In this document: piece by piece, positions 1 through 64,000 of the stretch
Numbering within the stretch: the stretch's first letter is position 1
How the letters are laid out: every line of letters begins with the position of its first letter
Assembly (NCBI RefSeq): GCF_029360705.1
Contig: NZ_JARKMX010000002.1
Coordinates: forward strand, 496,001 to 560,000
From: Paraflavitalea pollutisoli
GTDB lineage: Bacteria; Bacteroidota; Bacteroidia; Chitinophagales; Chitinophagaceae
Direction: 5' to 3'
DNA length: 64,000 bases
Position numbers and translations under genes: made by a program
Notes under the pieces: model-generated
Database searches by the model: none
Told to the model about the DNA's origin: nothing
The model's input: the letters and a program-made list of their open reading frames with translations, nothing else

Positions 1-105
1 GATGATATCCTGATCATCGAAGAAGCACAACCATACTGCAAACACCAATCCGGTCAGGAGGTATTTATTCTTAAGCCAGGCGGGTATTTGTTGCAACAGC
101 TTCAT
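1..105 (-). CDS. Septum formation initiator (DivIC/FtsB-like), N-terminal fragment
   Basis: Only the first 35 codons lie in the window; the gene runs off the left edge. The start is the ATG at 103-105. The peptide opens MKLLQQIPAWLKNKY and continues into a hydrophobic stretch (LLTGLVFAVWLCFF) followed by acidic residues. This short cytoplasmic tail, single membrane helix and following acidic region match the N-terminus of Bacteroidota DivIC/FtsB-type proteins, which help assemble the division septum as coiled-coil membrane proteins. In this phylum such a gene commonly follows enolase, as here. The coiled coil itself is outside the window, so the call rests on the N-terminus and the context. 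Confidence 0.65.
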   Translation of the reverse strand, partial: MKLLQQIPAWLKNKYLLTGLVFAVWLCFFDDQDII

Positions 106-131
106 GGTCCTTCTTCTTTGTGTGATATCTG

Positions 132-180
132 AAAAAAGGGAAAGGCAGGAAGTCAGCACCAAGGGTCCTGACTTCCTGCC
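132..180 (-). terminator. Rho-independent terminator after eno
   Basis: A perfect 13-bp inverted repeat (GGCAGGAAGTCAG at 144-156, complement at 168-180) with an 11-base loop. On the minus strand it is followed by a T-rich run (132-143). It lies 13 bases past the eno stop codon and before the division gene. Confidence 0.85.
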
Positions 181-192
181 CTTGTCCTATAA

Positions 193-1536
<1,344 letters not shown>

Positions 1537-1552
1537 TTAGTGCACGCGGCGT

Positions 1553-1583
1553 CTTTGCCAGACGCTGCGTTCGGATGGCAAAG
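1553..1583 (-). terminator. Possible terminator of the gldA-DUF4259 transcript
   Basis: An 8-bp inverted repeat, CTTTGCCA (1553-1560) and TGGCAAAG (1576-1583), lies 35 bases past the DUF4259 stop codon on the minus strand and upstream of eno. There is no T-run, so it could instead be an operator. A third TGGCAAA copy lies nearby at about 1531. Confidence 0.4.
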
Positions 1584-1617
1584 AAACGAAGTTTATATTA
1601 ATTAATGCTTACGGAGC

Positions 1618-2022
1618 TTAGCTTATCCTATCCTCGAGGTCGGATAATACGGCCAGCCACTCCCCGGGTTCGTCGCCTTCTTCCTGCCAGAGATCGCGCA
1701 ATTCGGAGTTATTGCGTACCCGGTCGATGACCTTTTTCATGCGGGCGAGGTCTTGCGACACGAGCGGACCAGCCTCTGTTTTGGCGAGCCAGTCTTCTGC
1801 CCCTTCGGGGAAATCTTCCGATTGTTTGCCTTTTGCAGCGGCAACAAACTCTATTGCGGCAAGTACCGCTACGCTATCATCTACTTCGAGGTAATTTTCT
1901 TCTGGTAATACGGCTACTCTGTCCAGGATCTCATTGATTACTTTCACTCCATTGTCTTCCACTTCGATCACGAAATCCAGTGCGGCGTCATTCTCAAAGT
2001 TTCTGTGTCCCCAGGTTCCCAT
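1618..2022 (-). CDS. DUF4259 domain-containing protein
   Basis: A 134-residue cytoplasmic protein of unknown function. The N-terminus MGTWGHRNFENDAALDFV is characteristic of DUF4259 proteins, which usually start MGTWG..nFeND.A.DW. The rest is acidic and helical, with no signal peptide or membrane helix. Its ATG lies inside the 3' end of gldA: the two genes overlap by 29 bases in different frames. The gene is therefore likely translated from the same mRNA as gldA, perhaps by reinitiation. A functional link to gliding or secretion is not established. The family assignment is good; no biochemical role can be stated. Confidence 0.85.
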   Translation of the reverse strand: MGTWGHRNFENDAALDFVIEVEDNGVKVINEILDRVAVLPEENYLEVDDSVAVLAAIEFVAAAKGKQSEDFPEGAEDWLAKTEAGPLVSQDLARMKKVIDRVRNNSELRDLWQEEGDEPGEWLAVLSDLEDRIS

Positions 2023-2938
2023 CGTTGATATTATTATTGGTTAATGATCTAAATACTTCTTCCAGGCTTTGGGTTCCGGATTGCAGTGAAACTATATTGA
2101 GGTTCTGTTGCAAAGCAAGTTCCATCAGCTGGCGTCGGGCCTCCTGCATATTATGGCAAAAGAGTTCCCATTCGTACGTGCTTACCTTGTTTACGGACCG
2201 TACACTGCTCAGCCGCTCGAGCCAGGCCGGCTCCAGCGCTTCCCGGAAGGATACTTTCAATACTTCTTCCTTTTCGGGCTGATTGATCAGTTGGTCGACG
2301 TTGTTATCGGCTACCAGTCTTCCACGATTGATGATCACCACGCGGTCGCAGATCGCTTCTACTTCCTGCAAAATATGCGAAGAAAAGAGTACTGTTTTCT
2401 GCTGGCCGAGCTTTTTGATCACTTCCCGGATCTCGATGATCTGGTTGGGATCGAGCCCTGTAGTAGGCTCATCGAGGATCAATACTTCCGGATCGTGAAT
2501 AAGGGCGGCGGCAAGGCCTACCCGTTGTTTATATCCTTTTGACAGTTGACCCACGCGTTTTTTGCTTTCCAAAGTAAGGCCAACAGTTTCGATTACTTCT
2601 TCTATCTTTTTCTTTTTGTCGGCTACGCCGTGTACGTCGGCAATGAATTCGAGGTATTCGCGCACGTACATGTCAAAGTACAGTGGATTGGCTTCCGGGA
2701 GGTACCCGATCTTCTTTTTACTGTCGAGGGGGTGTTTCAGCACATCAATGCCGCAAACGGTCACGGCTCCATCATCCGGTTGGAGATACCCGGTGATGAT
2801 CTTCATGGTAGTGGATTTTCCGGCTCCGTTGGGTCCCAGGAACCCCACGATCTCTCCTTTATCAACTTTAAAGGTGATCGCATCAACAGCCTTTTGCTCA
2901 CCATATTTCTTGGTAAGCTGGTTTACTTCAATTGACAT
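1994..2938 (-). CDS. gldA: GldA-type ABC transporter ATP-binding protein
   Basis: ATPase subunit of the gliding-motility-associated ABC exporter family, which works with the membrane protein GldFG. At 314 residues it has the expected size. Visible ABC motifs are Walker A GPNGAGKST (about residue 34), signature LSKGYKQRVGLA (about 135), Walker B VLILDEPTTGLDP and the H-loop SSHILQEVEAICDRV. The C-terminal domain of about 90 residues is typical of the GldA/CcmA type. No permease gene is adjacent, so gldFG must be elsewhere. GldA genes are also found in non-gliding Bacteroidota, so motility cannot be concluded from this gene alone. DUF4259 overlaps its 3' end. Confidence 0.88.
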   Translation of the reverse strand: MSIEVNQLTKKYGEQKAVDAITFKVDKGEIVGFLGPNGAGKSTTMKIITGYLQPDDGAVTVCGIDVLKHPLDSKKKIGYLPEANPLYFDMYVREYLEFIADVHGVADKKKKIEEVIETVGLTLESKKRVGQLSKGYKQRVGLAAALIHDPEVLILDEPTTGLDPNQIIEIREVIKKLGQQKTVLFSSHILQEVEAICDRVVIINRGRLVADNNVDQLINQPEKEEVLKVSFREALEPAWLERLSSVRSVNKVSTYEWELFCHNMQEARRQLMELALQQNLNIVSLQSGTQSLEEVFRSLTNNNINDGNLGTQKL

Positions 2939-3117
2939 GGTAGCAAACCTACAAAAACCAAAGGGAAGATTTTAATTTTCGAGGCCCGAGTTTCTAAAGT
3001 TCAGACGGATATAACCTCCTGGTTCAGCTTATGATAGCCGGATTCCAGGAAGTTCGTCGGAAAATACGGAAGTACGCTGACCAACTGCGGCGGCCCTTGC
3101 CGGGCATCCTGGTATTT

Positions 3118-3753
3118 TTACAGGTCGTCGTAGCGGTATACGGGGTCGATATCGGCGCCGGCCTCAATATCCAGCAAAGGCTTTATGATGCCATCACTGA
3201 GGCGGTATACCCATCCGTGGAGATGTGGCCGGTTGTGCTCTTTCCAGGCGCGTTGTACAATGGACGTTTTGGCCAGGTTGCGCAATTGCTCCATGACGTT
3301 CAACTCTACGAGCCTGTCTACCCGTTTGTCTTCATCGCCCACGGCATCGAGCTCGGCCCGGTGTAAGCGGTACACATCTTTGATATTTCTCAACCACATG
3401 TTCAATACCAGCTTGAAGTCGTGATTGGTCATGGCTGCTTTTACGCCACCACAACCGTAGTGACCACAAACAATGATATCTTTTATTTTTAGGTGATTGA
3501 CGGCATAGTCGAGCACGGCCAGCAGGTTGGTATCGGTATTGACAACCAGATTGGCCACATTGCGGTGTACAAATAATTCGCCGGGCATCGTATTGGTGAT
3601 CTGATTGGCAGGTACGCGGCTATCACTGCATCCTATCCACAGAAACTCTGGCTGTTGTATATTTTCAAGCCGGCTGAAGAAATCCGGATCATCCTGTACT
3701 TTTTCGGCCGCCCAGGCTTTGTTCTCGAGTAGTAGTCTTTCCGCAAGTTTCAT
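3118..3753 (-). CDS. can: Beta-class carbonic anhydrase
   Basis: Zinc enzyme that interconverts CO2 and bicarbonate in the cytoplasm. With the start at the ATG of MKLAERLLLEN (3751-3753) it is 211 residues, typical of the class. The zinc site is plain: CSDSR with its Cys and Asp-Arg dyad, then GHYGCGG with the His and second Cys. The segment ELFVHRNVANLV is also a family hallmark. The frame stays open upstream to 3804, but that extension crosses the terminator hairpin of the next gene (3792-3813), so the internal ATG is preferred. Confidence 0.95.
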   Translation of the reverse strand: MKLAERLLLENKAWAAEKVQDDPDFFSRLENIQQPEFLWIGCSDSRVPANQITNTMPGELFVHRNVANLVVNTDTNLLAVLDYAVNHLKIKDIIVCGHYGCGGVKAAMTNHDFKLVLNMWLRNIKDVYRLHRAELDAVGDEDKRVDRLVELNVMEQLRNLAKTSIVQRAWKEHNRPHLHGWVYRLSDGIIKPLLDIEAGADIDPVYRYDDL

Positions 3754-3785
3754 AGCCGTCTTATTTAATGATGCTGTAAGATAAC

Positions 3786-3813
3786 AAAAAAAACCAGGCA
3801 TCACTGCCTGGTT
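3786..3813 (-). terminator. Terminator after the GH3/serine hydrolase gene
   Basis: A perfect 9-bp hairpin, AACCAGGCA (3792-3800) and TGCCTGGTT (3805-3813), with loop TCAC. On the minus strand it is followed by a run of T. It sits 27 bases past the stop of the 6759-3841 gene and so belongs to that gene. Confidence 0.9.
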
Positions 3814-3840
3814 CTATCATTGTCATACTATTAAGATCTG

Positions 3841-6759
3841 CTATTTCAGCAGGGCCTGATAAATGGCTTCGTGTACTTTGGGGCGAACGTTGAGGCGCCC
3901 GAACTTATTCGGATCGGGACTATTGACGCGGTTCGACAAGAAAATATACGTCAGGTTGTACTTGGGATCGATCCAGAAGCAAGTACCTGTAAAACCGGTG
4001 TGGCCGTAGGTGAGCGGTGATGCCGACAAGGTTGGATAAGGCTCTTTCCGGGTGGCGTTGTCTTTTTCTGGCTTGTCGAATCCAAGACCGCGACGGCTGA
4101 TATTGCTGTGGTAGCCGGTGAAATAATCGACGGTGGCTTTGCTGAAAAAATTCTGCCCGTTCAACACGCCTCCATTCAACAACACTTGCGAGAGAATGGC
4201 GAGATCATAGGCATCGCTGAACAAACCGGCGTGACCCGCTACGCCACCAAACATAGCGGCACCTGGATCATGCACATCGCCCCAGATCAGTTGCTGGCGG
4301 AAGCCTGCTTCTTTTTCGGTGGGCGCGATATTGTTCAGCTGAAAGCGCTCGCGTGGGCGGAACCCAGTGGAAGCCATACCCAACTTATCATAGAAGGTTT
4401 GCTTTACGTATACTTCGAGCGGCATGCCGGTAATGGATTCTACGACTTTGCCGAGGAAGATAAAATCATTATCGCTGTAGATGTATTTATTACCGGGCTC
4501 CAGTGCGCTGGTGAGGATACGGCTATAGATCGTATCTACCCAATCGTTGCGCATGAACATATGATCGGCTACGCGTACGGTATGGGTTGAATCGGCCTTC
4601 AGCGCATAAAACTTCCAGTTGGGGCTACTGTTGTCGCTTACATTGACCGTCTCTCTATAAAAAGGAATGAAAGATTTTAGTCCGGCCTGGTGCAGGATTA
4701 CGTCCCATAGTTTAAGGTTCTCTTTGTTGGAACCTTTCACCCAAGGCAGGTAATCGCCGAGTGTTTTTTGCAGGTCGAGCTTTCCTTCGTCGTACAGTTT
4801 CATCACAGACACGGTAGTAGCCATGATCTTCGTGACGGAGGCCAGATCATAAATAGTTTCGGGATACACCGGCTCGGTGCTGTCGTAGGTCAGGTAACCG
4901 TAGGAACGTTCAAATACTACTTTACCATCTTTTGCGACCAAAACCACGGCGCCGGGAATAGCCTGCTGGCGGATGGCGTCGGTAACGATCGAGTCGATCT
5001 CATTGCTCATTTGCGCCTGACGGAATCCGAGTGAACCGGCCAGGGCGGTAGGCAATGCTTGCTTCGCAACGATACCATCACCATATTTGAAAGCATCACA
5101 TACAGTTACCGGCAGTTTTCCTTTGGCGGTAAGGCGACCGGCGACGAGGTCGGCGGCGACGGTTTGTGTGATGTCGTCATCTTCGTAGCAAGCTACCACT
5201 ACCTTGGCATCGCACAGGTTTTTGACTGCATAGGGATTGCCAAAGGCCAGGTTGATGGTCTTGTGTTGCTGCTGCAATCCTTTGATGAGGTCGATGGCGG
5301 CGGTGCTGATGCCGAAATTATTGGCGGGATAGCGGGCGTAGTTGTGCATGCCGACGATTACGACGTCGTAGCGATCTTTGAACAACTGCAGCATGGGGGC
5401 TACTTTATCGGCGTCGAGGCGATAGTCGAAGTAGTATACCTGGGCGTCGTAGTCTTTCCGGATCTGTTCTGCAAATACATTGTCTTTGGTAAGACCAAAT
5501 CCAACGTAGGCAACGCGCTTGCCTTTGGACAGTGGGAATACTCCGTAATCATCATTGCGCAGCAGGGTCAGGGCCTTTTCGGCGATGAGGCGGCGCATTT
5601 CATTGGTTTTGCTATTGAGGTCTTCTGTCAGGTTTTTGGTTTCGATCGGCTTGAGGCTTGCCAGTCCGTACTGATATTTGGCATGCAGTACTTTCTTGAC
5701 GTGGGCATCGATCGCCGACCAGGAGAGCTTGCGTTTGCGGATGGCCTTCAGGATCTTGTCGATGCTGCCGGGAATATCGCCAGGCAGGCAGAGCATGTCG
5801 TTGCCGGCGATGATCGCCTGGAGGGAGGCTTCGCCATCGGGGTAATATTTCGCTACGCCTTTCATTTCAAGGGCATCGGTAAAGGTGAGACCGTTGTAAC
5901 CAAGCTCTTTGCGGAGCAGGTCGGTCACACTTTTCTTTGAAATGGAAGTGGGCTTGTTGGCGGTATTGTCGATGGCGGGGATGGAGAGGTGTGCGATCAT
6001 GACGCTGCCTACTCCTGCCTTGAATATTTCACGGAAGGGATAGAGTTCAAGTGAATCCAGTTCTGCCTTTGACTTGTTGATGATGGGGAGGTCGTAGTGA
6101 GAATCGACCGACACGTCGCCGTGGCCAGGGAAGTGCTTGGCGCAGGCCATGGTGCCTACGTCCTGCATACCCTTCATGTATTGAATGCCGTATTCGGCTA
6201 CGCGGTATTTGTCTTCTCCGAAGGAGCGATCGTTGATGACCGGGTTGTTGGGATTGTTGTTGATGTCTACCACCGGTGCATAGTTGACCTGGATGCCGAT
6301 GCGCTTGCACTGTTCGCCCACGAGGCGGCCATATTGGTAAATGAGGGCGGGATCCTGGACGGCGCCCATCATCATCTGGCGGGGCAGGCCGATCACGGAG
6401 TCCATGCGCATGCCGAGGCCGTTTTCACCATCGATGCAGACGAGCAGGGGTGTTTGCGCGATGCTCTGGTAGTAATTGATGAGGGTTGCCTGTTTAATCG
6501 GGCCTCCCTGGAAGAGGCAGATAGACCCGATATTGTATTTACGTACCGCTTCTTCGATTTCCTTTTCGTAGAAGGTGACGGTGCGGTTGGGTCCGATCGA
6601 TGACAGGCGGAGTACCATCAACTGGGCGACCTTCTGTTCTTTGGTGAGGGTTTTGAAGACGCTGTCGACCCAATGATTTTCGGGCAGGAAGGAAGAACGC
6701 TGTGCCTGTGCAGCGGTGATACCTAGTAAGATGAGCGCAAACAATAGGATTCTCTTCAT
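3841..6759 (-). CDS. Secreted GH3 beta-N-acetylglucosaminidase fused to a beta-lactamase-fold serine hydrolase
   Basis: A 972-residue two-enzyme fusion. Residues 1-19 are a signal peptide ending in AQAQ. Residues about 30-380 form a GH3 domain of NagZ type with the hallmark KHFPGHGDVSVDSHYDLP (about 208-225), which in NagZ supplies the catalytic His-Asp dyad. A GH3 C-terminal-like domain follows to about 570. Residues about 590-970 are a class C beta-lactamase/DD-peptidase fold with SVTK (about 638, catalytic Ser and Lys), YSDND (about 762) and HTGFTG (about 921). The combination suggests recycling or remodelling of peptidoglycan or chitin fragments in the periplasm. This fusion is known in Bacteroidota. 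Actual substrates are not shown by the sequence. Confidence 0.9.
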   Translation of the reverse strand: MKRILLFALILLGITAAQAQRSSFLPENHWVDSVFKTLTKEQKVAQLMVLRLSSIGPNRTVTFYEKEIEEAVRKYNIGSICLFQGGPIKQATLINYYQSIAQTPLLVCIDGENGLGMRMDSVIGLPRQMMMGAVQDPALIYQYGRLVGEQCKRIGIQVNYAPVVDINNNPNNPVINDRSFGEDKYRVAEYGIQYMKGMQDVGTMACAKHFPGHGDVSVDSHYDLPIINKSKAELDSLELYPFREIFKAGVGSVMIAHLSIPAIDNTANKPTSISKKSVTDLLRKELGYNGLTFTDALEMKGVAKYYPDGEASLQAIIAGNDMLCLPGDIPGSIDKILKAIRKRKLSWSAIDAHVKKVLHAKYQYGLASLKPIETKNLTEDLNSKTNEMRRLIAEKALTLLRNDDYGVFPLSKGKRVAYVGFGLTKDNVFAEQIRKDYDAQVYYFDYRLDADKVAPMLQLFKDRYDVVIVGMHNYARYPANNFGISTAAIDLIKGLQQQHKTINLAFGNPYAVKNLCDAKVVVACYEDDDITQTVAADLVAGRLTAKGKLPVTVCDAFKYGDGIVAKQALPTALAGSLGFRQAQMSNEIDSIVTDAIRQQAIPGAVVLVAKDGKVVFERSYGYLTYDSTEPVYPETIYDLASVTKIMATTVSVMKLYDEGKLDLQKTLGDYLPWVKGSNKENLKLWDVILHQAGLKSFIPFYRETVNVSDNSSPNWKFYALKADSTHTVRVADHMFMRNDWVDTIYSRILTSALEPGNKYIYSDNDFIFLGKVVESITGMPLEVYVKQTFYDKLGMASTGFRPRERFQLNNIAPTEKEAGFRQQLIWGDVHDPGAAMFGGVAGHAGLFSDAYDLAILSQVLLNGGVLNGQNFFSKATVDYFTGYHSNISRRGLGFDKPEKDNATRKEPYPTLSASPLTYGHTGFTGTCFWIDPKYNLTYIFLSNRVNSPDPNKFGRLNVRPKVHEAIYQALLK

Positions 6760-7163
6760 GATAATGTACTTATGAAACGATTTTAGCCGCTGAAATTAAG
6801 AAGAAACACCCACAAAAGGCTAGTGCCAGGGCTATTATGGAGGCAATTTTAACCTTCTGTGCGCCCTTGTTCGGGAAGCGCTTTTTGGGGTGATGGAGTA
6901 GCTTGTACAACGTGCAGATACCCGCAGGGAGCGGGTGTGCGTGGGGTGATAGCGTAATGCCGCAGGGTGTTGATGGGAGTTCGGTGCGAGGTTTTGGGGG
7001 GCTGTACGTTTGGGGGGTGCTAATTAGATTGGAGCAAAGTCATTGGAAAGTATTTACCTGAAATTGGGTCAGCAACTCCAGGCAAGGGGGACGCAGGCGG
7101 CCAGCGGCGTGGAAGAGGTGCGCCGGTTGCCGGCCAGCATTACGCCTCCCAAAACAGGCTTAA

Positions 7164-7180
7164 TTCCCAATTTGAGAATA
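7164..7180 (+). repeat. 17-base intergenic repeat, copy 1 (imperfect dyad)
   Basis: The 17-mer TTCCCAATTTGAGAATA is identical to 18373-18389. Its first 15 bases form an imperfect palindrome of the form TTCnCAAnTTGnGAA, which looks like a protein-binding dyad. Confidence 0.5.
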
Positions 7181-7350
7181 CCTGTCCTGTCCTGGGAACG
7201 GATTTGGCGGAAACAGGCCTATTTCCCGTTTAAAACAGTTTGGCACGCGGGTTGAAATTACCTAACCGGTTTTTCATAGGATATTGGACTAAGACGGGGT
7301 TGAATTTCTATTCAGACCCTTTTTTCTTTTTATAGGGCTCCCAGCCCAGG

Positions 7351-7382
7351 TTTGGTCACTAGCGACGAGTACGTTAAATTTG
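7351..7382 (+). promoter_or_regulatory. Bacteroidota-type promoter of the Uma2 gene
   Basis: TTTG at 7351-7354, then 20 bases, then TAAATTTG at 7375-7382. This fits the Bacteroidota consensus TTTG-N19/21-TAnnTTTG exactly. The ATG of the next gene begins only 4 bases after the -7 box, so the transcript should be leaderless or nearly so. Confidence 0.7.
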
Positions 7383-7386
7383 ACCT

Positions 7387-7929
7387 ATGTCGATTGCCAG
7401 CAAATACCGCCCTCACTATACTTACTCAGATTATATTCTTTGGAAAGGAAATTGGGAGTTGATCGAGGGCATGCCGTATGCCATGAGCCCTGGCCCCAGT
7501 ATTCTTCACCAATATGTGAGCGGAAGGCTACTTTGGGTTTTTCATAAAGCTATCACCAAGGGTGGTCAACATTATCAAATTTCCTTACCAATAAATTGGA
7601 AGATCGATGACAAGTCGGTCGTTCAGCCCGACCTGTTGGTACTTTACAAACCTGTCGATTCGGGAGAATACCTGGAAAGTACGCCGGCACTGGTGGTCGA
7701 GGTGCTTTCTCCTGCTACTGCCTTTAAAGACCGGCATGAAAAATTCGAGTTGTACGAGCAGTCGGGGGTTAGATATTACCTCATCGTTGACCCTTCCATT
7801 AATAAGATTGAAGTGTATCAACTTATCGATGGCCAGTACCAGCCTGCCGCCGTTACCCCATCTCAATTTTCGTTCACCCTTGAAGAGGGATGTGAGCTAG
7901 CGGTAGATTTTGCCAAGACCTGGGATTAG
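7387..7929 (+). CDS. Uma2 family endonuclease-like protein (DUF820)
   Basis: A 180-residue protein of the Uma2/DUF820 family, which has a PD-(D/E)XK nuclease fold. The family pattern is clear: an N-terminal YTYSDYILW...ELIEG segment, the metal-site Asp in VVQPDLLVL (about residue 80), Glu in PALVVEVLSP (about 100) and the FELYEQSGVRYYLIVDP segment after it. There is no signal peptide. Biological roles of Uma2 proteins are largely unknown; many copies occur in some genomes. The gene stands alone with its own promoter and ends 58 bases before mutL. No helicase or methylase partner is nearby, so a defence role is not suggested by context. Confidence 0.85.
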   Translation: MSIASKYRPHYTYSDYILWKGNWELIEGMPYAMSPGPSILHQYVSGRLLWVFHKAITKGGQHYQISLPINWKIDDKSVVQPDLLVLYKPVDSGEYLESTPALVVEVLSPATAFKDRHEKFELYEQSGVRYYLIVDPSINKIEVYQLIDGQYQPAAVTPSQFSFTLEEGCELAVDFAKTWD

Positions 7930-7987
7930 GTCTCTTTCTCCCACCAATTATTCCCGTATTTTCGCTGCCAAATAAGGAGACTGTAGA

Positions 7988-9964
7988 TTGCCAGACATTA
8001 TTCATTTATTACCCGATAATATTGCTAATCAGATAGCTGCAGGTGAGGTGATCCAACGCCCCGCCAGCGCTGTCAAAGAATTGTTAGAGAATGCCGTGGA
8101 CGCAGGCGCCACCGAGATACGCCTGCTCATTGCCGATGCCGGCAAACAGCTGATCCAGGTGATCGACAACGGCAAGGGCATGAGCGAGACCGATGCCCGC
8201 ATGTGCTTCGAACGTCACGCGACTTCCAAGATCCACGAGATCGACGACCTGTTCCGCATCCGCACCATGGGTTTCCGCGGTGAGGCCCTGGCCTCCATTG
8301 CCGCCGTGGCCCAGGTAGAACTCAAGACCAAACGTACCGAAGACACGACCGGCACCTATATAGAAGTAGAGAACAGTATGGTGAAGAAGCAGGAACCCAT
8401 TGCCGCCAACACCGGCACCAGCTTCGCCATGAAGAACCTCTTCTTCAACATCCCCGCCCGCCGCAACTTTCTCAAAAGTAATGCTGCCGAAACGAGGCAT
8501 ATCGTGGATGAGTTCATCCGCGTAGCCCTGTCTTTCCCGGATATCTTTTTCTCGCTCAGTTCCAATGGGCAGGAAATGTTTCACCTGGAGCGTGGCACCC
8601 TCAAACAGCGCATTGTACAAGTGCTGGGTAATACTTACAACGCCAAGCTGGTAAACGTTCAGGAACAAACCGACTACCTGAATATCTACGGCTTTGTCGG
8701 CAAGCCCGAAACGGCCAAGAAGACAAGAGGTGACCAGTACTTCTTCGTCAACAACCGTTTCATCCGCAGTCCTTACCTCAACCATGCGGTGATGAGCGCC
8801 TACCAGGAGATGATCGCGCCCGACAGCTTCCCGCTCTATGTGCTTTTCATCGACCTCGACCCTTCGCAGGTGGACATCAACGTGCACCCCACCAAGCAGG
8901 AGATCAAGTTTGAAGACGAGAAGATCGTATATGCCTTTGTGCAGGCGGCAGTCAAGCACTCTCTGGCGCAATTCAGTGTGACGCCCACCCTGGAATTTGA
9001 CCTCGACCCCAACATCCAGCAACTGGATGCCATCAATAAGCCTTTTACCAACGAGCAGAAGGAAGCCGCTTCTTCCTCCCCCTTGTTCAAGAACTTCAGT
9101 GAGCGGCACCAGTCGCACTTCATTCAGCCAACCAATAAAAGCGAGCTGAAGCACTGGAAGGATTTCTACGAAGGGGCCGACCGGCCTGCTGGTGGCGGCA
9201 ATAGCCAAGATAGCCAGGATACGGCCATGGGCCAGGAAGGTGGTAAGAAATTCGAGTCGTTGCTGGATCAACTCAGGAAACCGGAAGGTTCCGGCTCCTC
9301 GCTGGGTGGCTTCAGCAGCCTGGGCAGCACACCGGCCGCTGGCGGTTTTGGAGCTTATGCATCGCCGGGTCAGGGAAGGCTGGAACTTGTCGTCAATGAA
9401 CATGCCCCCCTTACACAACTTCACCAGGTTTATATTGTAGTACCCACCAATCGTGGGTTTATCCTCGTGCACCAGCAGCTGGCGCATGAGCGTGTGCTGT
9501 ACGAGCGGTTTGTACAGGTGGGCGCCGATAAAGCCATGGCTACCCAGCGCAGCCTGTTTCCCGTCACCCTGCAACTCTCGGTGCAGGATGCCGTATTGAT
9601 GAATGACCTGATGGGTGACCTCAATCAATTGGGTTACCTGATCGAGCCATTCGGCAATCAGTCTTTTGTGATTCAGGGAACGCCGGCCGACCTGGAACAG
9701 GGTAATGAAAAGATGATCATCGAAAACCTGCTGGAACAATACAAACATTTCAGCAGTGACCTCAAATTCTCCAAGCGCGAAAAGCTGAACCGTTCGCTGG
9801 CCTGGCAACAGGCTATCAAGCCCGGCACGTCGCTTTCCGAGAAGGAGATGCGCAGCCTCATCGATGACCTGTTCAAATGCCAGCAGCCAAATGTGACCGC
9901 AGGTGGCAACCCCACATACATCGAATTCAAGCGCGACTATCTCGAACAGCTATTTAAGCGATAA
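7988..9964 (+). CDS. mutL: DNA mismatch repair protein MutL, degenerate endonuclease motifs
   Basis: MutL couples mismatch recognition by MutS to strand removal. The start is TTG at 7988, supported by AAGGAG eight bases upstream and by the family-typical opening IIHLLPDNIANQIAAGEV. The 658-residue protein has an intact GHKL ATPase half: ENAVDAGATEI, DNGKGM and GFRGEALASI. A low-complexity Gly/Ser linker (about 395-465) leads to the C-terminal dimerisation domain. There the metal motif DQHA-x2-E-x4-E reads HQQLAHERVLYE (about 493-504), the ACxxA-type motif reads AWQQA and the CPHGRP motif reads TAGGNP. Asp, both Cys residues and a His are thus replaced. Its last 15 bases overlap the converging gene. 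Confidence 0.95.
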   Translation: MPDIIHLLPDNIANQIAAGEVIQRPASAVKELLENAVDAGATEIRLLIADAGKQLIQVIDNGKGMSETDARMCFERHATSKIHEIDDLFRIRTMGFRGEALASIAAVAQVELKTKRTEDTTGTYIEVENSMVKKQEPIAANTGTSFAMKNLFFNIPARRNFLKSNAAETRHIVDEFIRVALSFPDIFFSLSSNGQEMFHLERGTLKQRIVQVLGNTYNAKLVNVQEQTDYLNIYGFVGKPETAKKTRGDQYFFVNNRFIRSPYLNHAVMSAYQEMIAPDSFPLYVLFIDLDPSQVDINVHPTKQEIKFEDEKIVYAFVQAAVKHSLAQFSVTPTLEFDLDPNIQQLDAINKPFTNEQKEAASSSPLFKNFSERHQSHFIQPTNKSELKHWKDFYEGADRPAGGGNSQDSQDTAMGQEGGKKFESLLDQLRKPEGSGSSLGGFSSLGSTPAAGGFGAYASPGQGRLELVVNEHAPLTQLHQVYIVVPTNRGFILVHQQLAHERVLYERFVQVGADKAMATQRSLFPVTLQLSVQDAVLMNDLMGDLNQLGYLIEPFGNQSFVIQGTPADLEQGNEKMIIENLLEQYKHFSSDLKFSKREKLNRSLAWQQAIKPGTSLSEKEMRSLIDDLFKCQQPNVTAGGNPTYIEFKRDYLEQLFKR

Positions 9965-11551
9965 CAGCTGTTTTCCGCCGGTAGCCTTTTTCTTCTCCTC
10001 CCACAGGTTGTACCGGAGGTAGAACTGTAATGCCCTGTTCTTTTCGAACGTGAAGGGCGTACCGGGCATCAACTGACTGCTGATGTAATTGGTGAGGGCC
10101 TGGTTGTAACGCAGTCCTACCGTAAACTTATTGAAGTAATAATTGGCATCCAGCAGCACCCTGAACTCGCTGGTGTTCATCTTGGCCGTCAGCGAGTCGT
10201 TGCGAAAGCGGCTGTAGGTTTGTGTTATTTGTTCGCCCGCGCCAGGCACCCATTTCCGGTCTTCGGTCATTGCTACCCCACTCAGCATGGACGAGAACTG
10301 TATGCCCGTACCCATGTAGAAACCGGGGAATGGGCTGTGGTGTACGCTTACCGGCACGTTGAAATAATACAACTTCCGCGCATAGACCGAACTGGTCACG
10401 GTATAGTTGGGATTGGACCGTGTGTAGTACGACAGCAGGGTTGTTGGGATGAACTGCGGCGATAGCAGCTGCGCCTCTGTCTGGAAGAAGGTCTTCTCGG
10501 TGACATGGTATTGCAGGTGCGGCGAGGGCAGGTAATCCGACACTGTATTGTGCCCTGCCCATACGTTGTAACCCATTGCCTTCTGATCGCCCAATGGGAA
10601 TGCTAGCGGCAGGCTGAAGCCTATCGCAAAAGTTCCTGCCTGGGCGGAGTGCTGGATCTTTCTTTGGGACACTTTAGAGACTTTCTCGGGCAGTCCCGCT
10701 TTCTTTCTGGCGTAATCTTTCTCGATCGTGGTTCCGGGGGGCAACACAGGCCGGCTCTTGTTGGCATCATATTCAGGCGCCTGCACAAGGGTCGCGTTCA
10801 GGTCCGGCGGTTGTGGTTGCGTGGTAGCAACACCGCTCAACCGGTTACTGGTAGTAGTTGCGTTGGTGCCGGATTGATCCGGCTTGCTGGAGGCCTTCTT
10901 GTCGTTCTGTTCTTGCGTACGTTGATTGCGTGTAATTATTGCTTCATCGGCGTTGGGTTCGTGGCTGTTGTTGTTATCCTTCCTGTTGTGCTTTCCGATC
11001 ATGATGGGTACCGATGCCGGGTTACTGGCTTTGTTGCTACCGGCTGCCAGCGCATTGCCTTTGCGGACGGGCGGGGCAGCTTCGCTTTGTACGGCCAGGT
11101 CTTCATCATGCAACAGGGCAGGCTCGCCCCGGGCTGGTGCGGGCTTGTTGTCGGGCGCTGAAGAGCTTTGTGCGCCGTCGGCCGGGATTGATGCGGTCGT
11201 TGGATGCGCTGGTCCCTCACTGCTCCGGTCGACGCCGTTGCGGTCTTTGGCGGATGCCTCGCCGCTTGCAGTTGCCTGCCGGGTACCATCATTCGTGGTG
11301 GTCTGCGCAACGCCGGTGCTATCTGGCTTGTCAAACAGCTGGCGACCTGACAACCAGGTACCCAGGAACAACACACCAGCAGCGATCATAAACAGCCACC
11401 AGCGCCTGCGGCCAGGCATGGCGCCTCCTTTTGGCGTTTCATTATCCAACAATTTTCTCATCTCTTCCCAGGAGGGGTCTACCTCTCCGGGAGGTGGCAA
11501 ATTTTGCAGTTTCTCTGCCAAGTGCCTTTCGTATGGATGACGTTCGTTCAT
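9950..11551 (-). CDS. Putative anti-sigma-like inner-membrane protein with C-terminal beta-barrel-like domain
   Basis: A 533-residue protein with no clear named family. Residues 1-48 are cytoplasmic, charged and carry SWEEMRKLLDNE, a pattern seen in anti-sigma/FecR-like N-termini. One membrane helix follows (RRRWWLFMIAAGVLFLG, about 48-66). Residues about 70-280 are Ser/Thr/Gln/Asn-rich and disordered. Residues about 290-525 resemble an outer-membrane beta-barrel or PorT-type fold, with alternating aromatic strands and a terminal YLRYNLWEEK. It starts 6 bases after the ECF sigma gene, so the two are one operon, and the most likely role is regulation of that sigma factor. The family is unnamed here; the role is inferred from topology and position. 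Confidence 0.6.
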   Translation of the reverse strand: MNERHPYERHLAEKLQNLPPPGEVDPSWEEMRKLLDNETPKGGAMPGRRRWWLFMIAAGVLFLGTWLSGRQLFDKPDSTGVAQTTTNDGTRQATASGEASAKDRNGVDRSSEGPAHPTTASIPADGAQSSSAPDNKPAPARGEPALLHDEDLAVQSEAAPPVRKGNALAAGSNKASNPASVPIMIGKHNRKDNNNSHEPNADEAIITRNQRTQEQNDKKASSKPDQSGTNATTTSNRLSGVATTQPQPPDLNATLVQAPEYDANKSRPVLPPGTTIEKDYARKKAGLPEKVSKVSQRKIQHSAQAGTFAIGFSLPLAFPLGDQKAMGYNVWAGHNTVSDYLPSPHLQYHVTEKTFFQTEAQLLSPQFIPTTLLSYYTRSNPNYTVTSSVYARKLYYFNVPVSVHHSPFPGFYMGTGIQFSSMLSGVAMTEDRKWVPGAGEQITQTYSRFRNDSLTAKMNTSEFRVLLDANYYFNKFTVGLRYNQALTNYISSQLMPGTPFTFEKNRALQFYLRYNLWEEKKKATGGKQLLSLK

Positions 11552-11557
11552 TACGGG

Positions 11558-12100
11558 CTACACTTGCAAGGTTTGTAATAAATGTTGCAGTTGTTTTCTG
11601 GCTTCACTCAGGTGCCATTTGCTGGTTCCTTCACTGATCCCCAACAGGGCGCCTATTTCCCGGTGGTTGTATCCTTCGACGACGTAGAGGTTGAAAACCC
11701 CTTGCGTTGCCGGCGATAATTTACGCACTAACTGTAAGAGCTCTTGTGCGCTCATGCGCTGCACGGCATCGGCATCGATGGCAGGTTCTTCTACTTTTTC
11801 CAACTCTATCTGGGTGTGGAATTTTTCACGCTGCCGGATGAAATCGATGGCCGTGTTGACAATGATCTTACGTATCCAGGTGTATAGGGAGGCTCTCGCC
11901 GGATCATAGGTATGTATGTTCTTGTATACCTTGAGAAAGCCATTGTGCAATACCTCGATGGCATCTTCCTGGTTACGGGTGTAGCGCAGGCAAATAGAGC
12001 CCATGGGGCCATAGAATTGTTTATACAACTGTTCCTGTGCCCTGCGGTCGTTTTTTATACAACCGCTGATCAGCTCCGTATCGGCAATACTATTTGCCAA
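11558..12100 (-). CDS. ECF-type RNA polymerase sigma factor
   Basis: A 180-residue sigma-70 family protein of the extracytoplasmic-function type. Sigma region 2 (about 12-85) shows LRYTRNQEDAIEVLHNGFLKVY and YTWIRKIIVNTAIDFIR. Region 4 (about 118-172) carries the helix-turn-helix HREIGALLGISEGTSKWHL. The only plausible start is TTG at 12098-12100: the frame upstream reaches a stop at 12128 without an ATG. The next gene begins 6 bases downstream and is its probable membrane-bound partner. ECF factors often act on their own promoter; a 14-bp dyad lies at 12157-12170, but no direct evidence links them. Confidence 0.92.
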   Translation of the reverse strand: MANSIADTELISGCIKNDRRAQEQLYKQFYGPMGSICLRYTRNQEDAIEVLHNGFLKVYKNIHTYDPARASLYTWIRKIIVNTAIDFIRQREKFHTQIELEKVEEPAIDADAVQRMSAQELLQLVRKLSPATQGVFNLYVVEGYNHREIGALLGISEGTSKWHLSEARKQLQHLLQTLQV

Positions 12101-12471
12101 ATAAGCCTGTGTTTGTGTTATTGCAATTCATATCCGTCAAGCGTAGGTACCGTCTTTTCCCGAACGGGAATCCAACAGCAAATATTGCAGATATGATGAT
12201 TGCAGCTACGTTTTATGCCTGCCTTAAACTGTTAATTAATACGTAAAATTAGATCGGGAGCGTTGGGTGGTTGCCCGGAATTAGAAAGAAATAAATGGGT
12301 TCGGCCGAATAATTCTTCCGGCTGGCAGCATAAAATGGCTGATCTGTAGAAAAAAGCGGGGCGATCGCCCGTGAAAAGCATTGAGATGTGGGCTTTAGGC
12401 GTGGCCGTCGTGGGTCGGCAGGGTAACGGGAAGCATTCTGTATAGCCCATCCCGATTACCCTTCCGTATGA
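12101..12471. other. Gene-free region, 371 bp
   Basis: Leader of the sigma-factor gene and downstream flank of surE. It holds the 14-bp dyad at 12157-12170. A 72-codon minus-strand frame (12232-12450) lacks any family signal and was not called. Confidence 0.6.
12157..12170. promoter_or_regulatory. 14-bp dyad upstream of the sigma-factor gene
   Basis: TTCCCGAACGGGAA, with 6-bp arms TTCCCG/CGGGAA around AA, 57 bases upstream of the sigma-factor start. Its position suits an operator. The binding protein is unknown. Confidence 0.4.
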
Positions 12472-13212
12472 CTATCCTGAAACCGGGGTTGTTTGCAGGG
12501 CTTTGGTCAGCTCAGCTTCATTGGTCAGGTCGAGGCGCAGTGGCGTGATCGACACATAACCATTCTCTACTGCATAGCGGTCGGTACCTTCTTCCGCCGG
12601 CTCCAGGGGGAATACGGTAAACCAATAATGTTTGCGCCCCATGGGGTCGATGCCGGGAACGATCTTTCCATCGTACAACCGCACCGACTGGCGGGTCCAT
12701 TGCAAACCAATGGGGTCGGGTGGAAAGTTGATATTGACGAGGTTGAGGTGTGGATTGTCGATCACTGCCTCGAGCGCCTTTTCTACAAACGGCGCCAGCT
12801 TGTCGAAATCAGGCTCCGTTTTACCGGCGGGCGTACTGAGTGCAATACCTTTCATCCCCAAGAGCACGGCCTGTTTGGCCGCCGCCAACGTACCGGAATG
12901 CCACATAGCATTACCGAGGTTGGGCCCCATGTTGATGCCCGAGAGCACCACATCGGTCTTGGCCCAGATATGCGTGCCCAGGGCCACACAATCGGCTGGG
13001 GTTCCATTGACGCGGTAAGCTTCCAACCCATCGAAGGCAATGGGTGATTTCTTATAGTATAAAGGGCGCGTAGCGGTGATCGCATGCCCCATGGATGACT
13101 GTTCCACATCAGGCGCCACCACCTGTACTTCGCCAAATTTCAGGGCAATCTTTGCCAGGGCAGCTATACCCGGACTATAAATGCCATCGTCGTTGGTAAC
13201 AAGTATTCTCAT
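12472..13212 (-). CDS. surE: 5'/3'-nucleotidase SurE
   Basis: Metal-dependent nucleoside-monophosphate phosphatase of the cytoplasm, associated with survival in stationary phase. The start is set at the ATG of MRILVTNDDG (13210-13212), giving 246 residues, the normal length; the frame upstream of it has no family similarity. The N-terminal NDDG holds the Asp-Asp metal ligands, and SSMGHAITATRPL and VLSGINMGPNLG are further SurE motifs. The gene is divergent from the lipid kinase, with 80 bases between the two starts. Confidence 0.96.
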   Translation of the reverse strand: MRILVTNDDGIYSPGIAALAKIALKFGEVQVVAPDVEQSSMGHAITATRPLYYKKSPIAFDGLEAYRVNGTPADCVALGTHIWAKTDVVLSGINMGPNLGNAMWHSGTLAAAKQAVLLGMKGIALSTPAGKTEPDFDKLAPFVEKALEAVIDNPHLNLVNINFPPDPIGLQWTRQSVRLYDGKIVPGIDPMGRKHYWFTVFPLEPAEEGTDRYAVENGYVSITPLRLDLTNEAELTKALQTTPVSG

Positions 13213-13292
13213 TCCCCAACTGCCAATAAGATTGTGCCAGGCATTGTGGTATGCATTTATTAGTGAAGCGAGTAAAACCAACTACATACAAC

Positions 13293-14201
13293 ATGAAATA
13301 CATTAAACTCCTGCACAATCCTACGGCTGGCGAAGAGGATCACACCCGGAAAGAGCTGACGCCCCTTATTGAAGAGGCGGGTTGGGAATGTAGATATTCA
13401 TCTACAAAAGAAAAAGGATGGGATAAGATTGAACCCGATACGGAGTTCGTGGTGGTAGCGGGTGGTGATGGCACCATCCGGAAAGCAGCGTTAACTTTAC
13501 TGGAGCGTAAATTTTCCGACAAGCGATTGCCCATTGCTGTATTACCACTGGGCACCGCCAATAACATTGCTAAATCCCTGGGGGTAACAGGCAGTAATGA
13601 AGAGATCATCAATTCCTGGAAGTCGGGTACTACTAAAAAGTACGATATCGGGCGGATCGAAGGGCTGCCGCAACCATACTTTGCTGTAGAGGGTTTTGGC
13701 TATGGCGTTTTTCCGCGGTTGATGAAAGCTATGAAGAAGGTCGATAAGGATAAAAAGGATACGCCTGAAAAAGCATTACAAACTGCTTTGGAAGAATTGC
13801 ACGCGATCATTCTGGCGGCTGAAGCCCGTCACTATCATATCACCATGGACGAAGCTGATCATTCGGGTAAGTTCTTGCTGGTCGAGGTGATGAACAGCCG
13901 GTCGATCGGACCTAACCTGGTGCTTTCGCCCAACGCGGACCCGGGGGATGGTCATTTTGAAGTGGTGCTGATACCCGAAGATCAACGGGCGGCTCTCGCC
14001 GAATGGATCAAGAAAAAGATGCAAGGAGAAGAAACGCTGTTCGATGTACAACCCATCAATGGCAATAAGGTCGCTATTCATACCGACGATACCGTATTAC
14101 ATGCCGATGATGAACTGATCATCCTCGAAGAGCCAGCTAAGGCCACCATCGAGCTGCATGCAGGGGTACTGGAATTCCTGGTACCAGGTAACGGCGCATA
14201 A
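13293..14201 (+). CDS. Diacylglycerol kinase family lipid kinase (YegS/DgkB-like)
   Basis: A 302-residue lipid kinase that should phosphorylate diacylglycerol or a similar lipid using ATP. The start chosen is MKYIKLLHNPTAG at 13293, because the N-terminal nucleotide-binding strand begins there. The catalytic-domain motifs AGGDGTIRKAA (about residue 55) and PLGTANNIAKSLG (about 82) are intact. The C-terminal half has the expected beta-sandwich pattern with NGNKVAIHTDDTVLHADDE. Substrate specificity (DAG, sphingosine or ceramide) cannot be told from sequence. The stop codon lies inside a hairpin shared with the converging transporter gene. Confidence 0.9.
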   Translation: MKYIKLLHNPTAGEEDHTRKELTPLIEEAGWECRYSSTKEKGWDKIEPDTEFVVVAGGDGTIRKAALTLLERKFSDKRLPIAVLPLGTANNIAKSLGVTGSNEEIINSWKSGTTKKYDIGRIEGLPQPYFAVEGFGYGVFPRLMKAMKKVDKDKKDTPEKALQTALEELHAIILAAEARHYHITMDEADHSGKFLLVEVMNSRSIGPNLVLSPNADPGDGHFEVVLIPEDQRAALAEWIKKKMQGEETLFDVQPINGNKVAIHTDDTVLHADDELIILEEPAKATIELHAGVLEFLVPGNGA

Positions 14202-14228
14202 CACCTGCACCGCAAGGCAGGGTTATGC
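14196..14228. terminator. Bidirectional terminator between converging genes
   Basis: Nested inverted repeats: GCATAAC (14196-14202)/GTTATGC (14222-14228) and inner CCTGC (14204-14208)/GCAGG (14217-14221). The hairpin covers both stop codons of the lipid kinase and Bcr/CflA genes, so it can serve both strands. No T-run. Confidence 0.55.
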
Positions 14229-15425
14229 CTGGCTGGGCTTGTAGCGGATCATCCGGCTACCTAGCATCAACACCATCATTGCTATAAATGCACAGACCGC
14301 CATAACGATCACCATCGGCATGGCGGTTCCGTTTTGTAACAGGCTTAGCAGGATACTCACGCCCGCGCCGATGCCCATCTGCAGGGCACCCATCAGGGCC
14401 GATGCACTGCCGGCTCCTTTGCTGAAGGGAGACATGGCCCTGGCCGACGCATTGGGCAATATATAACCGAGGCAGCTGAGGTACAGGAACTGCAGCAGCA
14501 GCATGAGTGGCAGGGTGATCCAATGATTGATAGCTACAACGATCAACAACAGGCCAACGATCGTCATGGCAATCAGTGCTGTTGAAATGATCTGTTCGCT
14601 TTTATAGCGCTTCAGCAGGAAGCGGTTGATCTGGCTGGCCAATATCAGGCCACCGGCCAGTAAGGCAAATACCAACCCATACTGGCGATCTGTAAGACTA
14701 AAATATTCCATGTATATGGAAGGTGAGCCCGACAGGAAAGCAAACAGACCGGCAAAAGCAATGGCCCCTGTAAACGTATAGGTATAGAATATGGGTTCTT
14801 TGAATACGGCCAGATAACTGCGGGTGATGGACGTCGGCTTCAGCGAATAAGTATGATCGGGTTGAGCGCTCTCCGGCAATCCGAAATACACGAATAACCA
14901 AATGATGATGGCGATGGCTGCGAGGATGATGAAGACGGCAGGCCATCCGAGAAACGCGGTAACATAACTACCGACGGTGGGTGCCACGATCGGCGATACG
15001 CCCAGGATCAACATCAGCATGGAAAACACTTTGGCATTTTCCTCTACCGGAAACAGGTCACGCACCATGGCGTTGGCAGCTACGGTAGCGGCACAGGCGC
15101 CCAAAGCCTGTACAAAACGTACCGCGACAAACATATCGAGCGTGGTTGAAAAGGCGCAGACGAGGGAAGACGCGATGAACAGGGTCAATGCGATCAACAA
15201 GGGACGTTTGCGGCCATAGCGATCCATCAATGGACCATGCAACAGCTGCCCCACCGAGACCCCTACAAAAAAGCTGGATAAGGATAACGCCACATCAGAT
15301 ACGGTGCTATCGAAGTCTTTGGCGATGGCCGTAAAGCCTGGCAGGTACATATCGATTGCAAATGGCGAAATGGTGGTCAGTGCTCCCAGTATGGCTACCA
15401 GGAAATAATATCTTTTTTTGGTCAT
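14223..15425 (-). CDS. Bcr/CflA family drug-resistance MFS transporter
   Basis: A 400-residue inner-membrane protein with about 12 hydrophobic helices. The N-terminal half shows the DHA1 Bcr/CflA pattern: PFAIDMYLPGF in helix 1, GQLLHGPLMDRYGRKRPLL (motif A, between helices 2 and 3) and RFVQALGACAATVAANAMVRDLF (helix 4, motif B/C region). Members are proton-driven exporters of drugs such as bicyclomycin, chloramphenicol or sulfonamides, and some export metabolites such as cysteine. The substrate here is unknown. The gene stands alone between converging neighbours. Confidence 0.92.
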   Translation of the reverse strand: MTKKRYYFLVAILGALTTISPFAIDMYLPGFTAIAKDFDSTVSDVALSLSSFFVGVSVGQLLHGPLMDRYGRKRPLLIALTLFIASSLVCAFSTTLDMFVAVRFVQALGACAATVAANAMVRDLFPVEENAKVFSMLMLILGVSPIVAPTVGSYVTAFLGWPAVFIILAAIAIIIWLFVYFGLPESAQPDHTYSLKPTSITRSYLAVFKEPIFYTYTFTGAIAFAGLFAFLSGSPSIYMEYFSLTDRQYGLVFALLAGGLILASQINRFLLKRYKSEQIISTALIAMTIVGLLLIVVAINHWITLPLMLLLQFLYLSCLGYILPNASARAMSPFSKGAGSASALMGALQMGIGAGVSILLSLLQNGTAMPMVIVMAVCAFIAMMVLMLGSRMIRYKPSQA

Positions 15426-15653
15426 GGCTATTATCTATTAAAAATGATCCCCTGCTGCGCTGCCGCAGTATATTATCTGTACAAGCAAATGATGTAAGGT
15501 GAACGTCGAACGCCGGTTTGAAGTAAATGCGGGGGCAAGTTAGTGCATTGGCCCGGTACGGCAAGTGACAGCAACCAGGAAGGCTAATAACACGCATGAT
15601 GTATCCGTTGTTCGAAATAGCTTACATTTATTATCCACTCTAGCTTATCTGTT

Positions 15654-16661
15654 ATGCAAACGATTGTATCTGACGCCATTGCAAGTTGGATTCCTTATAA
15701 ACTGTTCAAGCAGGATGAACTGCTGTATTGCCGCTGGCTGTATACTGGTGACCGGCGGTTTACGGAACCGTTTTTTGATGAAACGGAAACAGTCTGTCTT
15801 AGCTATCCGGAAAACGCGGGCAGGCACCGGGCCGTTGGGTCGCTCGATATACTGCCGGAATGGTCTGCGGCGATGGATGCCACGGAGCCCAGCGCTTTTA
15901 TCTTTCATGTGTCGCGCTGTGGATCTACCCTGATAGCCCAGCTGCTGGGCATGCCCGAACAACATATTGTATTGGCAGAAGTACCTTTCTTCGATGATTT
16001 GCTAAGGGCCCATTACCGCGGTCAAGCGACGGATGAAGGCCTGGCCAACACGTTATTGCCCGCGGCCATGCGGCTGTATGGGCAACGCAGGCGTGGTGAT
16101 GAATCGCACCTGTTTATCAAAACCGACAGCTGGCATCTCTGCTTCTACCAGCAGTTGCGCCAATTGTATCCATCGGTACCCTTTGTATTGTTGTACCGCA
16201 GTCCCGATGAGGTGATCCGTTCGCAACGCCGACGCAGGGGTATGCAGTCGGTACCCAGCATTATCGAACCAGCTGTATTTGGATTCGATGCGGCTATCGG
16301 CGGTGGTCTATCGCTCGACGATTATATGGTGAGCGTATTGCACTGTTATTTTACCATCATGCTCGAAGTGGTGCAGACAGATCAGCCCGTATTGCTCGTC
16401 AATTACAATGAACCCATTATGGATATTATGGAGCGCGTGGCGCAGGCCAGTCAGCTGACGCTCAGTGCCAGCTACCGCGAGCAGATCGTTGAACGCAGTC
16501 GTTACCATGCGAAGTACCCCGACCAGGTATTTCAGGAGCCCGTAGAAGATGATCCACTACCCCAGGGCCTTGAACCGGTTATGGAGATGTATCGCCAGTT
16601 GGATCAGTTGCGTATAGCTAATAAGGAGCAGGCTGCTTTCGAACCTTCGCAGACCAGATAG
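15654..16661 (+). CDS. Sulfotransferase family protein
   Basis: A 335-residue cytoplasmic protein with the PAPS-binding fold. The 5'-phosphosulfate loop is VSRCGSTLIAQLLG (about 85-98) and the 3'-phosphate site is LLYRSPDEVIRSQ (about 179-191). Such enzymes move sulfate from PAPS to a hydroxyl or amine on a lipid, sugar, peptide or small molecule. An APS kinase, which makes PAPS, converges on it 35 bases away, followed by an Asp/Asn hydroxylase. The acceptor is unknown. The N-terminal about 75 residues (SWIPYKLFKQDELLYCRW) have no known domain that I recognise. Confidence 0.8.
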   Translation: MQTIVSDAIASWIPYKLFKQDELLYCRWLYTGDRRFTEPFFDETETVCLSYPENAGRHRAVGSLDILPEWSAAMDATEPSAFIFHVSRCGSTLIAQLLGMPEQHIVLAEVPFFDDLLRAHYRGQATDEGLANTLLPAAMRLYGQRRRGDESHLFIKTDSWHLCFYQQLRQLYPSVPFVLLYRSPDEVIRSQRRRRGMQSVPSIIEPAVFGFDAAIGGGLSLDDYMVSVLHCYFTIMLEVVQTDQPVLLVNYNEPIMDIMERVAQASQLTLSASYREQIVERSRYHAKYPDQVFQEPVEDDPLPQGLEPVMEMYRQLDQLRIANKEQAAFEPSQTR

Positions 16662-16696
16662 ATGGCTTTGTTTATAACCTACTATAAGATGCCCGC

Positions 16697-17233
16697 TTAG
16701 TCGCGCCCGTTGATGAGGTTGTCGAGGATGAAGGCGAAGAGGCGTACAGAGGAGGTTTCGAGGTCTTCGGTATGTGTGTAGATCACCAGGTCGGCCTTGA
16801 TGGGTATATCGTACGAGTCGTTGACGCCGCTGAGGTTGGAGATCTTATCCGGATGGCCGGCAGGCAACAGGGCTTTTTTGTAGAGTCCCTTGGTATCGCG
16901 CTCTACCAGTATATCCAGTGCGCAATGTATCCACACGGTGCGTGCGTCGTAATCCCGGCGCAATTCTTCCCGCATATCTTCATAAGGATTGATGGCTGCT
17001 ATGATGACGATCGAGTTTTGCTGTACTTTTTCATGGGCGATGGCGCCGAGCCGGCGAATGTTTTCGCGTCTGTCGGCGGGGGTAAAACCCAGGTCTTTGC
17101 AGATGGTTTGGCGATAGGCGTCCCCGTCGACGATCTCTGCCGCAATATCTCTTTGCAACAGCATTTGTTGTACGCGAAAGGCAATCGATGTTTTTCCGGC
17201 CCCGGACAATCCTGTTAGTTGTATCAGTAACAT
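16697..17233 (-). CDS. cysC: Adenylyl-sulfate kinase (APS kinase)
   Basis: Makes PAPS, the activated sulfate donor, from APS and ATP. The 178-residue protein has the P-loop GLSGAGKTS (residues 8-16), the APS-binding EIVDGDAYRQTICKDLGF segment with DRRENIRRLG, and the closing-lid segment DTKGLYKKALLPAGHPDKISNLSGV. No cysD, cysN or PAPS reductase is adjacent, so APS must come from elsewhere. Its position beside a sulfotransferase suggests PAPS is used for sulfate transfer rather than for assimilation. The hydroxylase gene lies 9 bases upstream, on the same strand, so the two form an operon. Confidence 0.94.
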   Translation of the reverse strand: MLLIQLTGLSGAGKTSIAFRVQQMLLQRDIAAEIVDGDAYRQTICKDLGFTPADRRENIRRLGAIAHEKVQQNSIVIIAAINPYEDMREELRRDYDARTVWIHCALDILVERDTKGLYKKALLPAGHPDKISNLSGVNDSYDIPIKADLVIYTHTEDLETSSVRLFAFILDNLINGRD

Positions 17234-17242
17234 GAAGGGAAT

Positions 17243-17929
17243 TTACGCCTGTTCGATCAGACTTTGTTCAAGTTCATCGGCCAGCCGGTTGGTAACGGCT
17301 GTATTTTGCAACCGCAGTTCGAAGATCATTTTGAGCAGCTCTCCTGTTTTTCTTTCCGGCGCTACGGTTGTCGTTTGTGACCTGGCAAACAGTTCGCGGA
17401 GCCAGTCGTTGACCACACAATCGACTACGAGGTGGATGCGGTCGGTGGGGCCGAGATTGGCCACGCGGTGGGGCAGGTTGGCATTGATGTACCAGCATTC
17501 GCCGGGCTGCATGGGTATGCGCTGGTCCTGCACAAAAAACTCGACCTCGTCGTTGGTGAATACGGGGATGTGTAACCTGGCTTCTCCATGTTCAAAGGCC
17601 AGTTCATGGTCACGGTGTTCTTTGATCACGGCGCCGCGCTTCAGGTTGAGCAAACGAACGGAAGCCAGGGGGCATTGAAAGGTATCGAGTAACTGCCTTA
17701 CAGTGGGGCAGGTGGCCATCAGGGGGGTATCTTCATATCCATTTTCACTCATGAGGTCGGGAATGATGCGATCCTGGTGACCGCCGGGGGCGCGCAGGGA
17801 GAGCACGGTCCATTCGCCTTCGTACTGGCTGGTGTTGAAATGGGGTGACCAGATTTTGGGCAACTGTAAAATATCCTGCCGGATGGAGAGGATATTGATT
17901 GACAAGTCAATTTTTGCCGACCGGATCAT
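17243..17929 (-). CDS. Aspartyl/asparaginyl beta-hydroxylase domain protein
   Basis: A 228-residue protein of the Asp/Asn beta-hydroxylase (cupin-like, 2-oxoglutarate/Fe(II)) family, which includes AspH and the lipid hydroxylase LpxO. Iron-binding His residues are visible in ARLHIPVF (about 120) and LPHRVANLG (about 153), with the likely 2-oxoglutarate Arg in DRIHLVVDC (about 163). The cupin core with PGECWYINANLPHRV is clear. No signal peptide or membrane anchor is seen. The last 40 residues are helical and unmatched. It is the first gene of a two-gene operon with cysC and faces the sulfotransferase, so its product may supply the hydroxyl group that is then sulfated. The substrate is unknown. 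Confidence 0.85.
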   Translation of the reverse strand: MIRSAKIDLSINILSIRQDILQLPKIWSPHFNTSQYEGEWTVLSLRAPGGHQDRIIPDLMSENGYEDTPLMATCPTVRQLLDTFQCPLASVRLLNLKRGAVIKEHRDHELAFEHGEARLHIPVFTNDEVEFFVQDQRIPMQPGECWYINANLPHRVANLGPTDRIHLVVDCVVNDWLRELFARSQTTTVAPERKTGELLKMIFELRLQNTAVTNRLADELEQSLIEQA

Positions 17930-18154
17930 AAGCAGTAGTTGGTTTAACGGTGCGTCGAATATAATATTTTTCTGTTATAGGGCTGGTTATTGTTGGGTTA
18001 TCTGCCGATAATAAAAGTGCCCGTTCGCGTCAAATTGGCATATTTTGTGATATATTGTTTGGGTTTGGAAATATGCCTCTATATTGACTATCCACCTCCC
18101 TTTGCTTTGGTCACGCTGACCAATCTGCGGTTCTAGACGGCTCAATTCACCACT

Positions 18155-18209
18155 CTCGGTTTACTCTAGCTTTACTTCAGGTTTACTCTCGGTTTACTTT
18201 TGGTTTACT
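18155..18209 (+). repeat. Five tandem 11-bp direct repeats (consensus nnnGGTTTACT)
   Basis: Units start at 18155, 18166, 18177, 18188 and 18199. GGTTTACT is exact in four units and GCTTTACT in one, while the first three bases vary. The 11-bp period with a conserved 7-8-base core and variable spacer matches the layout of OmpR/PhoB-family response-regulator sites. Confidence 0.75.
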
Positions 18210-18372
18210 CCAGACACGGGAACGCTACGGTGTAGCCAGGGTATGGATAACCGCAGCATGCTCCTTCAACAGCTGTATTTAATTACAAGCCAGTTTGACA
18301 GTAAAACAGGTTATTCGTTTTTTACGTTCTTACCGGCAAACGGCCTGATGCCGGTCATTCTTTATCCGGCCT

Positions 18373-18389
18373 TTCCCAATTTGAGAATA
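18373..18389 (+). repeat. 17-base intergenic repeat, copy 2
   Basis: Identical to 7164-7180. In both places a second similar block, AAATTTGACCnAnGnCGATTG, follows downstream (7377 and about 18731), which suggests related intergenic sequences. Confidence 0.45.
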
Positions 18390-18859
18390 ACTCGTCTTAA
18401 GCCAGGCCTACGGTGACCGGCGTGAGGGTTGGCCAAGTAGGCATTATGTTACCGGGGCAGCAGGTAAAAGAGGAATGTAGCAAACTCAAATACAACCGGT
18501 TAGGGTTCCGGCAACACCAGTTACCGTCATTGCCCACCTCTTATCGTCACTGATAACCGGGAGCAGTCTTGAGCCGCCTGATGCACGGGCTTACCGGCAG
18601 GCCGGAAGGGTTGTTAATTGTCACTCGTATGCGGTAAAAAGGCTATAAATCCACTAAAAAGACCGTCTTTATACACTATTTTTGCAGTCTGATTTTGGCT
18701 TCGGACCTCGTTTTTTTACACGTTTTTTAAAATTTGACCCAAGCCGATTGTTTGTTGCTGTAAATCAATGTGGTTTGGATTTATGGCTATAACTTGCGCA
18801 GGCAACCAATAGCCTGGTGCTTTGTTATATTGATAACTATCACCACAAAAGCATTAAAA

Positions 18860-19186
18860 ATGATAACAATTTCCGATAACGCGCAGGATTATATCCGCCA
18901 ACAGATGGCAAAAGAAGGCTCTGCTGAAGGCAGCTTTGTCCGTGTGGGTGTAAAGGGTGGCGGTTGCTCTGGTTTATCCTACGAAATGAAGTTCGACACC
19001 GAAATGGGTCCGTCGGACCAGGTTTTTGAAGACAAAGGCCTGAAACTCGTGGTGGAAATGAAGAGCCTGCTGTACCTGTACGGTACCGAACTGGATTATT
19101 CGAGCGGTTTGAATGGCAAGGGCCTGTTCTTCAACAATCCGAACGCATCACGTACCTGCGCCTGCGGCGAAAGCTTCGCGGTATAA
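18860..19186 (+). CDS. Iron-sulfur cluster assembly accessory protein (HesB/IscA/SufA family)
   Basis: A 108-residue A-type Fe-S carrier. The start is set at the ATG of MITISDNAQDYIRQQ (18860), where family similarity begins. The three ligand cysteines are present: one in GGGCSGLSYEM and two in the C-terminal TCACGESF. It accepts clusters from the SufBCD scaffold and delivers them to target proteins. It is first in the SUF cluster, 137 bases ahead of sufB, on the same strand. A sufA name would be reasonable by position. Confidence 0.93.
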   Translation: MITISDNAQDYIRQQMAKEGSAEGSFVRVGVKGGGCSGLSYEMKFDTEMGPSDQVFEDKGLKLVVEMKSLLYLYGTELDYSSGLNGKGLFFNNPNASRTCACGESFAV

Positions 19187-19323
19187 TTGCCGGGAGGGAA
19201 TGACCCTCGCATGACAACCGGAACCTATGGGTTTGTTCATGAGTAGCCCGCGAAAGCCATTGGGCAGCGGCAGCAGGGAAATGCATCAACGGTTAATTTC
19301 TGACTCACCAAGCGAAAAAGAAC

Positions 19324-20769
19324 ATGAGTACTGATTTAGATATTTTAAAGGACGTCTCAACGGAAGAGTACAAGTATGGCTTTACTACGAACATTGAGAT
19401 GGAAATGGCCCCTATCGGCCTCAATGAAGATACTGTCCGGTATATCTCCGCCAAGAAGAATGAACCTGAATGGCTGCTGGAATGGCGCCTGAAAGCTTAC
19501 CGACAGTTTGAAAAAATGGAATGGCCCTCCTGGCAGAATTTCGAAATGCCGTCCATGGACCTGCAGTCTATTTCGTTTTATGCTGCTCCCCGCAAGAAGG
19601 CCAAACTGAACAGCCTGGAAGAAGTAGATCCTGAATTGCTGGCCACTTTTGAGAAGCTGGGAATTCCCCTGACGGAGCAAAAGATGCTGGCCGGTGTGGC
19701 TGTAGACGCTGTTTTCGACAGTGTTTCCGTGGCTACTACCTTCAAAGGCAAACTGAAAGAGATGGGCGTTATCTTCTGCTCTTTCGGTGAAGCCGTGCAG
19801 GAATATCCCGACCTGGTCAAGAAGTTTCTGGGTACTGTAGTACCTCATACCGATAATATTTTCGCAGCGCTCAATGCCGCTGTATTCTCCGATGGTTCTT
19901 TCGTCTACATCCCTAAGGGCGTTCGTTGCCCGATGGAACTGTCTACCTATTTCCGTATCAATGCGGAAAATACCGGCCAATTTGAACGTACGCTGATCGT
20001 TGCCGACGACGACAGTTATGTGAGCTACCTGGAAGGCTGTACTGCTCCCATGCGTGACGAAAACCAATTGCACGCTGCCGTGGTGGAACTGATCGCCCTG
20101 GAGAATGCCGAGATCAAGTACTCGACCGTACAGAACTGGTACCCCGGTGATAAGGATGGCAAGGGTGGTATCTACAACTTCGTTACCAAACGTGGTATCT
20201 GCAAGGGTGTGAATTCCAAGATCTCCTGGACGCAGGTGGAAACCGGTTCGGCGATCACCTGGAAATATCCCAGCGTTATCCTCCGCGGTGATAACTCTAC
20301 CGGCGAGTTTTATTCCGTCGCACTCACCAAGAACAAGCAGGTTGCTGATACCGGTACCAAGATGTACCATATCGGTAAGAATACCCGCAGCCGTATCATC
20401 TCCAAAGGTATCTCGGCCGGCGAAGGCCAAAACAGCTACCGCGGTCTGGTACAGGTAGGTAGTGGCGCCGACAATGCCCGCAACTTTACCCAGTGCGACT
20501 CGCTGCTGATCGGCGATCAGTGTGGTGCGCATACTTTCCCTTATATCGAATCGAAGAACAACTCTGCGATGGTGGAGCACGAGGCAACTACCTCGAAGAT
20601 CGGTGAAGACCAGATCTTCTACCTCAACCAACGCGGTATCGATACCGAGAAAGCGGTAGCACTGATCGTAAATGGTTATGCCAAGGAAGTATTGAATCAA
20701 TTGCCCATGGAATTTGCTGTTGAAGCCCAGAAGCTGCTGGCGATTTCCCTCGAAGGCTCGGTAGGTTAA
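19324..20769 (+). CDS. sufB: Fe-S cluster assembly scaffold SufB
   Basis: SufB forms the SufBC2D scaffold with SufC and SufD in the cytoplasm and builds Fe-S clusters from sulfur supplied by SufS/SufE. At 481 residues it has the normal size. Family motifs visible include [19 protein letters not shown] at the N-terminus, [21 protein letters not shown] (written here for identification of the region near residue 178), YLEGCTAPM with a conserved Cys, and [20 protein letters not shown] near the C-terminus. All appear intact. It lies between the A-type carrier gene and sufC. Confidence 0.97.
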
Positions 20770-20872
20770 TGACATCGGGGTTATTCCCGACACATTAGCC
20801 GGTTAAGACATCGCAGCCTGCGGCCACAAGCAGCGGCTGTATTTAAGCAGTAATTTATCAAAGCGTTTATAA

Positions 20873-21655
20873 ATGTTAAGTATTAAGAATCTGAAAGCAT
20901 CTGTTGAAGGTAAGGAGATACTGAAAGGGCTGAACCTGGAAGTAAATGCCGGAGAAGTACATGCGATCATGGGACCCAACGGTTCCGGCAAAAGTACCCT
21001 GGCATCCGTACTGACCGGTAAGGAAGCTTATGACGTTACCGGCGGACAGGCTTTGTTTGAAGGTAAAGACCTTCTTGACCTTTCGCCCGAAGACCGTGCG
21101 AGAGAAGGAGTATTTCTGGCTTTTCAATACCCCGTTGAAATTCCAGGTGTATCCAACATCAACTTTTTGAAAACTGCTCTCAATGAGATCAGGGCCTATA
21201 AAGGTCTTCCTAACCTGGAAGCCAAAGAATTTCTGAAACTGCTGAAGGAAAAGCAGAAGTTGCTGGAATTCGACGCAGCACTGGCCAACCGTTCACTGAA
21301 CGAAGGTTTCTCCGGTGGTGAAAAGAAAAGGAACGAGATCTTCCAACTGGCGATGCTCGATCCCAAACTGGCGATCCTCGACGAAACCGATTCTGGTCTG
21401 GACATCGACGCCCTGCGTATCGTATCCCGTGGTGTAAACAAGCTGCGCAATGGTAAGAACTCCTTTATCATCATTACGCACTACCAGCGTTTGCTGGAAT
21501 ACATCGTTCCGGACTTCGTACACGTACTGTACAAAGGACAGATCGTGAAATCGGGTACCAAGGAGCTGGCATTGGAGCTGGAAGAGAAGGGTTATGACTG
21601 GTTGAAAGAAGACAGCCATGAGACTGAAGCAGCTGAGATCCTGCTGCCCCGGTAA
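20873..21655 (+). CDS. sufC: Fe-S cluster assembly ATPase SufC
   Basis: ABC-type ATPase of the SufBCD complex, 260 residues, soluble. Walker A is GPNGSGKST (about 35-43), the Q-loop AFQYPVEIPGV is typical of SufC, the signature is FSGGEKKRNEI, Walker B is LAILDETDSGLDIDAL, and the H-loop His is in IIITHYQRLL. It lies 103 bases after sufB and 49 before sufD. Confidence 0.97.
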   Translation: MLSIKNLKASVEGKEILKGLNLEVNAGEVHAIMGPNGSGKSTLASVLTGKEAYDVTGGQALFEGKDLLDLSPEDRAREGVFLAFQYPVEIPGVSNINFLKTALNEIRAYKGLPNLEAKEFLKLLKEKQKLLEFDAALANRSLNEGFSGGEKKRNEIFQLAMLDPKLAILDETDSGLDIDALRIVSRGVNKLRNGKNSFIIITHYQRLLEYIVPDFVHVLYKGQIVKSGTKELALELEEKGYDWLKEDSHETEAAEILLPR

Positions 21656-21704
21656 TACCCTGACCACAGCTTTGATTTATTGAACCAGCAGAAAAAGAAC
21701 CGGA

Positions 21705-23024
21705 ATGGAACACAGGACTACACAAATTAACAGCACCTTATACGATCAGTGTATCGCTGATTATGAAGTACGCTCGCCTTTGTTTGCGGCGGAAGCACCA
21801 GAAGTGGTGGCAGCCCGCGCACAGGCTATCGAGCAATTCAAGCAACTGGGCTTCCCTTCTACCAAGGTAGAAGACTGGAAGTATACCAACCTGGTGCCTG
21901 TACTGAAAGAAAATTTTGAACTGGAGCAGGATGCCGAAGTGCTGACCGTAGCCGAAGCCCTCCTCGCGCAAGCGAAGATCGACCTGCTCGACTGTTACCG
22001 CATTGTACTGGTAAATGGTAAGTACCGCGCCGACCTGTCGGAGGTGCCTGCCGTGGAAGGTTTGTTCCTTTCTTCCCTGAGCGATGCCGCCGACCGTCCT
22101 GCCTTCAAGCAGCATTTTGGCAAATACATCGACCTGAGCAAGTTTCACTTTGCTGCAGCCAACACGGCTTTGTTCCGCAACGGCCTGTTCATCGATGTAA
22201 AGCGCAATACGGTAGTCGAAAAACCGCTTCACCTCATTCACGTAGCTACTGCGGGTGCGCCTACTTATTTCCAGCCCCGCCAGTTGTTTGTGGTGGGCAC
22301 CAGCGCTTCGATCAGTGTGATTGAAAGTTATGTTACCGATGGCGCTCCGGTGTTTGTGAACAATGTAGCAGAGATCGTGGTGCAGGAGAATGCGCAGATG
22401 CAGCATTTTTATATTCAGGCCGGCGATGCCAATGCCCGTTATGTTCATCATACCGAGGTATACCAGCAAGCCAACAGCCAGTATAACAATTATAAAGCCT
22501 CTTTCCCGGGTACGAGCCTCTGGCGCAACAATATGAATATTGCGCTGGATGGGGAGAATGTGGAAAGCCACCTGTATGGTTTGTACCTGGCAGGCGGTCA
22601 TCAGCTGGTAGACAACCATACGATCGTTGACCACCGTAAACCGCATTGCAACAGCAATGAGTTGTACAAAGGGGTGATGAAAGATGAGTCGGCCGGTGTG
22701 TTCAACGGTAAGATCTTTGTGCGCAAAGATGCGCAGAAGACCAATGCCTTCCAGCAAAACAACAATATGCTGTTGGGTAAGAAAGCCGTGGTGGATTCCA
22801 AACCGCAGCTGGAGATCTTCGCCGACGATGTGAAATGCAGCCATGGCAGCACCATGGGGCAGTTCAATCCCGAGGCCTTGTTTTACCTGAAATCCAGGGG
22901 CATTGGTGACGAGAAGGCGCGCGCCCTGCTCGTTCATGCTTTTGCGTACGATGTAACTGAAAAAATTCCTATTCCTGAAGTGCAGTCACACATCAATGCG
23001 CTGATCGACCAGGGATTGAAATAA
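21705..23024 (+). CDS. sufD: Fe-S cluster assembly protein SufD
   Basis: SufD pairs with SufB in the SufBC2D scaffold and is needed for iron entry. The 439-residue protein shares the SufBD beta-helix core. Visible family segments are FPSTKVEDWKYTNL at the N-terminus, YGLYLAGGHQLVDNHTIVDH, KGVMKDESAGVFNGKI and CSHGSTMGQFNPEALFYLKS, the last with the conserved His. A hairpin follows the gene, before sufS. Confidence 0.97.
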   Translation: MEHRTTQINSTLYDQCIADYEVRSPLFAAEAPEVVAARAQAIEQFKQLGFPSTKVEDWKYTNLVPVLKENFELEQDAEVLTVAEALLAQAKIDLLDCYRIVLVNGKYRADLSEVPAVEGLFLSSLSDAADRPAFKQHFGKYIDLSKFHFAAANTALFRNGLFIDVKRNTVVEKPLHLIHVATAGAPTYFQPRQLFVVGTSASISVIESYVTDGAPVFVNNVAEIVVQENAQMQHFYIQAGDANARYVHHTEVYQQANSQYNNYKASFPGTSLWRNNMNIALDGENVESHLYGLYLAGGHQLVDNHTIVDHRKPHCNSNELYKGVMKDESAGVFNGKIFVRKDAQKTNAFQQNNNMLLGKKAVVDSKPQLEIFADDVKCSHGSTMGQFNPEALFYLKSRGIGDEKARALLVHAFAYDVTEKIPIPEVQSHINALIDQGLK

Positions 23025-23106
23025 CAGGAGCATCCGGTGGAGCAGCAACTGATCGCACCGGTCGTTCATACATCAACATTTGATATAGTTACTTTACTAT
23101 AGAACC

Positions 23107-23137
23107 ACCCTGCCGCGCTTGTGGCAGGGTAGTTTAT
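23107..23137 (+). terminator. Intercistronic hairpin between sufD and sufS
   Basis: 8-bp perfect stem ACCCTGCC (23107-23114) and GGCAGGGT (23123-23130), followed by AGTTTATTTA. It lies in the 176-base gap between sufD and sufS, the widest in the operon, and may partially terminate transcription or protect the upstream mRNA. Confidence 0.6.
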
Positions 23138-23200
23138 TTAACCAACACGCTCCGTAAGGGTCCCTTAGAACACTCATTGTTCATCGTTAATCTAAAAAAC

Positions 23201-24448
23201 ATGAGTACAGACGTTATGGTAGCTTCCGCCACTTTGGACATAGAAAAGATCAGAAAGGATTTTCCGATACTTGAGCGAAAAGTATACGGCAAGCCTTTGG
23301 TGTACTTCGACAACGGCGCAACGGCCCAAAAGCCGTGGGCAGTGATCAAAGGCATCGAGGATTATTATACGCAGCTGAACAGCAATGTACACCGTGGTGT
23401 GCATCACCTGAGCCAGCAAGCCACCGATGCGTACGAAGCATCGCGTCGTAAGATCCAGGCTTTTCTGAACGCGAAGCATGAGCACGAGGTGATCTATACC
23501 AAGGGCACTACCGATGCCATCAACCTCGTAGCGTACAGCTATGGCAAACAATTCGTGAAAGCCGGCGACACGGTGATCATTTCTGCGATGGAGCACCATT
23601 CGAATATCGTGCCCTGGCAGATCATGTGCGAAGACCGTGGTGCCCAACTGAAGGTGATACCGATCAACGACAAGGGTGAGCTGCAGATGGATGCCTTTGC
23701 GCAATTGCTGCACGACCGGGTGAAGCTGATCTCGGTGGCGTATGTATCGAACACGCTCGGCACGATCAACCCTGTCAAGGAGATCATTGAGCTGGCGCAC
23801 CAGTATAAGATCCCGGTATTTCTCGATGCGGCACAGGCCGTACAGCATATTCCGATCGATGTGCAGGAACTGGATGTGGACTTCCTGGTGTTTTCGGGTC
23901 ATAAGATCTATGGCCCTACCGGCATCGGCATTCTGTACGGTAAAGAGGCGTTGCTGAACCAGATGCCTCCCTACCAGGGTGGCGGCAGCATGATCAAGCA
24001 GGTAACGTTTGAAAAGACGACCTACCATGATCTCCCTTTCCGCTTTGAGGCCGGCACGCCCAATATCGAAGCCTGTATCAACCTGGGTACAGCGATCGAC
24101 TATGTTACGAATATTGGCCTTCCGGCCATTCAGCAATATGAGCACGAGCTGCTGGAATACCTGACGGAGCAATTGCTGGCAATCGACAAGTTGCGCATCA
24201 TTGGTACTGCCGCGGAGAAATCGGGGGTGGTGTCGTTCATCGTGGAAGGCGTGCATCCTTACGATGTGGGCGTATTGCTCGACAAGCTTGGCATTGCCGT
24301 TCGCACTGGCCACCACTGTACGCAACCGCTGATGGAGTTCTTCGGCATTCCCGGCACCGTGCGGGTATCGCTGGCTTTTTATAATACCAAAGCAGAAATC
24401 GACCAACTGGCGGCGGGTATTACCCGGGCAGTCAACATGCTGACCTAA
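23201..24448 (+). CDS. sufS: Cysteine desulfurase SufS
   Basis: PLP enzyme that takes sulfur from cysteine as an enzyme-bound persulfide and passes it to SufE for cluster assembly. The start chosen is the ATG of MSTDVMVASATLD at 23201, giving 415 residues. Motifs: FDNGATAQKP near the N-terminus, the PLP-lysine in FSGHKIYGPTGIG, and the active cysteine in VRTGHHCTQPLMEFFG. The RTGHHCTQP context is of the group II (SufS) type. It is followed by sufE 24 bases later. Confidence 0.97.
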   Translation: MSTDVMVASATLDIEKIRKDFPILERKVYGKPLVYFDNGATAQKPWAVIKGIEDYYTQLNSNVHRGVHHLSQQATDAYEASRRKIQAFLNAKHEHEVIYTKGTTDAINLVAYSYGKQFVKAGDTVIISAMEHHSNIVPWQIMCEDRGAQLKVIPINDKGELQMDAFAQLLHDRVKLISVAYVSNTLGTINPVKEIIELAHQYKIPVFLDAAQAVQHIPIDVQELDVDFLVFSGHKIYGPTGIGILYGKEALLNQMPPYQGGGSMIKQVTFEKTTYHDLPFRFEAGTPNIEACINLGTAIDYVTNIGLPAIQQYEHELLEYLTEQLLAIDKLRIIGTAAEKSGVVSFIVEGVHPYDVGVLLDKLGIAVRTGHHCTQPLMEFFGIPGTVRVSLAFYNTKAEIDQLAAGITRAVNMLT

Positions 24449-24472
24449 GCTGGTTGTAAAAGAGTATTGACG

Positions 24473-24898
24473 ATGATGAGCATTAATGAAATACAGGATG
24501 AACTGATCGACGAATTTTCGATGTACAGCGACTGGATGGAGAAATATGAATACATCATTCAGCTGGGCAAGGAATTGCCGTTGATCAAGGATGAATACAA
24601 ACTGGACGAGAACCTGATCCGTGGATGCCAGGCAAGGGTGTGGCTGCATGCCGATTACCGCGACGGGCTGGTACATTTTACTGCCGACAGCGATGCGATC
24701 ATTACGAAGGGACTGGTGAGCATGGTTGTACGGGTTTTATCGGGCCATCAGCCTGCCGAGATCGTGCAGGCTGATTTGTATTTCGTTGACAAAGTGGGTT
24801 TGAAAGAGCACTTGTCTGTTACCCGGTCGAACGGTTTGTTGTCTATGATCAAGCAAATGAAAGTGTATGCGCTGGCGCTGCAATCGAAAGCGTCGTAA
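24473..24898 (+). CDS. sufE: Sulfur acceptor protein SufE
   Basis: SufE accepts persulfide sulfur from SufS and hands it to SufB. With the ATG at 24473 it is 141 residues; 24476 is an equally possible start. The conserved segment LIRGCQARVWL carries the acceptor cysteine. The tail with RSNGLLSMIKQMK is typical of the family. It sits directly after sufS, which supports the pairing. Confidence 0.94.
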   Translation: MMSINEIQDELIDEFSMYSDWMEKYEYIIQLGKELPLIKDEYKLDENLIRGCQARVWLHADYRDGLVHFTADSDAIITKGLVSMVVRVLSGHQPAEIVQADLYFVDKVGLKEHLSVTRSNGLLSMIKQMKVYALALQSKAS

Positions 24899-24910
24899 AA
24901 CTGAAGTGAT

Positions 24911-25225
24911 ATGATCGACAAGAAAAAGATTGAAGAGGATATATACGAAACGCTCAAGACGGTACATGACCCGGAGATACCCGTAAACATCTACGAGCTG
25001 GGTTTGGTATACGGCGTAGATATCCGGGATGATGGGTATGTGCAGGTAACGATGACGTTGACGGCGCCTGCCTGTCCGGTAGCCGGCGAGATTGTTCGGG
25101 AGGTGGATGAGAAGGTGCGTGCGGTGACTGATGTCAGCGATGTGAATGTGATGTTGACCTTCGACCCACCGTGGAACCGTGAAATGATGAGTGAGGAAGC
25201 CAAGCTGGAGCTGGGCTTTTTATAA
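24911..25225 (+). CDS. SufT/DUF59 (MIP18 family) Fe-S maturation protein
   Basis: A 104-residue cytoplasmic protein of the MIP18/DUF59 family. The core LKTVHDPEIPVNIYELGLVY and the TLTAPACPVAG segment with its conserved cysteine are clear, followed by VMLTFDPPWNREMMSEEAK. In SUF operons this protein (SufT) helps Fe-S protein maturation. It begins 12 bases after sufE and is the last gene before a strong terminator. Confidence 0.93.
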   Translation: MIDKKKIEEDIYETLKTVHDPEIPVNIYELGLVYGVDIRDDGYVQVTMTLTAPACPVAGEIVREVDEKVRAVTDVSDVNVMLTFDPPWNREMMSEEAKLELGFL

Positions 25226-25245
25226 TAACTGATAATACTTGTAGC

Positions 25246-25286
25246 AAAGGCCTGCCGGGAAATATTTCCGGTAGGCCTTTTTCTTT
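25246..25286 (+). terminator. Terminator of the SUF operon
   Basis: Long hairpin with arms AAAGGCCTGCCGG and CCGGTAGGCCTTT separated by an A/T-rich apex, followed by TTTTCTTTT on the plus strand. It lies 20 bases after the sufT-like stop codon. Confidence 0.88.
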
Positions 25287-25298
25287 TCTGGTAAGCAC

Positions 25299-25325
25299 AA
25301 AAAAAAGCCACCCTCGTGGGTGGCT
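25299..25325 (-). terminator. Minus-strand terminator with no obvious gene
   Basis: 8-bp perfect stem AGCCACCC (25306-25313)/GGGTGGCT (25318-25325), loop TCGT, preceded by eight A on the plus strand, that is, a U-run after the hairpin on the minus strand. No protein gene lies upstream on that strand, so it may end a small RNA. Confidence 0.75.
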
Positions 25326-25470
25326 CGCCTGTGTGAATTGATACCCTATGAATAATGACCCTGCTATTAACGTTGCAACCTTGTCCTCATCGGAATGCAC
25401 TCTATTAAGGACAAGTTTTGAAAACTACATACCTCTATTAACTGACCTATCTTACGCAGGCCTGTGTTTT
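25299..25470 (-). ncRNA. Candidate small RNA
   Basis: Minus-strand segment ending at the strong terminator 25299-25325. An internal stem, CTTGTCCT/AGGACAAG (about 25380-25414), encloses a 20-base loop. The minus strand carries three copies of TTAATAG (plus-strand positions about 25364, 25402 and 25435). The 5' end is a guess. No known RNA family was recognised. Confidence 0.3.
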
Positions 25471-26048
25471 CATCCGTACCGCTAAAGATTATACGAATAA
25501 CAAGTTTGTCTGGATTTCCAGACAGCCACTTTTTTTCAACTTTCTTTAAAAAAGAGTTCCCGGGGGCTCATCTTCCCTTGTTCAAGAAAAAAAGACAAAA
25601 AAACGCTCATTTCTTTTAGTACAACATCGCCATTTAGTTGTTTCATATATATACGGTATGCGTACCCAATATTTTGAGGAAAACATCACCCCTTTATACA
25701 ATGGGTTATAAATCCTACAGAAGACACTGGCTCTCATACCCGTACAATATCACCGTATACCCAAATAAGGTCAATAACTACTTACCGAAAAACCACTATC
25801 GAATGCAGATCATTTACCATTATCCGAGGCTAAGCGCCAACGACGCGTTGAGAATTACTGTGTTAACGACAGGTATTGCTAATTCGTCAATTCCACCGGG
25901 CATGTAACACTTACAAATACCCGCCTTTTTTTCAGATCGTATTCCTCCCAGGGCAACAAGATTGCAGTAATCAGTTACACGCAACACGATCAGCCCCACT
26001 TTTTATTGCATTTTTTTCTTAAACCAATTGACTTACTCAAAGCTGTCT
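25471..26048. other. Gene-free, A/T-rich region
   Basis: A/T-rich sequence before the AraC-type gene. It contains a perfect inverted repeat TGTCTGG-ATTT-CCAGACA at 25507-25524. An 89-codon plus-strand frame (25638-25907) starts with TTG, lacks family signal and was not called. Confidence 0.55.
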
Positions 26049-27092
26049 ATGAATCTCAAACCATCTAACAAGCATTATAGCGTCCCATTTCCTGCGGTGA
26101 GCTGCGAACAAGATTTTGAAGAGTTGGCAAAAGTGCTGCAAGGCGAATTGACCAGCGACGACGAGATCAATATTTCCGGGGGAATTGCCAAGGGCATCGT
26201 GCGGCGTTGTCAATTACAACCTGGTTGTTGTATACGAATCTGGAACCTCAACTTCAATCACGCGGTAGAACTGAATAAACGGGGGAATGAATCTGATCAT
26301 AAGAACTGTACGATCGTGTATGTACTGACTCCAGGATCGTGCAAGCTGCGTACGATCGGCGGCCACGAACAATTCAATCAAAGCGATGCGCGCAATGGGC
26401 TAATGGTGTCCAACGGCGTCGATCTGCAATATGAAGTATTGCCCTTTCAACCTGTTCAGGTGATCGAGATCAGCGCCAATACGTTCTGGCTGGCACAACA
26501 ATTCAGAAGGGCCGATCTGCCCCTGGAGAATCTGCTGGACCGCGTCAGCAATCCTGGGCAGCCGTTGATCCTGACCAATATCTGTACAGCGCATGTCATT
26601 ACACAGGTCAATATGTTGTTTGAAGCGCTGATGGGGGGAGAGCAACCAGCCGGACGGAAAGAATTGCTGGTGAATACCCTGATGGTAGATTTCCTGAGCA
26701 AGACCTTGAACCCACAGGTACCACAAGGCCCCTCCAATACAGACGCCCACTTTATCAAGGTGCTGGAAGCAGAAGCTATCCTCAAGGCTCACCTGGAGGC
26801 TAATTTGCCGACCGTCAATATGATCGCACAACAGGTATCGCTGAGTGAATCGACGTTGAAGCGTCACTTCAAGATCGTATTCGGCAAGAGCCTGTATGAA
26901 TATTATCTCGAGAAGAAAATGCAGCTGGCTAAAAACCTGTTGCAGGAACAACCACTGACCGTATACCAGGCAGCTTCGAGGCTGGGGTATGAAAAGGTGA
27001 GCAATTTTATCTGGATATTCAAGAAACACCATGGCTTCTCTCCGGGCACGATCAAGAAAAAAGCCTCGTCAGCAGCAACAGCAGCCGTATAG
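26049..27092 (+). CDS. AraC family transcriptional regulator
   Basis: A 347-residue regulator. The start is the ATG of MNLKPSNKHYSVPF (26049). Residues about 1-230 form an unrecognised sensor region with a cupin-like pattern (GCCIRIWNLNFNHAVEL). The C-terminal about 100 residues are an AraC/XylS double helix-turn-helix: VNMIAQQVSLSESTLKRHFK and then AASRLGYEKVSNFIWIFKKHHGFSPG. It stands alone with a strong terminator after it. The next gene downstream on the same strand is the large surface protein, a possible target, but nothing in the sequence proves this. Confidence 0.9.
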   Translation: MNLKPSNKHYSVPFPAVSCEQDFEELAKVLQGELTSDDEINISGGIAKGIVRRCQLQPGCCIRIWNLNFNHAVELNKRGNESDHKNCTIVYVLTPGSCKLRTIGGHEQFNQSDARNGLMVSNGVDLQYEVLPFQPVQVIEISANTFWLAQQFRRADLPLENLLDRVSNPGQPLILTNICTAHVITQVNMLFEALMGGEQPAGRKELLVNTLMVDFLSKTLNPQVPQGPSNTDAHFIKVLEAEAILKAHLEANLPTVNMIAQQVSLSESTLKRHFKIVFGKSLYEYYLEKKMQLAKNLLQEQPLTVYQAASRLGYEKVSNFIWIFKKHHGFSPGTIKKKASSAATAAV

Positions 27093-27260
27093 TAGTTACT
27101 AATTTATAGCATGCTTTCCACAAAAGCCTGCCTTTGAACAGAACCATTGTAGCATACTGAAAAACCACAAATAAGAAAGAGCACAGGGCCATACCAGGCG
27201 TGATAACTATTGCGTACCCTACCTGGATCCATGGCAAACTCTCTTTCTCGCACCACCACT

Positions 27261-27299
27261 AACCATCAACGCATTGCATGCAGCAGCGCGTTGATGGTT
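27261..27299 (+). terminator. Terminator after the AraC-type gene
   Basis: Perfect 12-bp inverted repeat AACCATCAACGC (27261-27272)/GCGTTGATGGTT (27288-27299), loop of 15 bases, followed by T-rich ATTTCCTTATTCTTTTTT. Confidence 0.85.
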
Positions 27300-27435
27300 A
27301 TTTCCTTATTCTTTTTTACTGTCAGGAGTCGTGGCCAAGGCTCCGGATAAACATATGATTTTGCCTCCATGCAAGGGGGCATGATCTGTTATTGCATTGG
27401 TAGTACTTCAGCACTTAACACAAAAAAAGCTTACT

Positions 27436-30400
27436 ATGAGACCATTTGTACTATCCTTGTGCAGGGGATTATTATGCGCCACCATGCCATTCGCCTCTAT
27501 TGCACAACAAGGAACCTCCACGACATCGCTGCTTCAATCGAAACAATCCAGCTTTTCTTTACCGTCCAACGTATCTTCCAGCTGGTACGAGCGAGCCACA
27601 GCGCATTTACAGGAAAGAGAATTTTTTATGAAGCCGTCTGAAGGGGCGAGCTTTGGAGCAGCCAACCGGAACAACCAGTTGGCTTATTATTTTACCCCCA
27701 ATGGTTACCATGTAAAACCGCTACTAACGGATCAACAACCTGCAGCCACCTGGGAAGTGGCTTTCGACATTGCAGGTATTGGACGTGGACAGGCTCTAAA
27801 GGCCCCACAGGCGCCCAAGGCCCTTGTTCATAACCAAAACGAGGTCATTTATCACTACGAAGGTTTCTCAGCCCAATACATCAATGACGCCCGCGGTATG
27901 CGGCAGAACTTCATCGTGCAGCAAAAGCCGGCCGGCGACGGCTCGCTGCGCGTACAGCTAGCCATCAGTGGCGACCTGGCTGCCTCCATTACCGGGCCCG
28001 ACCGGATCGTGCTGCGTGATCCTGCTAATGGATCATCTGACAGGCTGGTGTATGACCAACTGCGTGCCTGGGACGCCAATAACCAACCGGTGGCAGTTCG
28101 ATTCGTGGATGAAGGCGATGGCAAGATCGCTATTGAAGCGGATGATGACCAAGCCACCTATCCCCTCACGATCGATCCGCTGAACCACACGCCCAACTGG
28201 ACTGATAACGGCACAGGGCTTTTGTTTGCCGCGGTCAGCGACCTTACGGTTCCGCTGTTGTTTGGCTATACCGTGAGCGGCGTCGGTGACGTCAACAATG
28301 ATGGTTTTGATGATATCGTCATTGGAGCGCCGGCTTATGTCAACATCATCAATGTAGCAGGCGGCACTTTTACGGCGGCATCTGTCGGTGCGGCCTTTTT
28401 GTATTATGGAAGTGGCGGTGGACCTGCTGCTACCCCTACCGAGGTGTTACAATCTACCACGCAGATAGGCGCACTGTTTGGTTTCAGTGTATCGGCTGCC
28501 GGTGACCTGAATAACGATGGATTCGACGATATCGTGGTAGGTGCTCCAGGTGATCATGCCAATGCAGGACTGCTGGTACCCAATGCCGCGATCGGCCGAA
28601 TATATGTTTATTACGGCGGCGCTATTTTCGACGGCAATGTGAATACAGAACCCACCGTATCGATCAGCCTCAGTCTGCAGCCTTCGGATTTCCTGGGGGG
28701 CATTACCTCCGTGGCCAATCCGCTCTATGGCTTCAGCGTCAGCAGCGCCGGCAATGTAAACGGTGATGCCTATGCCGATCTGATCGTAGGTGCACCTGCC
28801 TATTTGAGACTACTTCCCTTACCCATTACACTCGGTGGCCGCGTGGATATTTACCACGGCAGTGCCACTGGCGTTTCCGCGACTCCCACACACACCATCG
28901 TGGGCAACCTCGTGGGCGGCCTGTTTGGCTATAGCGTCAGCTCCGCCGGCAATGTGAATGGCGATGCCTATTCGGATATCATCGTTGGCGCACCGGCCAG
29001 TCTCGGGTTACTAAGTGTAGGTAATGCCTATGTGTTTCATGGAGCGTCGGGAGGTATCAGTGCGACTACGGTTTCCGGCGCCAATATTGCCCTTACTGCA
29101 CCTGCCAGCGGCTTGCTAACGGCGACTTTATTCGGTCTCAGTGTGAGCCAAGCGGGTGATGTGAACGGCGATGGCTTTGGCGATGTGATCGTGGGAGAAC
29201 CACTTTCGCCCGATGGCCTTATCACCGACCTTTCACTGGCGGGTAAAGCACATATCTTCTATGGTAGTGCCACCGGTTTGGCACTGGCGCGCACATCTAC
29301 CCTATCGAGCCCCAGAACCCGCAGCAGCCTGGTATCAGCAATACTTGGTGTTACGGGCAATCTGCTGTTTGGCTTTAGCGTAGACAGCGCCGGCGACGTC
29401 AACTGTGACGGCATCAACGACCTGATCATTGGTGAACCAGGCAGCACCGCGCTGGGAGTCGGTGTTAGTATCCCCAACCTGGTTACAGCCAGCGTACTTT
29501 CGGGCAAGGTCTATATTTACTATGGCCGTGCGGGTACAGGTCCTATAAACTATCCCTCTTATTTAATACAAGAATCCGCCTCTACCACGCTGTCTGCGGC
29601 CAACCTGTTGGGCGCCAGTGTAAGCTCCGCCGGCGACGTCAATGGCGACGGCACTGCCGATGTGATCATCGGTGCGCCCAACGGAACACTCAACCTCGGC
29701 GGCACACTTACAGGTATCGTCGGCAGTACGCTCGGCTATATCACGACCAATAGCATAGGTAGCGCCTATAGTTATTTCGGGTGCCTGGCCAATGTAGATC
29801 TTGACTTTGACAATGATGGTGTACCGGATGCCATTGACCTGGATGACGACAATGATGGCACACCCGATATGTCGGAATATCCCGGCATGGCGATGACGGC
29901 CGATCCTTCGGCCGATAACGATGGGGATGGCGTACCCAACTACAGGGATGCAGACTATGCCCCCTGCGGCGGCCTTAATGCCAATGGTATCTGTATTGCG
30001 TTTGATAAAGATGGCGATGGCGTACCCAACCACTTCGATATCGATGGTGACAATGACGGCATACCCGATGTGATCGAAGCAGGTGGTGTAGATACCAATG
30101 GCGACGGTATCCTTGATAATTTCTCCGACTCGGATGCGGACGGCCTCGCTACCACCATCGACATTACGCCTACCGGTGGTATTTTAGGTTCGGGTAATGG
30201 TCTTACCGCTCCCGACTTCGACGGAGATGGCATCCCCAATAATCTCGACCTCGACAGCGATGGCGACGGTATCTCCGATCTGCGTGAAGCCGGATTGCCC
30301 GATGCCGACAACAACGGCCTGGTAGACGGCTTTGTGGATGCAGACGGAGATGGTCTGGCCAATTCGATCGACCCCAAGAACGGACATTCGGGTGCGAGTG

Positions 30401-31509
30401 ACCCGGCTGGTCCCGGTACTGCTTCTACACAGACACCTGCCGACACGGACGCCAATGGCCGGTACAATGGTAGTCCTACTACAGACAATACCGACTCCGA
30501 CGCGCGATACAATTTCCTCGATGCGGATTCGGACAACGATGGTATTACCGACAATGTGGAAGCACAATCGACGACTCTCTATGTGCTGCCGATTACCGCA
30601 GATACAGACCTCGACGGCCTGGCCAATGTGTATGAAGGCACCACCGGAGGTGGCATCACCCCCAACGACCAGGACAGTGATGGCACACCCGACTACCTGG
30701 ATACCGATAGTGACAACGATGGCATGTCGGATATGATCGAGGGGCATGACTATAACCTCGACGGCGTCAATAACGACAACGTGGTGCTGGCCAATGTGGA
30801 TACAGATGGCGACGGCATCGACGATAATTTTGACCTGGCAACGGGCCCCAACGTCACCACCGCCGGTATGGGTACTCCTATTGTACCTGGCTCCCGTGGT
30901 CCCTTACAGGCTCGCGTGGCCTTCACGGAGCGTGACTGGCGCAATACGCTGGTTCAATTGCCCGTTATCCTGGCTTCTTTCACAGGCAGGCTGGCAGACG
31001 GCACGGTAGTGCTTGACTGGTCTACCGCCTCCGAGCAAAATGCTTCGCATTTCGAGGTATTGCGTAGTGGCGATGGCGCCAGCTTCGAGCCTATTGGCAA
31101 GGTGGCAGCCCAGGGCAACAGCAATCAGGTAGTCAATTATAGCTTTACGGATCACCAACCACTGGCGGGTATGAACTATTACCGCCTGCGGATGGTAGAC
31201 ATCGATCAACGCGCGACGCTTTCCAAGATCGTGCTGATCCGGCAGGATAGGGCTGGCCGTAGTATTACGGTGGCTCCCAATCCCGTTCGCGACCAGGTGC
31301 AGATCGTCTGGAACCGTATGCCTGCCGGAGAATACAAGGTAGAACTGGTGAACAGCCACGGGCAATTGGTGAAAACCATGCGAGCGGTCGTCAACAGCAC
31401 TAAACAGGTGATGGTGATACCGCGTGAAGCCGGCTGGTTGAAAGGCAATTATGTGCTGCGGTTTACCACGGCTAAAGAAAGACAGGTGATCAAAATAGTT
31501 TTGGAATAA
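27436..31509 (+). CDS. Large T9SS-exported surface protein with FG-GAP propeller and TSP3-type calcium repeats
   Basis: A 1357-residue secreted protein. The start is the ATG of MRPFVLSLCRG (27436), a signal peptide ending near IAQQG. Residues about 30-250 are an N-terminal module of unknown type. Seven FG-GAP repeats follow (about 265-760), each with a core like GDVNGDGxxDxIVGAP, which should fold as an integrin-alpha-like beta-propeller. About 780-1160 is rich in DxDxDGxxD loops (for example DGDGVPN and DSDNDGITD), matching thrombospondin type 3 calcium sites. The last about 75 residues (VAPNPVRDQVQIVW...KIVLE) are a type A T9SS sorting domain. A likely cell-surface adhesin; ligand unknown. 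A terminator follows. Confidence 0.88.
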   Translation: MRPFVLSLCRGLLCATMPFASIAQQGTSTTSLLQSKQSSFSLPSNVSSSWYERATAHLQEREFFMKPSEGASFGAANRNNQLAYYFTPNGYHVKPLLTDQQPAATWEVAFDIAGIGRGQALKAPQAPKALVHNQNEVIYHYEGFSAQYINDARGMRQNFIVQQKPAGDGSLRVQLAISGDLAASITGPDRIVLRDPANGSSDRLVYDQLRAWDANNQPVAVRFVDEGDGKIAIEADDDQATYPLTIDPLNHTPNWTDNGTGLLFAAVSDLTVPLLFGYTVSGVGDVNNDGFDDIVIGAPAYVNIINVAGGTFTAASVGAAFLYYGSGGGPAATPTEVLQSTTQIGALFGFSVSAAGDLNNDGFDDIVVGAPGDHANAGLLVPNAAIGRIYVYYGGAIFDGNVNTEPTVSISLSLQPSDFLGGITSVANPLYGFSVSSAGNVNGDAYADLIVGAPAYLRLLPLPITLGGRVDIYHGSATGVSATPTHTIVGNLVGGLFGYSVSSAGNVNGDAYSDIIVGAPASLGLLSVGNAYVFHGASGGISATTVSGANIALTAPASGLLTATLFGLSVSQAGDVNGDGFGDVIVGEPLSPDGLITDLSLAGKAHIFYGSATGLALARTSTLSSPRTRSSLVSAILGVTGNLLFGFSVDSAGDVNCDGINDLIIGEPGSTALGVGVSIPNLVTASVLSGKVYIYYGRAGTGPINYPSYLIQESASTTLSAANLLGASVSSAGDVNGDGTADVIIGAPNGTLNLGGTLTGIVGSTLGYITTNSIGSAYSYFGCLANVDLDFDNDGVPDAIDLDDDNDGTPDMSEYPGMAMTADPSADNDGDGVPNYRDADYAPCGGLNANGICIAFDKDGDGVPNHFDIDGDNDGIPDVIEAGGVDTNGDGILDNFSDSDADGLATTIDITPTGGILGSGNGLTAPDFDGDGIPNNLDLDSDGDGISDLREAGLPDADNNGLVDGFVDADGDGLANSIDPKNGHSGASDPAGPGTASTQTPADTDANGRYNGSPTTDNTDSDARYNFLDADSDNDGITDNVEAQSTTLYVLPITADTDLDGLANVYEGTTGGGITPNDQDSDGTPDYLDTDSDNDGMSDMIEGHDYNLDGVNNDNVVLANVDTDGDGIDDNFDLATGPNVTTAGMGTPIVPGSRGPLQARVAFTERDWRNTLVQLPVILASFTGRLADGTVVLDWSTASEQNASHFEVLRSGDGASFEPIGKVAAQGNSNQVVNYSFTDHQPLAGMNYYRLRMVDIDQRATLSKIVLIRQDRAGRSITVAPNPVRDQVQIVWNRMPAGEYKVELVNSHGQLVKTMRAVVNSTKQVMVIPREAGWLKGNYVLRFTTAKERQVIKIVLE

Positions 31510-31516
31510 GGACAGG

Positions 31517-31550
31517 CCCACCCGGCTATCGGCCGGGTGGGTATCATTTT
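31517..31550 (+). terminator. Terminator after the FG-GAP protein gene
   Basis: 9-bp stem CCCACCCGG (31517-31525)/CCGGGTGGG (31533-31541), followed by TATCATTTTT. It lies 7 bases past the stop codon. Confidence 0.88.
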
Positions 31551-31561
31551 TACGATCTGTT

Positions 31562-31634
31562 AATCCGGATTACCGGTTACTGCATTCAGCAACTCTCCAC
31601 TTGCTGCAAAGCACGCAAACCGGTAATCCGGATT
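31562..31634. repeat. 17-bp perfect inverted repeat with structured loop
   Basis: Arms AATCCGGATTACCGGTT (31562-31578) and AACCGGTAATCCGGATT (31618-31634) are perfect complements. Each arm contains the palindromes TCCGGA and ACCGGT. The 39-base loop holds a further stem, CAGCAA/TTGCTG. TTTTGTTATT follows on the plus strand. It could be a second terminator, an attenuator leader or a small mobile palindrome. Confidence 0.65.
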
Positions 31635-31680
31635 TTTGTTATTAGTAAGTACACCCATTTCCCGGGCTCGATATATTTCA

Positions 31681-31702
31681 TTTTAATTTACTTTTAATGT
31701 GA
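31681..31702 (+). promoter_or_regulatory. Two 11-bp direct repeats upstream of the response regulator gene
   Basis: TTTTAATTTAC (31681-31691) and TTTTAATGTGA (31692-31702), in tandem 71 bases upstream of the response-regulator start. The same TTTTAAT core and 11-bp period recur at 33857-33900, so this is a likely autoregulatory site. Confidence 0.6.
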
Positions 31703-31772
31703 TATTTACAAGTGGTTCCCGGTAGATGGGCATTATTTCAGACTTTTGTCAACACAATCATCTACTTACGTT

Positions 31773-32462
31773 ATGGAAGAAGTTAAAATCTTATTGGTAG
31801 AGGATGAGAAAAAGATTGCCGAGGCGCTGAAGAAAGGTCTGATGGAGCAACAGTACCACGTAGAAGTGGCATACGACGGCCTCATCGGGAAGAAAATGAT
31901 CGAGACCTATTCTTTCGACCTTGTCATTCTCGACATCAACCTGCCAGGCATGAATGGATATGAACTTTGCAAGGAGATCCGTAAGCGGGATGAGCGTATT
32001 CCGGTGGTCATGCTGACTGCCCTGAGTGCTACCGAAGACAAGATCGAAGGTTTCGACGCGGGTGCGGATGACTATATTGTGAAACCTTTCGACTTCAAGG
32101 AGTTGCTGGTTCGCATCCGGGCCCTGCTGAAGAGGATCTACCAGAATGTGCCCAGCGGCAATATGCTGAAGGTGGCCGACCTGGTGATGAACCTGGACAG
32201 CAAGGAGGTAACCCGTGCGGAAAAGCCGATCTCCCTGACTGCCAAAGAATTTCAGCTACTGGAGTTCCTCGTGCGCAACAAGAATCGGGTGGTTTCCCGG
32301 GCCGATATCGCGTTAAATGTATGGGATATCGACTTCGACACCAAGACCAACGTAATCGATGTCTACGTGAACTTCCTTCGCAAAAAACTGGATAAGGACT
32401 TTGACTCCAAGCTGATCCATACGCAAGTAGGGATGGGTTATATTCTAAAAGAACAGGCGTAG
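31773..32462 (+). CDS. OmpR/PhoB-family response regulator
   Basis: A 229-residue two-component response regulator. The start chosen is the ATG of MEEVKILLVEDEKK (31773). The receiver domain shows the acidic pair EDE, the phospho-acceptor Asp in FDLVILDINLPGMNG (about 52), the Thr in VVMLTALS and the Lys in YIVKPFDFKE (about 103). The C-terminal winged helix (about 130-226) has LTAKEFQLLEFLVRN and TNVIDVYVNFLRKKLD. The kinase gene begins directly after its stop codon. Tandem 11-bp repeats before this gene and after the kinase gene are candidate binding sites. Confidence 0.95.
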   Translation: MEEVKILLVEDEKKIAEALKKGLMEQQYHVEVAYDGLIGKKMIETYSFDLVILDINLPGMNGYELCKEIRKRDERIPVVMLTALSATEDKIEGFDAGADDYIVKPFDFKELLVRIRALLKRIYQNVPSGNMLKVADLVMNLDSKEVTRAEKPISLTAKEFQLLEFLVRNKNRVVSRADIALNVWDIDFDTKTNVIDVYVNFLRKKLDKDFDSKLIHTQVGMGYILKEQA

Positions 32463-33851
32463 GTGAAGATCAAATTCAAAATAACTGCTCTCTTTACCCT
32501 GCTTGTTACGGCTATCCTGCTATTGCTCAGCTTTTCCATCTATTACTTTACTTCGCTGGAACGGCTGCAGGCTTTTAAACAACGGTTGAAGGGCCGCGCC
32601 AACAACAATGCGCAGCTGTACACCTATTTTGGCGACAGCAGCACCACGATGTTGCGCCGTTTCGATTCGGGATCTACCAATACCCTGCAGGCAAAAAGTG
32701 TGGTGATCTATAATTATCTGAATCAACCTGTTTACGAATTCAACGCAGGTAGTGAGGCCACTCCCCCCACCAACTTACTGATGCTGGAAAAGGCCCGTCT
32801 CAATGGAGAGGCTTACTATATGGTGGATAACCGCGACGTGATCGCCTTTCACCATACAGACTCGCTGAACCGGATCGTGGTGGTGGTTGCCGGTTATGAT
32901 TCCGACGGCTGGAACCGCCTTTCGCAGCTGCGGAAGCTGCTGATCATCAGCTTGCTGATCGGCATTGCGGCTGCAGCGATCGTCGGGTTTCTTTTTTCGC
33001 GCCAATTGCTGACCCCGCTCACCCTGATGATCAAGGAAGTGAATGATATTTCTTCCCAAAACCTGTCGCACCGCATCGAAGCCGGTAGTGGTCATGATGA
33101 ACTGCATCAACTGGCTACCACGTTCAATGAACTGCTCAACCGGTTACAGGAATCCTTTATTGTACAGCGGCGCTTCATTTCCAATGCTTCGCACGAATTA
33201 TCGACGCCGCTAACTTCCGTATCGAGCCAACTGGAAGTAACGCTGCAGAAAGACAGGAGTACGGAAGAGTACCAGCAGGTGCTGCATTCTGTGTATGAAG
33301 ATGTACAACAGATGCGACAACTTACCAAGAGTCTGCTCGAGATCACCAAAACCGGCACACAGGGAACGATCGAACTCAATGAGGTACGGATCGATGAGGT
33401 GTTGTTTAAGGTCATGAGCGATGTGCGTAAGATCAGTGCGCAATACCAGGTCGAACTCCAGTTTGGCGAGTTTCCGGATGACGAAAAAAGATTCCTGGTT
33501 TTCGGCAATAACGACTTGTTATACAGCTCACTGAAGAATATTGTAGAAAATGGCTGCAAGTATTCTCCGGATCATTTGTCGTGGGTGGACCTTTCTTTCT
33601 CCAATGATCAGGTAATCGTTCAGGTGAGGAACCATGGCGATGTGATTGCCGAAGAGGAAAGAGAACATATCTTTCAACCTTTCTATCGTACCAACGCGGC
33701 GACTCATATCAAGGGTTTCGGCCTGGGGCTTGCGCTGGCTAAAAGGATCATCAGCCTGCACCGTGGCAATATCACTGTTGAATCTGATGCTCAATCAGGT
33801 ACGATGTTCACTATACAACTCCCATCTGTAAAAGCGTTCTCTGCGCATTGA
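32463..33851 (+). CDS. Sensor histidine kinase (HAMP-HisKA-HATPase)
   Basis: A 462-residue inner-membrane kinase, partner of the preceding regulator. GTG start at 32463 abuts the TAG stop of that gene. Membrane helix 1 is about 7-27 and helix 2 about 158-180, enclosing a periplasmic sensor of about 130 residues with no known domain. A HAMP linker follows, then HisKA with the phospho-acceptor His in NASHELSTPLTS (about 243). The ATPase has the N box NIVENGCKYSP (about 360) and G2 box GFGLGLALAK (about 419). The G1 box, usually DxGxG, reads NHGDV, which is atypical but seen in some Bacteroidota kinases. The signal sensed is unknown. Confidence 0.94.
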   Translation: MKIKFKITALFTLLVTAILLLLSFSIYYFTSLERLQAFKQRLKGRANNNAQLYTYFGDSSTTMLRRFDSGSTNTLQAKSVVIYNYLNQPVYEFNAGSEATPPTNLLMLEKARLNGEAYYMVDNRDVIAFHHTDSLNRIVVVVAGYDSDGWNRLSQLRKLLIISLLIGIAAAAIVGFLFSRQLLTPLTLMIKEVNDISSQNLSHRIEAGSGHDELHQLATTFNELLNRLQESFIVQRRFISNASHELSTPLTSVSSQLEVTLQKDRSTEEYQQVLHSVYEDVQQMRQLTKSLLEITKTGTQGTIELNEVRIDEVLFKVMSDVRKISAQYQVELQFGEFPDDEKRFLVFGNNDLLYSSLKNIVENGCKYSPDHLSWVDLSFSNDQVIVQVRNHGDVIAEEEREHIFQPFYRTNAATHIKGFGLGLALAKRIISLHRGNITVESDAQSGTMFTIQLPSVKAFSAH

Positions 33852-33856
33852 GGCTT

Positions 33857-33900
33857 AATTAATTGCCTTTTAATGCACGTTTAATCGACGTTTAACGGCA
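33857..33900 (+). promoter_or_regulatory. Four 11-bp direct repeats downstream of the kinase gene
   Basis: Units begin at 33857, 33868, 33879 and 33890, with TTAAT, TTAAT, TTAAT and TTAAC in the same phase. They start 6 bases after the kinase stop and lie just upstream of a small membrane-protein gene (33933). This matches OmpR/PhoB-type tandem half-sites. Confidence 0.7.
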
Positions 33901-33932
33901 ATGAGCCATATTTGAATACTCATCATTCAGGT

Positions 33933-34178
33933 ATGTACAATCAGTTGTTTTCTCGTTGGATCCCGTTGCTTTGCCTGTTGCTGGTCGTGGTTGCCGGGGT
34001 GAGCCTGGGGCAGAAGAACTCGCATCTTGTTCACAAGAACAATGCGTTGGTGCTTCAGAATGATTCTATTCTATCGGTTAACCTCCAACTTTCGAAAGAG
34101 CTCTCCAAGCTTCAATCGACCCTCGACAGTGTACGTATGAATAGTGCCTCTGCCAGCCGGCTGCGACTTCCTGACTGA
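33933..34178 (+). CDS. Small membrane-anchored coiled-coil protein
   Basis: An 81-residue protein of no recognised family. The start chosen is the ATG of MYNQLFSRWIP (33933). Residues about 9-27 (PLLCLLLVVVAGVSLG) form one membrane helix or uncleaved signal; the remaining about 54 residues are helical with heptad-like leucines and valines (LHKNNALVLQND region, then LQLSKELSKLQSTLDSV). The gene lies 32 bases after the 11-bp repeat array, so it is likely a target of the adjacent two-component system. A role as a sensor accessory is possible but unproven. Confidence 0.65.
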   Translation: MYNQLFSRWIPLLCLLLVVVAGVSLGQKNSHLVHKNNALVLQNDSILSVNLQLSKELSKLQSTLDSVRMNSASASRLRLPD

Positions 34179-34573
34179 TCAGGACGATGATATTTCGTTT
34201 AGCTATTATCCGTACTCTATAGCAGGAAGCCATTTGGCAACTATCGCTTCCAGGTAATTAATGACCCCGGCGTTGCCGGGGTCTTGTTTTTTGGGGGCAG
34301 GTGTGTGAACCCGTCCTGTGGCCCGTGTATTTTTAATGTAAAAATTTGTGCTTATTCTTCCGGAATGTGAAAACTGTTCGTAACTTATGCAACGCAAAGG
34401 CATTTACTTTCTGCCCGGAAATAACTTCTAAGAAACAGCCTCATCGATTGCCCGCCCGCTTTGTTTTATCAGCCCGTTTTAATCAGATCCCCGCGTCCCT
34501 AACCTTATGAAAGCGTTGCCCGGTACCCTTGGGTGTCCAACATCTATCCTGTCACTTTCAAAAAGGAGAAGCT
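34179..34573. other. Gene-free region, 395 bp
   Basis: No convincing gene. A short GC-rich hairpin (CCCCGGCGTTGCCGGGG, about 34263-34279) followed by TCTTGTTTTTT lies 85 bases after the small membrane-protein gene and is a probable terminator on the plus strand. Confidence 0.6.
34263..34291 (+). terminator. Terminator after the small membrane-protein gene
   Basis: Stem CCCCGGC/GCCGGGG around GTT-type loop near 34263-34279, followed by TCTTGTTTTTT on the plus strand. Confidence 0.75.
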
Positions 34574-34870
34574 ATGAAACCGCATCAATCGCCGTACATC
34601 AACAAGCGGAAGAAGACAATCGAGTTCCACATTCGCAACAGCTGCGCCGGCCAGATCACGCTGGCAGGTACTTTTAACCACTGGGCCCAGGATGAATTGA
34701 AGATGCGCCTCACAAAAGACGGTGACTGGCTCATCGAGATCCCTATGCTGCCGGAGGGAAAGTATCACTACAAATTCTTCATTGATGGTAGGATGTGGAT
34801 GGAGGACATTGAGAACCAGTTGCGTGAGCCCGATGGGGTATGTGGCTGGTACAGTGTGCTCACGGTATAA
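34574..34870 (+). CDS. Small glycogen-binding (CBM48/AMPK-type) domain protein
   Basis: A 98-residue protein made almost wholly of one CBM48/isoamylase-N-like beta-sandwich. The start is MKPHQSPYINKRK at 34574, with AGGAG six to ten bases upstream. The domain core is clear: QITLAGTFNHWAQDELKM and then DGDWLIEIPMLPEGKYHYKFFIDG with the Trp and Lys positions used for alpha-glucan binding in AMPK-beta. No signal peptide is seen, so it should act in the cytoplasm, perhaps with glycogen. No enzyme is fused to it. It ends before a strong terminator. Confidence 0.85.
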   Translation: MKPHQSPYINKRKKTIEFHIRNSCAGQITLAGTFNHWAQDELKMRLTKDGDWLIEIPMLPEGKYHYKFFIDGRMWMEDIENQLREPDGVCGWYSVLTV

Positions 34871-34890
34871 CCATTAACAGTAACAACAGT

Positions 34891-34937
34891 AAGGTGTAAA
34901 GCGACAGCCAGGCAGGTTGCCACTTTACACCTTTTTT
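34891..34937. terminator. Terminator between converging genes
   Basis: Perfect 11-bp arms AAGGTGTAAAG (34891-34901) and CTTTACACCTT (34922-34932), followed by T6 on the plus strand. It serves the CBM48-like gene. Confidence 0.88.
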
Positions 34938-34952
34938 ATGTCTGCAGATCAG

Positions 34953-35645
34953 TTAGGCATTGCCGTATACATGGTAAACCGATTTGCGGAGTATGTCGCC
35001 TTTACCACTGCAAATGAACTCGAGCACATCGGCAATTTCGGAAGGCTTGACCCATTTGCTGAAATCGGCATCGGGCATATCTTTTCGGTTGGCTGGTGTG
35101 TCGATGGTACTGGGTGCTATGACCGAGACCACTACATCTTTTCCTTTGGCCGACTCGTTGAGCAGGTTGGCCAGTTGCACCAGCAGTGATTTGCTGAGCG
35201 AGTACGCGATCAGGTTTTTACCTGCTTCCGGTTGCAGGGCAGGCCGGGCACCTACCAGCACGATCCGTCCGTATCCGTTCTCCATCATGTGCTGGAACAA
35301 GGGACGCACGAGGTAATAGGCGGTTTCGAAGTTCATGGCAAACATCTTCTTCAGTGCTGCCCCATCGGTAGCTGCAATATCGCCCATGGCAAAACCTCCC
35401 ACCAACAACAGGGCACCATCGATCTGCTTATACAGACTGATCGCCTCTTTAGCAAAAAGATCACTGGCCGTTTCGTCGGAAAGGTTTACCGCATGCAATT
35501 CGAACTGCGGGTGATCATGGGCAAAACCCAGGTGACTGCCGGAATGATCGACTCCAATCACTTTATACTGTTCATCGAGGAATTTTTTAACGACTGCGGT
35601 ACCGAGGCCGCCGTTGGCGCCGGTAATAAGTATTGTTTTGGCCAT
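34953..35645 (-). CDS. Short-chain dehydrogenase/reductase (SDR)
   Basis: A 230-residue NAD(P)-dependent oxidoreductase. The start is the ATG of MAKTILITGANGG (35643-35645), right at the first beta strand. The nucleotide-binding motif is TGANGGLG, the catalytic Tyr and Lys are in YSLSK, and LLVGG matches the structural motif region. The substrate is unknown. A 22-base hairpin terminator of ilvE lies just upstream, so the SDR has its own transcript. Confidence 0.9.
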   Translation of the reverse strand: MAKTILITGANGGLGTAVVKKFLDEQYKVIGVDHSGSHLGFAHDHPQFELHAVNLSDETASDLFAKEAISLYKQIDGALLLVGGFAMGDIAATDGAALKKMFAMNFETAYYLVRPLFQHMMENGYGRIVLVGARPALQPEAGKNLIAYSLSKSLLVQLANLLNESAKGKDVVVSVIAPSTIDTPANRKDMPDADFSKWVKPSEIADVLEFICSGKGDILRKSVYHVYGNA

Positions 35646-35691
35646 GGTAGTTGGATTGTGGTACAAATGTAGGGGATGAGATTGGTAGGCA

Positions 35692-35720
35692 TAAAAAAAG
35701 CCGGCGTAAATACGCCGGCT
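35692..35720 (-). terminator. Terminator after ilvE
   Basis: Perfect 10-bp stem AGCCGGCGTA (35699-35708)/TACGCCGGCT (35711-35720) with a two-base loop, followed on the minus strand by T7. Confidence 0.92.
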
Positions 35721-35747
35721 ATAACCAACATGGACTCGTTTGATCCT

Positions 35748-36812
35748 TTATAACACATAGTTCCAGTGATGTTTATCTGCTGCCTGCCCGGTGCGTATGG
35801 CTTCGAGTTGATCGCGCAGTCGGAACATGATGGCCTGCGCATCGTAAGCCGGCAACTGGTAGTCGATGTCATGGATACAGATGGTACCGATCGGGGCCAC
35901 AATGGCTGCGGTACCGGCACCGAAAGCTTCCGTAATGGTGTGCTGGCGGAATGCTTTTTCCAGCTCTTCTATCGACACGAGCCGCTCTTCGACCGGTATG
36001 CCCAGGTCGCGCGCCACCGTGAGCAGCGAGTCGCGGGTAACCCCATCCAGGATTGAATCGCTGAGCGGTGGTGTCACCACGGTACCATCGATCACAAATA
36101 CCGCGTTCATCATTCCTGACTCTTCAATGTATTTATTCTCTTTCGCATCGGTCCAGAGCACCTGGTCATAACCTGCTTCTTTGGCTTTGGTGGTGGGATA
36201 AAACGCTCCACCATAATTGCCGCCGCATTTGGCTGCTCCCGTACCGCCACGCGCGGCACGAACGTATTGCGTTTCTACCCGTACCCGCAGCGGCTTTTGA
36301 AAAGCGGCGGCTACCGGACCTGAAAAGATGACAAACTTGTATTCGTCGGAGACCTTCACCCCAAATTTGGCTTCGCTGGCGTAGGCAAATGGGCGAATAT
36401 ACAATGCCGTACCGGGCGCAGTCGGTATCCAGTCTTTATCCAACGATATCAATTGGCGCAATCCTTCCACAAACACGTCTTCCGGCACAATGGCCATGGC
36501 CATGCGGTCGAGCGACCGGGACAGCCGTTCGTGGTGTTTATGCACCCTGAACAGGTTGATGCGCCCATCCTGCATGCGGAACGCCTTCATGCCTTCGAAA
36601 ACCGTTTGCCCGTAATGCAGGGCCAGGGAGGTTGGCGACAGGGTCAGGTTGCCAAACGGCATAATGGCTGGTGCCTGCCATTCGCCTTGTTTGTAATCAC
36701 ATACCAGCATATGGTCGGCCACGTAGGTGCCGAAGCCAAGGTTGCTGAAGTCTACTTCCTGCAAGCGGGACTGTTGTACCCGCTGCACCGAAATGGGTTG
36801 TGTTAGTTCCAT
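35748..36812 (-). CDS. ilvE: Branched-chain amino acid aminotransferase
   Basis: PLP enzyme of fold type IV that interconverts branched-chain amino acids and their 2-oxo acids. The 354-residue length is that of the larger, BCAT-type form. The PLP Lys is in GAAKCGGNYG (about 196), followed by the family signature with EAGYDQVLWTD and EESGMMNAVFV. The C-terminal segment TEAFGAGTAAIVAPIG carries the phosphate-binding residues. The gene stands alone, with a terminator after it; the decarboxylase gene upstream ends 52 bases away. Confidence 0.95.
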   Translation of the reverse strand: MELTQPISVQRVQQSRLQEVDFSNLGFGTYVADHMLVCDYKQGEWQAPAIMPFGNLTLSPTSLALHYGQTVFEGMKAFRMQDGRINLFRVHKHHERLSRSLDRMAMAIVPEDVFVEGLRQLISLDKDWIPTAPGTALYIRPFAYASEAKFGVKVSDEYKFVIFSGPVAAAFQKPLRVRVETQYVRAARGGTGAAKCGGNYGGAFYPTTKAKEAGYDQVLWTDAKENKYIEESGMMNAVFVIDGTVVTPPLSDSILDGVTRDSLLTVARDLGIPVEERLVSIEELEKAFRQHTITEAFGAGTAAIVAPIGTICIHDIDYQLPAYDAQAIMFRLRDQLEAIRTGQAADKHHWNYVL

Positions 36813-36864
36813 GGTTGACGTTTTTACCTGGTTGTTTTTCTGGCTATACTTTCCCTATTAGTTT

Positions 36865-38328
36865 TTATGACGGGACGGAGCTACCGATACGCTGCACCGC
36901 TTCTACCAGGACATTAAAATCGTCCATCCTGCTGCGGTGATTGGTGATGGCGGCGCGGATCGCATAGTTGCCCTGCAACACCGTATAGGAGGGCGCTGCG
37001 ATGCCCTGCTCGTGCAGGCGCATCAGAATCTCCTGGTTGAGCTGGTTGAGTGCTTCGTTGGTAAGGCCGCCGGGATTGTACCGGAAGCACACGATGTTGA
37101 GTGGCACCGGGCCCATCAACTCCAGTCCGGGTGTTACCTTGATCAATCCGGCCAAGTATTGAGCCTGGCGCAGGTTTTGGCGGATCATCTGCCGGTACCG
37201 GTCGAGCCCATGCTCCTTGATCGACATCCATACTTTCAATGCTTTGAAGCCGCGGGAAAGTTCCATGCCGTAATTGCTCATGGGGTCGGGACCGCCAGAC
37301 AATCCGCGTTCATGCGGTACGAGGTAGGTAACGTTGCTGGCAAAGGCAGCGCGATGAATCGCAGCATCGCGGATCAGCACACAGGCTACCTCGTAGTTGA
37401 CATATAACCACTTGTGGTAGTCGAAGGAAAGGCTATCTGCCTGTTCAATGCCTTTGAGCCGGTCGTCGAACTCAGGTAGTATTTTAGGCACGGCACCGAA
37501 GGCGCCATCCACATGAAACCAAAGGCCTTCTTCCCGCGCGAGGGCTGCCAATTCATGTAGTGAATCGATGGATCCGGTATTGACCGTTCCTGCGTTGCCG
37601 ACTATGCAAAATGGTAGCAGCCCCGCAGCACGGTCTTCCCGGATCTGCTGTCGCATGAGGTCGACACGCACCTGGTATTGATCATCTACCGGTACTTTGC
37701 GGAAATTGTCACTGCCGATGCCAATCACTTCCACGCCCTTGATGACGCAGTTGTGTGTTTCGGCCGATCCATACATCATCATCTGTGCCGGCACGGCCTG
37801 CAGTCCTTTCTTCCGTACCTGTTCCTGAAAATGATTGCGCGCTACGACCAGGGCGGTAATATTGGCCAGGGAGGCTCCACTCAACAGTATACCACCGGCC
37901 GTTGCCGGAAAGCCCATCATCTCTTTGGACCAATCGATCACCTGCTTCTCTACATACATGGGCATGTGATCGCCGATACTGACATTGGTATTCATGCCCG
38001 ACGCCAGCATATCGGCCAGCATGCCAAGGGGCGTGCCACCTCCCTGCACCCATGACCAAAATCGCGGGTGTGCATTCTCCGTATTGTAGGGTAATATGTG
38101 GTTTAGAAACTGATCGTATACCATAGCAGGATCTGCTGGTTGCTGGGGCAATGGTTGTTGCATACCGTCGATCGCTTCGACGGGTGGCTTTTGCCAGGCT
38201 GGCCGTTCGCGTGATGTTTGCAGGTAATGAAACATATCGTCGAGCATGCGATGCCCCAATTGTTTGAAGGCGGCCCAATCGGCCGGGTCGAGACTTGTTT
38301 CTTCCAACAGCTCCGGTACTTTTTTCAT
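36865..38328 (-). CDS. Group II pyridoxal-dependent decarboxylase
   Basis: A 487-residue PLP enzyme of the aromatic amino acid/glutamate decarboxylase group. The PLP Lys is in SFDYHKWLYVNYE (about 300), and the cofactor Asp is in FHVDGAFGAVPK. The N-terminal pattern NTENAHPRFWSWVQGGGTPLG is typical of the group. Members decarboxylate Tyr, Trp, Dopa, Glu or Asp to amines; which one applies here is not shown. No amino-acid exchanger is adjacent, which argues against an acid-resistance pair. It lies directly upstream of ilvE on the same strand. Confidence 0.9.
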   Translation of the reverse strand: MKKVPELLEETSLDPADWAAFKQLGHRMLDDMFHYLQTSRERPAWQKPPVEAIDGMQQPLPQQPADPAMVYDQFLNHILPYNTENAHPRFWSWVQGGGTPLGMLADMLASGMNTNVSIGDHMPMYVEKQVIDWSKEMMGFPATAGGILLSGASLANITALVVARNHFQEQVRKKGLQAVPAQMMMYGSAETHNCVIKGVEVIGIGSDNFRKVPVDDQYQVRVDLMRQQIREDRAAGLLPFCIVGNAGTVNTGSIDSLHELAALAREEGLWFHVDGAFGAVPKILPEFDDRLKGIEQADSLSFDYHKWLYVNYEVACVLIRDAAIHRAAFASNVTYLVPHERGLSGGPDPMSNYGMELSRGFKALKVWMSIKEHGLDRYRQMIRQNLRQAQYLAGLIKVTPGLELMGPVPLNIVCFRYNPGGLTNEALNQLNQEILMRLHEQGIAAPSYTVLQGNYAIRAAITNHRSRMDDFNVLVEAVQRIGSSVPS

Positions 38329-38647
38329 GCTATATAGTTTTTATGGCCTGATAGACGAAGATCAAAGACTGCGCAGGCCGGTACAATTTGATGCTTGCCT
38401 TTGCGCGTTGCCAGGTGTTGTTGTGCATCGAACACTACAAAGCTCCTGTGTTTTTCTAATTAAAAACAGATTCAGATTTGCCTATTTTAACTGGATCAGA
38501 TGACGCGGGAGGAGGGAAATGATACCACCACATGGGGGGAGCCAGCCCTCCAAATGATCAAAGGCGCTGGCCGGAACTACGGGTTCCGGGCAACGCCTTT
38601 CAATGTTTTTAATCAGGATAGGTTCAGCTCAATGGTCCGCCGTCGTA
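38329..38647. other. Gene-free region, 319 bp
   Basis: Contains a nested hairpin at 38560-38600 (outer AAAGGCG/CGCCTTT, inner GCCGGAAC/GTTCCGGGC) that probably ends the small secreted-peptide gene on the minus strand. Confidence 0.6.
38560..38600 (-). terminator. Probable terminator after the small secreted-peptide gene
   Basis: Outer arms AAAGGCG (38560-38566) and CGCCTTT (38594-38600) with an inner GGAAC/GTTCC stem. No T-run on the minus strand, so the direction is not certain; a T-rich stretch follows on the plus strand. Confidence 0.5.
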
Positions 38648-38815
38648 CTACTGTAACGTGATGGTGTACGACTGTGGAGAGGTTGTTTCGAGGTACCCGT
38701 AGGTACGTTCAATTTTTTTGGCTACCGGGGCTGCTACCAGTCCGGCATTTTTTTCGTTGGCTACTGTAAATCCCATCGATGCACTGATGCACAACAGGAA
38801 GATGATCTTTTTCAT
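38648..38815 (-). CDS. Small secreted protein, unknown
   Basis: A 55-residue protein starting MKKIIFLLCISASMG (38815), a clear signal peptide. The mature part is about 33 residues with no cysteines after the signal, ending SYTITLQ. No family recognised. Similar short exported peptides are common in Chitinophagaceae. A nearby hairpin and the signal peptide support a real gene, but coding evidence is otherwise thin. Confidence 0.5.
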   Translation of the reverse strand: MKKIIFLLCISASMGFTVANEKNAGLVAAPVAKKIERTYGYLETTSPQSYTITLQ

Positions 38816-38972
38816 ACAAAGGTGTTGGCTGATAAACAATGGTGCTGCTACATAAGGATACAAATGTCTGCCAGATCACCTCCCCGGGCAATGGCAGGGT
38901 GCCTGAACTGTAGGTTATACCGGATGAGATGTTGATTTTTTGGCTCCTGTGCCAGGGGGGCGGTGGGCGCGC

Positions 38973-39032
38973 CAACCTACGAGCCAGTCACCAGGAGCCT
39001 GCCAACGAGGCCCAACCAACAGCCCACCAACA
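38973..39032. repeat. Imperfect short repeats rich in CCAAC
   Basis: CCAAC recurs about five times with spacings of 11 to 14 bases between the small-peptide gene and the acyl-CoA ligase terminator. Too irregular to define a unit. Confidence 0.3.
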
Positions 39033-39045
39033 GGGGAGACTGGCA

Positions 39046-39078
39046 ACAAAAAGGCCCGAAGCTGGTGCTCCGGGCCCT
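39046..39078 (-). terminator. Terminator after the acyl-CoA ligase gene
   Basis: GC-rich hairpin, GGCCCG (39053-39058)/CGGGCC (39072-39077), followed on the minus strand by TTTTTGTT. It lies 21 bases past the stop codon. Confidence 0.85.
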
Positions 39079-39098
39079 TAACGATATTATGTGGTTGA

Positions 39099-40907
39099 TT
39101 AACTGACTGTTTCCTGGCGTGTATCGTGGTAAATGCGTTCGATGGCCGCCTGAAACTTCTCCATGATCACCTTGCGTTTGAGACTCAGTTTGGGCGTCAT
39201 TTCGCCGGTCTCCACGCTCCACTCATCGGGCAGCAATTCAAACTTCTTGATCTGCTCCACATGACTGAAATAGGTATTGAAGCTCTCTACCAGGTCTTTA
39301 TAAAACCGGATCACCTTTGGGTCGCGTACCAGCTCTGCCACATTGGTGGTTTGAATACCCTGCTGCCGTGCCCAATCCTTGAGGTTGCTGGGCGACGGAA
39401 CGATCAGGGCGCCCACAAACTTGCGCTCGGAACCTACCACCATGATCTGTTCGATGTAGGGTGATTCCTTCAGTTTGTTCTCGATGGGCAGGGGCGCTAC
39501 GTATTTACCACCACTGGTCTTGAACATTTCCTTTTTGCGATCGGTGATCTTCAGGAACCTGCCCTCGTCGATCATTCCGATATCGCCGGTATGGTACCAA
39601 CCGCCATCGGTAATGCTTTCGGCGGTGAGGTCAGGACGCTTGTAATACCCCATCATGATGTTGGGGCCCTTGCAGAGTATCTCGCCGTCTTCGGCAATCT
39701 TCACTTCGATGTTATCGATGAGTGGACCTACTGTACCGAACTTTCTGTCTTTCTCCTGGTAGCGGTTGACGCTGATCACGGGTGAGGTTTCGGTAAGGCC
39801 ATACCCTTCCATGATGGGTATACCGGCAGCGGTGAAGATCCTGATCAGCCTTACCTGGCAAGCTGCGCCGCCGGTAACGATGCAAAGCAACCGGTTGCCC
39901 AGGGCCTCGCGCCATTTGCTGAATATGATCTTATTGGCCAGCGCCAGTTGCAGGCGATAGCCAATGCCCATGTTCTTGTTGATCTCGAAACGGGTGGCCA
40001 GGTCATGGGCCCAAAAGAATAGTTTGCGTTTGATGCCTCTCAGTTCTGCGCCTTTGGCCATGATCTTATCATACACTTTCTCCAGCAGGCGGGGTACGGT
40101 GGTGAACATCGTAGGCTGTACTTCCTTCAGGTTATCGCCGATGGTTTCCAGGCTTTCGGCGTAGTAGATCGCTGTTCCTTTGAACAGGTAGATATAGCTC
40201 ACCATGCGTTCGAACACGTGGTTGAGCGGCAGAAAGCTCAGTGCCCGCATATCATTACCCGGCGGAAAGCAGGGGATACAATCGATCACATTGCTCATGA
40301 TATTGCGGTGCGACAGCATCACCCCTTTGGGCTTGCCGGTAGTACCGGAAGTATAGATGATGGTGGCGAGGTCTTCGTACCGGATCGAATCGGCGATAGA
40401 GCGAACTCTGGTGGCCGCCGCGGCATCTGCCAATGGCAGTATCTCCTTCCATTGTTTGGCACCAGGTACTTTCTCGATCGTGTAGATCTCTTTCAACGAA
40501 GGTATATTGGGCATTACATGCTGCACTTTGTGATAAAGGTCTTCGTCATTGACGATCACCAGTTTCACCTGGGCATCCTGCAGGATGAATTCCAGCTCAC
40601 TGATGCTGATGGTGGGATACACGGGTGTCAGCACAGCACCGATCTGCTGTACGGCCATATCGATGATCAACCATTCGGGCCGGTTCTTGCAGATGATCGT
40701 GACCTTATCACGTCCTTCTGCCGTCATATCCCCGGGGCCAATGCCGAGGTTGAGCAATCCTGCGCTCAATGTATCTACGGTTTCTCTTATTTCCTGTGTG
40801 CTGTATTTCCGCCATTGACCGTTCTCTTTACCGGCAAACATGTCCGGCAGGGGCTTGCGCTGGAGATGGTAATCAATACAATCGAAAAGGCGCCTGGGCT
40901 CGGTCAT
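39099..40907 (-). CDS. Long-chain acyl-CoA ligase (AMP-forming)
   Basis: A 602-residue ANL-superfamily enzyme that activates long-chain fatty acids to acyl-CoA through an acyl-AMP. The P-loop IIYTSGTTGKPKGVMLSH (about 183-200), the motif YGLTETSP (about 362), GWYHTGDIG (about 460) and the hinge LKITDRKKEMFKTSGGKYV (about 477) are intact. There is no signal peptide. A long-chain fatty acid role is the usual one for proteins of this length and pattern. Single gene, with a terminator after it. Confidence 0.93.
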   Translation of the reverse strand: MTEPRRLFDCIDYHLQRKPLPDMFAGKENGQWRKYSTQEIRETVDTLSAGLLNLGIGPGDMTAEGRDKVTIICKNRPEWLIIDMAVQQIGAVLTPVYPTISISELEFILQDAQVKLVIVNDEDLYHKVQHVMPNIPSLKEIYTIEKVPGAKQWKEILPLADAAAATRVRSIADSIRYEDLATIIYTSGTTGKPKGVMLSHRNIMSNVIDCIPCFPPGNDMRALSFLPLNHVFERMVSYIYLFKGTAIYYAESLETIGDNLKEVQPTMFTTVPRLLEKVYDKIMAKGAELRGIKRKLFFWAHDLATRFEINKNMGIGYRLQLALANKIIFSKWREALGNRLLCIVTGGAACQVRLIRIFTAAGIPIMEGYGLTETSPVISVNRYQEKDRKFGTVGPLIDNIEVKIAEDGEILCKGPNIMMGYYKRPDLTAESITDGGWYHTGDIGMIDEGRFLKITDRKKEMFKTSGGKYVAPLPIENKLKESPYIEQIMVVGSERKFVGALIVPSPSNLKDWARQQGIQTTNVAELVRDPKVIRFYKDLVESFNTYFSHVEQIKKFELLPDEWSVETGEMTPKLSLKRKVIMEKFQAAIERIYHDTRQETVS

Positions 40908-41021
40908 AACAATCGTGGTTTATGTGAAAGTAAAAGGGGCCACCTCTAGTACAACAGGCGGGTGCCCATCTTGTTGTTTCCCTTGGCAATCTGGGGTCAA
41001 ATTAACGAATATGTACTAATA

Positions 41022-41047
41022 AAAAAAGCCCCGTGGAAGCGGAGCTT
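41022..41047 (-). terminator. Terminator after the TPR gene
   Basis: Stem AGCCCCG (41028-41034)/CGGAGCT (41041-41047, one G-U pair), followed on the minus strand by T7. It ends the downstream sus transcription unit. Confidence 0.85.
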
Positions 41048-41072
41048 GTATTGATTATGAAGACGTTAATAC

Positions 41073-42098
41073 CTATAATTTGGAGGGATTCTGGTAGTAC
41101 TGGCCGGTAGGCAGTTTAAATACCCGATTCTTCTGGAAAGTATTGAACTGGTTGTACTCGTCGGCATGTGCTTTTGTCCAGCTTTCGTAGGCCGACAAAT
41201 TGGTCGCCGTTTCAAAAAGCCATTGGTTATAGGCTTCGAACATGCCCGATTTCAACAGTTGCTGCTGGTATTCGTACAGGCGGAAAGGGAATCTTCTGAC
41301 ATACCGCTCCTGGAAGGCAATCACGAATTTGGTCCGCACAGCCGACAGCGTCTCGGAAGTAATGCCGTTGCTGGCCACATATCCTGCCTGTGTTTTCATG
41401 ATCTCCAGCCAGGCATTTACAAATTCATTCTTCGTATCCTGTCCCTTGGTGATGTCGCTATCAAGGAACAGCTTTTTGTATCCGTCGAGGAGCAGCATTT
41501 TTATCTCGGGTGTACGTTTGGAGTAACTTTCCAGGTTCACGAAGATCTCTCCGTACACGAGGCCCCATACTTTATCCTTCGTGAAATAGTAATACTTGGC
41601 GGCGTTGTAATAGTTACCGGATTGTGTAGGGTCGACCTCGATGCCCTTTTCCCATAATTTGATGGCATCCGAATACGCTTTCTTGCTCCACATCATCTCG
41701 CCGTATTCGTTATAGATAACGCCACTATTGGGGAATTTTTTCAACGCGGCTTTGTACATCTTCTCTGCTTCTTTGGCCTCTTCTATCGCCTTGTACACCA
41801 TACCGAGTATCTGGAAGCTTTGTACATCTACCTGTGGATCTTCCTGCAGGGGCTTGGCCACTTCCAGGGCATGCACATAATCGCGGTTGAGGTAGTGGGC
41901 AAATGCCAGATCTTTCTTCAATTCGAGGTTAGTGCCTTCTTTTTCCAATGCCCTGTTCAATACCAGGATGGCATTGCGGTAGTCGCCCTCACGGGTAAAG
42001 GTCTTTGCCTTTTCGTGCATGGCTTTCCAATCCTGGTCCTGAGCGGTGATGGTACCTGCTGTTAAGCTCAACAAAGCAGCAACGAACAAATGTTTCAT
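41073..42098 (-). CDS. Secreted TPR-repeat protein
   Basis: A 341-residue protein with a signal peptide (MKHLFVAALLSLTAGTITAQ) and tetratricopeptide-like helices from about 25 to 190: AILVLNRALEKEG, YVHALEVAKPLQ, AEKMYKAALKKFPNSG and AIKLWEKGIEVDPTQSG. The C-terminal half is helical without a named domain. It probably acts in the periplasm as a scaffold. It begins 73 bases after the FG-GAP/UnbV lipoprotein gene and appears to be the last gene of that transcription unit. Start chosen at the second ATG, where the signal peptide begins. Confidence 0.8.
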   Translation of the reverse strand: MKHLFVAALLSLTAGTITAQDQDWKAMHEKAKTFTREGDYRNAILVLNRALEKEGTNLELKKDLAFAHYLNRDYVHALEVAKPLQEDPQVDVQSFQILGMVYKAIEEAKEAEKMYKAALKKFPNSGVIYNEYGEMMWSKKAYSDAIKLWEKGIEVDPTQSGNYYNAAKYYYFTKDKVWGLVYGEIFVNLESYSKRTPEIKMLLLDGYKKLFLDSDITKGQDTKNEFVNAWLEIMKTQAGYVASNGITSETLSAVRTKFVIAFQERYVRRFPFRLYEYQQQLLKSGMFEAYNQWLFETATNLSAYESWTKAHADEYNQFNTFQKNRVFKLPTGQYYQNPSKL

Positions 42099-42171
42099 AG
42101 AAATCAAAGATAGGGTTTTTCAATTGGGAGGTATCAGGTGCTTTGTTAAAAACCATGCCAGGAATAATACT

Positions 42172-45100
42172 TTATTGCCTCATTTTCAACATGACGGGCT
42201 TCTCATCGTTTTGTAATACGAGCAAACAGCGGCCATTCCTGGCTGGTACTTCCCGGATGTCCCGTATCACGCCTTTCAGCTTAAGGCCCGATTGTTTTGG
42301 CGACAGTGCCCGGAACGATCGCTTTCCCTCATTCAGCAATACATGCCCAAAAGAAGCATCCATCCTGGCAAACTGGGGCAGGAAACCAAAACAGTTGCCC
42401 CCCATTACCAGGTCTACCGTACCATCTTTATCGATGTCAGTGCAGAGGATGCTGTTGATGCAGGATAGCTGGGTGGTATAAGGCAATGCCTGTATCGTGA
42501 ACTTTCCATTACCGTCGTTGTAGGCAATGCAGGAACTGGCATAATTAATAGTCTTTACCTGGCTTTTCTTCAACAAGTCTGGAGCAAAAAGATCCTGGAT
42601 ACTTTTTTGGGCGAAGTCTTCGTGTTTCAGGGTGAGTTTCTTAACGGATGGCAACTGATCGGTGAGGTCCCGCTTCATGAAGACCGTCACCTCTTTTCCA
42701 TCGATGGTACGGGTCATGATCTTATCAGTGATGCCATTGCCGTCAAAATCGTTGATCCATATCCGCTGTGGCGCCTTTTCAGCAGGGCGGAGGTAAAAGT
42801 TCTCTCCCATATTACCCAACACGAGGTCCAGGTCGCCATCGTTGTCGATATCCGTCACCGCCGCCGACTGCCAGCAGCCGAATAACTGCTCCATACTATT
42901 CTTTACCTCCACAAAATGATTGCCCGACCAGGAGAAGATGCGTGGCGCCATCCACTCGCCCACGATCACCAGCTCGGGTTTTGCATCGCCTGTCAGGTTG
43001 GCCATCACGGCACCTGTCACCAGGCCGATATGGGCAATATCGAGATTGCTGGCTGGTGCAATATCGGTAAACTGTCCTTTGCCATCGTTGATCAGCAGGT
43101 AGCTGACCGGGGATGTACCATAGTTACCGGGAATACTCCGGCTACCTACGAAAAGGTCCTGGTCGCCATCGCCATCGAAATCGGCTGCCACCAATACGCC
43201 AGTATTGCCTTCATTGGGCGGCAATGCTTTTGTATTGATCGTGAAGTTTCCTTTCCCGTCATTCAGGTATAGCCGGTTTTGCATTTCCCGGCTACCCAAT
43301 GGGTGGTTGTTGCCACCAGACCCAACGATCAGGTCCAGGTCGCCGTCGTTGTCGGCATCGAAGAACAGGGCTGCCACATCCTCAAAATTCTGGAACTGCT
43401 CAAACGTTTTCTCCGGTTTCTTTTGGAAGCCATTGCGGGTTTGCAGGTACAGTTGGCCAGGTGTACCCTGTGCACCACAAATGTATATATCTACCAGGTC
43501 GTCGCCATTTACATCTCCGGTGGCTGCTTTGGGGCCTTCCCGCGATAACATCATGGGCACGTTGCGTTCGTAATAAAAGTCGACGTAATCATCTTCCTCA
43601 TGTTTGTCGAAGTTGGTATCCGCCACTTGCAGCAAAGGTTGCACCGACATCGTGTCTATCAAGGGTAGACGCTTGCCATCGACCGGCTGACTGATCACGT
43701 GTACCGTATCGCGTGCCGGTTGGTTGATGTGTGTATAGGTTCTATCGGGCCAGATGACGACCAACGAATCGACTGGTTTGTTGCCCAGGCCGATGAGCAG
43801 CTTATAATCGATGGACGACTGGAAGCCACGCGCGGGAATCATTTCGCGGGTCATGACCTGATCACCCTGGTACACTTTCACGGTGCTGCCCACTGCGTAC
43901 GTATTCCTGCCTTTGCCTTTGAGTTGTACACCGATGTAGTGGCTGTTGCCGAGCTCCCGGCTATTGTTGCGGTAAATGAAAGCTTCGTCATTAACGTTGC
44001 TCACGACCAGATCTAGGTCGCCATCATTGTCGAGGTCGCCGTAAGCGGCTCCATTGGAGAAGGAAGGGGTGGTGATGCCCCAGCTGGCACCGGCATCGTC
44101 GAAACGAAGATTACCGGTATTGCGAAATGCTTTGTTGACGATGGGGCGGGAGGGCATTTTGGAAACGATCTCATCGATCTGTTCTTTCTTGCCTGTCAGG
44201 GCCATCTTGCGCACGATCTCATTCGCAAAGAAGTCGATAAAATCCTGGTCTGTAACATCGCGGTAAATACCATTGCACACGTAAATATCGGAGAGTCCGT
44301 CATTGTCGGCATCGAATATCAGCGCGCCCCAGCTCCAGTCTGAGCCAGCAACACCGCTGTAATGCGCCGTTTCGAGGAAACTGCCATTCTTATTATTCAC
44401 CTGCAACGCATTTTGCATGTACTGGTGGTAGAATCCTTTTTTGGTGGTGAGCCGGTTCACATCAATATTCTCAAACGAGGCTGTGGTCTTTAACCGGTAT
44501 TCATTATCGGGCAGCATATCGGTGGTGAAGATATCCGGATAACCGTCGTTGTTGATATCGCCCATATCGGCTCCCATGGAGGAGAGGCTGATGTGCTGCG
44601 TCCAATTTTCCAGTTCTTCTTTAAAGGTTCCGTTACCATGGTTGATGTATAGGTAGTCGCGCTCGTAAAAGTCGTTGGAGATATAGATATCCGGGTAGTG
44701 GTCGTTGTTGACATCGCCTACGGTGACGCCCAGTCCAAAACCGATCAGGCTACCATAAATACCAGCTTCTGCACTTACATCGGTAAACTTACCATTGTCG
44801 TTGCGCAGCAAACGGTCGCCTCCGCCTTTCAGGAAATTCTCCACTGGCCAATCTTTTGCACGCAGGTCGCGGCTATTGGCATAGTTAAGCGTATTGACAG
44901 GAATGAAACTATTGTTGAGTACGTAGAGATCGAGGTCGCCATCGAGATCATAATCGAAGAAGGAGGAGTGGGTCGTGTAGTCGTTCTCGGCCAGTCCGTA
45001 AGCCGCGGCCGAATCTGCAAACCCTAGTTGGTGGTTGTTGATGAACAATTCATCCTCCTGCCCTACGCCCTGCTGGTAACCTGCGTTACACACGTAGATA

Positions 45101-45486
45101 TCGAGCCAGCCATCGTTGTTCACGTCGGCCATTACGACGCCGGTGCTCCACTTTTTCTTGTCGGTGAAGCCCGCCTTCGCCGAGATGTCTTCAAACTGCC
45201 AGTTGCCCTTGTTAAGGTACAGTTTGTTGGCGCCGGTATTGGCGGTAAAGAAGATATCGCTCAACCCATCGTTGTTGATATCGCCGATCGCCACGCCGCC
45301 ACCGTTGTAGAAGTTACGGTAGGAAAAGATATTGAAGTCGCGGGTATCCTCTACTTTATTGACAAAGTCGATGCCTGTACCCTTCATTAGTTGAAACAGT
45401 GTCTGTTGCTCCTGTTTTTGATTACAGGACAGAAAGGATACAAAAGCAATGAGCAGGCAGGCAATAGCTGGTTGACATTTCATCAT
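42172..45486 (-). CDS. FG-GAP/VCBS repeat lipoprotein with UnbV/ASPIC domain
   Basis: A 1104-residue surface or periplasmic lipoprotein. The start is one of two ATGs at 45481-45486; the signal ends in a lipobox (VSFLSC). FG-GAP-type repeats (GDINNDGLSDIFFTA, MADVNNDGWLDIYVCN and others) fill about 50-480 and again about 620-900. Between them, about 500-600, is an ASPIC/UnbV domain ending in DSLVVIWPDRTYTHINQ. Such proteins are common beside SusCD pairs in Bacteroidota and probably bind or present the nutrient. It follows susD of the downstream unit; a 10-bp hairpin (45492-45520) lies 5 bases before its start. Confidence 0.88.
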   Translation of the reverse strand: MMKCQPAIACLLIAFVSFLSCNQKQEQQTLFQLMKGTGIDFVNKVEDTRDFNIFSYRNFYNGGGVAIGDINNDGLSDIFFTANTGANKLYLNKGNWQFEDISAKAGFTDKKKWSTGVVMADVNNDGWLDIYVCNAGYQQGVGQEDELFINNHQLGFADSAAAYGLAENDYTTHSSFFDYDLDGDLDLYVLNNSFIPVNTLNYANSRDLRAKDWPVENFLKGGGDRLLRNDNGKFTDVSAEAGIYGSLIGFGLGVTVGDVNNDHYPDIYISNDFYERDYLYINHGNGTFKEELENWTQHISLSSMGADMGDINNDGYPDIFTTDMLPDNEYRLKTTASFENIDVNRLTTKKGFYHQYMQNALQVNNKNGSFLETAHYSGVAGSDWSWGALIFDADNDGLSDIYVCNGIYRDVTDQDFIDFFANEIVRKMALTGKKEQIDEIVSKMPSRPIVNKAFRNTGNLRFDDAGASWGITTPSFSNGAAYGDLDNDGDLDLVVSNVNDEAFIYRNNSRELGNSHYIGVQLKGKGRNTYAVGSTVKVYQGDQVMTREMIPARGFQSSIDYKLLIGLGNKPVDSLVVIWPDRTYTHINQPARDTVHVISQPVDGKRLPLIDTMSVQPLLQVADTNFDKHEEDDYVDFYYERNVPMMLSREGPKAATGDVNGDDLVDIYICGAQGTPGQLYLQTRNGFQKKPEKTFEQFQNFEDVAALFFDADNDGDLDLIVGSGGNNHPLGSREMQNRLYLNDGKGNFTINTKALPPNEGNTGVLVAADFDGDGDQDLFVGSRSIPGNYGTSPVSYLLINDGKGQFTDIAPASNLDIAHIGLVTGAVMANLTGDAKPELVIVGEWMAPRIFSWSGNHFVEVKNSMEQLFGCWQSAAVTDIDNDGDLDLVLGNMGENFYLRPAEKAPQRIWINDFDGNGITDKIMTRTIDGKEVTVFMKRDLTDQLPSVKKLTLKHEDFAQKSIQDLFAPDLLKKSQVKTINYASSCIAYNDGNGKFTIQALPYTTQLSCINSILCTDIDKDGTVDLVMGGNCFGFLPQFARMDASFGHVLLNEGKRSFRALSPKQSGLKLKGVIRDIREVPARNGRCLLVLQNDEKPVMLKMRQ

Positions 45487-45491
45487 AAAAC

Positions 45492-45520
45492 AGGAGGTCA
45501 TCCTGATGGAATGACCTCCT
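45492..45520 (-). other. Intercistronic hairpin before the FG-GAP lipoprotein gene
   Basis: Perfect 10-bp stem, AGGAGGTCAT (45492-45501)/ATGACCTCCT (45511-45520), loop of 9 bases. On the minus strand mRNA it ends 5 bases before the ATG at 45486 and is followed by GTTTTATG. It may act as a partial terminator or a translation or stability control between susD and the lipoprotein gene. Confidence 0.7.
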
Positions 45521-45541
45521 GTAATTTAGCTAACTTATCCA

Positions 45542-47053
45542 TTAATACCCAGGATTCTGGGCAAGATTTGGATTGACCGATAACTGCTGATTGGGAATGG
45601 GGAACAATAGGTTCTTTGGGTCGTCTGTTGGCTTTTCCTGCCAGGGCTGCAGGTATTTACCAAAACGGATCAGGTCATTGCGGCGCATACCTTCCCAATA
45701 GAATTCGCGGCCTCTTTCGTCGAGCATCTGATCGAGGCTGACAGAAGCCAGAGCTGCGATACCACGCTTAGTACGGATAGAGTTGACGATGGTAAGGGCA
45801 GCGGCCGCGTTGCTGGTTCTCAGCAGCGCTTCGGCTTTCATCATCAACACATCGGCATACCGGTAATAAACATAGTCGTTGTTGGCATTATCGCCTGAAT
45901 TGTAATCGATGGGATATTTGATCACGCGGATACCGGTCACTTCCAGGTTTTGTCCGATCTCGATGGCTTTTACTTCGGGGGTGAAGGCCAGCGGACGGCC
46001 ACCACGGTCCTTCAGCGCGACGCCATTCTGGTCAAACTGCTGACCCACCAGGAATCCGGGCTTGATACCACTGACGTTGGTGACACCAGGGTAGCTCTGG
46101 CTTCTGCGCAGATCTGCCGCATCGAACTTATTGTAGAAGTCAGACAGCGTTGTAAAGCCGTTCCAGCCACTGGGGTTGTTGTTGTAATGCAAGGTACAGA
46201 ACCAGCGGGAGCGTACAGGGCCGCTATTGGAACCTCCGATATTCTGTGCAGTAAAAATGTTCTCCGTAGAGATCGCATCGTTGTTGGGCGCAAAATTATC
46301 AAAGTAATTATCAGCCAGTTTATACTTGGTACTGTTGATGATCTGGTCGGCCAGGGTGATCACCTGTTGCATGTCTGCCGCTGCAAAGGTGGGTGTTGCT
46401 CTGTTGGCGATCACCCCTTTGTTGATATAACATTTCATGAGCAGCACACGGGCAGCGTCTTTATTGGCCGTATACGCCGGACCAGCCGGCAGGTCGTTCA
46501 TGATCGCATTGACCTCGGAAATGATGAAATCGAGCGCTTCACTGCCTTTGCGCACCTTGGGTACATCGAGAATGCTGGTACCGGGATCGCGGTAAGGCAC
46601 CTGGTTCCATCCATCGAGCATGGAGAAGGTAGCGAAAGCGCGGATGAACCTGGCTTCTGCGGCCTGTGCGGCCGATGGATTGTAGCGCAGGAAGTCTGTA
46701 GCAGAGTAAATGATACCACCCAGGTCTTCAAAAGTCTGGCGCAGGAAGAGGTGATTACCATCCCAGCGGTGTACGTGCAGTACCCGCCATACACCATTAT
46801 CGTCCCAGTCGCCACCGCGTGTGGGTCCGATCGCTTCATCGGAGGTATGCTCCTGGGCAGCCCAGAAACGGCTTTGATCCTGGTAGGGGGTTCGCATGGC
46901 ATCATAGACACCTTTCAGCAAGGCAGCCGTATTGGCGGATCCACCACCCACTGCGCTGCCGGGCACTTCTCCATTCAGCTTTTCCTCCAGCCGGGTGCAG
47001 GCAACCAGCGTAAGGGAAAGGGACATACCGTAGAGCAATCGTATATATTTCAT
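45542..47053 (-). CDS. SusD/RagB family nutrient-binding lipoprotein (downstream unit)
   Basis: A 503-residue surface lipoprotein that works with SusC to capture nutrients. The signal ends in a lipobox (LTLVACTRLEE). The SusD TPR-like fold is shown by AEARFIRAFATFSMLDGWNQVPYRD (about 112-136) and the C-terminal YVYYRYADVLMMKAEALL and RGREFYWEGMRRNDLIRFGKY. The ligand is not known. It begins 12 bases after its susC. Confidence 0.95.
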   Translation of the reverse strand: MKYIRLLYGMSLSLTLVACTRLEEKLNGEVPGSAVGGGSANTAALLKGVYDAMRTPYQDQSRFWAAQEHTSDEAIGPTRGGDWDDNGVWRVLHVHRWDGNHLFLRQTFEDLGGIIYSATDFLRYNPSAAQAAEARFIRAFATFSMLDGWNQVPYRDPGTSILDVPKVRKGSEALDFIISEVNAIMNDLPAGPAYTANKDAARVLLMKCYINKGVIANRATPTFAAADMQQVITLADQIINSTKYKLADNYFDNFAPNNDAISTENIFTAQNIGGSNSGPVRSRWFCTLHYNNNPSGWNGFTTLSDFYNKFDAADLRRSQSYPGVTNVSGIKPGFLVGQQFDQNGVALKDRGGRPLAFTPEVKAIEIGQNLEVTGIRVIKYPIDYNSGDNANNDYVYYRYADVLMMKAEALLRTSNAAAALTIVNSIRTKRGIAALASVSLDQMLDERGREFYWEGMRRNDLIRFGKYLQPWQEKPTDDPKNLLFPIPNQQLSVNPNLAQNPGY

Positions 47054-47065
47054 AAAATGCTTTTG

Positions 47066-50056
47066 TTATTGTAGTGAAAATTTAACACCGACCTGGAAGG
47101 AACGGGCAGAAGGGTAAGGCGTGTACTCGATACCCACGGAAGGTACACCGTTTACCTGCTTATCCGTATTGACTTCCGGATCGAACCCGGTGAAATCGGT
47201 CATCACCAACAGGTTCTGACCGGCCACAAATACTGTCAGCGCTTTCAATGACTTGCCGATATTGCCGATCTCATAAGAAACACTTGCGTTGGCCAGCTTG
47301 AGGTAGCTGCCATTTTCCATATACCGGGAAGAAGGCGTGATACGGTTGGAGAGTGACTCTTTCACTTCCCCACCGATCAGTGACCGGGCAACATTTCTAC
47401 CACCATTCAGGTTGCTGATTGGCAACACTGTATTGGCTGTGTTGTTGTATACCTTTTGACCAAAGGCGCCGTTGAAGTTGACTACGCCGGATAGTTTCTT
47501 GTACCGGGCAGACATAGTAACACCCAGCACCGTCTTAGGATTGGGGTTACCCAGGTAGTAGTTAACATAGCCGTCTTCGTCATACAAGGCCAGCCCTGTG
47601 GTTTTATCCAGGCCAAGGTACCTTGACATATAAAAGACATTGATTGGCTGGTCATTGGTAATTTGCTGTACCGTAGCACCTGATATACCTTGTCCGTGCA
47701 AAGCACCAGTAGGAATTGGTACATCGAGATTGGTAACATTGTTTTTGACAAAGGAAGCGATCACGCCCAGATCCCAGGATACATCTTTTGTTCGCACGAG
47801 ATTGGCATTGAGGGTTACTTCCACACCCTTGTTGATGATCTCAGCCGGCAGGTTCTTCCAGGTAGGCGGTGCACCAGGTGGCACAGGCTGTGCAGAAATT
47901 GTAGGATATAGCAGGTCCGTTGTTTTTTTGTTGAAATAGTCAACCGAACCGGTGATCCTGTTGTTCATGACCGCGAAATCGATACCGATATTGGTTTGCT
48001 CATCGGCTTGCCATTTCAGGTCGGGATTGGCGCTATTGGCGGGTTGTACTGCACCAGGTCCGGTAAACCGGTACCTGTCCTGGGCCGAACCAGCCGGCAC
48101 ATCCTGTGTACCCGTTTTACCCCAGCCAACCCTGAGCCGCAGGTTATTGATGAACTCTACATTTTTAAGGAATTCTTCATTGCTGGCATTCCAGGCTACA
48201 GCGAATGAAGGGAAGTATCCATAGCGGTTGTTCTTACCGAATTTGGTAGATCCATCTGCGCGGATCGTGGCGGTAAGCAGGTATTTATCTTTCCAGTTGA
48301 TATTGCCGCGGGCAAAATAAGATTGTAGCTCCGTAGTAGGATCAACCGTAGAAGACAACTGACGGGTGCTTTGTGAACTGTACTGGAAGTAATTATAGTA
48401 AGGGATACCATAGTTGCCAAAATCGCTGGCACTGTTGTCGTTCGCTTTGAAGTCGAACTTCATGTACTCATAACCCACCAGCGCGCCGAGGGTAAAATCG
48501 GGCGATAGCTTCTTGGTATAGTTCAGCGTGTTGGTCCACTGTTTGGTGATCAGCTCATTGCTGCCGGTATAGGCTACACCACGGTCAACGATATTCTCCA
48601 GGTTGATGAAGGAAGCAATCTGTGCACGACGGATACCGGTGCTGTAGTTGATACTGAACAGCATCCTGTACTCGAGGTCTTTGAACAACTTCACATAAGG
48701 AGAAATGCTTCCCAGCACGGTAGTTACCTTCGAGTTGTCGTCGTACGCTTCCGACATCGCCAGTGGATTGACGGTCGTTGAGCCACGCAGTACGTTTAAT
48801 GAATCCTGTCCATTCGCTTTCTTCACTACCAGCGGCATGGTAGGATTCCACTGAAGTGCCTGACCGATCACACTGCCTGTAAAGCCTGCATCATTGGACA
48901 CGGGCGCAATAGCTTCTACTGTTTGCGCGGCTATCAGGTTGTAGTCGATACCAATAGCTTTGCTTTCAAGGAACTTGAAACCACCGGCAATGTTGGTAGA
49001 GTATTTCTTAAATCCTGATTTGCGTACGATACCTTCCTGATCGAGGTAACCGGCGCCCATGCGATAGCGGGAATTTTCCGTGCCACCACTGATACTCATA
49101 TCGTAACTCTGGGTATAGGCCGTCCGCAACACAGCATCCATCGCATCGACGTTGCCGCCGAAATCACCGCTGGTCAGTCCGTAGTCCGTTAACGCTTTGC
49201 GGTACTCATTACCATCCAGTACTTTCAACTGTTTGATCAATTTACTCATACCAAAAAAAGTGTTGAAATACGCCTTCGTTGGTCCCGACTCCCCTTTTTT
49301 GGTATTGATGATGACCACACCGTAGGCACCGCGCGAACCGTAGATGGCGGTCGCGGAGGCGTCTTTTAATACATCGATCGACGCAATGTCATTGGAGTTG
49401 ATAAAGTTGAGCGGATTCGCAGCCGGCGATGTTCCGATACCGGCACCTGAGCCACCGGGTCGGGCAGATCGGCCATCCAATGGTACGCCATCTACTACAT
49501 ACAACGGGTTACTGCCCGCCCGGATGGTTGAGTTACCGCGGATCTTCACCGTGGTACCGCCACCAGGCTGGCCGCTGTTGTTAAGGATCTGTACACCGGC
49601 CACTTTACCCTGGATCAATTGATCGGGAGAGATCTGTACGCCCTGGTTAAAGTCTTTGGCTTTTACAGAAGCTACGGCACCGGTGGCGTCCTTACGCCTA
49701 ACGGTACCGCCATAGCCGATGACCACAATCTCGTTGAGCGTGGCATTGTTCGCTTCGAGCGATACATTGACCTGTAATTTGTCGGTGATGTCGACTTCCT
49801 GTGTAGCGTAGCCTACCGTGGAAATGACTAAGGTGTTTACGGCGCCTGTAATGCTGATTCGAAAGGTGCCATCGGAACCGGTGGATGTTCCTCGTGTAGA
49901 TCCTTTAGGGACTACTGATGCGCCAACAACGGGCGATTGATCTTTTGAGTCTGTCACTTTTCCTACAACGATCTTTTCCTGGGCGAAACTGGCAATATGT
50001 ATGCATAGGGCCATCAATAGCAAGGTTGATGACGCAAGCAATCGTTTTGCTGTCAT
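47066..50056 (-). CDS. SusC/RagA TonB-dependent outer-membrane transporter (downstream unit)
   Basis: A 996-residue outer-membrane beta-barrel transporter. Signal peptide (to about residue 25), carboxypeptidase-D-like domain (VVGKVTDSKDQSPVVGASV, about 31-105), TonB-box-like NEIVVIGYGGTVRRKD, plug domain with NPLYVVDGVPLDGRSARPGG, then the barrel, ending in SFQVGVKFSLQ with a terminal Gln rather than Phe. The ligand is unknown. It starts a second transcription unit with its own promoter and a 17-bp dyad identical in form to that upstream of the other susC. Confidence 0.96.
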   Translation of the reverse strand: MTAKRLLASSTLLLMALCIHIASFAQEKIVVGKVTDSKDQSPVVGASVVPKGSTRGTSTGSDGTFRISITGAVNTLVISTVGYATQEVDITDKLQVNVSLEANNATLNEIVVIGYGGTVRRKDATGAVASVKAKDFNQGVQISPDQLIQGKVAGVQILNNSGQPGGGTTVKIRGNSTIRAGSNPLYVVDGVPLDGRSARPGGSGAGIGTSPAANPLNFINSNDIASIDVLKDASATAIYGSRGAYGVVIINTKKGESGPTKAYFNTFFGMSKLIKQLKVLDGNEYRKALTDYGLTSGDFGGNVDAMDAVLRTAYTQSYDMSISGGTENSRYRMGAGYLDQEGIVRKSGFKKYSTNIAGGFKFLESKAIGIDYNLIAAQTVEAIAPVSNDAGFTGSVIGQALQWNPTMPLVVKKANGQDSLNVLRGSTTVNPLAMSEAYDDNSKVTTVLGSISPYVKLFKDLEYRMLFSINYSTGIRRAQIASFINLENIVDRGVAYTGSNELITKQWTNTLNYTKKLSPDFTLGALVGYEYMKFDFKANDNSASDFGNYGIPYYNYFQYSSQSTRQLSSTVDPTTELQSYFARGNINWKDKYLLTATIRADGSTKFGKNNRYGYFPSFAVAWNASNEEFLKNVEFINNLRLRVGWGKTGTQDVPAGSAQDRYRFTGPGAVQPANSANPDLKWQADEQTNIGIDFAVMNNRITGSVDYFNKKTTDLLYPTISAQPVPPGAPPTWKNLPAEIINKGVEVTLNANLVRTKDVSWDLGVIASFVKNNVTNLDVPIPTGALHGQGISGATVQQITNDQPINVFYMSRYLGLDKTTGLALYDEDGYVNYYLGNPNPKTVLGVTMSARYKKLSGVVNFNGAFGQKVYNNTANTVLPISNLNGGRNVARSLIGGEVKESLSNRITPSSRYMENGSYLKLANASVSYEIGNIGKSLKALTVFVAGQNLLVMTDFTGFDPEVNTDKQVNGVPSVGIEYTPYPSARSFQVGVKFSLQ

Positions 50057-50097
50057 AGCAATCAGTTAGGTAGTTATAAAATGGCGGAATAAGTGAA

Positions 50098-50143
50098 CGT
50101 GTAGCTTATACACAATTTAAAGCAATGGCCTGGTATTACCAAA
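50098..50143 (-). promoter_or_regulatory. Promoter and 17-bp operator of the downstream susC
   Basis: On the minus strand: TTTG (50140-50143), 19 bases, TTAAATTG as the -7 box (50113-50120), then the dyad TGTGTATAAGCTACACG (50098-50114), which overlaps the last bases of the -7 box and the expected transcription start. The dyad has the form TGTGTA-N5-TACACA with one outer mismatch. Same geometry as at 61953-62001. Confidence 0.7.
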
Positions 50144-50314
50144 AAATTAACACCAGTTTCATCACTGTACAGGATGGCGTATTGCTATTTTTACTATGCC
50201 CTTTTTCTCGACAAGAATATATCAATCAATCAACTATGCGTGATTGAATGTCCTGAAACGCAGGCCTGGTGCGGCCTAAAAAAAAGTTTGTGGTAAAGGA
50301 AAGCCCTTAGCTGG

Positions 50315-50348
50315 CACTAACACCCTACCCTTAGGGTATCCGTTAGTG
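50315..50348. other. Nested hairpin in the sus intergenic region
   Basis: Outer arms CACTAAC (50315-50321)/GTTAGTG (50342-50348) and inner ACCCTA (50322-50327)/TAGGGT (50332-50337). Could be a terminator or a binding site; no function assigned. Confidence 0.5.
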
Positions 50349-50411
50349 ATTTACCTTATTCAACGCATTGCCAGCGAAGGAGTTGCCCAGCTGTGGGGCT
50401 CCAATAACGAA

Positions 50412-50437
50412 GTATGCCTGCCGACTGGCAGGCATAC
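50412..50437 (-). terminator. Probable terminator after the Nudix regulator gene
   Basis: Perfect 11-bp stem GTATGCCTGCC (50412-50422)/GGCAGGCATAC (50427-50437), loop GACT, 32 bases past the stop codon. No T-run follows on the minus strand. Confidence 0.65.
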
Positions 50438-50468
50438 CTTATATAATACGGTCCATCATTAATGGTCG

Positions 50469-51194
50469 TTAATGGAGTTGTGCTTCCTGTACGTTCTCCT
50501 TCTTACCGTCGGAAAACCTGTCGGCATTGAATCGGTATAGTTTACCAGGACGATGGGGAACATCCTGCTCCAACTCATTTACGTCAATCAGCCAGTCCAT
50601 CAGGAAAAACTTCTTCCTGAAGTTACGGCGGTCGAGCTTGGTGCCGTGGATGGACTCATACAGGCTTTGCAATTCCCGCAGAGAGAATTTCTCCGGCAGT
50701 AAATTGAATACGATGGGATGTTCATCGATCTTCGACTGCAATTGCTTCAGGCAGGTATCCAATATCTTTTTGTGGTCGAAGGCGAGGGTGCTGATCTCAT
50801 TCACCGGATGCCAGTGAAGTTCATTGTGGGCCAGCGACAGCTGGTGATCTTTAATATTGATAAGCGAGTACCAGGCGGTAGTTATTACCCGGCCGGCCGG
50901 GTGGCGGTTCACATCTCCGAAAGTATACACCTGCTCGAGAAACACATCGTCGAGGCCCGTGCGGTCCTTCAGAACTCGGTAAGAGGCACTATCGAGATTC
51001 TCGTTGGGCATGACCAGGTCACCCAACAGCGACCACTCGTCATGAAACTCTTCGAGATCCGATTTGATCAGTAATACTTTGAGTTCATTATCGTCGAAAC
51101 CGAAGATCACGCAATCTACGGAAAGGGCCATGTGGAAGAATTCCCTATTGTCAGACTTCAACTGCTGTATCGTTTTCTGCAAGGCGTTCCCCAT
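50469..51194 (-). CDS. Nudix-domain transcriptional regulator (NrtR-like)
   Basis: A 241-residue protein with an N-terminal Nudix fold (about 22-150) and a C-terminal winged helix (about 160-225: FSLRELQSLYESIHGTKLDRRNFRKKFF, here shortened to its ends). The Nudix box, normally Gx5Ex7REUxEExGU, reads GDLVMPNENLDSASYRVLKDRTGL: the catalytic Glu residues are lost, so it should bind rather than hydrolyse a ligand. Nudix-type repressors and activators of sugar genes (for example arabinose in Bacteroides) are known. Its position after a GH13 amylase gene makes it the likely regulator of this locus, and it is the natural candidate to bind the dyads at 50098 and 61953. Confidence 0.85.
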   Translation of the reverse strand: MGNALQKTIQQLKSDNREFFHMALSVDCVIFGFDDNELKVLLIKSDLEEFHDEWSLLGDLVMPNENLDSASYRVLKDRTGLDDVFLEQVYTFGDVNRHPAGRVITTAWYSLINIKDHQLSLAHNELHWHPVNEISTLAFDHKKILDTCLKQLQSKIDEHPIVFNLLPEKFSLRELQSLYESIHGTKLDRRNFRKKFFLMDWLIDVNELEQDVPHRPGKLYRFNADRFSDGKKENVQEAQLH

Positions 51195-51220
51195 AATCTT
51201 GGTGTTATGATCGTTAAGGC

Positions 51221-54133
51221 TTAATTAATGATGATTTTCTTTACTATGCTGTTGTTTCCATATTGCATTCGAACGAAATAAAGACCTTTAGCAAGACCGA
51301 CGGCATCGAGTGTCTGCAAAGGCAGTTGATGGACACCCTGTGGCTTAAAACCAGCACGGTAGCTGGCAAGCTGTTGTCCGCTTATATTCAGCAAGGATAA
51401 GGTGACTTCCGTATTGAGCGGTAGTTCATATTCAATAGTAGAGTTCGACGAGACCGGATTGGGAAATATACTTAGCCGTGTATTCTTACGCTGGTTGTCC
51501 AGATCGGTTACGGGGGTAAGAATATTCGTGATGTTTCGGTTCAAATATACGTGATACTCGCCGGGTTGCAAGGAAATGCTTTGTGCAGCACCCGTTGCAT
51601 TGATGGTTTGCCCCGTCAGGTAGTCATACCAGGTACCGGCATTTTGAAAACTAACATTGCCCGTAACTCCGTTTACATCGAAATTTCCAACGACCAGTAT
51701 ATTAGACGTATCAGTAGTCAGCTTCAACCATTTGAAGGCGCCGGAAAGATCCCAGGTGATGCGATCGGTAACAAATCCGTTTCTATACGATGGATGCTTC
51801 CGCAAAGCCAGCATGACACTGTAGATGTCATGCAGCTTCTTTCGGTCGGCACTCTGCTGGTAATCCCAGCGCACCGGTTTGGGATTGGTACGGCAACTGT
51901 TGTCGATGGTACCATTCTCGCAATAATTAATGGAGTAGTCGTACCCCAGTTCTCCAAACTGCCAGATCATTTTAGGACCAGGAATGGAGAAGTAGAAGGC
52001 AGCCGCCATCGCATTGCGTTGCAGACCTGTCACGGGATCTTTGGTGCTATAGCCACCCGAAGCATTGCCAAATTGCCCATTTTTGTATTGGAGCCTTTCT
52101 TCATCATGGCTTTCCATATAGGCTACCAGGTTGGGCTGCGCCCATCCCCGCTCCCTGTGGATCGCCCCTTTGAAATCGGACGTGCCTACCCATCCCATGG
52201 TAGCTTCGTTGAAGGCATGGTTCATATTACCCCAAAGCATCATACCATAAGCAGCCAGTTCTTTCTCTTCGTCGTTCACCCCAAGGTGTTCGAGTATCAC
52301 ATAACTGCCTGCCGACTTCGCTTGCAGGGTATCATAGTATTTTTTCCAGATGGCTATCCGGCTGGCATCATAGGCATCCCAGCTCGCCTGGTTGCAATTT
52401 TCTCCATTGGCATCACAGGAGGCTTTTTGGGTGAAGCCTTTCGACAGGTCGAACCGGAAACCATCGAGCTTGTATTCCTGCAGCCAGTATTCTACCACCC
52501 GGCTCACAAAGTATTGCGTGGCGGCGCTTTCGTGGTTGAAATCGTAGCCCACGTTGAACGGGTGTTTGGCTGCGGTATTGAACCAGGGGTTTTGTGCCGT
52601 AGGTTGTCCTTTGGCAGCATCGAAGTAGAGCTGCACCATGGGCGACTGTCCGAAGGAATGGTTGAGCACCATATCCATGATCACCGCCATACCTTGTTTG
52701 TGACATTCGTCGATGAGCGCTTTGAGATCATTGGCCGGACCATAATATTTATCAGGCGCAAAATAGAAGGAAGTATTGTAGCCCCAGCTGAGGTTGCCTT
52801 CAAATTCATTGAAGGGCATCAGCTCAATGGCGTTGATTCCAAGCCGCTTGAGGTAGCCGAGGGTATCCTTCAAGGTCTTCCAGTCGTGGTTGCCAACAAA
52901 ATCGCGCAACAGCAACTCATAGATCAACAGGTTGCGTTTGTCGGGCCGTGCGAAATTGGTGGTCTGCCAGGCATAGGTTGGTTTGGCCGTCTGCAGTACA
53001 CTGACAATGCCGGTCGTTTTCCCCGTGGGGTAAGGCTTCAGGTTGGGATAGGTCGTTGCTGTGATGTACTGATCATTGTTGGGATCGAGCACCTTTTGCG
53101 TATAAGCATCAGGAATTTTCAGGCTGTTGTCGACCACGTACTGATATCCATATTCCGTACCCGGCGTAAGGCCCGTGATCCGTTTCCAGAAACGCAGCCC
53201 ATCCGGTGTTTTGTTGCATTGAAAGTTGACCGACTCGGTCCAGTTGTTGAAGTCTCCAATGATCGATACCTTGTTTTTGCCGGGCGCGTACAGTACCAGG
53301 ATGGCCGACGTATCGCCCTGTTCATAATTGATGCCGTCACGCACACCAGCCGGCAGCGGCTGTACATTGACGGTCGGGGCTGCGAAAAAGTTGATGGTAT
53401 CCGAATGGGTCGTGCTGCCATCGGTAACACGGCCAACGACCTGCTGGTTGCCGGCAACCGTGATCGCCGGAGTGGCCTGCACGGTCGTATTGCCGGTGGC
53501 AGTGGCTATCGCTGTGCCGTTGAAGAACACAGTAAGATCGGCCGACTTGTTGGATAAATAAGTGATGTCGATGTTTTCTCCCTGCACTTTGGTGATCGGT
53601 TCTGGCACCGGTACAAACCGGGGATCCATGGCCGGTGCAGCAAATTTACCGGTCAGGATATTGTCGTACACCGTGATGTACATATTGCCGTTGTCGACGC
53701 TTTGATCGCTGATGCGCTGTACCACATTTCCATTACCACTCCTGAACAGGATCGCGATGCGGCGAATGGTTTCGCCTGCTGGCACATTGAAGAAGCTGCG
53801 GATATTGCCGATGGTGTACTGGTATTTGTTGGTAGCTATCCAGGTGGCTTTGGCTGCGGCGTCTGCCGTACCCCAGGTAAACTTTGCATACCGCCAATCG
53901 CCATTGTTGCTGCTTTGGCTCGTGATCAACCCGATGTGCACGTAGACATCGTTGGTGTTGGCATAGTTGAGCAGCCCCTGGTTACCTTTACTACAATCGA
54001 CCGTGATGGTAACCCCTGCATTATCGGTAGGAAAAGCAGGCGCGGTGGTCAACAATTGGGCACTGGCTGTTGCACAGTACGCCACCATCATCAGGGTAAG
54101 TACAAATAACCTCATCGGCAATCGTTTTATCAT
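51221..54133 (-). CDS. T9SS-exported GH13 alpha-amylase family enzyme with CBM48
   Basis: A 970-residue secreted alpha-glucan hydrolase. The start is the ATG of MIKRLPMRLFVLTL (54131-54133), a signal peptide ending near ASAQ. A beta-sandwich region (about 20-250) leads to a CBM48 (about 270-345, VSIIGDFNNWTESVNF). The GH13 barrel spans about 400-800: VIMDMVLNH, the nucleophile Asp in LDGFRFDLSKG (about 560), the acid Glu in VILEHLG (about 616) and the stabilising Asp in ESHDEER (about 676). The last about 80 residues (SIFPNPVSSNSTIEYELP...VKKIIIN) are a T9SS sorting domain. It should cleave starch or maltodextrins outside the cell and feed the SusC/D pair encoded upstream. Confidence 0.93.
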   Translation of the reverse strand: MIKRLPMRLFVLTLMMVAYCATASAQLLTTAPAFPTDNAGVTITVDCSKGNQGLLNYANTNDVYVHIGLITSQSSNNGDWRYAKFTWGTADAAAKATWIATNKYQYTIGNIRSFFNVPAGETIRRIAILFRSGNGNVVQRISDQSVDNGNMYITVYDNILTGKFAAPAMDPRFVPVPEPITKVQGENIDITYLSNKSADLTVFFNGTAIATATGNTTVQATPAITVAGNQQVVGRVTDGSTTHSDTINFFAAPTVNVQPLPAGVRDGINYEQGDTSAILVLYAPGKNKVSIIGDFNNWTESVNFQCNKTPDGLRFWKRITGLTPGTEYGYQYVVDNSLKIPDAYTQKVLDPNNDQYITATTYPNLKPYPTGKTTGIVSVLQTAKPTYAWQTTNFARPDKRNLLIYELLLRDFVGNHDWKTLKDTLGYLKRLGINAIELMPFNEFEGNLSWGYNTSFYFAPDKYYGPANDLKALIDECHKQGMAVIMDMVLNHSFGQSPMVQLYFDAAKGQPTAQNPWFNTAAKHPFNVGYDFNHESAATQYFVSRVVEYWLQEYKLDGFRFDLSKGFTQKASCDANGENCNQASWDAYDASRIAIWKKYYDTLQAKSAGSYVILEHLGVNDEEKELAAYGMMLWGNMNHAFNEATMGWVGTSDFKGAIHRERGWAQPNLVAYMESHDEERLQYKNGQFGNASGGYSTKDPVTGLQRNAMAAAFYFSIPGPKMIWQFGELGYDYSINYCENGTIDNSCRTNPKPVRWDYQQSADRKKLHDIYSVMLALRKHPSYRNGFVTDRITWDLSGAFKWLKLTTDTSNILVVGNFDVNGVTGNVSFQNAGTWYDYLTGQTINATGAAQSISLQPGEYHVYLNRNITNILTPVTDLDNQRKNTRLSIFPNPVSSNSTIEYELPLNTEVTLSLLNISGQQLASYRAGFKPQGVHQLPLQTLDAVGLAKGLYFVRMQYGNNSIVKKIIIN

Positions 54134-54154
54134 TCTCAAAAGGGTGGGCGGGAA

Positions 54155-54259
54155 ATGGGGCTGACTAAAAAGGGTACCCATTCTCGGGTAGGCGATGGAG
54201 ACAAGCGATCGTTTACATGATCCTCCTGGTCTTCATGAACCTTTTTTGGTCAGCCCCAT
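54155..54259 (-). other. Long inverted repeat between the SusE/F-like and amylase genes
   Basis: Arms ATGGGGCTGACTAAAAAGGG (54155-54174) and its near-complement ending GGTCAGCCCCAT (54240-54259); about 65 bases lie between them. It lies wholly in the 142-base gap and may slow or partly end transcription before the amylase gene. Confidence 0.6.
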
Positions 54260-54275
54260 GTTTTAACGTTGTAGT

Positions 54276-56093
54276 CTATTGAATAACGACCGTACCGTTC
54301 AGCTCATCGAGCGTCACCTTATAAGTGCCGCTGGTGGCCGGAGTACTGAAGTTGGTGCTGCCATCATACCTGATCTTGCCACTGCCTGCATCTTCGTAGT
54401 CGAACGCACCCCAGGCATTGCCAGCCAGGAATTTGATTTCCTTGCCACCTACCAGATTGAGCGAAAGTTCCCACTTGCCATTGCCGAGGTAGGTCATCTT
54501 GGGTGAGTTGCCTGGATCCCAGTCGGGCACACCCGCCATGCCGTTACCCACGATGCGCATTTCGGTAGCAGCGCTCAGGTTATAGGTGAGGTTCTTTACA
54601 TCTGTGCCATCAAAGATCACGCGCACCAGACCGGCTGTGCCTGTCCACTTCACATTCTTGGCACCACCGCCGTCTACGATCAGTTTGCTGCCGCCTTCTG
54701 TTTCGGGGCCAAACCAACGGGCCTTGTTATTGGCGCCATTGTCCCATTCGCTGCCGTCGTGGAATTTAAATTCATCATTGGCCGACATCGTCTGGAAGAC
54801 GATGAGCTTGTTCGGTGCCAGGCTGCTCATGCGAACATTGCTGGCGGGTGTCCAGCCCGGTGTCTGGAAGGCACCAACGATGCCCAGTCCACCGATACCA
54901 CCACTGGCTGCTGTTTGCACATAATATTTCTTATTCGAATAGTCGAACGTTACCCGGTAAACACCCGAGGTAGCTACCGCAATATTCGACTCGCCATTGT
55001 CGGTGATCGTGCCGGCTGCGCCATTGGGATCCTGGCCCCAATCGATGATACCCGGTGCGGGTGGCCATTGCTGACCATTCACGAATTTGAATTCTCCACC
55101 GCCGGTAAGGTTGACGTAGGTGAAGAAAGTGCCGGGGAACCTTGGATCGGGGATCAGGCGCGAGGCATTTTCAATGGTCCAGCCTGCAGGGGTAGCGCTT
55201 CCCACGATAAATACCTTGATCTCACGCAGGATCACGACCTGGTTTACGTATTCGGCATACTGGCTCCAGCTACCGGAAGTAGCGACTACGGTCCACAGCA
55301 GGTCTACCGGCTGCTCCTGGTTGGTAAACCCTTTCTTCGTGAGCGAATCGCCGATGGCCTTGTAAGTAATATTGGCTACAGAATCGGCTCCACTGTTGTC
55401 TGCGTCTACCGCTATCAGCGGCTTCGTCCAATCAACGGCGATCACCGCGCCTGTGGCATCCACTTTCCTTTCTGCAAACAGTACTTTATACTTCATGGCC
55501 GGACCACCCGTAGCGGGTTTGGATTTGGTCCAGTTGAATTTCATCGTTTGGGAAGTGCTATTGGGATCGATGGCCGTTACATCACCGCTGGTAGCGGGGC
55601 CCAGCAAAATGAATGCTGTGGCACCATCTTTCATGCGGGTGATGGAAATATTCCTGGTTTCTGTAGCCAACAGGTTGGTAGAACCATTGTCGGCTTTCAC
55701 GCTCCAGATAAGATCCGTTTTGGCGCCGTCTGCAATGCCTTTGCCTTTCAGGGCGTCGTCGAGTTGTTTGTGGGTAAGGGTGAGTTTTGCATCCTTACCG
55801 CTGTTGTTGGAGGCGATCTCCAGCAAGGGCGTTTCGAGCGTGCCATTCGTTTTCAGGGCAGCCACCCATTTGTAGGTGGGCAGTACGTCTACGCCGGGTT
55901 TGGCGGCCGACCAGCTGATTTCCACGGTTGAGCCGGGCGTTGCCGCATTGAGCGCAACCACCGCATCGGCCACGGGAGCATTCAGCGTGAAGGTGCCCAG
56001 GGATTCGCCGGTCACCGTTTCGTCGAAATCCGTTTTCTGACATCCTGCCAAAGCGGCGATCGCCAGCAAAGCAGGAACCAATATCTTTTTCAT
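54276..56093 (-). CDS. SusE/SusF-like starch-binding outer-membrane lipoprotein
   Basis: A 605-residue surface lipoprotein. The start is the ATG of MKKILVPALLAIAALAG (56091-56093), with lipobox ALAGC. Two SusE-type N-terminal Ig-like domains (about 20-280; ATPGSTVEISWSAAKPGVD) are followed by three repeated carbohydrate-binding modules of SusE/SusF type (about 285-605), each with a GxFxxPGW/FxG pattern such as IVGAFQTPGWTPASNVRM and VGNGMAGVPDWDPGNSPKM. In the Bacteroides starch system SusE and SusF hold starch on the cell surface. Position after susCD and before the amylase gene supports this role. Confidence 0.9.
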   Translation of the reverse strand: MKKILVPALLAIAALAGCQKTDFDETVTGESLGTFTLNAPVADAVVALNAATPGSTVEISWSAAKPGVDVLPTYKWVAALKTNGTLETPLLEIASNNSGKDAKLTLTHKQLDDALKGKGIADGAKTDLIWSVKADNGSTNLLATETRNISITRMKDGATAFILLGPATSGDVTAIDPNSTSQTMKFNWTKSKPATGGPAMKYKVLFAERKVDATGAVIAVDWTKPLIAVDADNSGADSVANITYKAIGDSLTKKGFTNQEQPVDLLWTVVATSGSWSQYAEYVNQVVILREIKVFIVGSATPAGWTIENASRLIPDPRFPGTFFTYVNLTGGGEFKFVNGQQWPPAPGIIDWGQDPNGAAGTITDNGESNIAVATSGVYRVTFDYSNKKYYVQTAASGGIGGLGIVGAFQTPGWTPASNVRMSSLAPNKLIVFQTMSANDEFKFHDGSEWDNGANNKARWFGPETEGGSKLIVDGGGAKNVKWTGTAGLVRVIFDGTDVKNLTYNLSAATEMRIVGNGMAGVPDWDPGNSPKMTYLGNGKWELSLNLVGGKEIKFLAGNAWGAFDYEDAGSGKIRYDGSTNFSTPATSGTYKVTLDELNGTVVIQ

Positions 56094-56126
56094 ACGCAAC
56101 ATCATTATTAATGTTTAGAGTGAAGG

Positions 56127-56921
56127 CTATTTCATGTCTGCTAATGTCACTTCCACCACATTGGTGCTTACGGTGACGGGTTGGTTGTTGGCATCCTGTA
56201 CCGTGCCATTGAACTTGTACGTAAAGCGGGTAAATTTCTTACCGGCGCCAGGCGTATAGGAACGGGTAGGGATGAAATAGGCCTTCCATAGTTTAGTACC
56301 TGCATTTTTTACAGGGAGTGTCACTGGCTGACCAGCAGCGGCGCCGGTATTGTCAAATACTTCTATAGTGACCGTCGTTGGCTGCATACGCTGCTCATTG
56401 GGCGTGGTGGCAAGGTCCTGGTGGAAGTAGAGCGATACCACATCATTTTGTCCTACGCGGGCCGGGAACAAACGCAGCATGCTCGGCACAAACACCAGCG
56501 GATCGAATACATTCTTCTTACTATCGGGCGACTGCTTGCTGCCACTCTTTGTTTTAGCGAGGAACTGAAAATGTTTGAGCTGGCCGGGTGCCAGACCATA
56601 CATGGTGGTACCCGTCATCTTGTAGGTAAACTTATTGGGCGTGGCTTCTACCGGGGTCAGTTTGGCGGCTGCCGGTGAATTGCCCCATTCCGTATTGGTG
56701 CTACCGTCTTTGCCCGGAAAACCAACGGCGTCTTTGTTGGCCCAGGTCCAGATATACAGATCGGTTTCGCCGGCCAGGTTGGTACCGGTGAAATCGAAGG
56801 TGATGGTGATCTCATCTTCTGCCGAGAAAGTGGCGGGGCTGATGGTGAAGTTGGTGAACTCCTGCGCCTGCACCATGCGGCCGGTCAATATCATGAGTGC
56901 TATAATCAATAACTTTTTCAT
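56127..56921 (-). CDS. Secreted protein of the sus locus, unknown
   Basis: A 264-residue protein with a signal peptide ending VQAQ. The rest looks like two beta-sandwich (Ig-like) domains; the first includes FTNFTISPATFSAEDEITITF. No lipobox and no T9SS signal are seen, so it may stay in the periplasm. I do not recognise a named family. It lies between a DUF5004 lipoprotein gene and the SusE/F-like gene, 18 and 33 bases from them, so it is part of the operon and is likely to bind alpha-glucan or to assist the surface proteins. Confidence 0.6.
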   Translation of the reverse strand: MKKLLIIALMILTGRMVQAQEFTNFTISPATFSAEDEITITFDFTGTNLAGETDLYIWTWANKDAVGFPGKDGSTNTEWGNSPAAAKLTPVEATPNKFTYKMTGTTMYGLAPGQLKHFQFLAKTKSGSKQSPDSKKNVFDPLVFVPSMLRLFPARVGQNDVVSLYFHQDLATTPNEQRMQPTTVTIEVFDNTGAAAGQPVTLPVKNAGTKLWKAYFIPTRSYTPGAGKKFTRFTYKFNGTVQDANNQPVTVSTNVVEVTLADMK

Positions 56922-56939
56922 AATTGCTGCATTGAAGGG

Positions 56940-57440
56940 TTAGCGGGAAAATTCATAATCATACACAATGAGCACCTTATTGGTAGCGGCGTCACTGCGG
57001 GTCACTTTCACCTTCAGTGTTTGATTCACACTGTTGGGGTATCCTCCCAGCGTCATGATCTCCGTGACCGCACCACTCTTGAGGGTGATGGTCTTGGGTG
57101 CCTTGGGATCATCGATGCTCCAGGTACCGGAAGTGATACTGGTGATGGGCGGCGCCGTATCATTGTTGATGGTAAAGTTGCCGGGCGCTCCTGCAGTCGC
57201 ATTCAGCGTCATTTGCAGGGTGCTGTAGGCAAACAGCGTGGTGATGTCCTCTACCGCATAAGGGAAGCCCTTGCGTTGTGATTCGAAATCGGTTTGCGTA
57301 ACCTTCGTCAGTTTCCACACGCCGGCAATGGCGGTGAGGTTATCGTTTGTATCGCCGAGCGGCGCAAAGCCTTCGGGCCGGCAGCCATTCATGGCCAGCA
57401 CAGCGAGAAGCAATATCGAGAGCAAATATGTTGATCGCAT
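56940..57440 (-). CDS. DUF5004/lipocalin-like lipoprotein
   Basis: A 166-residue lipoprotein. The start chosen is the ATG of MRSTYLLSILLL (57438-57440), because the longer frame would overlap susD; the lipobox is AMNGC. The mature part has the lipocalin-like beta pattern of DUF5004 with IAGVWKLTKVTQTDFES, and SGTWSIDDPKAPKTITL. Proteins of this type are frequent in Bacteroidota sus-type loci but their role is not known. It lies 22 bases after susD. Confidence 0.7.
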   Translation of the reverse strand: MRSTYLLSILLLAVLAMNGCRPEGFAPLGDTNDNLTAIAGVWKLTKVTQTDFESQRKGFPYAVEDITTLFAYSTLQMTLNATAGAPGNFTINNDTAPPITSITSGTWSIDDPKAPKTITLKSGAVTEIMTLGGYPNSVNQTLKVKVTRSDAATNKVLIVYDYEFSR

Positions 57441-57462
57441 GTTATTAGGTTGAATGTGTTTA

Positions 57463-58845
57463 TTAATCGCAACCACCTTCTGTATTCATCTTAAAGGATG
57501 CATTGGCAGCCTGTTCGCTGATGGGGAATTGCAACGCGAGGCCAGGACAGTTCCAGCGACCTCCACGGCGATCCACATTCGTACCCGAGCGGGCACCGAT
57601 GCGTTTGATCTCCTGGATACGGTTGCCTTCGCCAATCAGTTCCAACTCACGCTCCCGGCGGGTAGTGCTGATCACGGTAGCCACTACCGCATTGGTCGCA
57701 AGGTTTTTGGAGGTGCCTCCATAAGCGCGGGTCAGAATCTCGTTGATATCCGTGATGGCCGTTGCCAGGTTGGCGGCGCCTGTTTCAGCGCCTGCTTCAG
57801 CACGAATCAACTTGATCTCGGTAAAGCCGATCAGCGGCATATCGAAGTTGTTCTTGTTGTATTTGGTCAACACATTGTAACCAGGCACCAGTGTTTTGCT
57901 GTACCAGGCCGTGCCGCGTACATCGCCCGCCGTAGTGGCTGCCGTGTAAAAGATATCCGTAATGTGGAACCGGCCCTGTGCGCTAAATCCTACATCACTG
58001 CGGTAACGGTTCCGGAGTTCAGAACCGGGATACAGGTTGTTGTCAATGAACTTGAAGCCAAAGATGATCTCCTTCGACAGGCCGATCGAGAACCGGTTGG
58101 CATAGGAGGCATCATATTGAAACTTGTTGCTCTTGATCACCTGATCAGCATACGTGAAGGCGTTCGCAAAATCATTCTGCAAGAAATATACACGGGCCAG
58201 ATAGGCTTTGGCTGCCCACTTGCTGGGAGAGCCCAGCGTTACCTGGTCGCCCAACAGGTCATCGGCCTTTTTGAGATCGGCAATGATCGACTCATAGACT
58301 TCCTTCACGGTATTGCGTTCGCCAGGTGTGATGGCTGTTTGAAGACGCAGTACAATGCCAGGATGACTGTTATCGGCCGTAAAACCCCAGGGTTGTGCCC
58401 ACATGCGCACGGCGTCGAAATGTGATAAGGCACGGAGGAAATAAGCCTGTCCTTCGATGCTGTTGCGGGAAGTAGTGGCTTTTTCGATATTGGCGAGTAC
58501 ATTGTTGCCAACATAGGCCGGGCGATACAGATCGGTGTACATCCCGTTCTTATAGTCGCCGAAGATGGAGGTTTTACGTTTGAAAATCTCCCCATCATCA
58601 CCCGTATACAGAGAACCATTGGCCTGGTCGCCGAGCAGGTCTTCGATCCAGGTATATTTACCGTTTTGTACTTTATTGCTGTAGTCTGAATAAGATCCGT
58701 TTAAGAGGGCCTGCAGGTCGGCGTCATTCTTTATCGCCTCTTCTTCGGTCAGGGCGCCTTCCGGCTTTCTGTCGAGAAATTTATTACAGGAGGTGGCTGT
58801 CATGACCGCGCATCCCAACAACGCTATATAGATCGCTTTTTTCAT
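57463..58845 (-). CDS. SusD/RagB family nutrient-binding lipoprotein (upstream unit)
   Basis: A 460-residue surface lipoprotein. The start chosen is MKKAIYIALLGCAVM (58843-58845), with lipobox ATSC. The SusD pattern is clear: IEGQAYFLRALSHFDAVRMWAQPWG (shortened here to its start and end) near residue 130, and the C-terminal RRERELELIGEGNRIQEIKRIG. With the GH13 amylase and SusE/F-like genes downstream, the likely ligand is a starch fragment. It begins 19 bases after susC. Confidence 0.95.
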   Translation of the reverse strand: MKKAIYIALLGCAVMTATSCNKFLDRKPEGALTEEEAIKNDADLQALLNGSYSDYSNKVQNGKYTWIEDLLGDQANGSLYTGDDGEIFKRKTSIFGDYKNGMYTDLYRPAYVGNNVLANIEKATTSRNSIEGQAYFLRALSHFDAVRMWAQPWGFTADNSHPGIVLRLQTAITPGERNTVKEVYESIIADLKKADDLLGDQVTLGSPSKWAAKAYLARVYFLQNDFANAFTYADQVIKSNKFQYDASYANRFSIGLSKEIIFGFKFIDNNLYPGSELRNRYRSDVGFSAQGRFHITDIFYTAATTAGDVRGTAWYSKTLVPGYNVLTKYNKNNFDMPLIGFTEIKLIRAEAGAETGAANLATAITDINEILTRAYGGTSKNLATNAVVATVISTTRRERELELIGEGNRIQEIKRIGARSGTNVDRRGGRWNCPGLALQFPISEQAANASFKMNTEGGCD

Positions 58846-58864
58846 TGTGTCGAGCATTTATGAA

Positions 58865-61800
58865 TTAGAAATTAACATTGATCCCTATCACCCATGATTT
58901 CTGTTGCGGCGGGGTGAGGTAGGTAATGTTGGGACTGAGGTTGCGGTCGGTGGGATTCTCAAAGTCTCGGGCAATTTCCGGATCACCACCAGGATACTTG
59001 GAGAAGGTGAGCAGGTTCATACCAGTGATAAATACGCGGGCTCCTTTGAGGTGAAGGTTGGTAAGCGTTTTGGCGCTGAAGCGATAACCCAGCGACAGTT
59101 CACGCAGACGCAGGTAAGACGCGTCGTACAGAAACATGGTGCTGTTGTATTGCCATTCGCTGCTCAATCCTGCATAGGTGCCGGTATTCATGGTGAGGCG
59201 GGGATACTTGGTCACATCGCCTGGCTCTCTCCAACGATCAAGCTGGTCTTTACGGATCACCCAATCAGTGATCACCCCTGCCTGTCTTTTGCCAGAACCG
59301 TCGTAGATATTACCACCGATGGTGAATACCCACAAGCTGGAAAATTCAAATCCTTTATAGGTCAGGTTGTGGTTGAAGCCACCGATAAAGTCGGGTACCA
59401 CTGAGCCTACCGGCATACGGTTGTCGAGGCTGAAGGTTTTGGTGAGCTTACCGGTTTTATCATACCAGATCGGCAAGCCGTCATTGGGATCTACACCATA
59501 ATAACGCACGAGGTAGTTGGTACCGATCGGATATCCTTCTACCACACGGGTATCGTTGCTACCACCGCCGGCGGCATCGGCACTCAAACCACCCAGGCTC
59601 ACGAGCTCGTTATAGTTCTTGGCGATGTTACCACCCACGCTGAAAGTAACTTCTTTGTTGTTGATGACTTTGTAGTTCGCGCTGAACTCGATACCCTGGT
59701 TCAGTATCTCGCTGCCCTCGATGTTGCGGTAGCCGCTACCAAAGCTGGTAGAAGGAGATACCGCAGTATTCAGCAACAGGTCGGTAGTTTTCTTATGGTA
59801 GTATGCTACTTCACCTGTCAGCCTGTTGTTGAGGGCCGCAAACTCGATCGCAAAATCGGTGTTGGCGGTCTCTTCCCAATGCAGATCGGGGTTGGCTACG
59901 TTGCTCGGATAAAGCGTCGCGCCACCATTGTATTGGTTGGTGCCGGCGAAATACATGGAATAGTATTGGCCGGAGGGGAATCCAGAGTTACCGGTGAGAC
60001 CGTAGCTGGCGCGCAGTTTCAGGAAGTTGATGAAGCGAATATCCTTCATGAAATCTTCCTGGCTGATGGTCCAGCCGGCGGATACCGTGGGGAATACACC
60101 GTATTTTTTATTGGGACCGAATTTGGAGGACCCGTCACGACGAATAGAGGCTTGCAGGGCATAGCGCTCTTTGTAGATATAGTTTACTCGTCCAAATACG
60201 CTGGCAAATGTTTCTGCATTGTAATCGGGCCCTGTAAGCGGTGTACCGGTTTGCTTGATGGAATCAAGCGCGTGATCGTACAGTGACTTGTTCTTATAGA
60301 AAGGACGGTCGCTGTTCTTTTCAACGTATACGCGGTTCACAAAGCTCTTTTCCTGGAATTCGGTACCCGCGAGGAAGGTAAAGCGGTGATCGTCATTCAG
60401 GGTCCAGTTGTAGGTAGCTGTTGCAGAAGCCACCCAGTTTCTGCCGCGGTAAGGAGAACGTTTGGCGATACCGGGTTTGCTATTGTCGTTGATCCAGTTG
60501 GAAGACTCCCACTGATCGTCGATGCCGGTCAGGTAATCGTACGATCCATTCACGCGCACGTTCAGGTTCTTGATCACTTCATAATCGAGCATCAAACCAC
60601 CGATCAGGCGGTTGTCGGTATTTCTCCAGACGGTTTCATTCAAGCGACGAACCGGATTCGCACCACCGGTAAACCAGGTCTTGTCGTCGTTGTAGATGGG
60701 GTAAATGGGCAGGGCCGTGCTCATCGCATCACCCAGGCCACCGGCCCAGGCTGCAGGAACCCTTTTATTGATACCCCGGTTGTAGGCTGCACTGAGGGTG
60801 GCCTTGAACTTGGGGGTGATGGTAAAGTCGAAGTTGGTACGAAGGCCGTAGCGGGTGTAGCTGTTGTTCTTCAGGTAGCTTTGGTTTTCTCCGTAGGTGG
60901 CACCGATAAAACTCTTGACGAACTTGTTGCCCTGCGTCATGCTTAGACTGTGTTCGTTGATGAAACCGGTGCGGGTGAGCTCATCCCACCAATTGGTATT
61001 GTTCTTTTGCGCCTGCTCCCAGGTAAGGCCACCGGGCAGGGGGGCTTTGCCTGTGTTGCCGTCATTCTCCCAGGCTTCCTGGCGCAATTGCAACCACTCC
61101 TGGCCGCTGACAAAGTCGGGTTTGTTGGCGTAGGTAGAGATACCAATCTTATTGTTGTAGTTGAACGTAGGCTGTCCGTTCTTACCCCGCTTGGTGGTAA
61201 TGAGGATGACCCCATTCGAACCGCGGCTACCGTAGATTCCGGCAGCTGCCGCATCTTTCAGTATCTCGATCGATTCGATGTCGTTGGGGTTGAGGGAGGC
61301 GAGGGGATTCTGGTTCATACCGCCGCTGTTGCTGCGGAGGAATGCATCGGCTATCACCGGTATGCCGTCGATCACATAGAGTGGATCGGCGCCGGCACTG
61401 ATGGAGGCGATACCGCGGATGCGGATCACCGAGCCGGAACCGGCCAGGCCGCTACCTTGTATAACCTGCACGCCGGGCGCCTTTCCCTGCAGGGCCGCTT
61501 CAAACGAAGGCGCTGCGATGGAAGTGAGTTTTTCAGCCGACACTTTGGTAATGGCGCCGGTCACATCTTTACGACGTTGGGTGCCGTAGCCGATCACCAC
61601 GACCTCATTGAGGTTGGCGGAGGTAGATTTAAGTGCGACGAGGATCACGTCGGCCGCGATGGCGACATCCTGTGATTCGAAGCCTACGCCGGAAATAGTT
61701 AAAGTGGTGGTGGAGGAAGGAACGGCGAGGGAGAAACTGCCGTCTGCTTTAGTAGATGTTCCTGCTTTGGAACCTTTAACGGTAACCGAGGCACCGGGTA

Positions 61801-61921
61801 CCGGCGAGCCATTGCTGGCATCGGTAATCTTACCGGTAACGGTTTTGCTCTGTGCCCAGCTGAAAACGGGTATGCACAGGAGGAGCATAAGGATCCCCAC
61901 AAGCGATCGTTTCGGCATCAT
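58865..61921 (-). CDS. SusC/RagA TonB-dependent outer-membrane transporter (upstream unit)
   Basis: A 1018-residue outer-membrane transporter; the adjacent second ATG at 61918 is an equally good start. Signal peptide to about residue 24, carboxypeptidase-D-like domain (VTGKITDASNGSPVPGASV), TonB-box-like NEVVVIGYGTQRRKD, plug domain with DPLYVIDGIPVIADAF and the barrel, ending in WVIGINVNF with a terminal Phe. The start is preceded by a Bacteroidota promoter with two copies of the 17-bp dyad. It opens a seven-gene transcription unit that should import malto-oligosaccharides. Confidence 0.96.
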   Translation of the reverse strand: MMPKRSLVGILMLLLCIPVFSWAQSKTVTGKITDASNGSPVPGASVTVKGSKAGTSTKADGSFSLAVPSSTTTLTISGVGFESQDVAIAADVILVALKSTSANLNEVVVIGYGTQRRKDVTGAITKVSAEKLTSIAAPSFEAALQGKAPGVQVIQGSGLAGSGSVIRIRGIASISAGADPLYVIDGIPVIADAFLRSNSGGMNQNPLASLNPNDIESIEILKDAAAAGIYGSRGSNGVILITTKRGKNGQPTFNYNNKIGISTYANKPDFVSGQEWLQLRQEAWENDGNTGKAPLPGGLTWEQAQKNNTNWWDELTRTGFINEHSLSMTQGNKFVKSFIGATYGENQSYLKNNSYTRYGLRTNFDFTITPKFKATLSAAYNRGINKRVPAAWAGGLGDAMSTALPIYPIYNDDKTWFTGGANPVRRLNETVWRNTDNRLIGGLMLDYEVIKNLNVRVNGSYDYLTGIDDQWESSNWINDNSKPGIAKRSPYRGRNWVASATATYNWTLNDDHRFTFLAGTEFQEKSFVNRVYVEKNSDRPFYKNKSLYDHALDSIKQTGTPLTGPDYNAETFASVFGRVNYIYKERYALQASIRRDGSSKFGPNKKYGVFPTVSAGWTISQEDFMKDIRFINFLKLRASYGLTGNSGFPSGQYYSMYFAGTNQYNGGATLYPSNVANPDLHWEETANTDFAIEFAALNNRLTGEVAYYHKKTTDLLLNTAVSPSTSFGSGYRNIEGSEILNQGIEFSANYKVINNKEVTFSVGGNIAKNYNELVSLGGLSADAAGGGSNDTRVVEGYPIGTNYLVRYYGVDPNDGLPIWYDKTGKLTKTFSLDNRMPVGSVVPDFIGGFNHNLTYKGFEFSSLWVFTIGGNIYDGSGKRQAGVITDWVIRKDQLDRWREPGDVTKYPRLTMNTGTYAGLSSEWQYNSTMFLYDASYLRLRELSLGYRFSAKTLTNLHLKGARVFITGMNLLTFSKYPGGDPEIARDFENPTDRNLSPNITYLTPPQQKSWVIGINVNF

Positions 61922-61952
61922 AATACAAGCTTTCGTTTAGGTGTGTAAATAA

Positions 61953-62001
61953 TGTGTATCTGCTACACAAATATAATGTGTTCATGATACACACTACCAA
62001 A
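61953..62001 (-). promoter_or_regulatory. Promoter and two 17-bp operators of the upstream susC
   Basis: On the minus strand: TTTG (61998-62001), 22 bases, TATATTTG (61968-61975). Dyad A, TGTGTAGCAGATACACA (61953-61969), starts in the last two bases of the -7 box; dyad B, TGTGTATCATGAACACA (61977-61993), lies between the -33 and -7 boxes. Dyad centres are 24 bases apart. Arms of dyad A are perfect (TGTGTA/TACACA). Confidence 0.75.
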
Positions 62002-62040
62002 TAATATTAAGCTTGTCTTAAAATTTTAATACCTCGCAAA

Positions 62041-62106
62041 GACAGGTGAGATCGCCAAAAAGCCCGTTGGGCGATCATTATGAGCAGGTTGTGGTGTTCG
62101 CCTGTC
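62041..62106. other. Nested hairpin in the susC leader region
   Basis: Outer arms GACAGGTGA (62041-62049) and TCGCCTGTC (62098-62106, one wobble pair), with a perfect inner stem GATCGCC (62050-62056)/GGCGATC (62070-62076). May be a structured RNA or an upstream terminator. Confidence 0.4.
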
Positions 62107-62278
62107 AGAAAACGGCCCCATGTCTCGCGGGATGGCCGGCACCCTTTCACCCACTTGCCTTGATATTGCCTAAACATGGTCTTCTAAGGGGCGTACTCCA
62201 GGCAGGTACGTGAAAGGGTACAGACAGTGTTCAGACTATAACCAGCGGATCGCGACCGGATCTACACCCAATCTGAGA

Positions 62279-62322
62279 CCCGGCACCAGCTCGGCAGGAC
62301 CTCGGCATGAGCTCGGCAGTAA
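62279..62322 (+). repeat. Four tandem 11-bp direct repeats (consensus CTCGGCAnnnn)
   Basis: Units start at 62279, 62290, 62301 and 62312. CTCGGCA is exact in three units and CCCGGCA in one; the last four bases vary. Confidence 0.7.
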
Positions 62323-62597
62323 ATCACACATGCTGAAATTATATATTTGTTATTAACTGATAATAGGCAATTTGGTAGCAGTCCAGGTCCCTTGAAGGGG
62401 TATGCTATACAAGGTGCGGAAAACAGGTTCATGGCTGGTCAAAGCGCCATCGAAATGGAAGCCTGGTTTGCTGAAGACATCGTTGCCAGGTCTGGCCCTC
62501 AAAAAAATAGCGATAGCATACCTGACCTGGCTGAGAACAAAGTGGGTGGGTGAGGCCCCAAGTAGTGATAGCGCACCAGATTTGGCGGGTGCAGGCA

Positions 62598-62627
62598 TAA
62601 AAAAAGAGCAACCCCGGGGGCTGCTCT
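62598..62627 (-). terminator. Terminator after msrB
   Basis: Hairpin AGAGCA (62605-62610)/TGCTCT (62622-62627) with an inner CCCC/GGGG, followed on the minus strand by T7. It lies 24 bases past the msrB stop codon. Confidence 0.88.
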
Positions 62628-62651
62628 CTACTTGAATCCTATTCCTTTATT

Positions 62652-63242
62652 TTATTCTTCGCTCTTCTTGTGCTGCTCGTTGTATTTCGTTTCAGCATCT
62701 TTTGCTTTTTCGAAATCGAGCACTACGCCATTGATGCAATAGCGGAGACCTGTGGGCGGTGGACCATCTTCAAATACGTGCCCCAGGTGCGCCTTGCAGC
62801 GTCCGCATTCGACTTCGGTGCGGGTCATGCCGTGCGAATTGTCGGGCAGGTAGATGATGCTGGTTTTGCTGATCGGCTGGTAGAAACTGGGCCATCCGCA
62901 ACCACTTTCAAATTTCGTGTCACTTTTGAACAGCGGGTTGCCGCAGGCTGCACAGTAGTACGTGCCTACTTCCTTTGAATGCTCAAAGGCACTGGTGCCG
63001 GGACGTTCGGTACCCTTCATACGGGCAATATAGTATACGTCTTCGGGTAGTACTTTCTTCCATTCCGCGTCGGTCAGGGCCACTTTTGACGAGTCTGTCC
63101 GGGAATAGACGGGATTGGTGGAGTCTTTTTTGGTATTATTATTCATAGCTTCTTTTTTCGGGGCTGGTGTCTGCGAATAGGAGCATTGCTGCAAAAGGGT
63201 TGCCAGTAATGCGATGCAGATATAACGGATGTATAGTTTCAT
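62652..63242 (-). CDS. msrB: Peptide-methionine (R)-S-oxide reductase MsrB, exported
   Basis: Repairs oxidised methionine (R form) in proteins. The 196-residue protein has a lipoprotein signal (LLATLLQQCSYSQ) so it should act outside the cytoplasm, anchored in a membrane. Zinc cysteines are in CAACGNPLF and CGRCKAHLGH, the SGCGWPSF motif is present, and the catalytic Cys is in RYCINGVVL near the C-terminus. The linker after the lipobox (TPAPKKEAMNNNTKKDS) is unstructured. Single gene. Confidence 0.94.
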   Translation of the reverse strand: MKLYIRYICIALLATLLQQCSYSQTPAPKKEAMNNNTKKDSTNPVYSRTDSSKVALTDAEWKKVLPEDVYYIARMKGTERPGTSAFEHSKEVGTYYCAACGNPLFKSDTKFESGCGWPSFYQPISKTSIIYLPDNSHGMTRTEVECGRCKAHLGHVFEDGPPPTGLRYCINGVVLDFEKAKDAETKYNEQHKKSEE

Positions 63243-63410
63243 ATGTACCTATTATAACAAAACTACGTAACAAGGGTTCGTTGGGGATTGGCCGGCGCGT
63301 GGACCGGCTCACAACTTAACATTTTCTTTTCTACTAAGGAAGGGGTGATTTTCTCACCGTTTTTTAACCAGAATCATAAGGTTGTTAAAGGATTTTTAAA
63401 GGTCTTCCTT

Positions 63411-63418
63411 TATATTTG
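63411..63418 (+). promoter_or_regulatory. Probable -7 box of adk
   Basis: TATATTTG fits the Bacteroidota -7 consensus TAnnTTTG and lies 28 bases before the adk start codon. A clear -33 TTTG at the right distance was not found. Confidence 0.45.
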
Positions 63419-63446
63419 TCCATTCATTAAGTGAAGTAAGTCAAAC

Positions 63447-64000
63447 ATGTTCAATCTTATTTTATTTGGCCCTCCCGGTAGCGGTAAGGGTACGCAGTCG
63501 GAGAAACTTATTGATAAATATGGCCTTCTCCACCTCAGTACAGGTGATTTGCTGCGTAAAGAGATTGCTAATCAGACCAAACTGGGCCTGGAAGCAAAAA
63601 GCTTTATGGACAAAGGACAACTGGTTCCGGATGCAGTAGTGATCGGCATGATCAACTCCGCCCTGGAAGCCAATCCCGCCGCCAAAGGTTTCTTATTTGA
63701 TGGTTTCCCCCGTACGGTGGCCCAAGCGGAAGCCCTGGACAACCTGCTGGCCAGCAAAAATTCCGGCATCTCCATCGTGTTGGCTTTGGAAGTAGACCAG
63801 GAAGAACTGGTAAAGCGGATCCAGATCCGTGGCCAAAGCTCCGGCCGCAGCGATGACTCCGATCCCAATGTGATCCGCGCCCGTCTCGTAGAATACGAGA
63901 ACAAGACCGCTCCCGTTGCCGGACATTATGCCGGTGTTGGTAAAGTGGTGTATGTAAAAGGCGTAGGAACGATCGATGAGATCTTCCAGTCGCTTTGCAG
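63447..64000 (+). CDS. adk: Adenylate kinase, N-terminal 184 residues
   Basis: Interconverts ATP plus AMP with two ADP in the cytoplasm. The gene runs off the right edge. The ATG at 63447 starts MFNLILFGPPGSGKGTQ with the P-loop GPPGSGKGT. Further motifs are LSTGDLLR (AMP site), GFLFDGFPRTVAQAEAL and RIQIRGQSSGRSDD in the lid region, which is the short form without a zinc finger. Typical bacterial length is about 190 residues, so only a few residues are likely missing. Confidence 0.95.
   Translation, partial: MFNLILFGPPGSGKGTQSEKLIDKYGLLHLSTGDLLRKEIANQTKLGLEAKSFMDKGQLVPDAVVIGMINSALEANPAAKGFLFDGFPRTVAQAEALDNLLASKNSGISIVLALEVDQEELVKRIQIRGQSSGRSDDSDPNVIRARLVEYENKTAPVAGHYAGVGKVVYVKGVGTIDEIFQSLC

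Follow-up and report, generated by a model that had tools for sequence, protein, structure and literature searches.

A predicted TGTGT-N7-ACACA operator for an AraR-like Nudix regulator at alpha-glucan genes of Chitinophagaceae

Two SusC-led units and their shared palindrome

The window analysed here, a stretch of 64,000 nucleotides, includes two minus-strand units that each begin with a gene for a SusC-like transporter. The upstream unit starts with a SusC-like TonB-dependent transporter (58865..61921), followed by genes for a SusD-like protein (57463..58857), a DUF5004 protein with a lipocalin-like match below the cut-off (56940..57476), a small protein with a weak DUF4961 match, likewise below the cut-off (56127..56921), a SusE/SusF-like outer-membrane protein (54276..56105) and a GH13 alpha-amylase-type enzyme with a T9SS sorting domain (51221..54181). 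Its last gene (50469..51194) codes for a protein with a degenerate Nudix box and a winged helix, which Pfam and PDB matches assign to the NrtR family, within its AraR-like branch; the ORF list agrees with the initial annotation on both the frame and the position of this gene. The downstream unit consists of genes for a SusC/RagA-family transporter (47066..50056), a SusD-like protein (45542..47053), an FG-GAP/ASPIC-UnbV protein (42172..45501) and, probably as its last member, a TPR protein (41073..42107). It had been proposed that both units serve one nutrient. For the upstream unit an alpha-glucan is supported in this role; for the SusC-SusD-UnbV-TPR unit, among whose genes no alpha-glucan enzyme is recognisable, we infer it. 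It is plausible that the Nudix regulator feeds back on its own expression, its gene presumably being co-transcribed with the upstream unit.

A scan of the window for the 17-mer TGTGTA-N5-TACACA found an exact copy in the upstream susC promoter at 61953-61969 (TGTGTATCTGCTACACA, operator 1). Operator 2 lies 24 bp from operator 1 at 61977-61993 (TGTGTTCATGATACACA); it had been described as a second exact copy and has one inner mismatch to the 17-mer, with the TGTGT-N7-ACACA core intact. The third dyad, in the downstream susC promoter at 50098-50114, has the single outer mismatch originally reported (CGTGTAGCTTATACACA; the minus strand reads TGTGTATAAGCTACACG) and is located approximately 41 bp ahead of the start codon. 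No strand is assigned to any of the three. A further copy with one mismatch is present at 3360-3376, within a putative gene (ORF 3118-3804, minus strand, GTG start), and the claim that the window has no other non-coding copy holds at 0-1 mismatches provided that this ORF is real. At two or fewer mismatches there are six matches where 2.02 are expected, a number reached in 2 of 100 shuffles; the window alone makes a modest case for the dyad. In a genome of the same genus (G085, locus L165), the tandem pair is kept with its 24-bp step (positions 4973 and 4997), both copies being exact. The outer-mismatch variant of the downstream operator also recurs at L165, at another Paraflavitalea locus (L241) and at L242.

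The dyads were said to begin in the last two bases of the -7 box at both promoters. For operator 1 this overlap is exact on the minus strand (TATATTTG, TATATT/TG), and the downstream box (TTAAAT/TG) has two mismatches to TAnnTTTG. The same offset recurs at 19 of 61 oriented sites against 7.6 expected, which none of 500 flank shuffles reaches, and it is found on the opposite strand at eight sites. Overlap with the -7 box or start region is the commonest arrangement (offsets -6, -11 and -12), and some sites, including operator 2 of the window, are placed ahead of a candidate -7 box (offsets +15 to +34). Sites of the latter kind would suit an activator or a dual regulator. Given the prevalence of overlap, and given that its sugar releases the solved relative BtAraR (BT0354 of Bacteroides thetaiotaomicron) from DNA, according to PMC4666351, we consider it unlikely that the regulator is anything other than a plain repressor.

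Conservation and distribution of the dyad

We compared 21 orthologous loci (the window, L165 and L241-L259), in which SusC-like genes were judged by length and N-terminus. A SusC-like gene is next downstream of the Nudix gene in 17 of these, many of them from Niastella and so not independent. Absence of the dyad from such places, which the initial annotation named as a refuting outcome, is not observed: the dyad is found in all 17, with no mismatch in seven, one in nine and two in one, and is positioned 20-48 bp before the start codon. Because of this uniform presence at 0-2 mismatches, the one-mismatch downstream site of the window is not a fortuitous match; in two long stretches that lack an adjoining SusC-like gene (L244 and L245), the best match has four mismatches.

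The search of related genomes that had been suggested reveals that the dyad tracks the Nudix orthologue. Among the 147 family genomes searched, an orthologue is present in 93 and absent from 54. The orthologue-positive genomes (416 Mb) hold 194 exact 17-mers against 13 reversed controls, two of which overlap real sites, and the orthologue-negative genomes (213 Mb) hold 13 against five. At least one exact copy occurs in 69 of the 93 and in 10 of the 54 (Fisher p 5e-11, ancestry not corrected for). Chance, which could not be strongly dismissed from the window as the origin of the dyad, is ruled out by these family counts (194 versus 13). Four of the 13 sites in orthologue-negative genomes are in G043, where two precede a SusC-like and a GH77 gene; given that this assembly is 83% complete, its Nudix orthologue may simply be missing. 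Outside the family there is no excess: the 285 other Bacteroidota genomes contain 31 sites and 51 controls. The 10 orthologue-positive genomes of the same draw, nine of which are already among the 93, have 30 sites and no controls.

By our own ORF caller, 61 of the 66 sites classified in orthologue-positive genomes fall between genes, compared with none of six in orthologue-negative genomes and, in a similar test, 7 of 13 reversed controls. Around 36 orthologue genes, intergenic GTGT and ACAC half-sites occur 30 times with N7 spacing, three times with N5, once with N6 and never with N8, N9 or in reversed form; the N7 form is present in 23 of these 36 loci (2.4-3.7 kb each). The exact 17-mer is absent from 24 of the 93 orthologue-positive genomes. 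Among 13 Nudix loci of such genomes (approximately 10 kb each), TGTGT-N7-ACACA is found in six, always before a SusC-like gene, and is lacking in seven; among seven others, read in smaller stretches, the core is found in five. The strict 17-mer is too narrow, since an inner A/T is preferred and not required. Judged by sequence comparison, the dyads are a real operator that is best written TGTGT-N7-ACACA, with binding being predicted.

An AraR-like protein as the candidate regulator

By sequence, the Nudix protein belongs to the NrtR family and, within it, to the AraR-like branch. Its Pfam scores for NrtR_WHD (85.2 bits), AraR_C (42.4 bits) and NUDIX (30.6 bits) all exceed the cut-offs, and it has the domain order of the family, with a Nudix-like domain at the N-terminus and the NrtR winged helix at the C-terminus. 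The score for the NCBIfam equivalog of the ADP-ribose repressor (NrtR proper) is 124 bits against a cut-off of 400. Placing the fold by sequence, the closest solved relative is BtAraR (PDB 5bs6, E 5e-53). The NrtR of NAD metabolism (PDB 3gz5/3gz6), which we take to be the Shewanella protein, has the same domain order and is a weaker match (E 4e-22). A separate NrtR-like gene, with its Nudix box intact, is located elsewhere in the same genome near a nicotinate phosphoribosyltransferase gene. PMC4666351 attributes 3gz5/3gz6 to Shewanella and describes NrtR as binding ADP-ribose, which sets it apart from the window regulator.

The Nudix box is defined as GX5EX7REUXEEXGU (PMC4666351), and in the window protein it reads DLVMPNENLDSASYRVLKDRTGL, without the REUXEE glutamates of an active hydrolase. 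The same source describes BtAraR as a Nudix-like domain with an unconserved Nudix motif joined to a winged helix, which recognises GTGT-N7-ACAC, has tandem operators at its main target and controls SusC-SusD and glycosidase genes (PMC4666351); in these points it resembles the system predicted for the window. The operator in the BtAraR crystal contains GTGTTACTTTTACAC, which is of the form GTGT-N7-ACAC. Among the six base-bonding residues of BtAraR, R180, N181, K184 and R205 are kept in the window protein, K179 is replaced by R and K204 by H. The arabinose-binding residues R86 and H131 are also kept and R34 is not; given that the pocket residues R34, F36, G48 and F49 are replaced by S, L, D and L, the inducer is presumably something other than arabinose.

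The window regulator also differs from BtAraR in its R/R pair at S163 and K179, which is found in all 35 family orthologues read, and in an outer operator base that is mostly T. With the family orthologues, 53 of 58 half-sites have T in the outer position, compared with 9 of 30 for K179 homologues, where A or G is commoner and T is found on both sides in none of 15 sites (these tables leave out L045 and L284, loci without a called regulator gene of suitable length). There are exceptions: despite R163/R179, AGTGT is present on both sides at L265 and on one side at L263, and the downstream site of the window has C on one side.

We assign the regulator on three grounds, namely that N7-spaced GTGT/ACAC sites cluster at Nudix-regulator genes, that the BtAraR crystal operator has the same form and four of the six base-bonding residues are kept, and that a different outer operator base goes with a change at two interface residues. 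Co-occurrence with the orthologue and the operator geometry of BtAraR likewise favour the original proposal of one repressor-like protein for both units. Another alpha-glucan regulator, such as a LacI-type MalR, might read the dyad with the Nudix gene as a passenger, and a LacI-type gene does directly follow the Nudix gene in two genomes, G023 (L028, identical to locus L257) and G025 (L032), and lies near one TGTGT-N7-ACACA place in the genome of the window (L319). However, LacI operators are usually CG-centred with even spacing, the dyad has the spacing of the BtAraR crystal operator, its outer base varies with residues of the Nudix protein, and in more distant Bacteroidota 16 intergenic GTGT-N7-ACAC sites are found by Nudix-regulator genes (14 of 20 loci; none reversed). 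We therefore regard a LacI-type reader as highly unlikely.

It is still less probable, to the point of being scarcely credible, that an AraR-like paralogue in the same genome (C15) binds the dyads and that the loci answer to arabinose. C15 belongs to the same family, its helix being DKRNFSRK, and the GTGT core is also the one recognised by BtAraR. However, the 28 family genomes that have only a paralogue contain eight sites against three controls, four of the eight being in the incomplete G043, and the outer bases that accompany K179-type proteins are more often A or G. C15 also adjoins arabinofuranosidase, GH43 and SusD genes, and the 19 kb around it contain no TGTGT-N7-ACACA and a single GTGT-N7-ACAC that does not precede a gene. 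On co-occurrence and the outer base we reject both the AraR-like and the NrtR-like paralogue as the binder, with the reservation that the NrtR-like protein also has R179.

Candidate targets and proposed mechanism

The genome of the window (8.76 Mb) contains four exact 17-mers and no reversed controls; at one or fewer mismatches there are 16 against 10, which is hardly above control. Three of the four exact copies precede alpha-glucan genes, namely the window susC, a GT35 phosphorylase gene (L013) and an MFS transporter gene upstream of a GH13 gene that encodes cyclomaltodextrinase domains (L008). The fourth (C1:743) adjoins no clear gene and no tRNA. Alpha-glucan genes account for only four of the 10 TGTGT-N7-ACACA places in this genome (control 3). 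At the GH77 gene nothing better than a 3-mismatch site is found, and the six GH97 loci do not improve on this, with one 3-mismatch site before a neighbouring gene; these genes are thus probably outside the regulon here.

Across 37 genomes, 61 of the 86 sites read adjoin SusC-like, GH13, GH77, GH97, GH31, GT35, MFS or Nudix genes, where any SusC-like gene is counted and the sample was non-random, contig size and genus having guided the choice and some loci being taken for nearness to the Nudix gene. The corresponding values are 3 of 13 for controls, two of which overlap a real site, and 0 of 6 in orthologue-negative genomes. Judged by these neighbours, the regulon is probably not one of arabinose genes. 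The other 25 sites have no alpha-glucan, SusC or Nudix neighbour, a number that falls to 20 if sites by PfkA and PEPCK are discounted too. The pfkA gene is among the site neighbours in four genomes of three genera, and in one of these (G066) a site is located in the intergenic region between PEP-carboxykinase and FAD-oxidase genes. Neither the remote members of the regulon nor the connection with the AraR operator had been noticed in the initial annotation.

We judge it highly likely that an AraR-like repressor of the NrtR family for starch and maltodextrin binds TGTGT-N7-ACACA and blocks both susC promoters. The sugar-sensing repressor whose gene lies between the two uptake operons very probably docks at the palindrome before them, and the starch and maltose genes of many relatives very probably carry this switch as well. 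A dimer of the Nudix protein would bind through its winged helices, covering the -7 region together with the preceding stretch at the two operators upstream, and the -7/start region at the single downstream operator. With the promoter regions covered, RNA polymerase would be kept off both promoters when the alpha-glucan sugar is absent. The inducer may be a sugar or sugar derivative from starch or maltodextrin that occupies the Nudix pocket with its broken catalytic motif and moves the winged helices out of register in the manner of BtAraR. Release would free both units and the distant targets, which in this genome would be the alpha-glucan phosphorylase gene and the transporter/GH13 pair.

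The AraR mechanism is already known, and the regulon of BtAraR is for arabinose, unlike the alpha-glucan regulon predicted here. BtXylR (BT0791), compared by description only, is likewise an NrtR-family regulator of a sugar pathway in Bacteroidota, predicted for xylose in PMC3878776 and PMC4666351. SusR of B. thetaiotaomicron also regulates starch utilisation genes and is set apart by its description in PMC3878776 as a membrane-bound activator with direct-repeat sites 67 or 77 bp apart. Among the literature matches listed, accounts of how Bacteroidota control starch genes draw on SusR of gut Bacteroides, and none names a Nudix regulator of starch or maltose or an alpha-glucan AraR branch; most subscription papers and RegPrecise lay outside this search. 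Another family apparently uses an unrelated sugar-sensing repressor for the starch task.

More tentatively, and with some doubt, we entertain the idea that this regulator clade is a Chitinophagaceae-wide master switch for alpha-glucans, taking the place of SusR in Bacteroides and extended, in some members of the family, to central carbon flow (pfkA and PEP-carboxykinase), with a general sugar signal as ligand. If so, glucose, maltose or a glycolytic sugar phosphate would be candidate signals, and the S163R/K179R pair would be what switched an AraR-like protein from AGTGT operators to TGTGT ones. With the protein, operator, targets and a solved template (BtAraR) at hand, binding, inducer and specificity residues are directly testable, and the annotation is transferable to the 93 of 147 family genomes in which the orthologue is found.

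Operators of the two susC operons

The Nudix protein encoded at 50469-51194 (minus strand), an AraR-like member of the NrtR family with a winged-helix domain, is very probably a starch/maltodextrin repressor that acts at both susC promoters through TGTGT-N7-ACACA. The initial annotation described two exact TGTGTA-N5-TACACA dyads at the upstream susC promoter, of which that at 61953-61969 is indeed exact, while that at 61977-61993 has one inner mismatch; this tandem pair, with its 24-bp step, recurs in a same-genus genome with both copies exact. The downstream promoter carries a dyad with one outer mismatch (50098-50114), as originally reported, and the same variant is found in L241 (Paraflavitalea), in L242 and in the same-genus genome. 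At both promoters, one dyad had also been described as beginning in the last two bases of the -7 box. This is true of the upstream promoter, where on the minus strand the last two bases of TATATTTG are the first two of the dyad at 61953-61969, but the downstream box, TTAAATTG, matches poorly.

The upstream operon encodes SusC, SusD, a DUF5004 protein, a small protein with a weak DUF4961 match, SusE/F, a GH13 amylase with a T9SS tail and finally the Nudix regulator, in agreement with the position first assigned to that gene. The downstream operon (41073-50056) encodes SusC, SusD, an FG-GAP/ASPIC-UnbV protein and a TPR protein. Among 21 loci (the window, L165 of the same-genus genome and L241-L259), a SusC-like gene is next downstream of the Nudix gene in 17, and the dyad precedes it in all 17, as anticipated for orthologous susC genes, with no mismatch in seven, one in nine and two in one. 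The other four (L244-L247) have the Nudix gene without the downstream susC operon. In the second operon of the window (41073-45501) and of L241-L259, the FG-GAP/ASPIC-UnbV protein follows SusC-SusD, the operator is conserved and no glycosidase was seen.

Distribution of the dyad and its neighbouring genes

The 8.76-Mb genome of P. pollutisoli, assembled in 16 contigs, contains four exact 17-mers and no match to the reversed motif that served as a control; with at most one mismatch, the counts are 16 and 10. Three of the four exact copies precede alpha-glucan genes. The GH77 and GH97 genes of this genome are not targets by site search, and six of ten TGTGT-N7-ACACA places are located away from alpha-glucan genes.

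Both the Nudix protein and the exact 17-mer were looked for in 147 Chitinophagaceae genomes, and proteins with at least 57% identity were accepted as orthologues (the next best had 51%, in two genomes, and then 45% or less). Orthologues were found in 93 genomes, the closest named relative being that of Paraflavitalea sp. CAU 1676 (93%), in keeping with a probable nearness of the genome to Paraflavitalea, Niastella and Pseudoflavitalea. As predicted, the matches follow the orthologue: in raw counts that include shared ancestry, there are 194 sites versus 13 controls in these 93 genomes, and 13 versus 5 in the 54 genomes lacking it. Two of the former 13 control matches overlap real sites. A paralogue is present in 28 of the 54 orthologue-negative genomes (8 sites versus 3 controls), and one assembly that is 83% complete (G043) holds four of their 13 sites, two of which precede a SusC-like and a GH77 gene. 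A second draw of 296 Bacteroidota genomes, counted raw with kinship ignored, yielded 30 sites versus 0 controls in 10 orthologue-positive genomes (nine already among the 93) and 31 versus 51 in 285 genomes outside the family; its one family genome without the orthologue had no site. The exact 17-mer is absent from 24 of the 93 genomes. Among such loci, a shorter core precedes SusC-like genes in six of 13 and is lacking in seven, and is found in five of seven further loci represented by smaller stretches.

Neighbouring genes were assigned by BLAST to representatives for 86 of the 194 exact sites (81 loci, 37 orthologue-positive genomes), chosen for long contigs and genus spread and in some cases for nearness to the Nudix gene. 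The proposed clustering at glycan loci is borne out, since 61 of the 86 sites have an alpha-glucan, SusC-like or Nudix neighbour, versus three of 13 controls (two of these three overlapping a real site) and none of six sites in orthologue-negative genomes. The neighbours, where one site may count twice, are SusC-like (18), MFS transporter (10, with a sugar specificity that we can only guess from adjacent genes), GH77 (10), window-type GH13 (9), GT35 (5), another GH13 type (4), GH97 (3), Nudix (2), GH31 (2) and cyclomaltodextrinase-type GH13 (1); the remaining sites adjoin phosphofructokinase (4), PEP carboxykinase (1) or nothing of the kind (20). Intergenic position (61 of 66 sites in orthologue-positive and none of six in orthologue-negative genomes) is by itself a weaker argument than the neighbouring genes, because seven of 13 reversed controls were intergenic in a similar test.

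Recognition of the operator

In loci of 2.4-3.7 kb around 36 orthologue genes, intergenic GTGT-N7-ACAC occurs 30 times, in 23 loci, versus 3, 1, 0 and 0 times for spacings of N5, N6, N8 and N9 and 0 for the reversed core; for 20 more distant homologues, the counts are 16 for N7 (14 loci), 5 for N9, 1 for N5 and 0 for the reversed core. The nearest solved relative is BtAraR (BT0354; E 5e-53), the L-arabinose regulator of Bacteroides thetaiotaomicron. GTGT-N7-ACAC lies within the operator crystallised with this protein, GCAAAAGTGTTACTTTTACACCCATGC, and GTGT is stated to be defined by the groove contacts (PMC4666351). Four of the six base-bonding residues of BtAraR (R180, N181, K184 and R205) are identical in the window protein, whereas K179 is replaced by R, K204 by H and S163, an outer-base contact, by R. 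R163 and R179 are present in all 35 family orthologues read, including that of P. pollutisoli, and K179 in all 19 more distant homologues read; the NrtR-like paralogue in the same genome has A163 and R179.

With L045 and L284 left out, an outer T occupies 53 of 58 half-sites beside R163/R179 orthologues and both ends of 25 of 29 sites; beside K179 homologues it occupies nine of 30 half-sites and both ends of none of 15 sites. In the R163/R179 group, T is missing from one or both ends of the L265 site (A, A), the L263 site (A, T) and the downstream operators of the P. pollutisoli and same-genus genomes (C, T). L265 (genome G257), where AGTGT-N7-ACACT flanks an R163/R179 orthologue contrary to the outer-base rule, offers a natural test case for specificity.

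In a tree, the window protein falls inside a family clade (support 100/99) and BtAraR and the AraR-like and NrtR-like paralogues of the P. pollutisoli genome fall outside it, although the placement of these long rows is unsure. A LacI-type gene adjoins the Nudix gene in two genomes, which slightly lowers our confidence in the main reading, a starch/maltodextrin repressor acting at both susC promoters.

Sugar pocket, mode of action and reach of the regulon

The Nudix box of the window protein is broken, and therefore the domain should bind a ligand rather than cut it. Arabinose contacts R86 and H131 are kept in the orthologues read; R34 is replaced by S, or by C in three of them, F36 is L (one I), G48 is D, and F49 is L or I (one F). 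This pattern suggests a sugar pocket for a sugar other than arabinose. Most commonly the operator overlaps the -7 box (offset -6, seen at 19 of 61 sites versus 7.6 expected and at eight on the opposite strand), which fits repression, the probable mode of action. By analogy with BtAraR, ligand in the Nudix pocket would swing the winged helices off the DNA, and we infer an inducer and a feedback loop on the regulator.

NrtR-family sugar regulators are known in Bacteroidota, with BtAraR as an example and BtXylR as a predicted one (PMC4666351, PMC3878776); among the literature entries surveyed, none names a Nudix protein that regulates starch or maltose genes. Thus, the kind of regulator is known, and the window member differs in operator edge, pocket and regulon.

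Four genomes from three genera carry an exact dyad 30-81 bp ahead of a 6-phosphofructokinase gene (L150, L187, L211 and L227, from G146, G087, G104 and G066), and in three of the four a divergent epimerase-like gene shares the promoter region. Another exact dyad (L226, G066) separates PEP carboxykinase and FAD-linked oxidase genes. Central carbon metabolism may therefore also belong to the regulon. That the clade is a family-wide alpha-glucan master switch in Chitinophagaceae, partly extended to central carbon flow, is a tentative proposal that we consider less likely than not, its odds being lowered slightly by the spread of the phosphofructokinase sites over no more than three genera and by their shared promoters.

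Several other sites are unusual. The gene ligA (NAD-dependent DNA ligase) adjoins the dyad at L160, L168, L207, L216, L135 and L138, and in Niastella loci the Nudix gene adjoins ligA and the starch operon is absent. In the P. pollutisoli genome, an exact dyad near a contig start (L321:743-759, C1:743) has no clear gene or tRNA neighbour, and a one-mismatch dyad (L012:8652-8668, C15) separates a SusC-like gene from a divergent gene for a TetR-type regulator, behind which lies a sulfatase gene. Outside the family, an exact 17-mer in L294 (G400) precedes a pyruvate kinase gene by 34 bp; this genome encodes several NrtR-family homologues.
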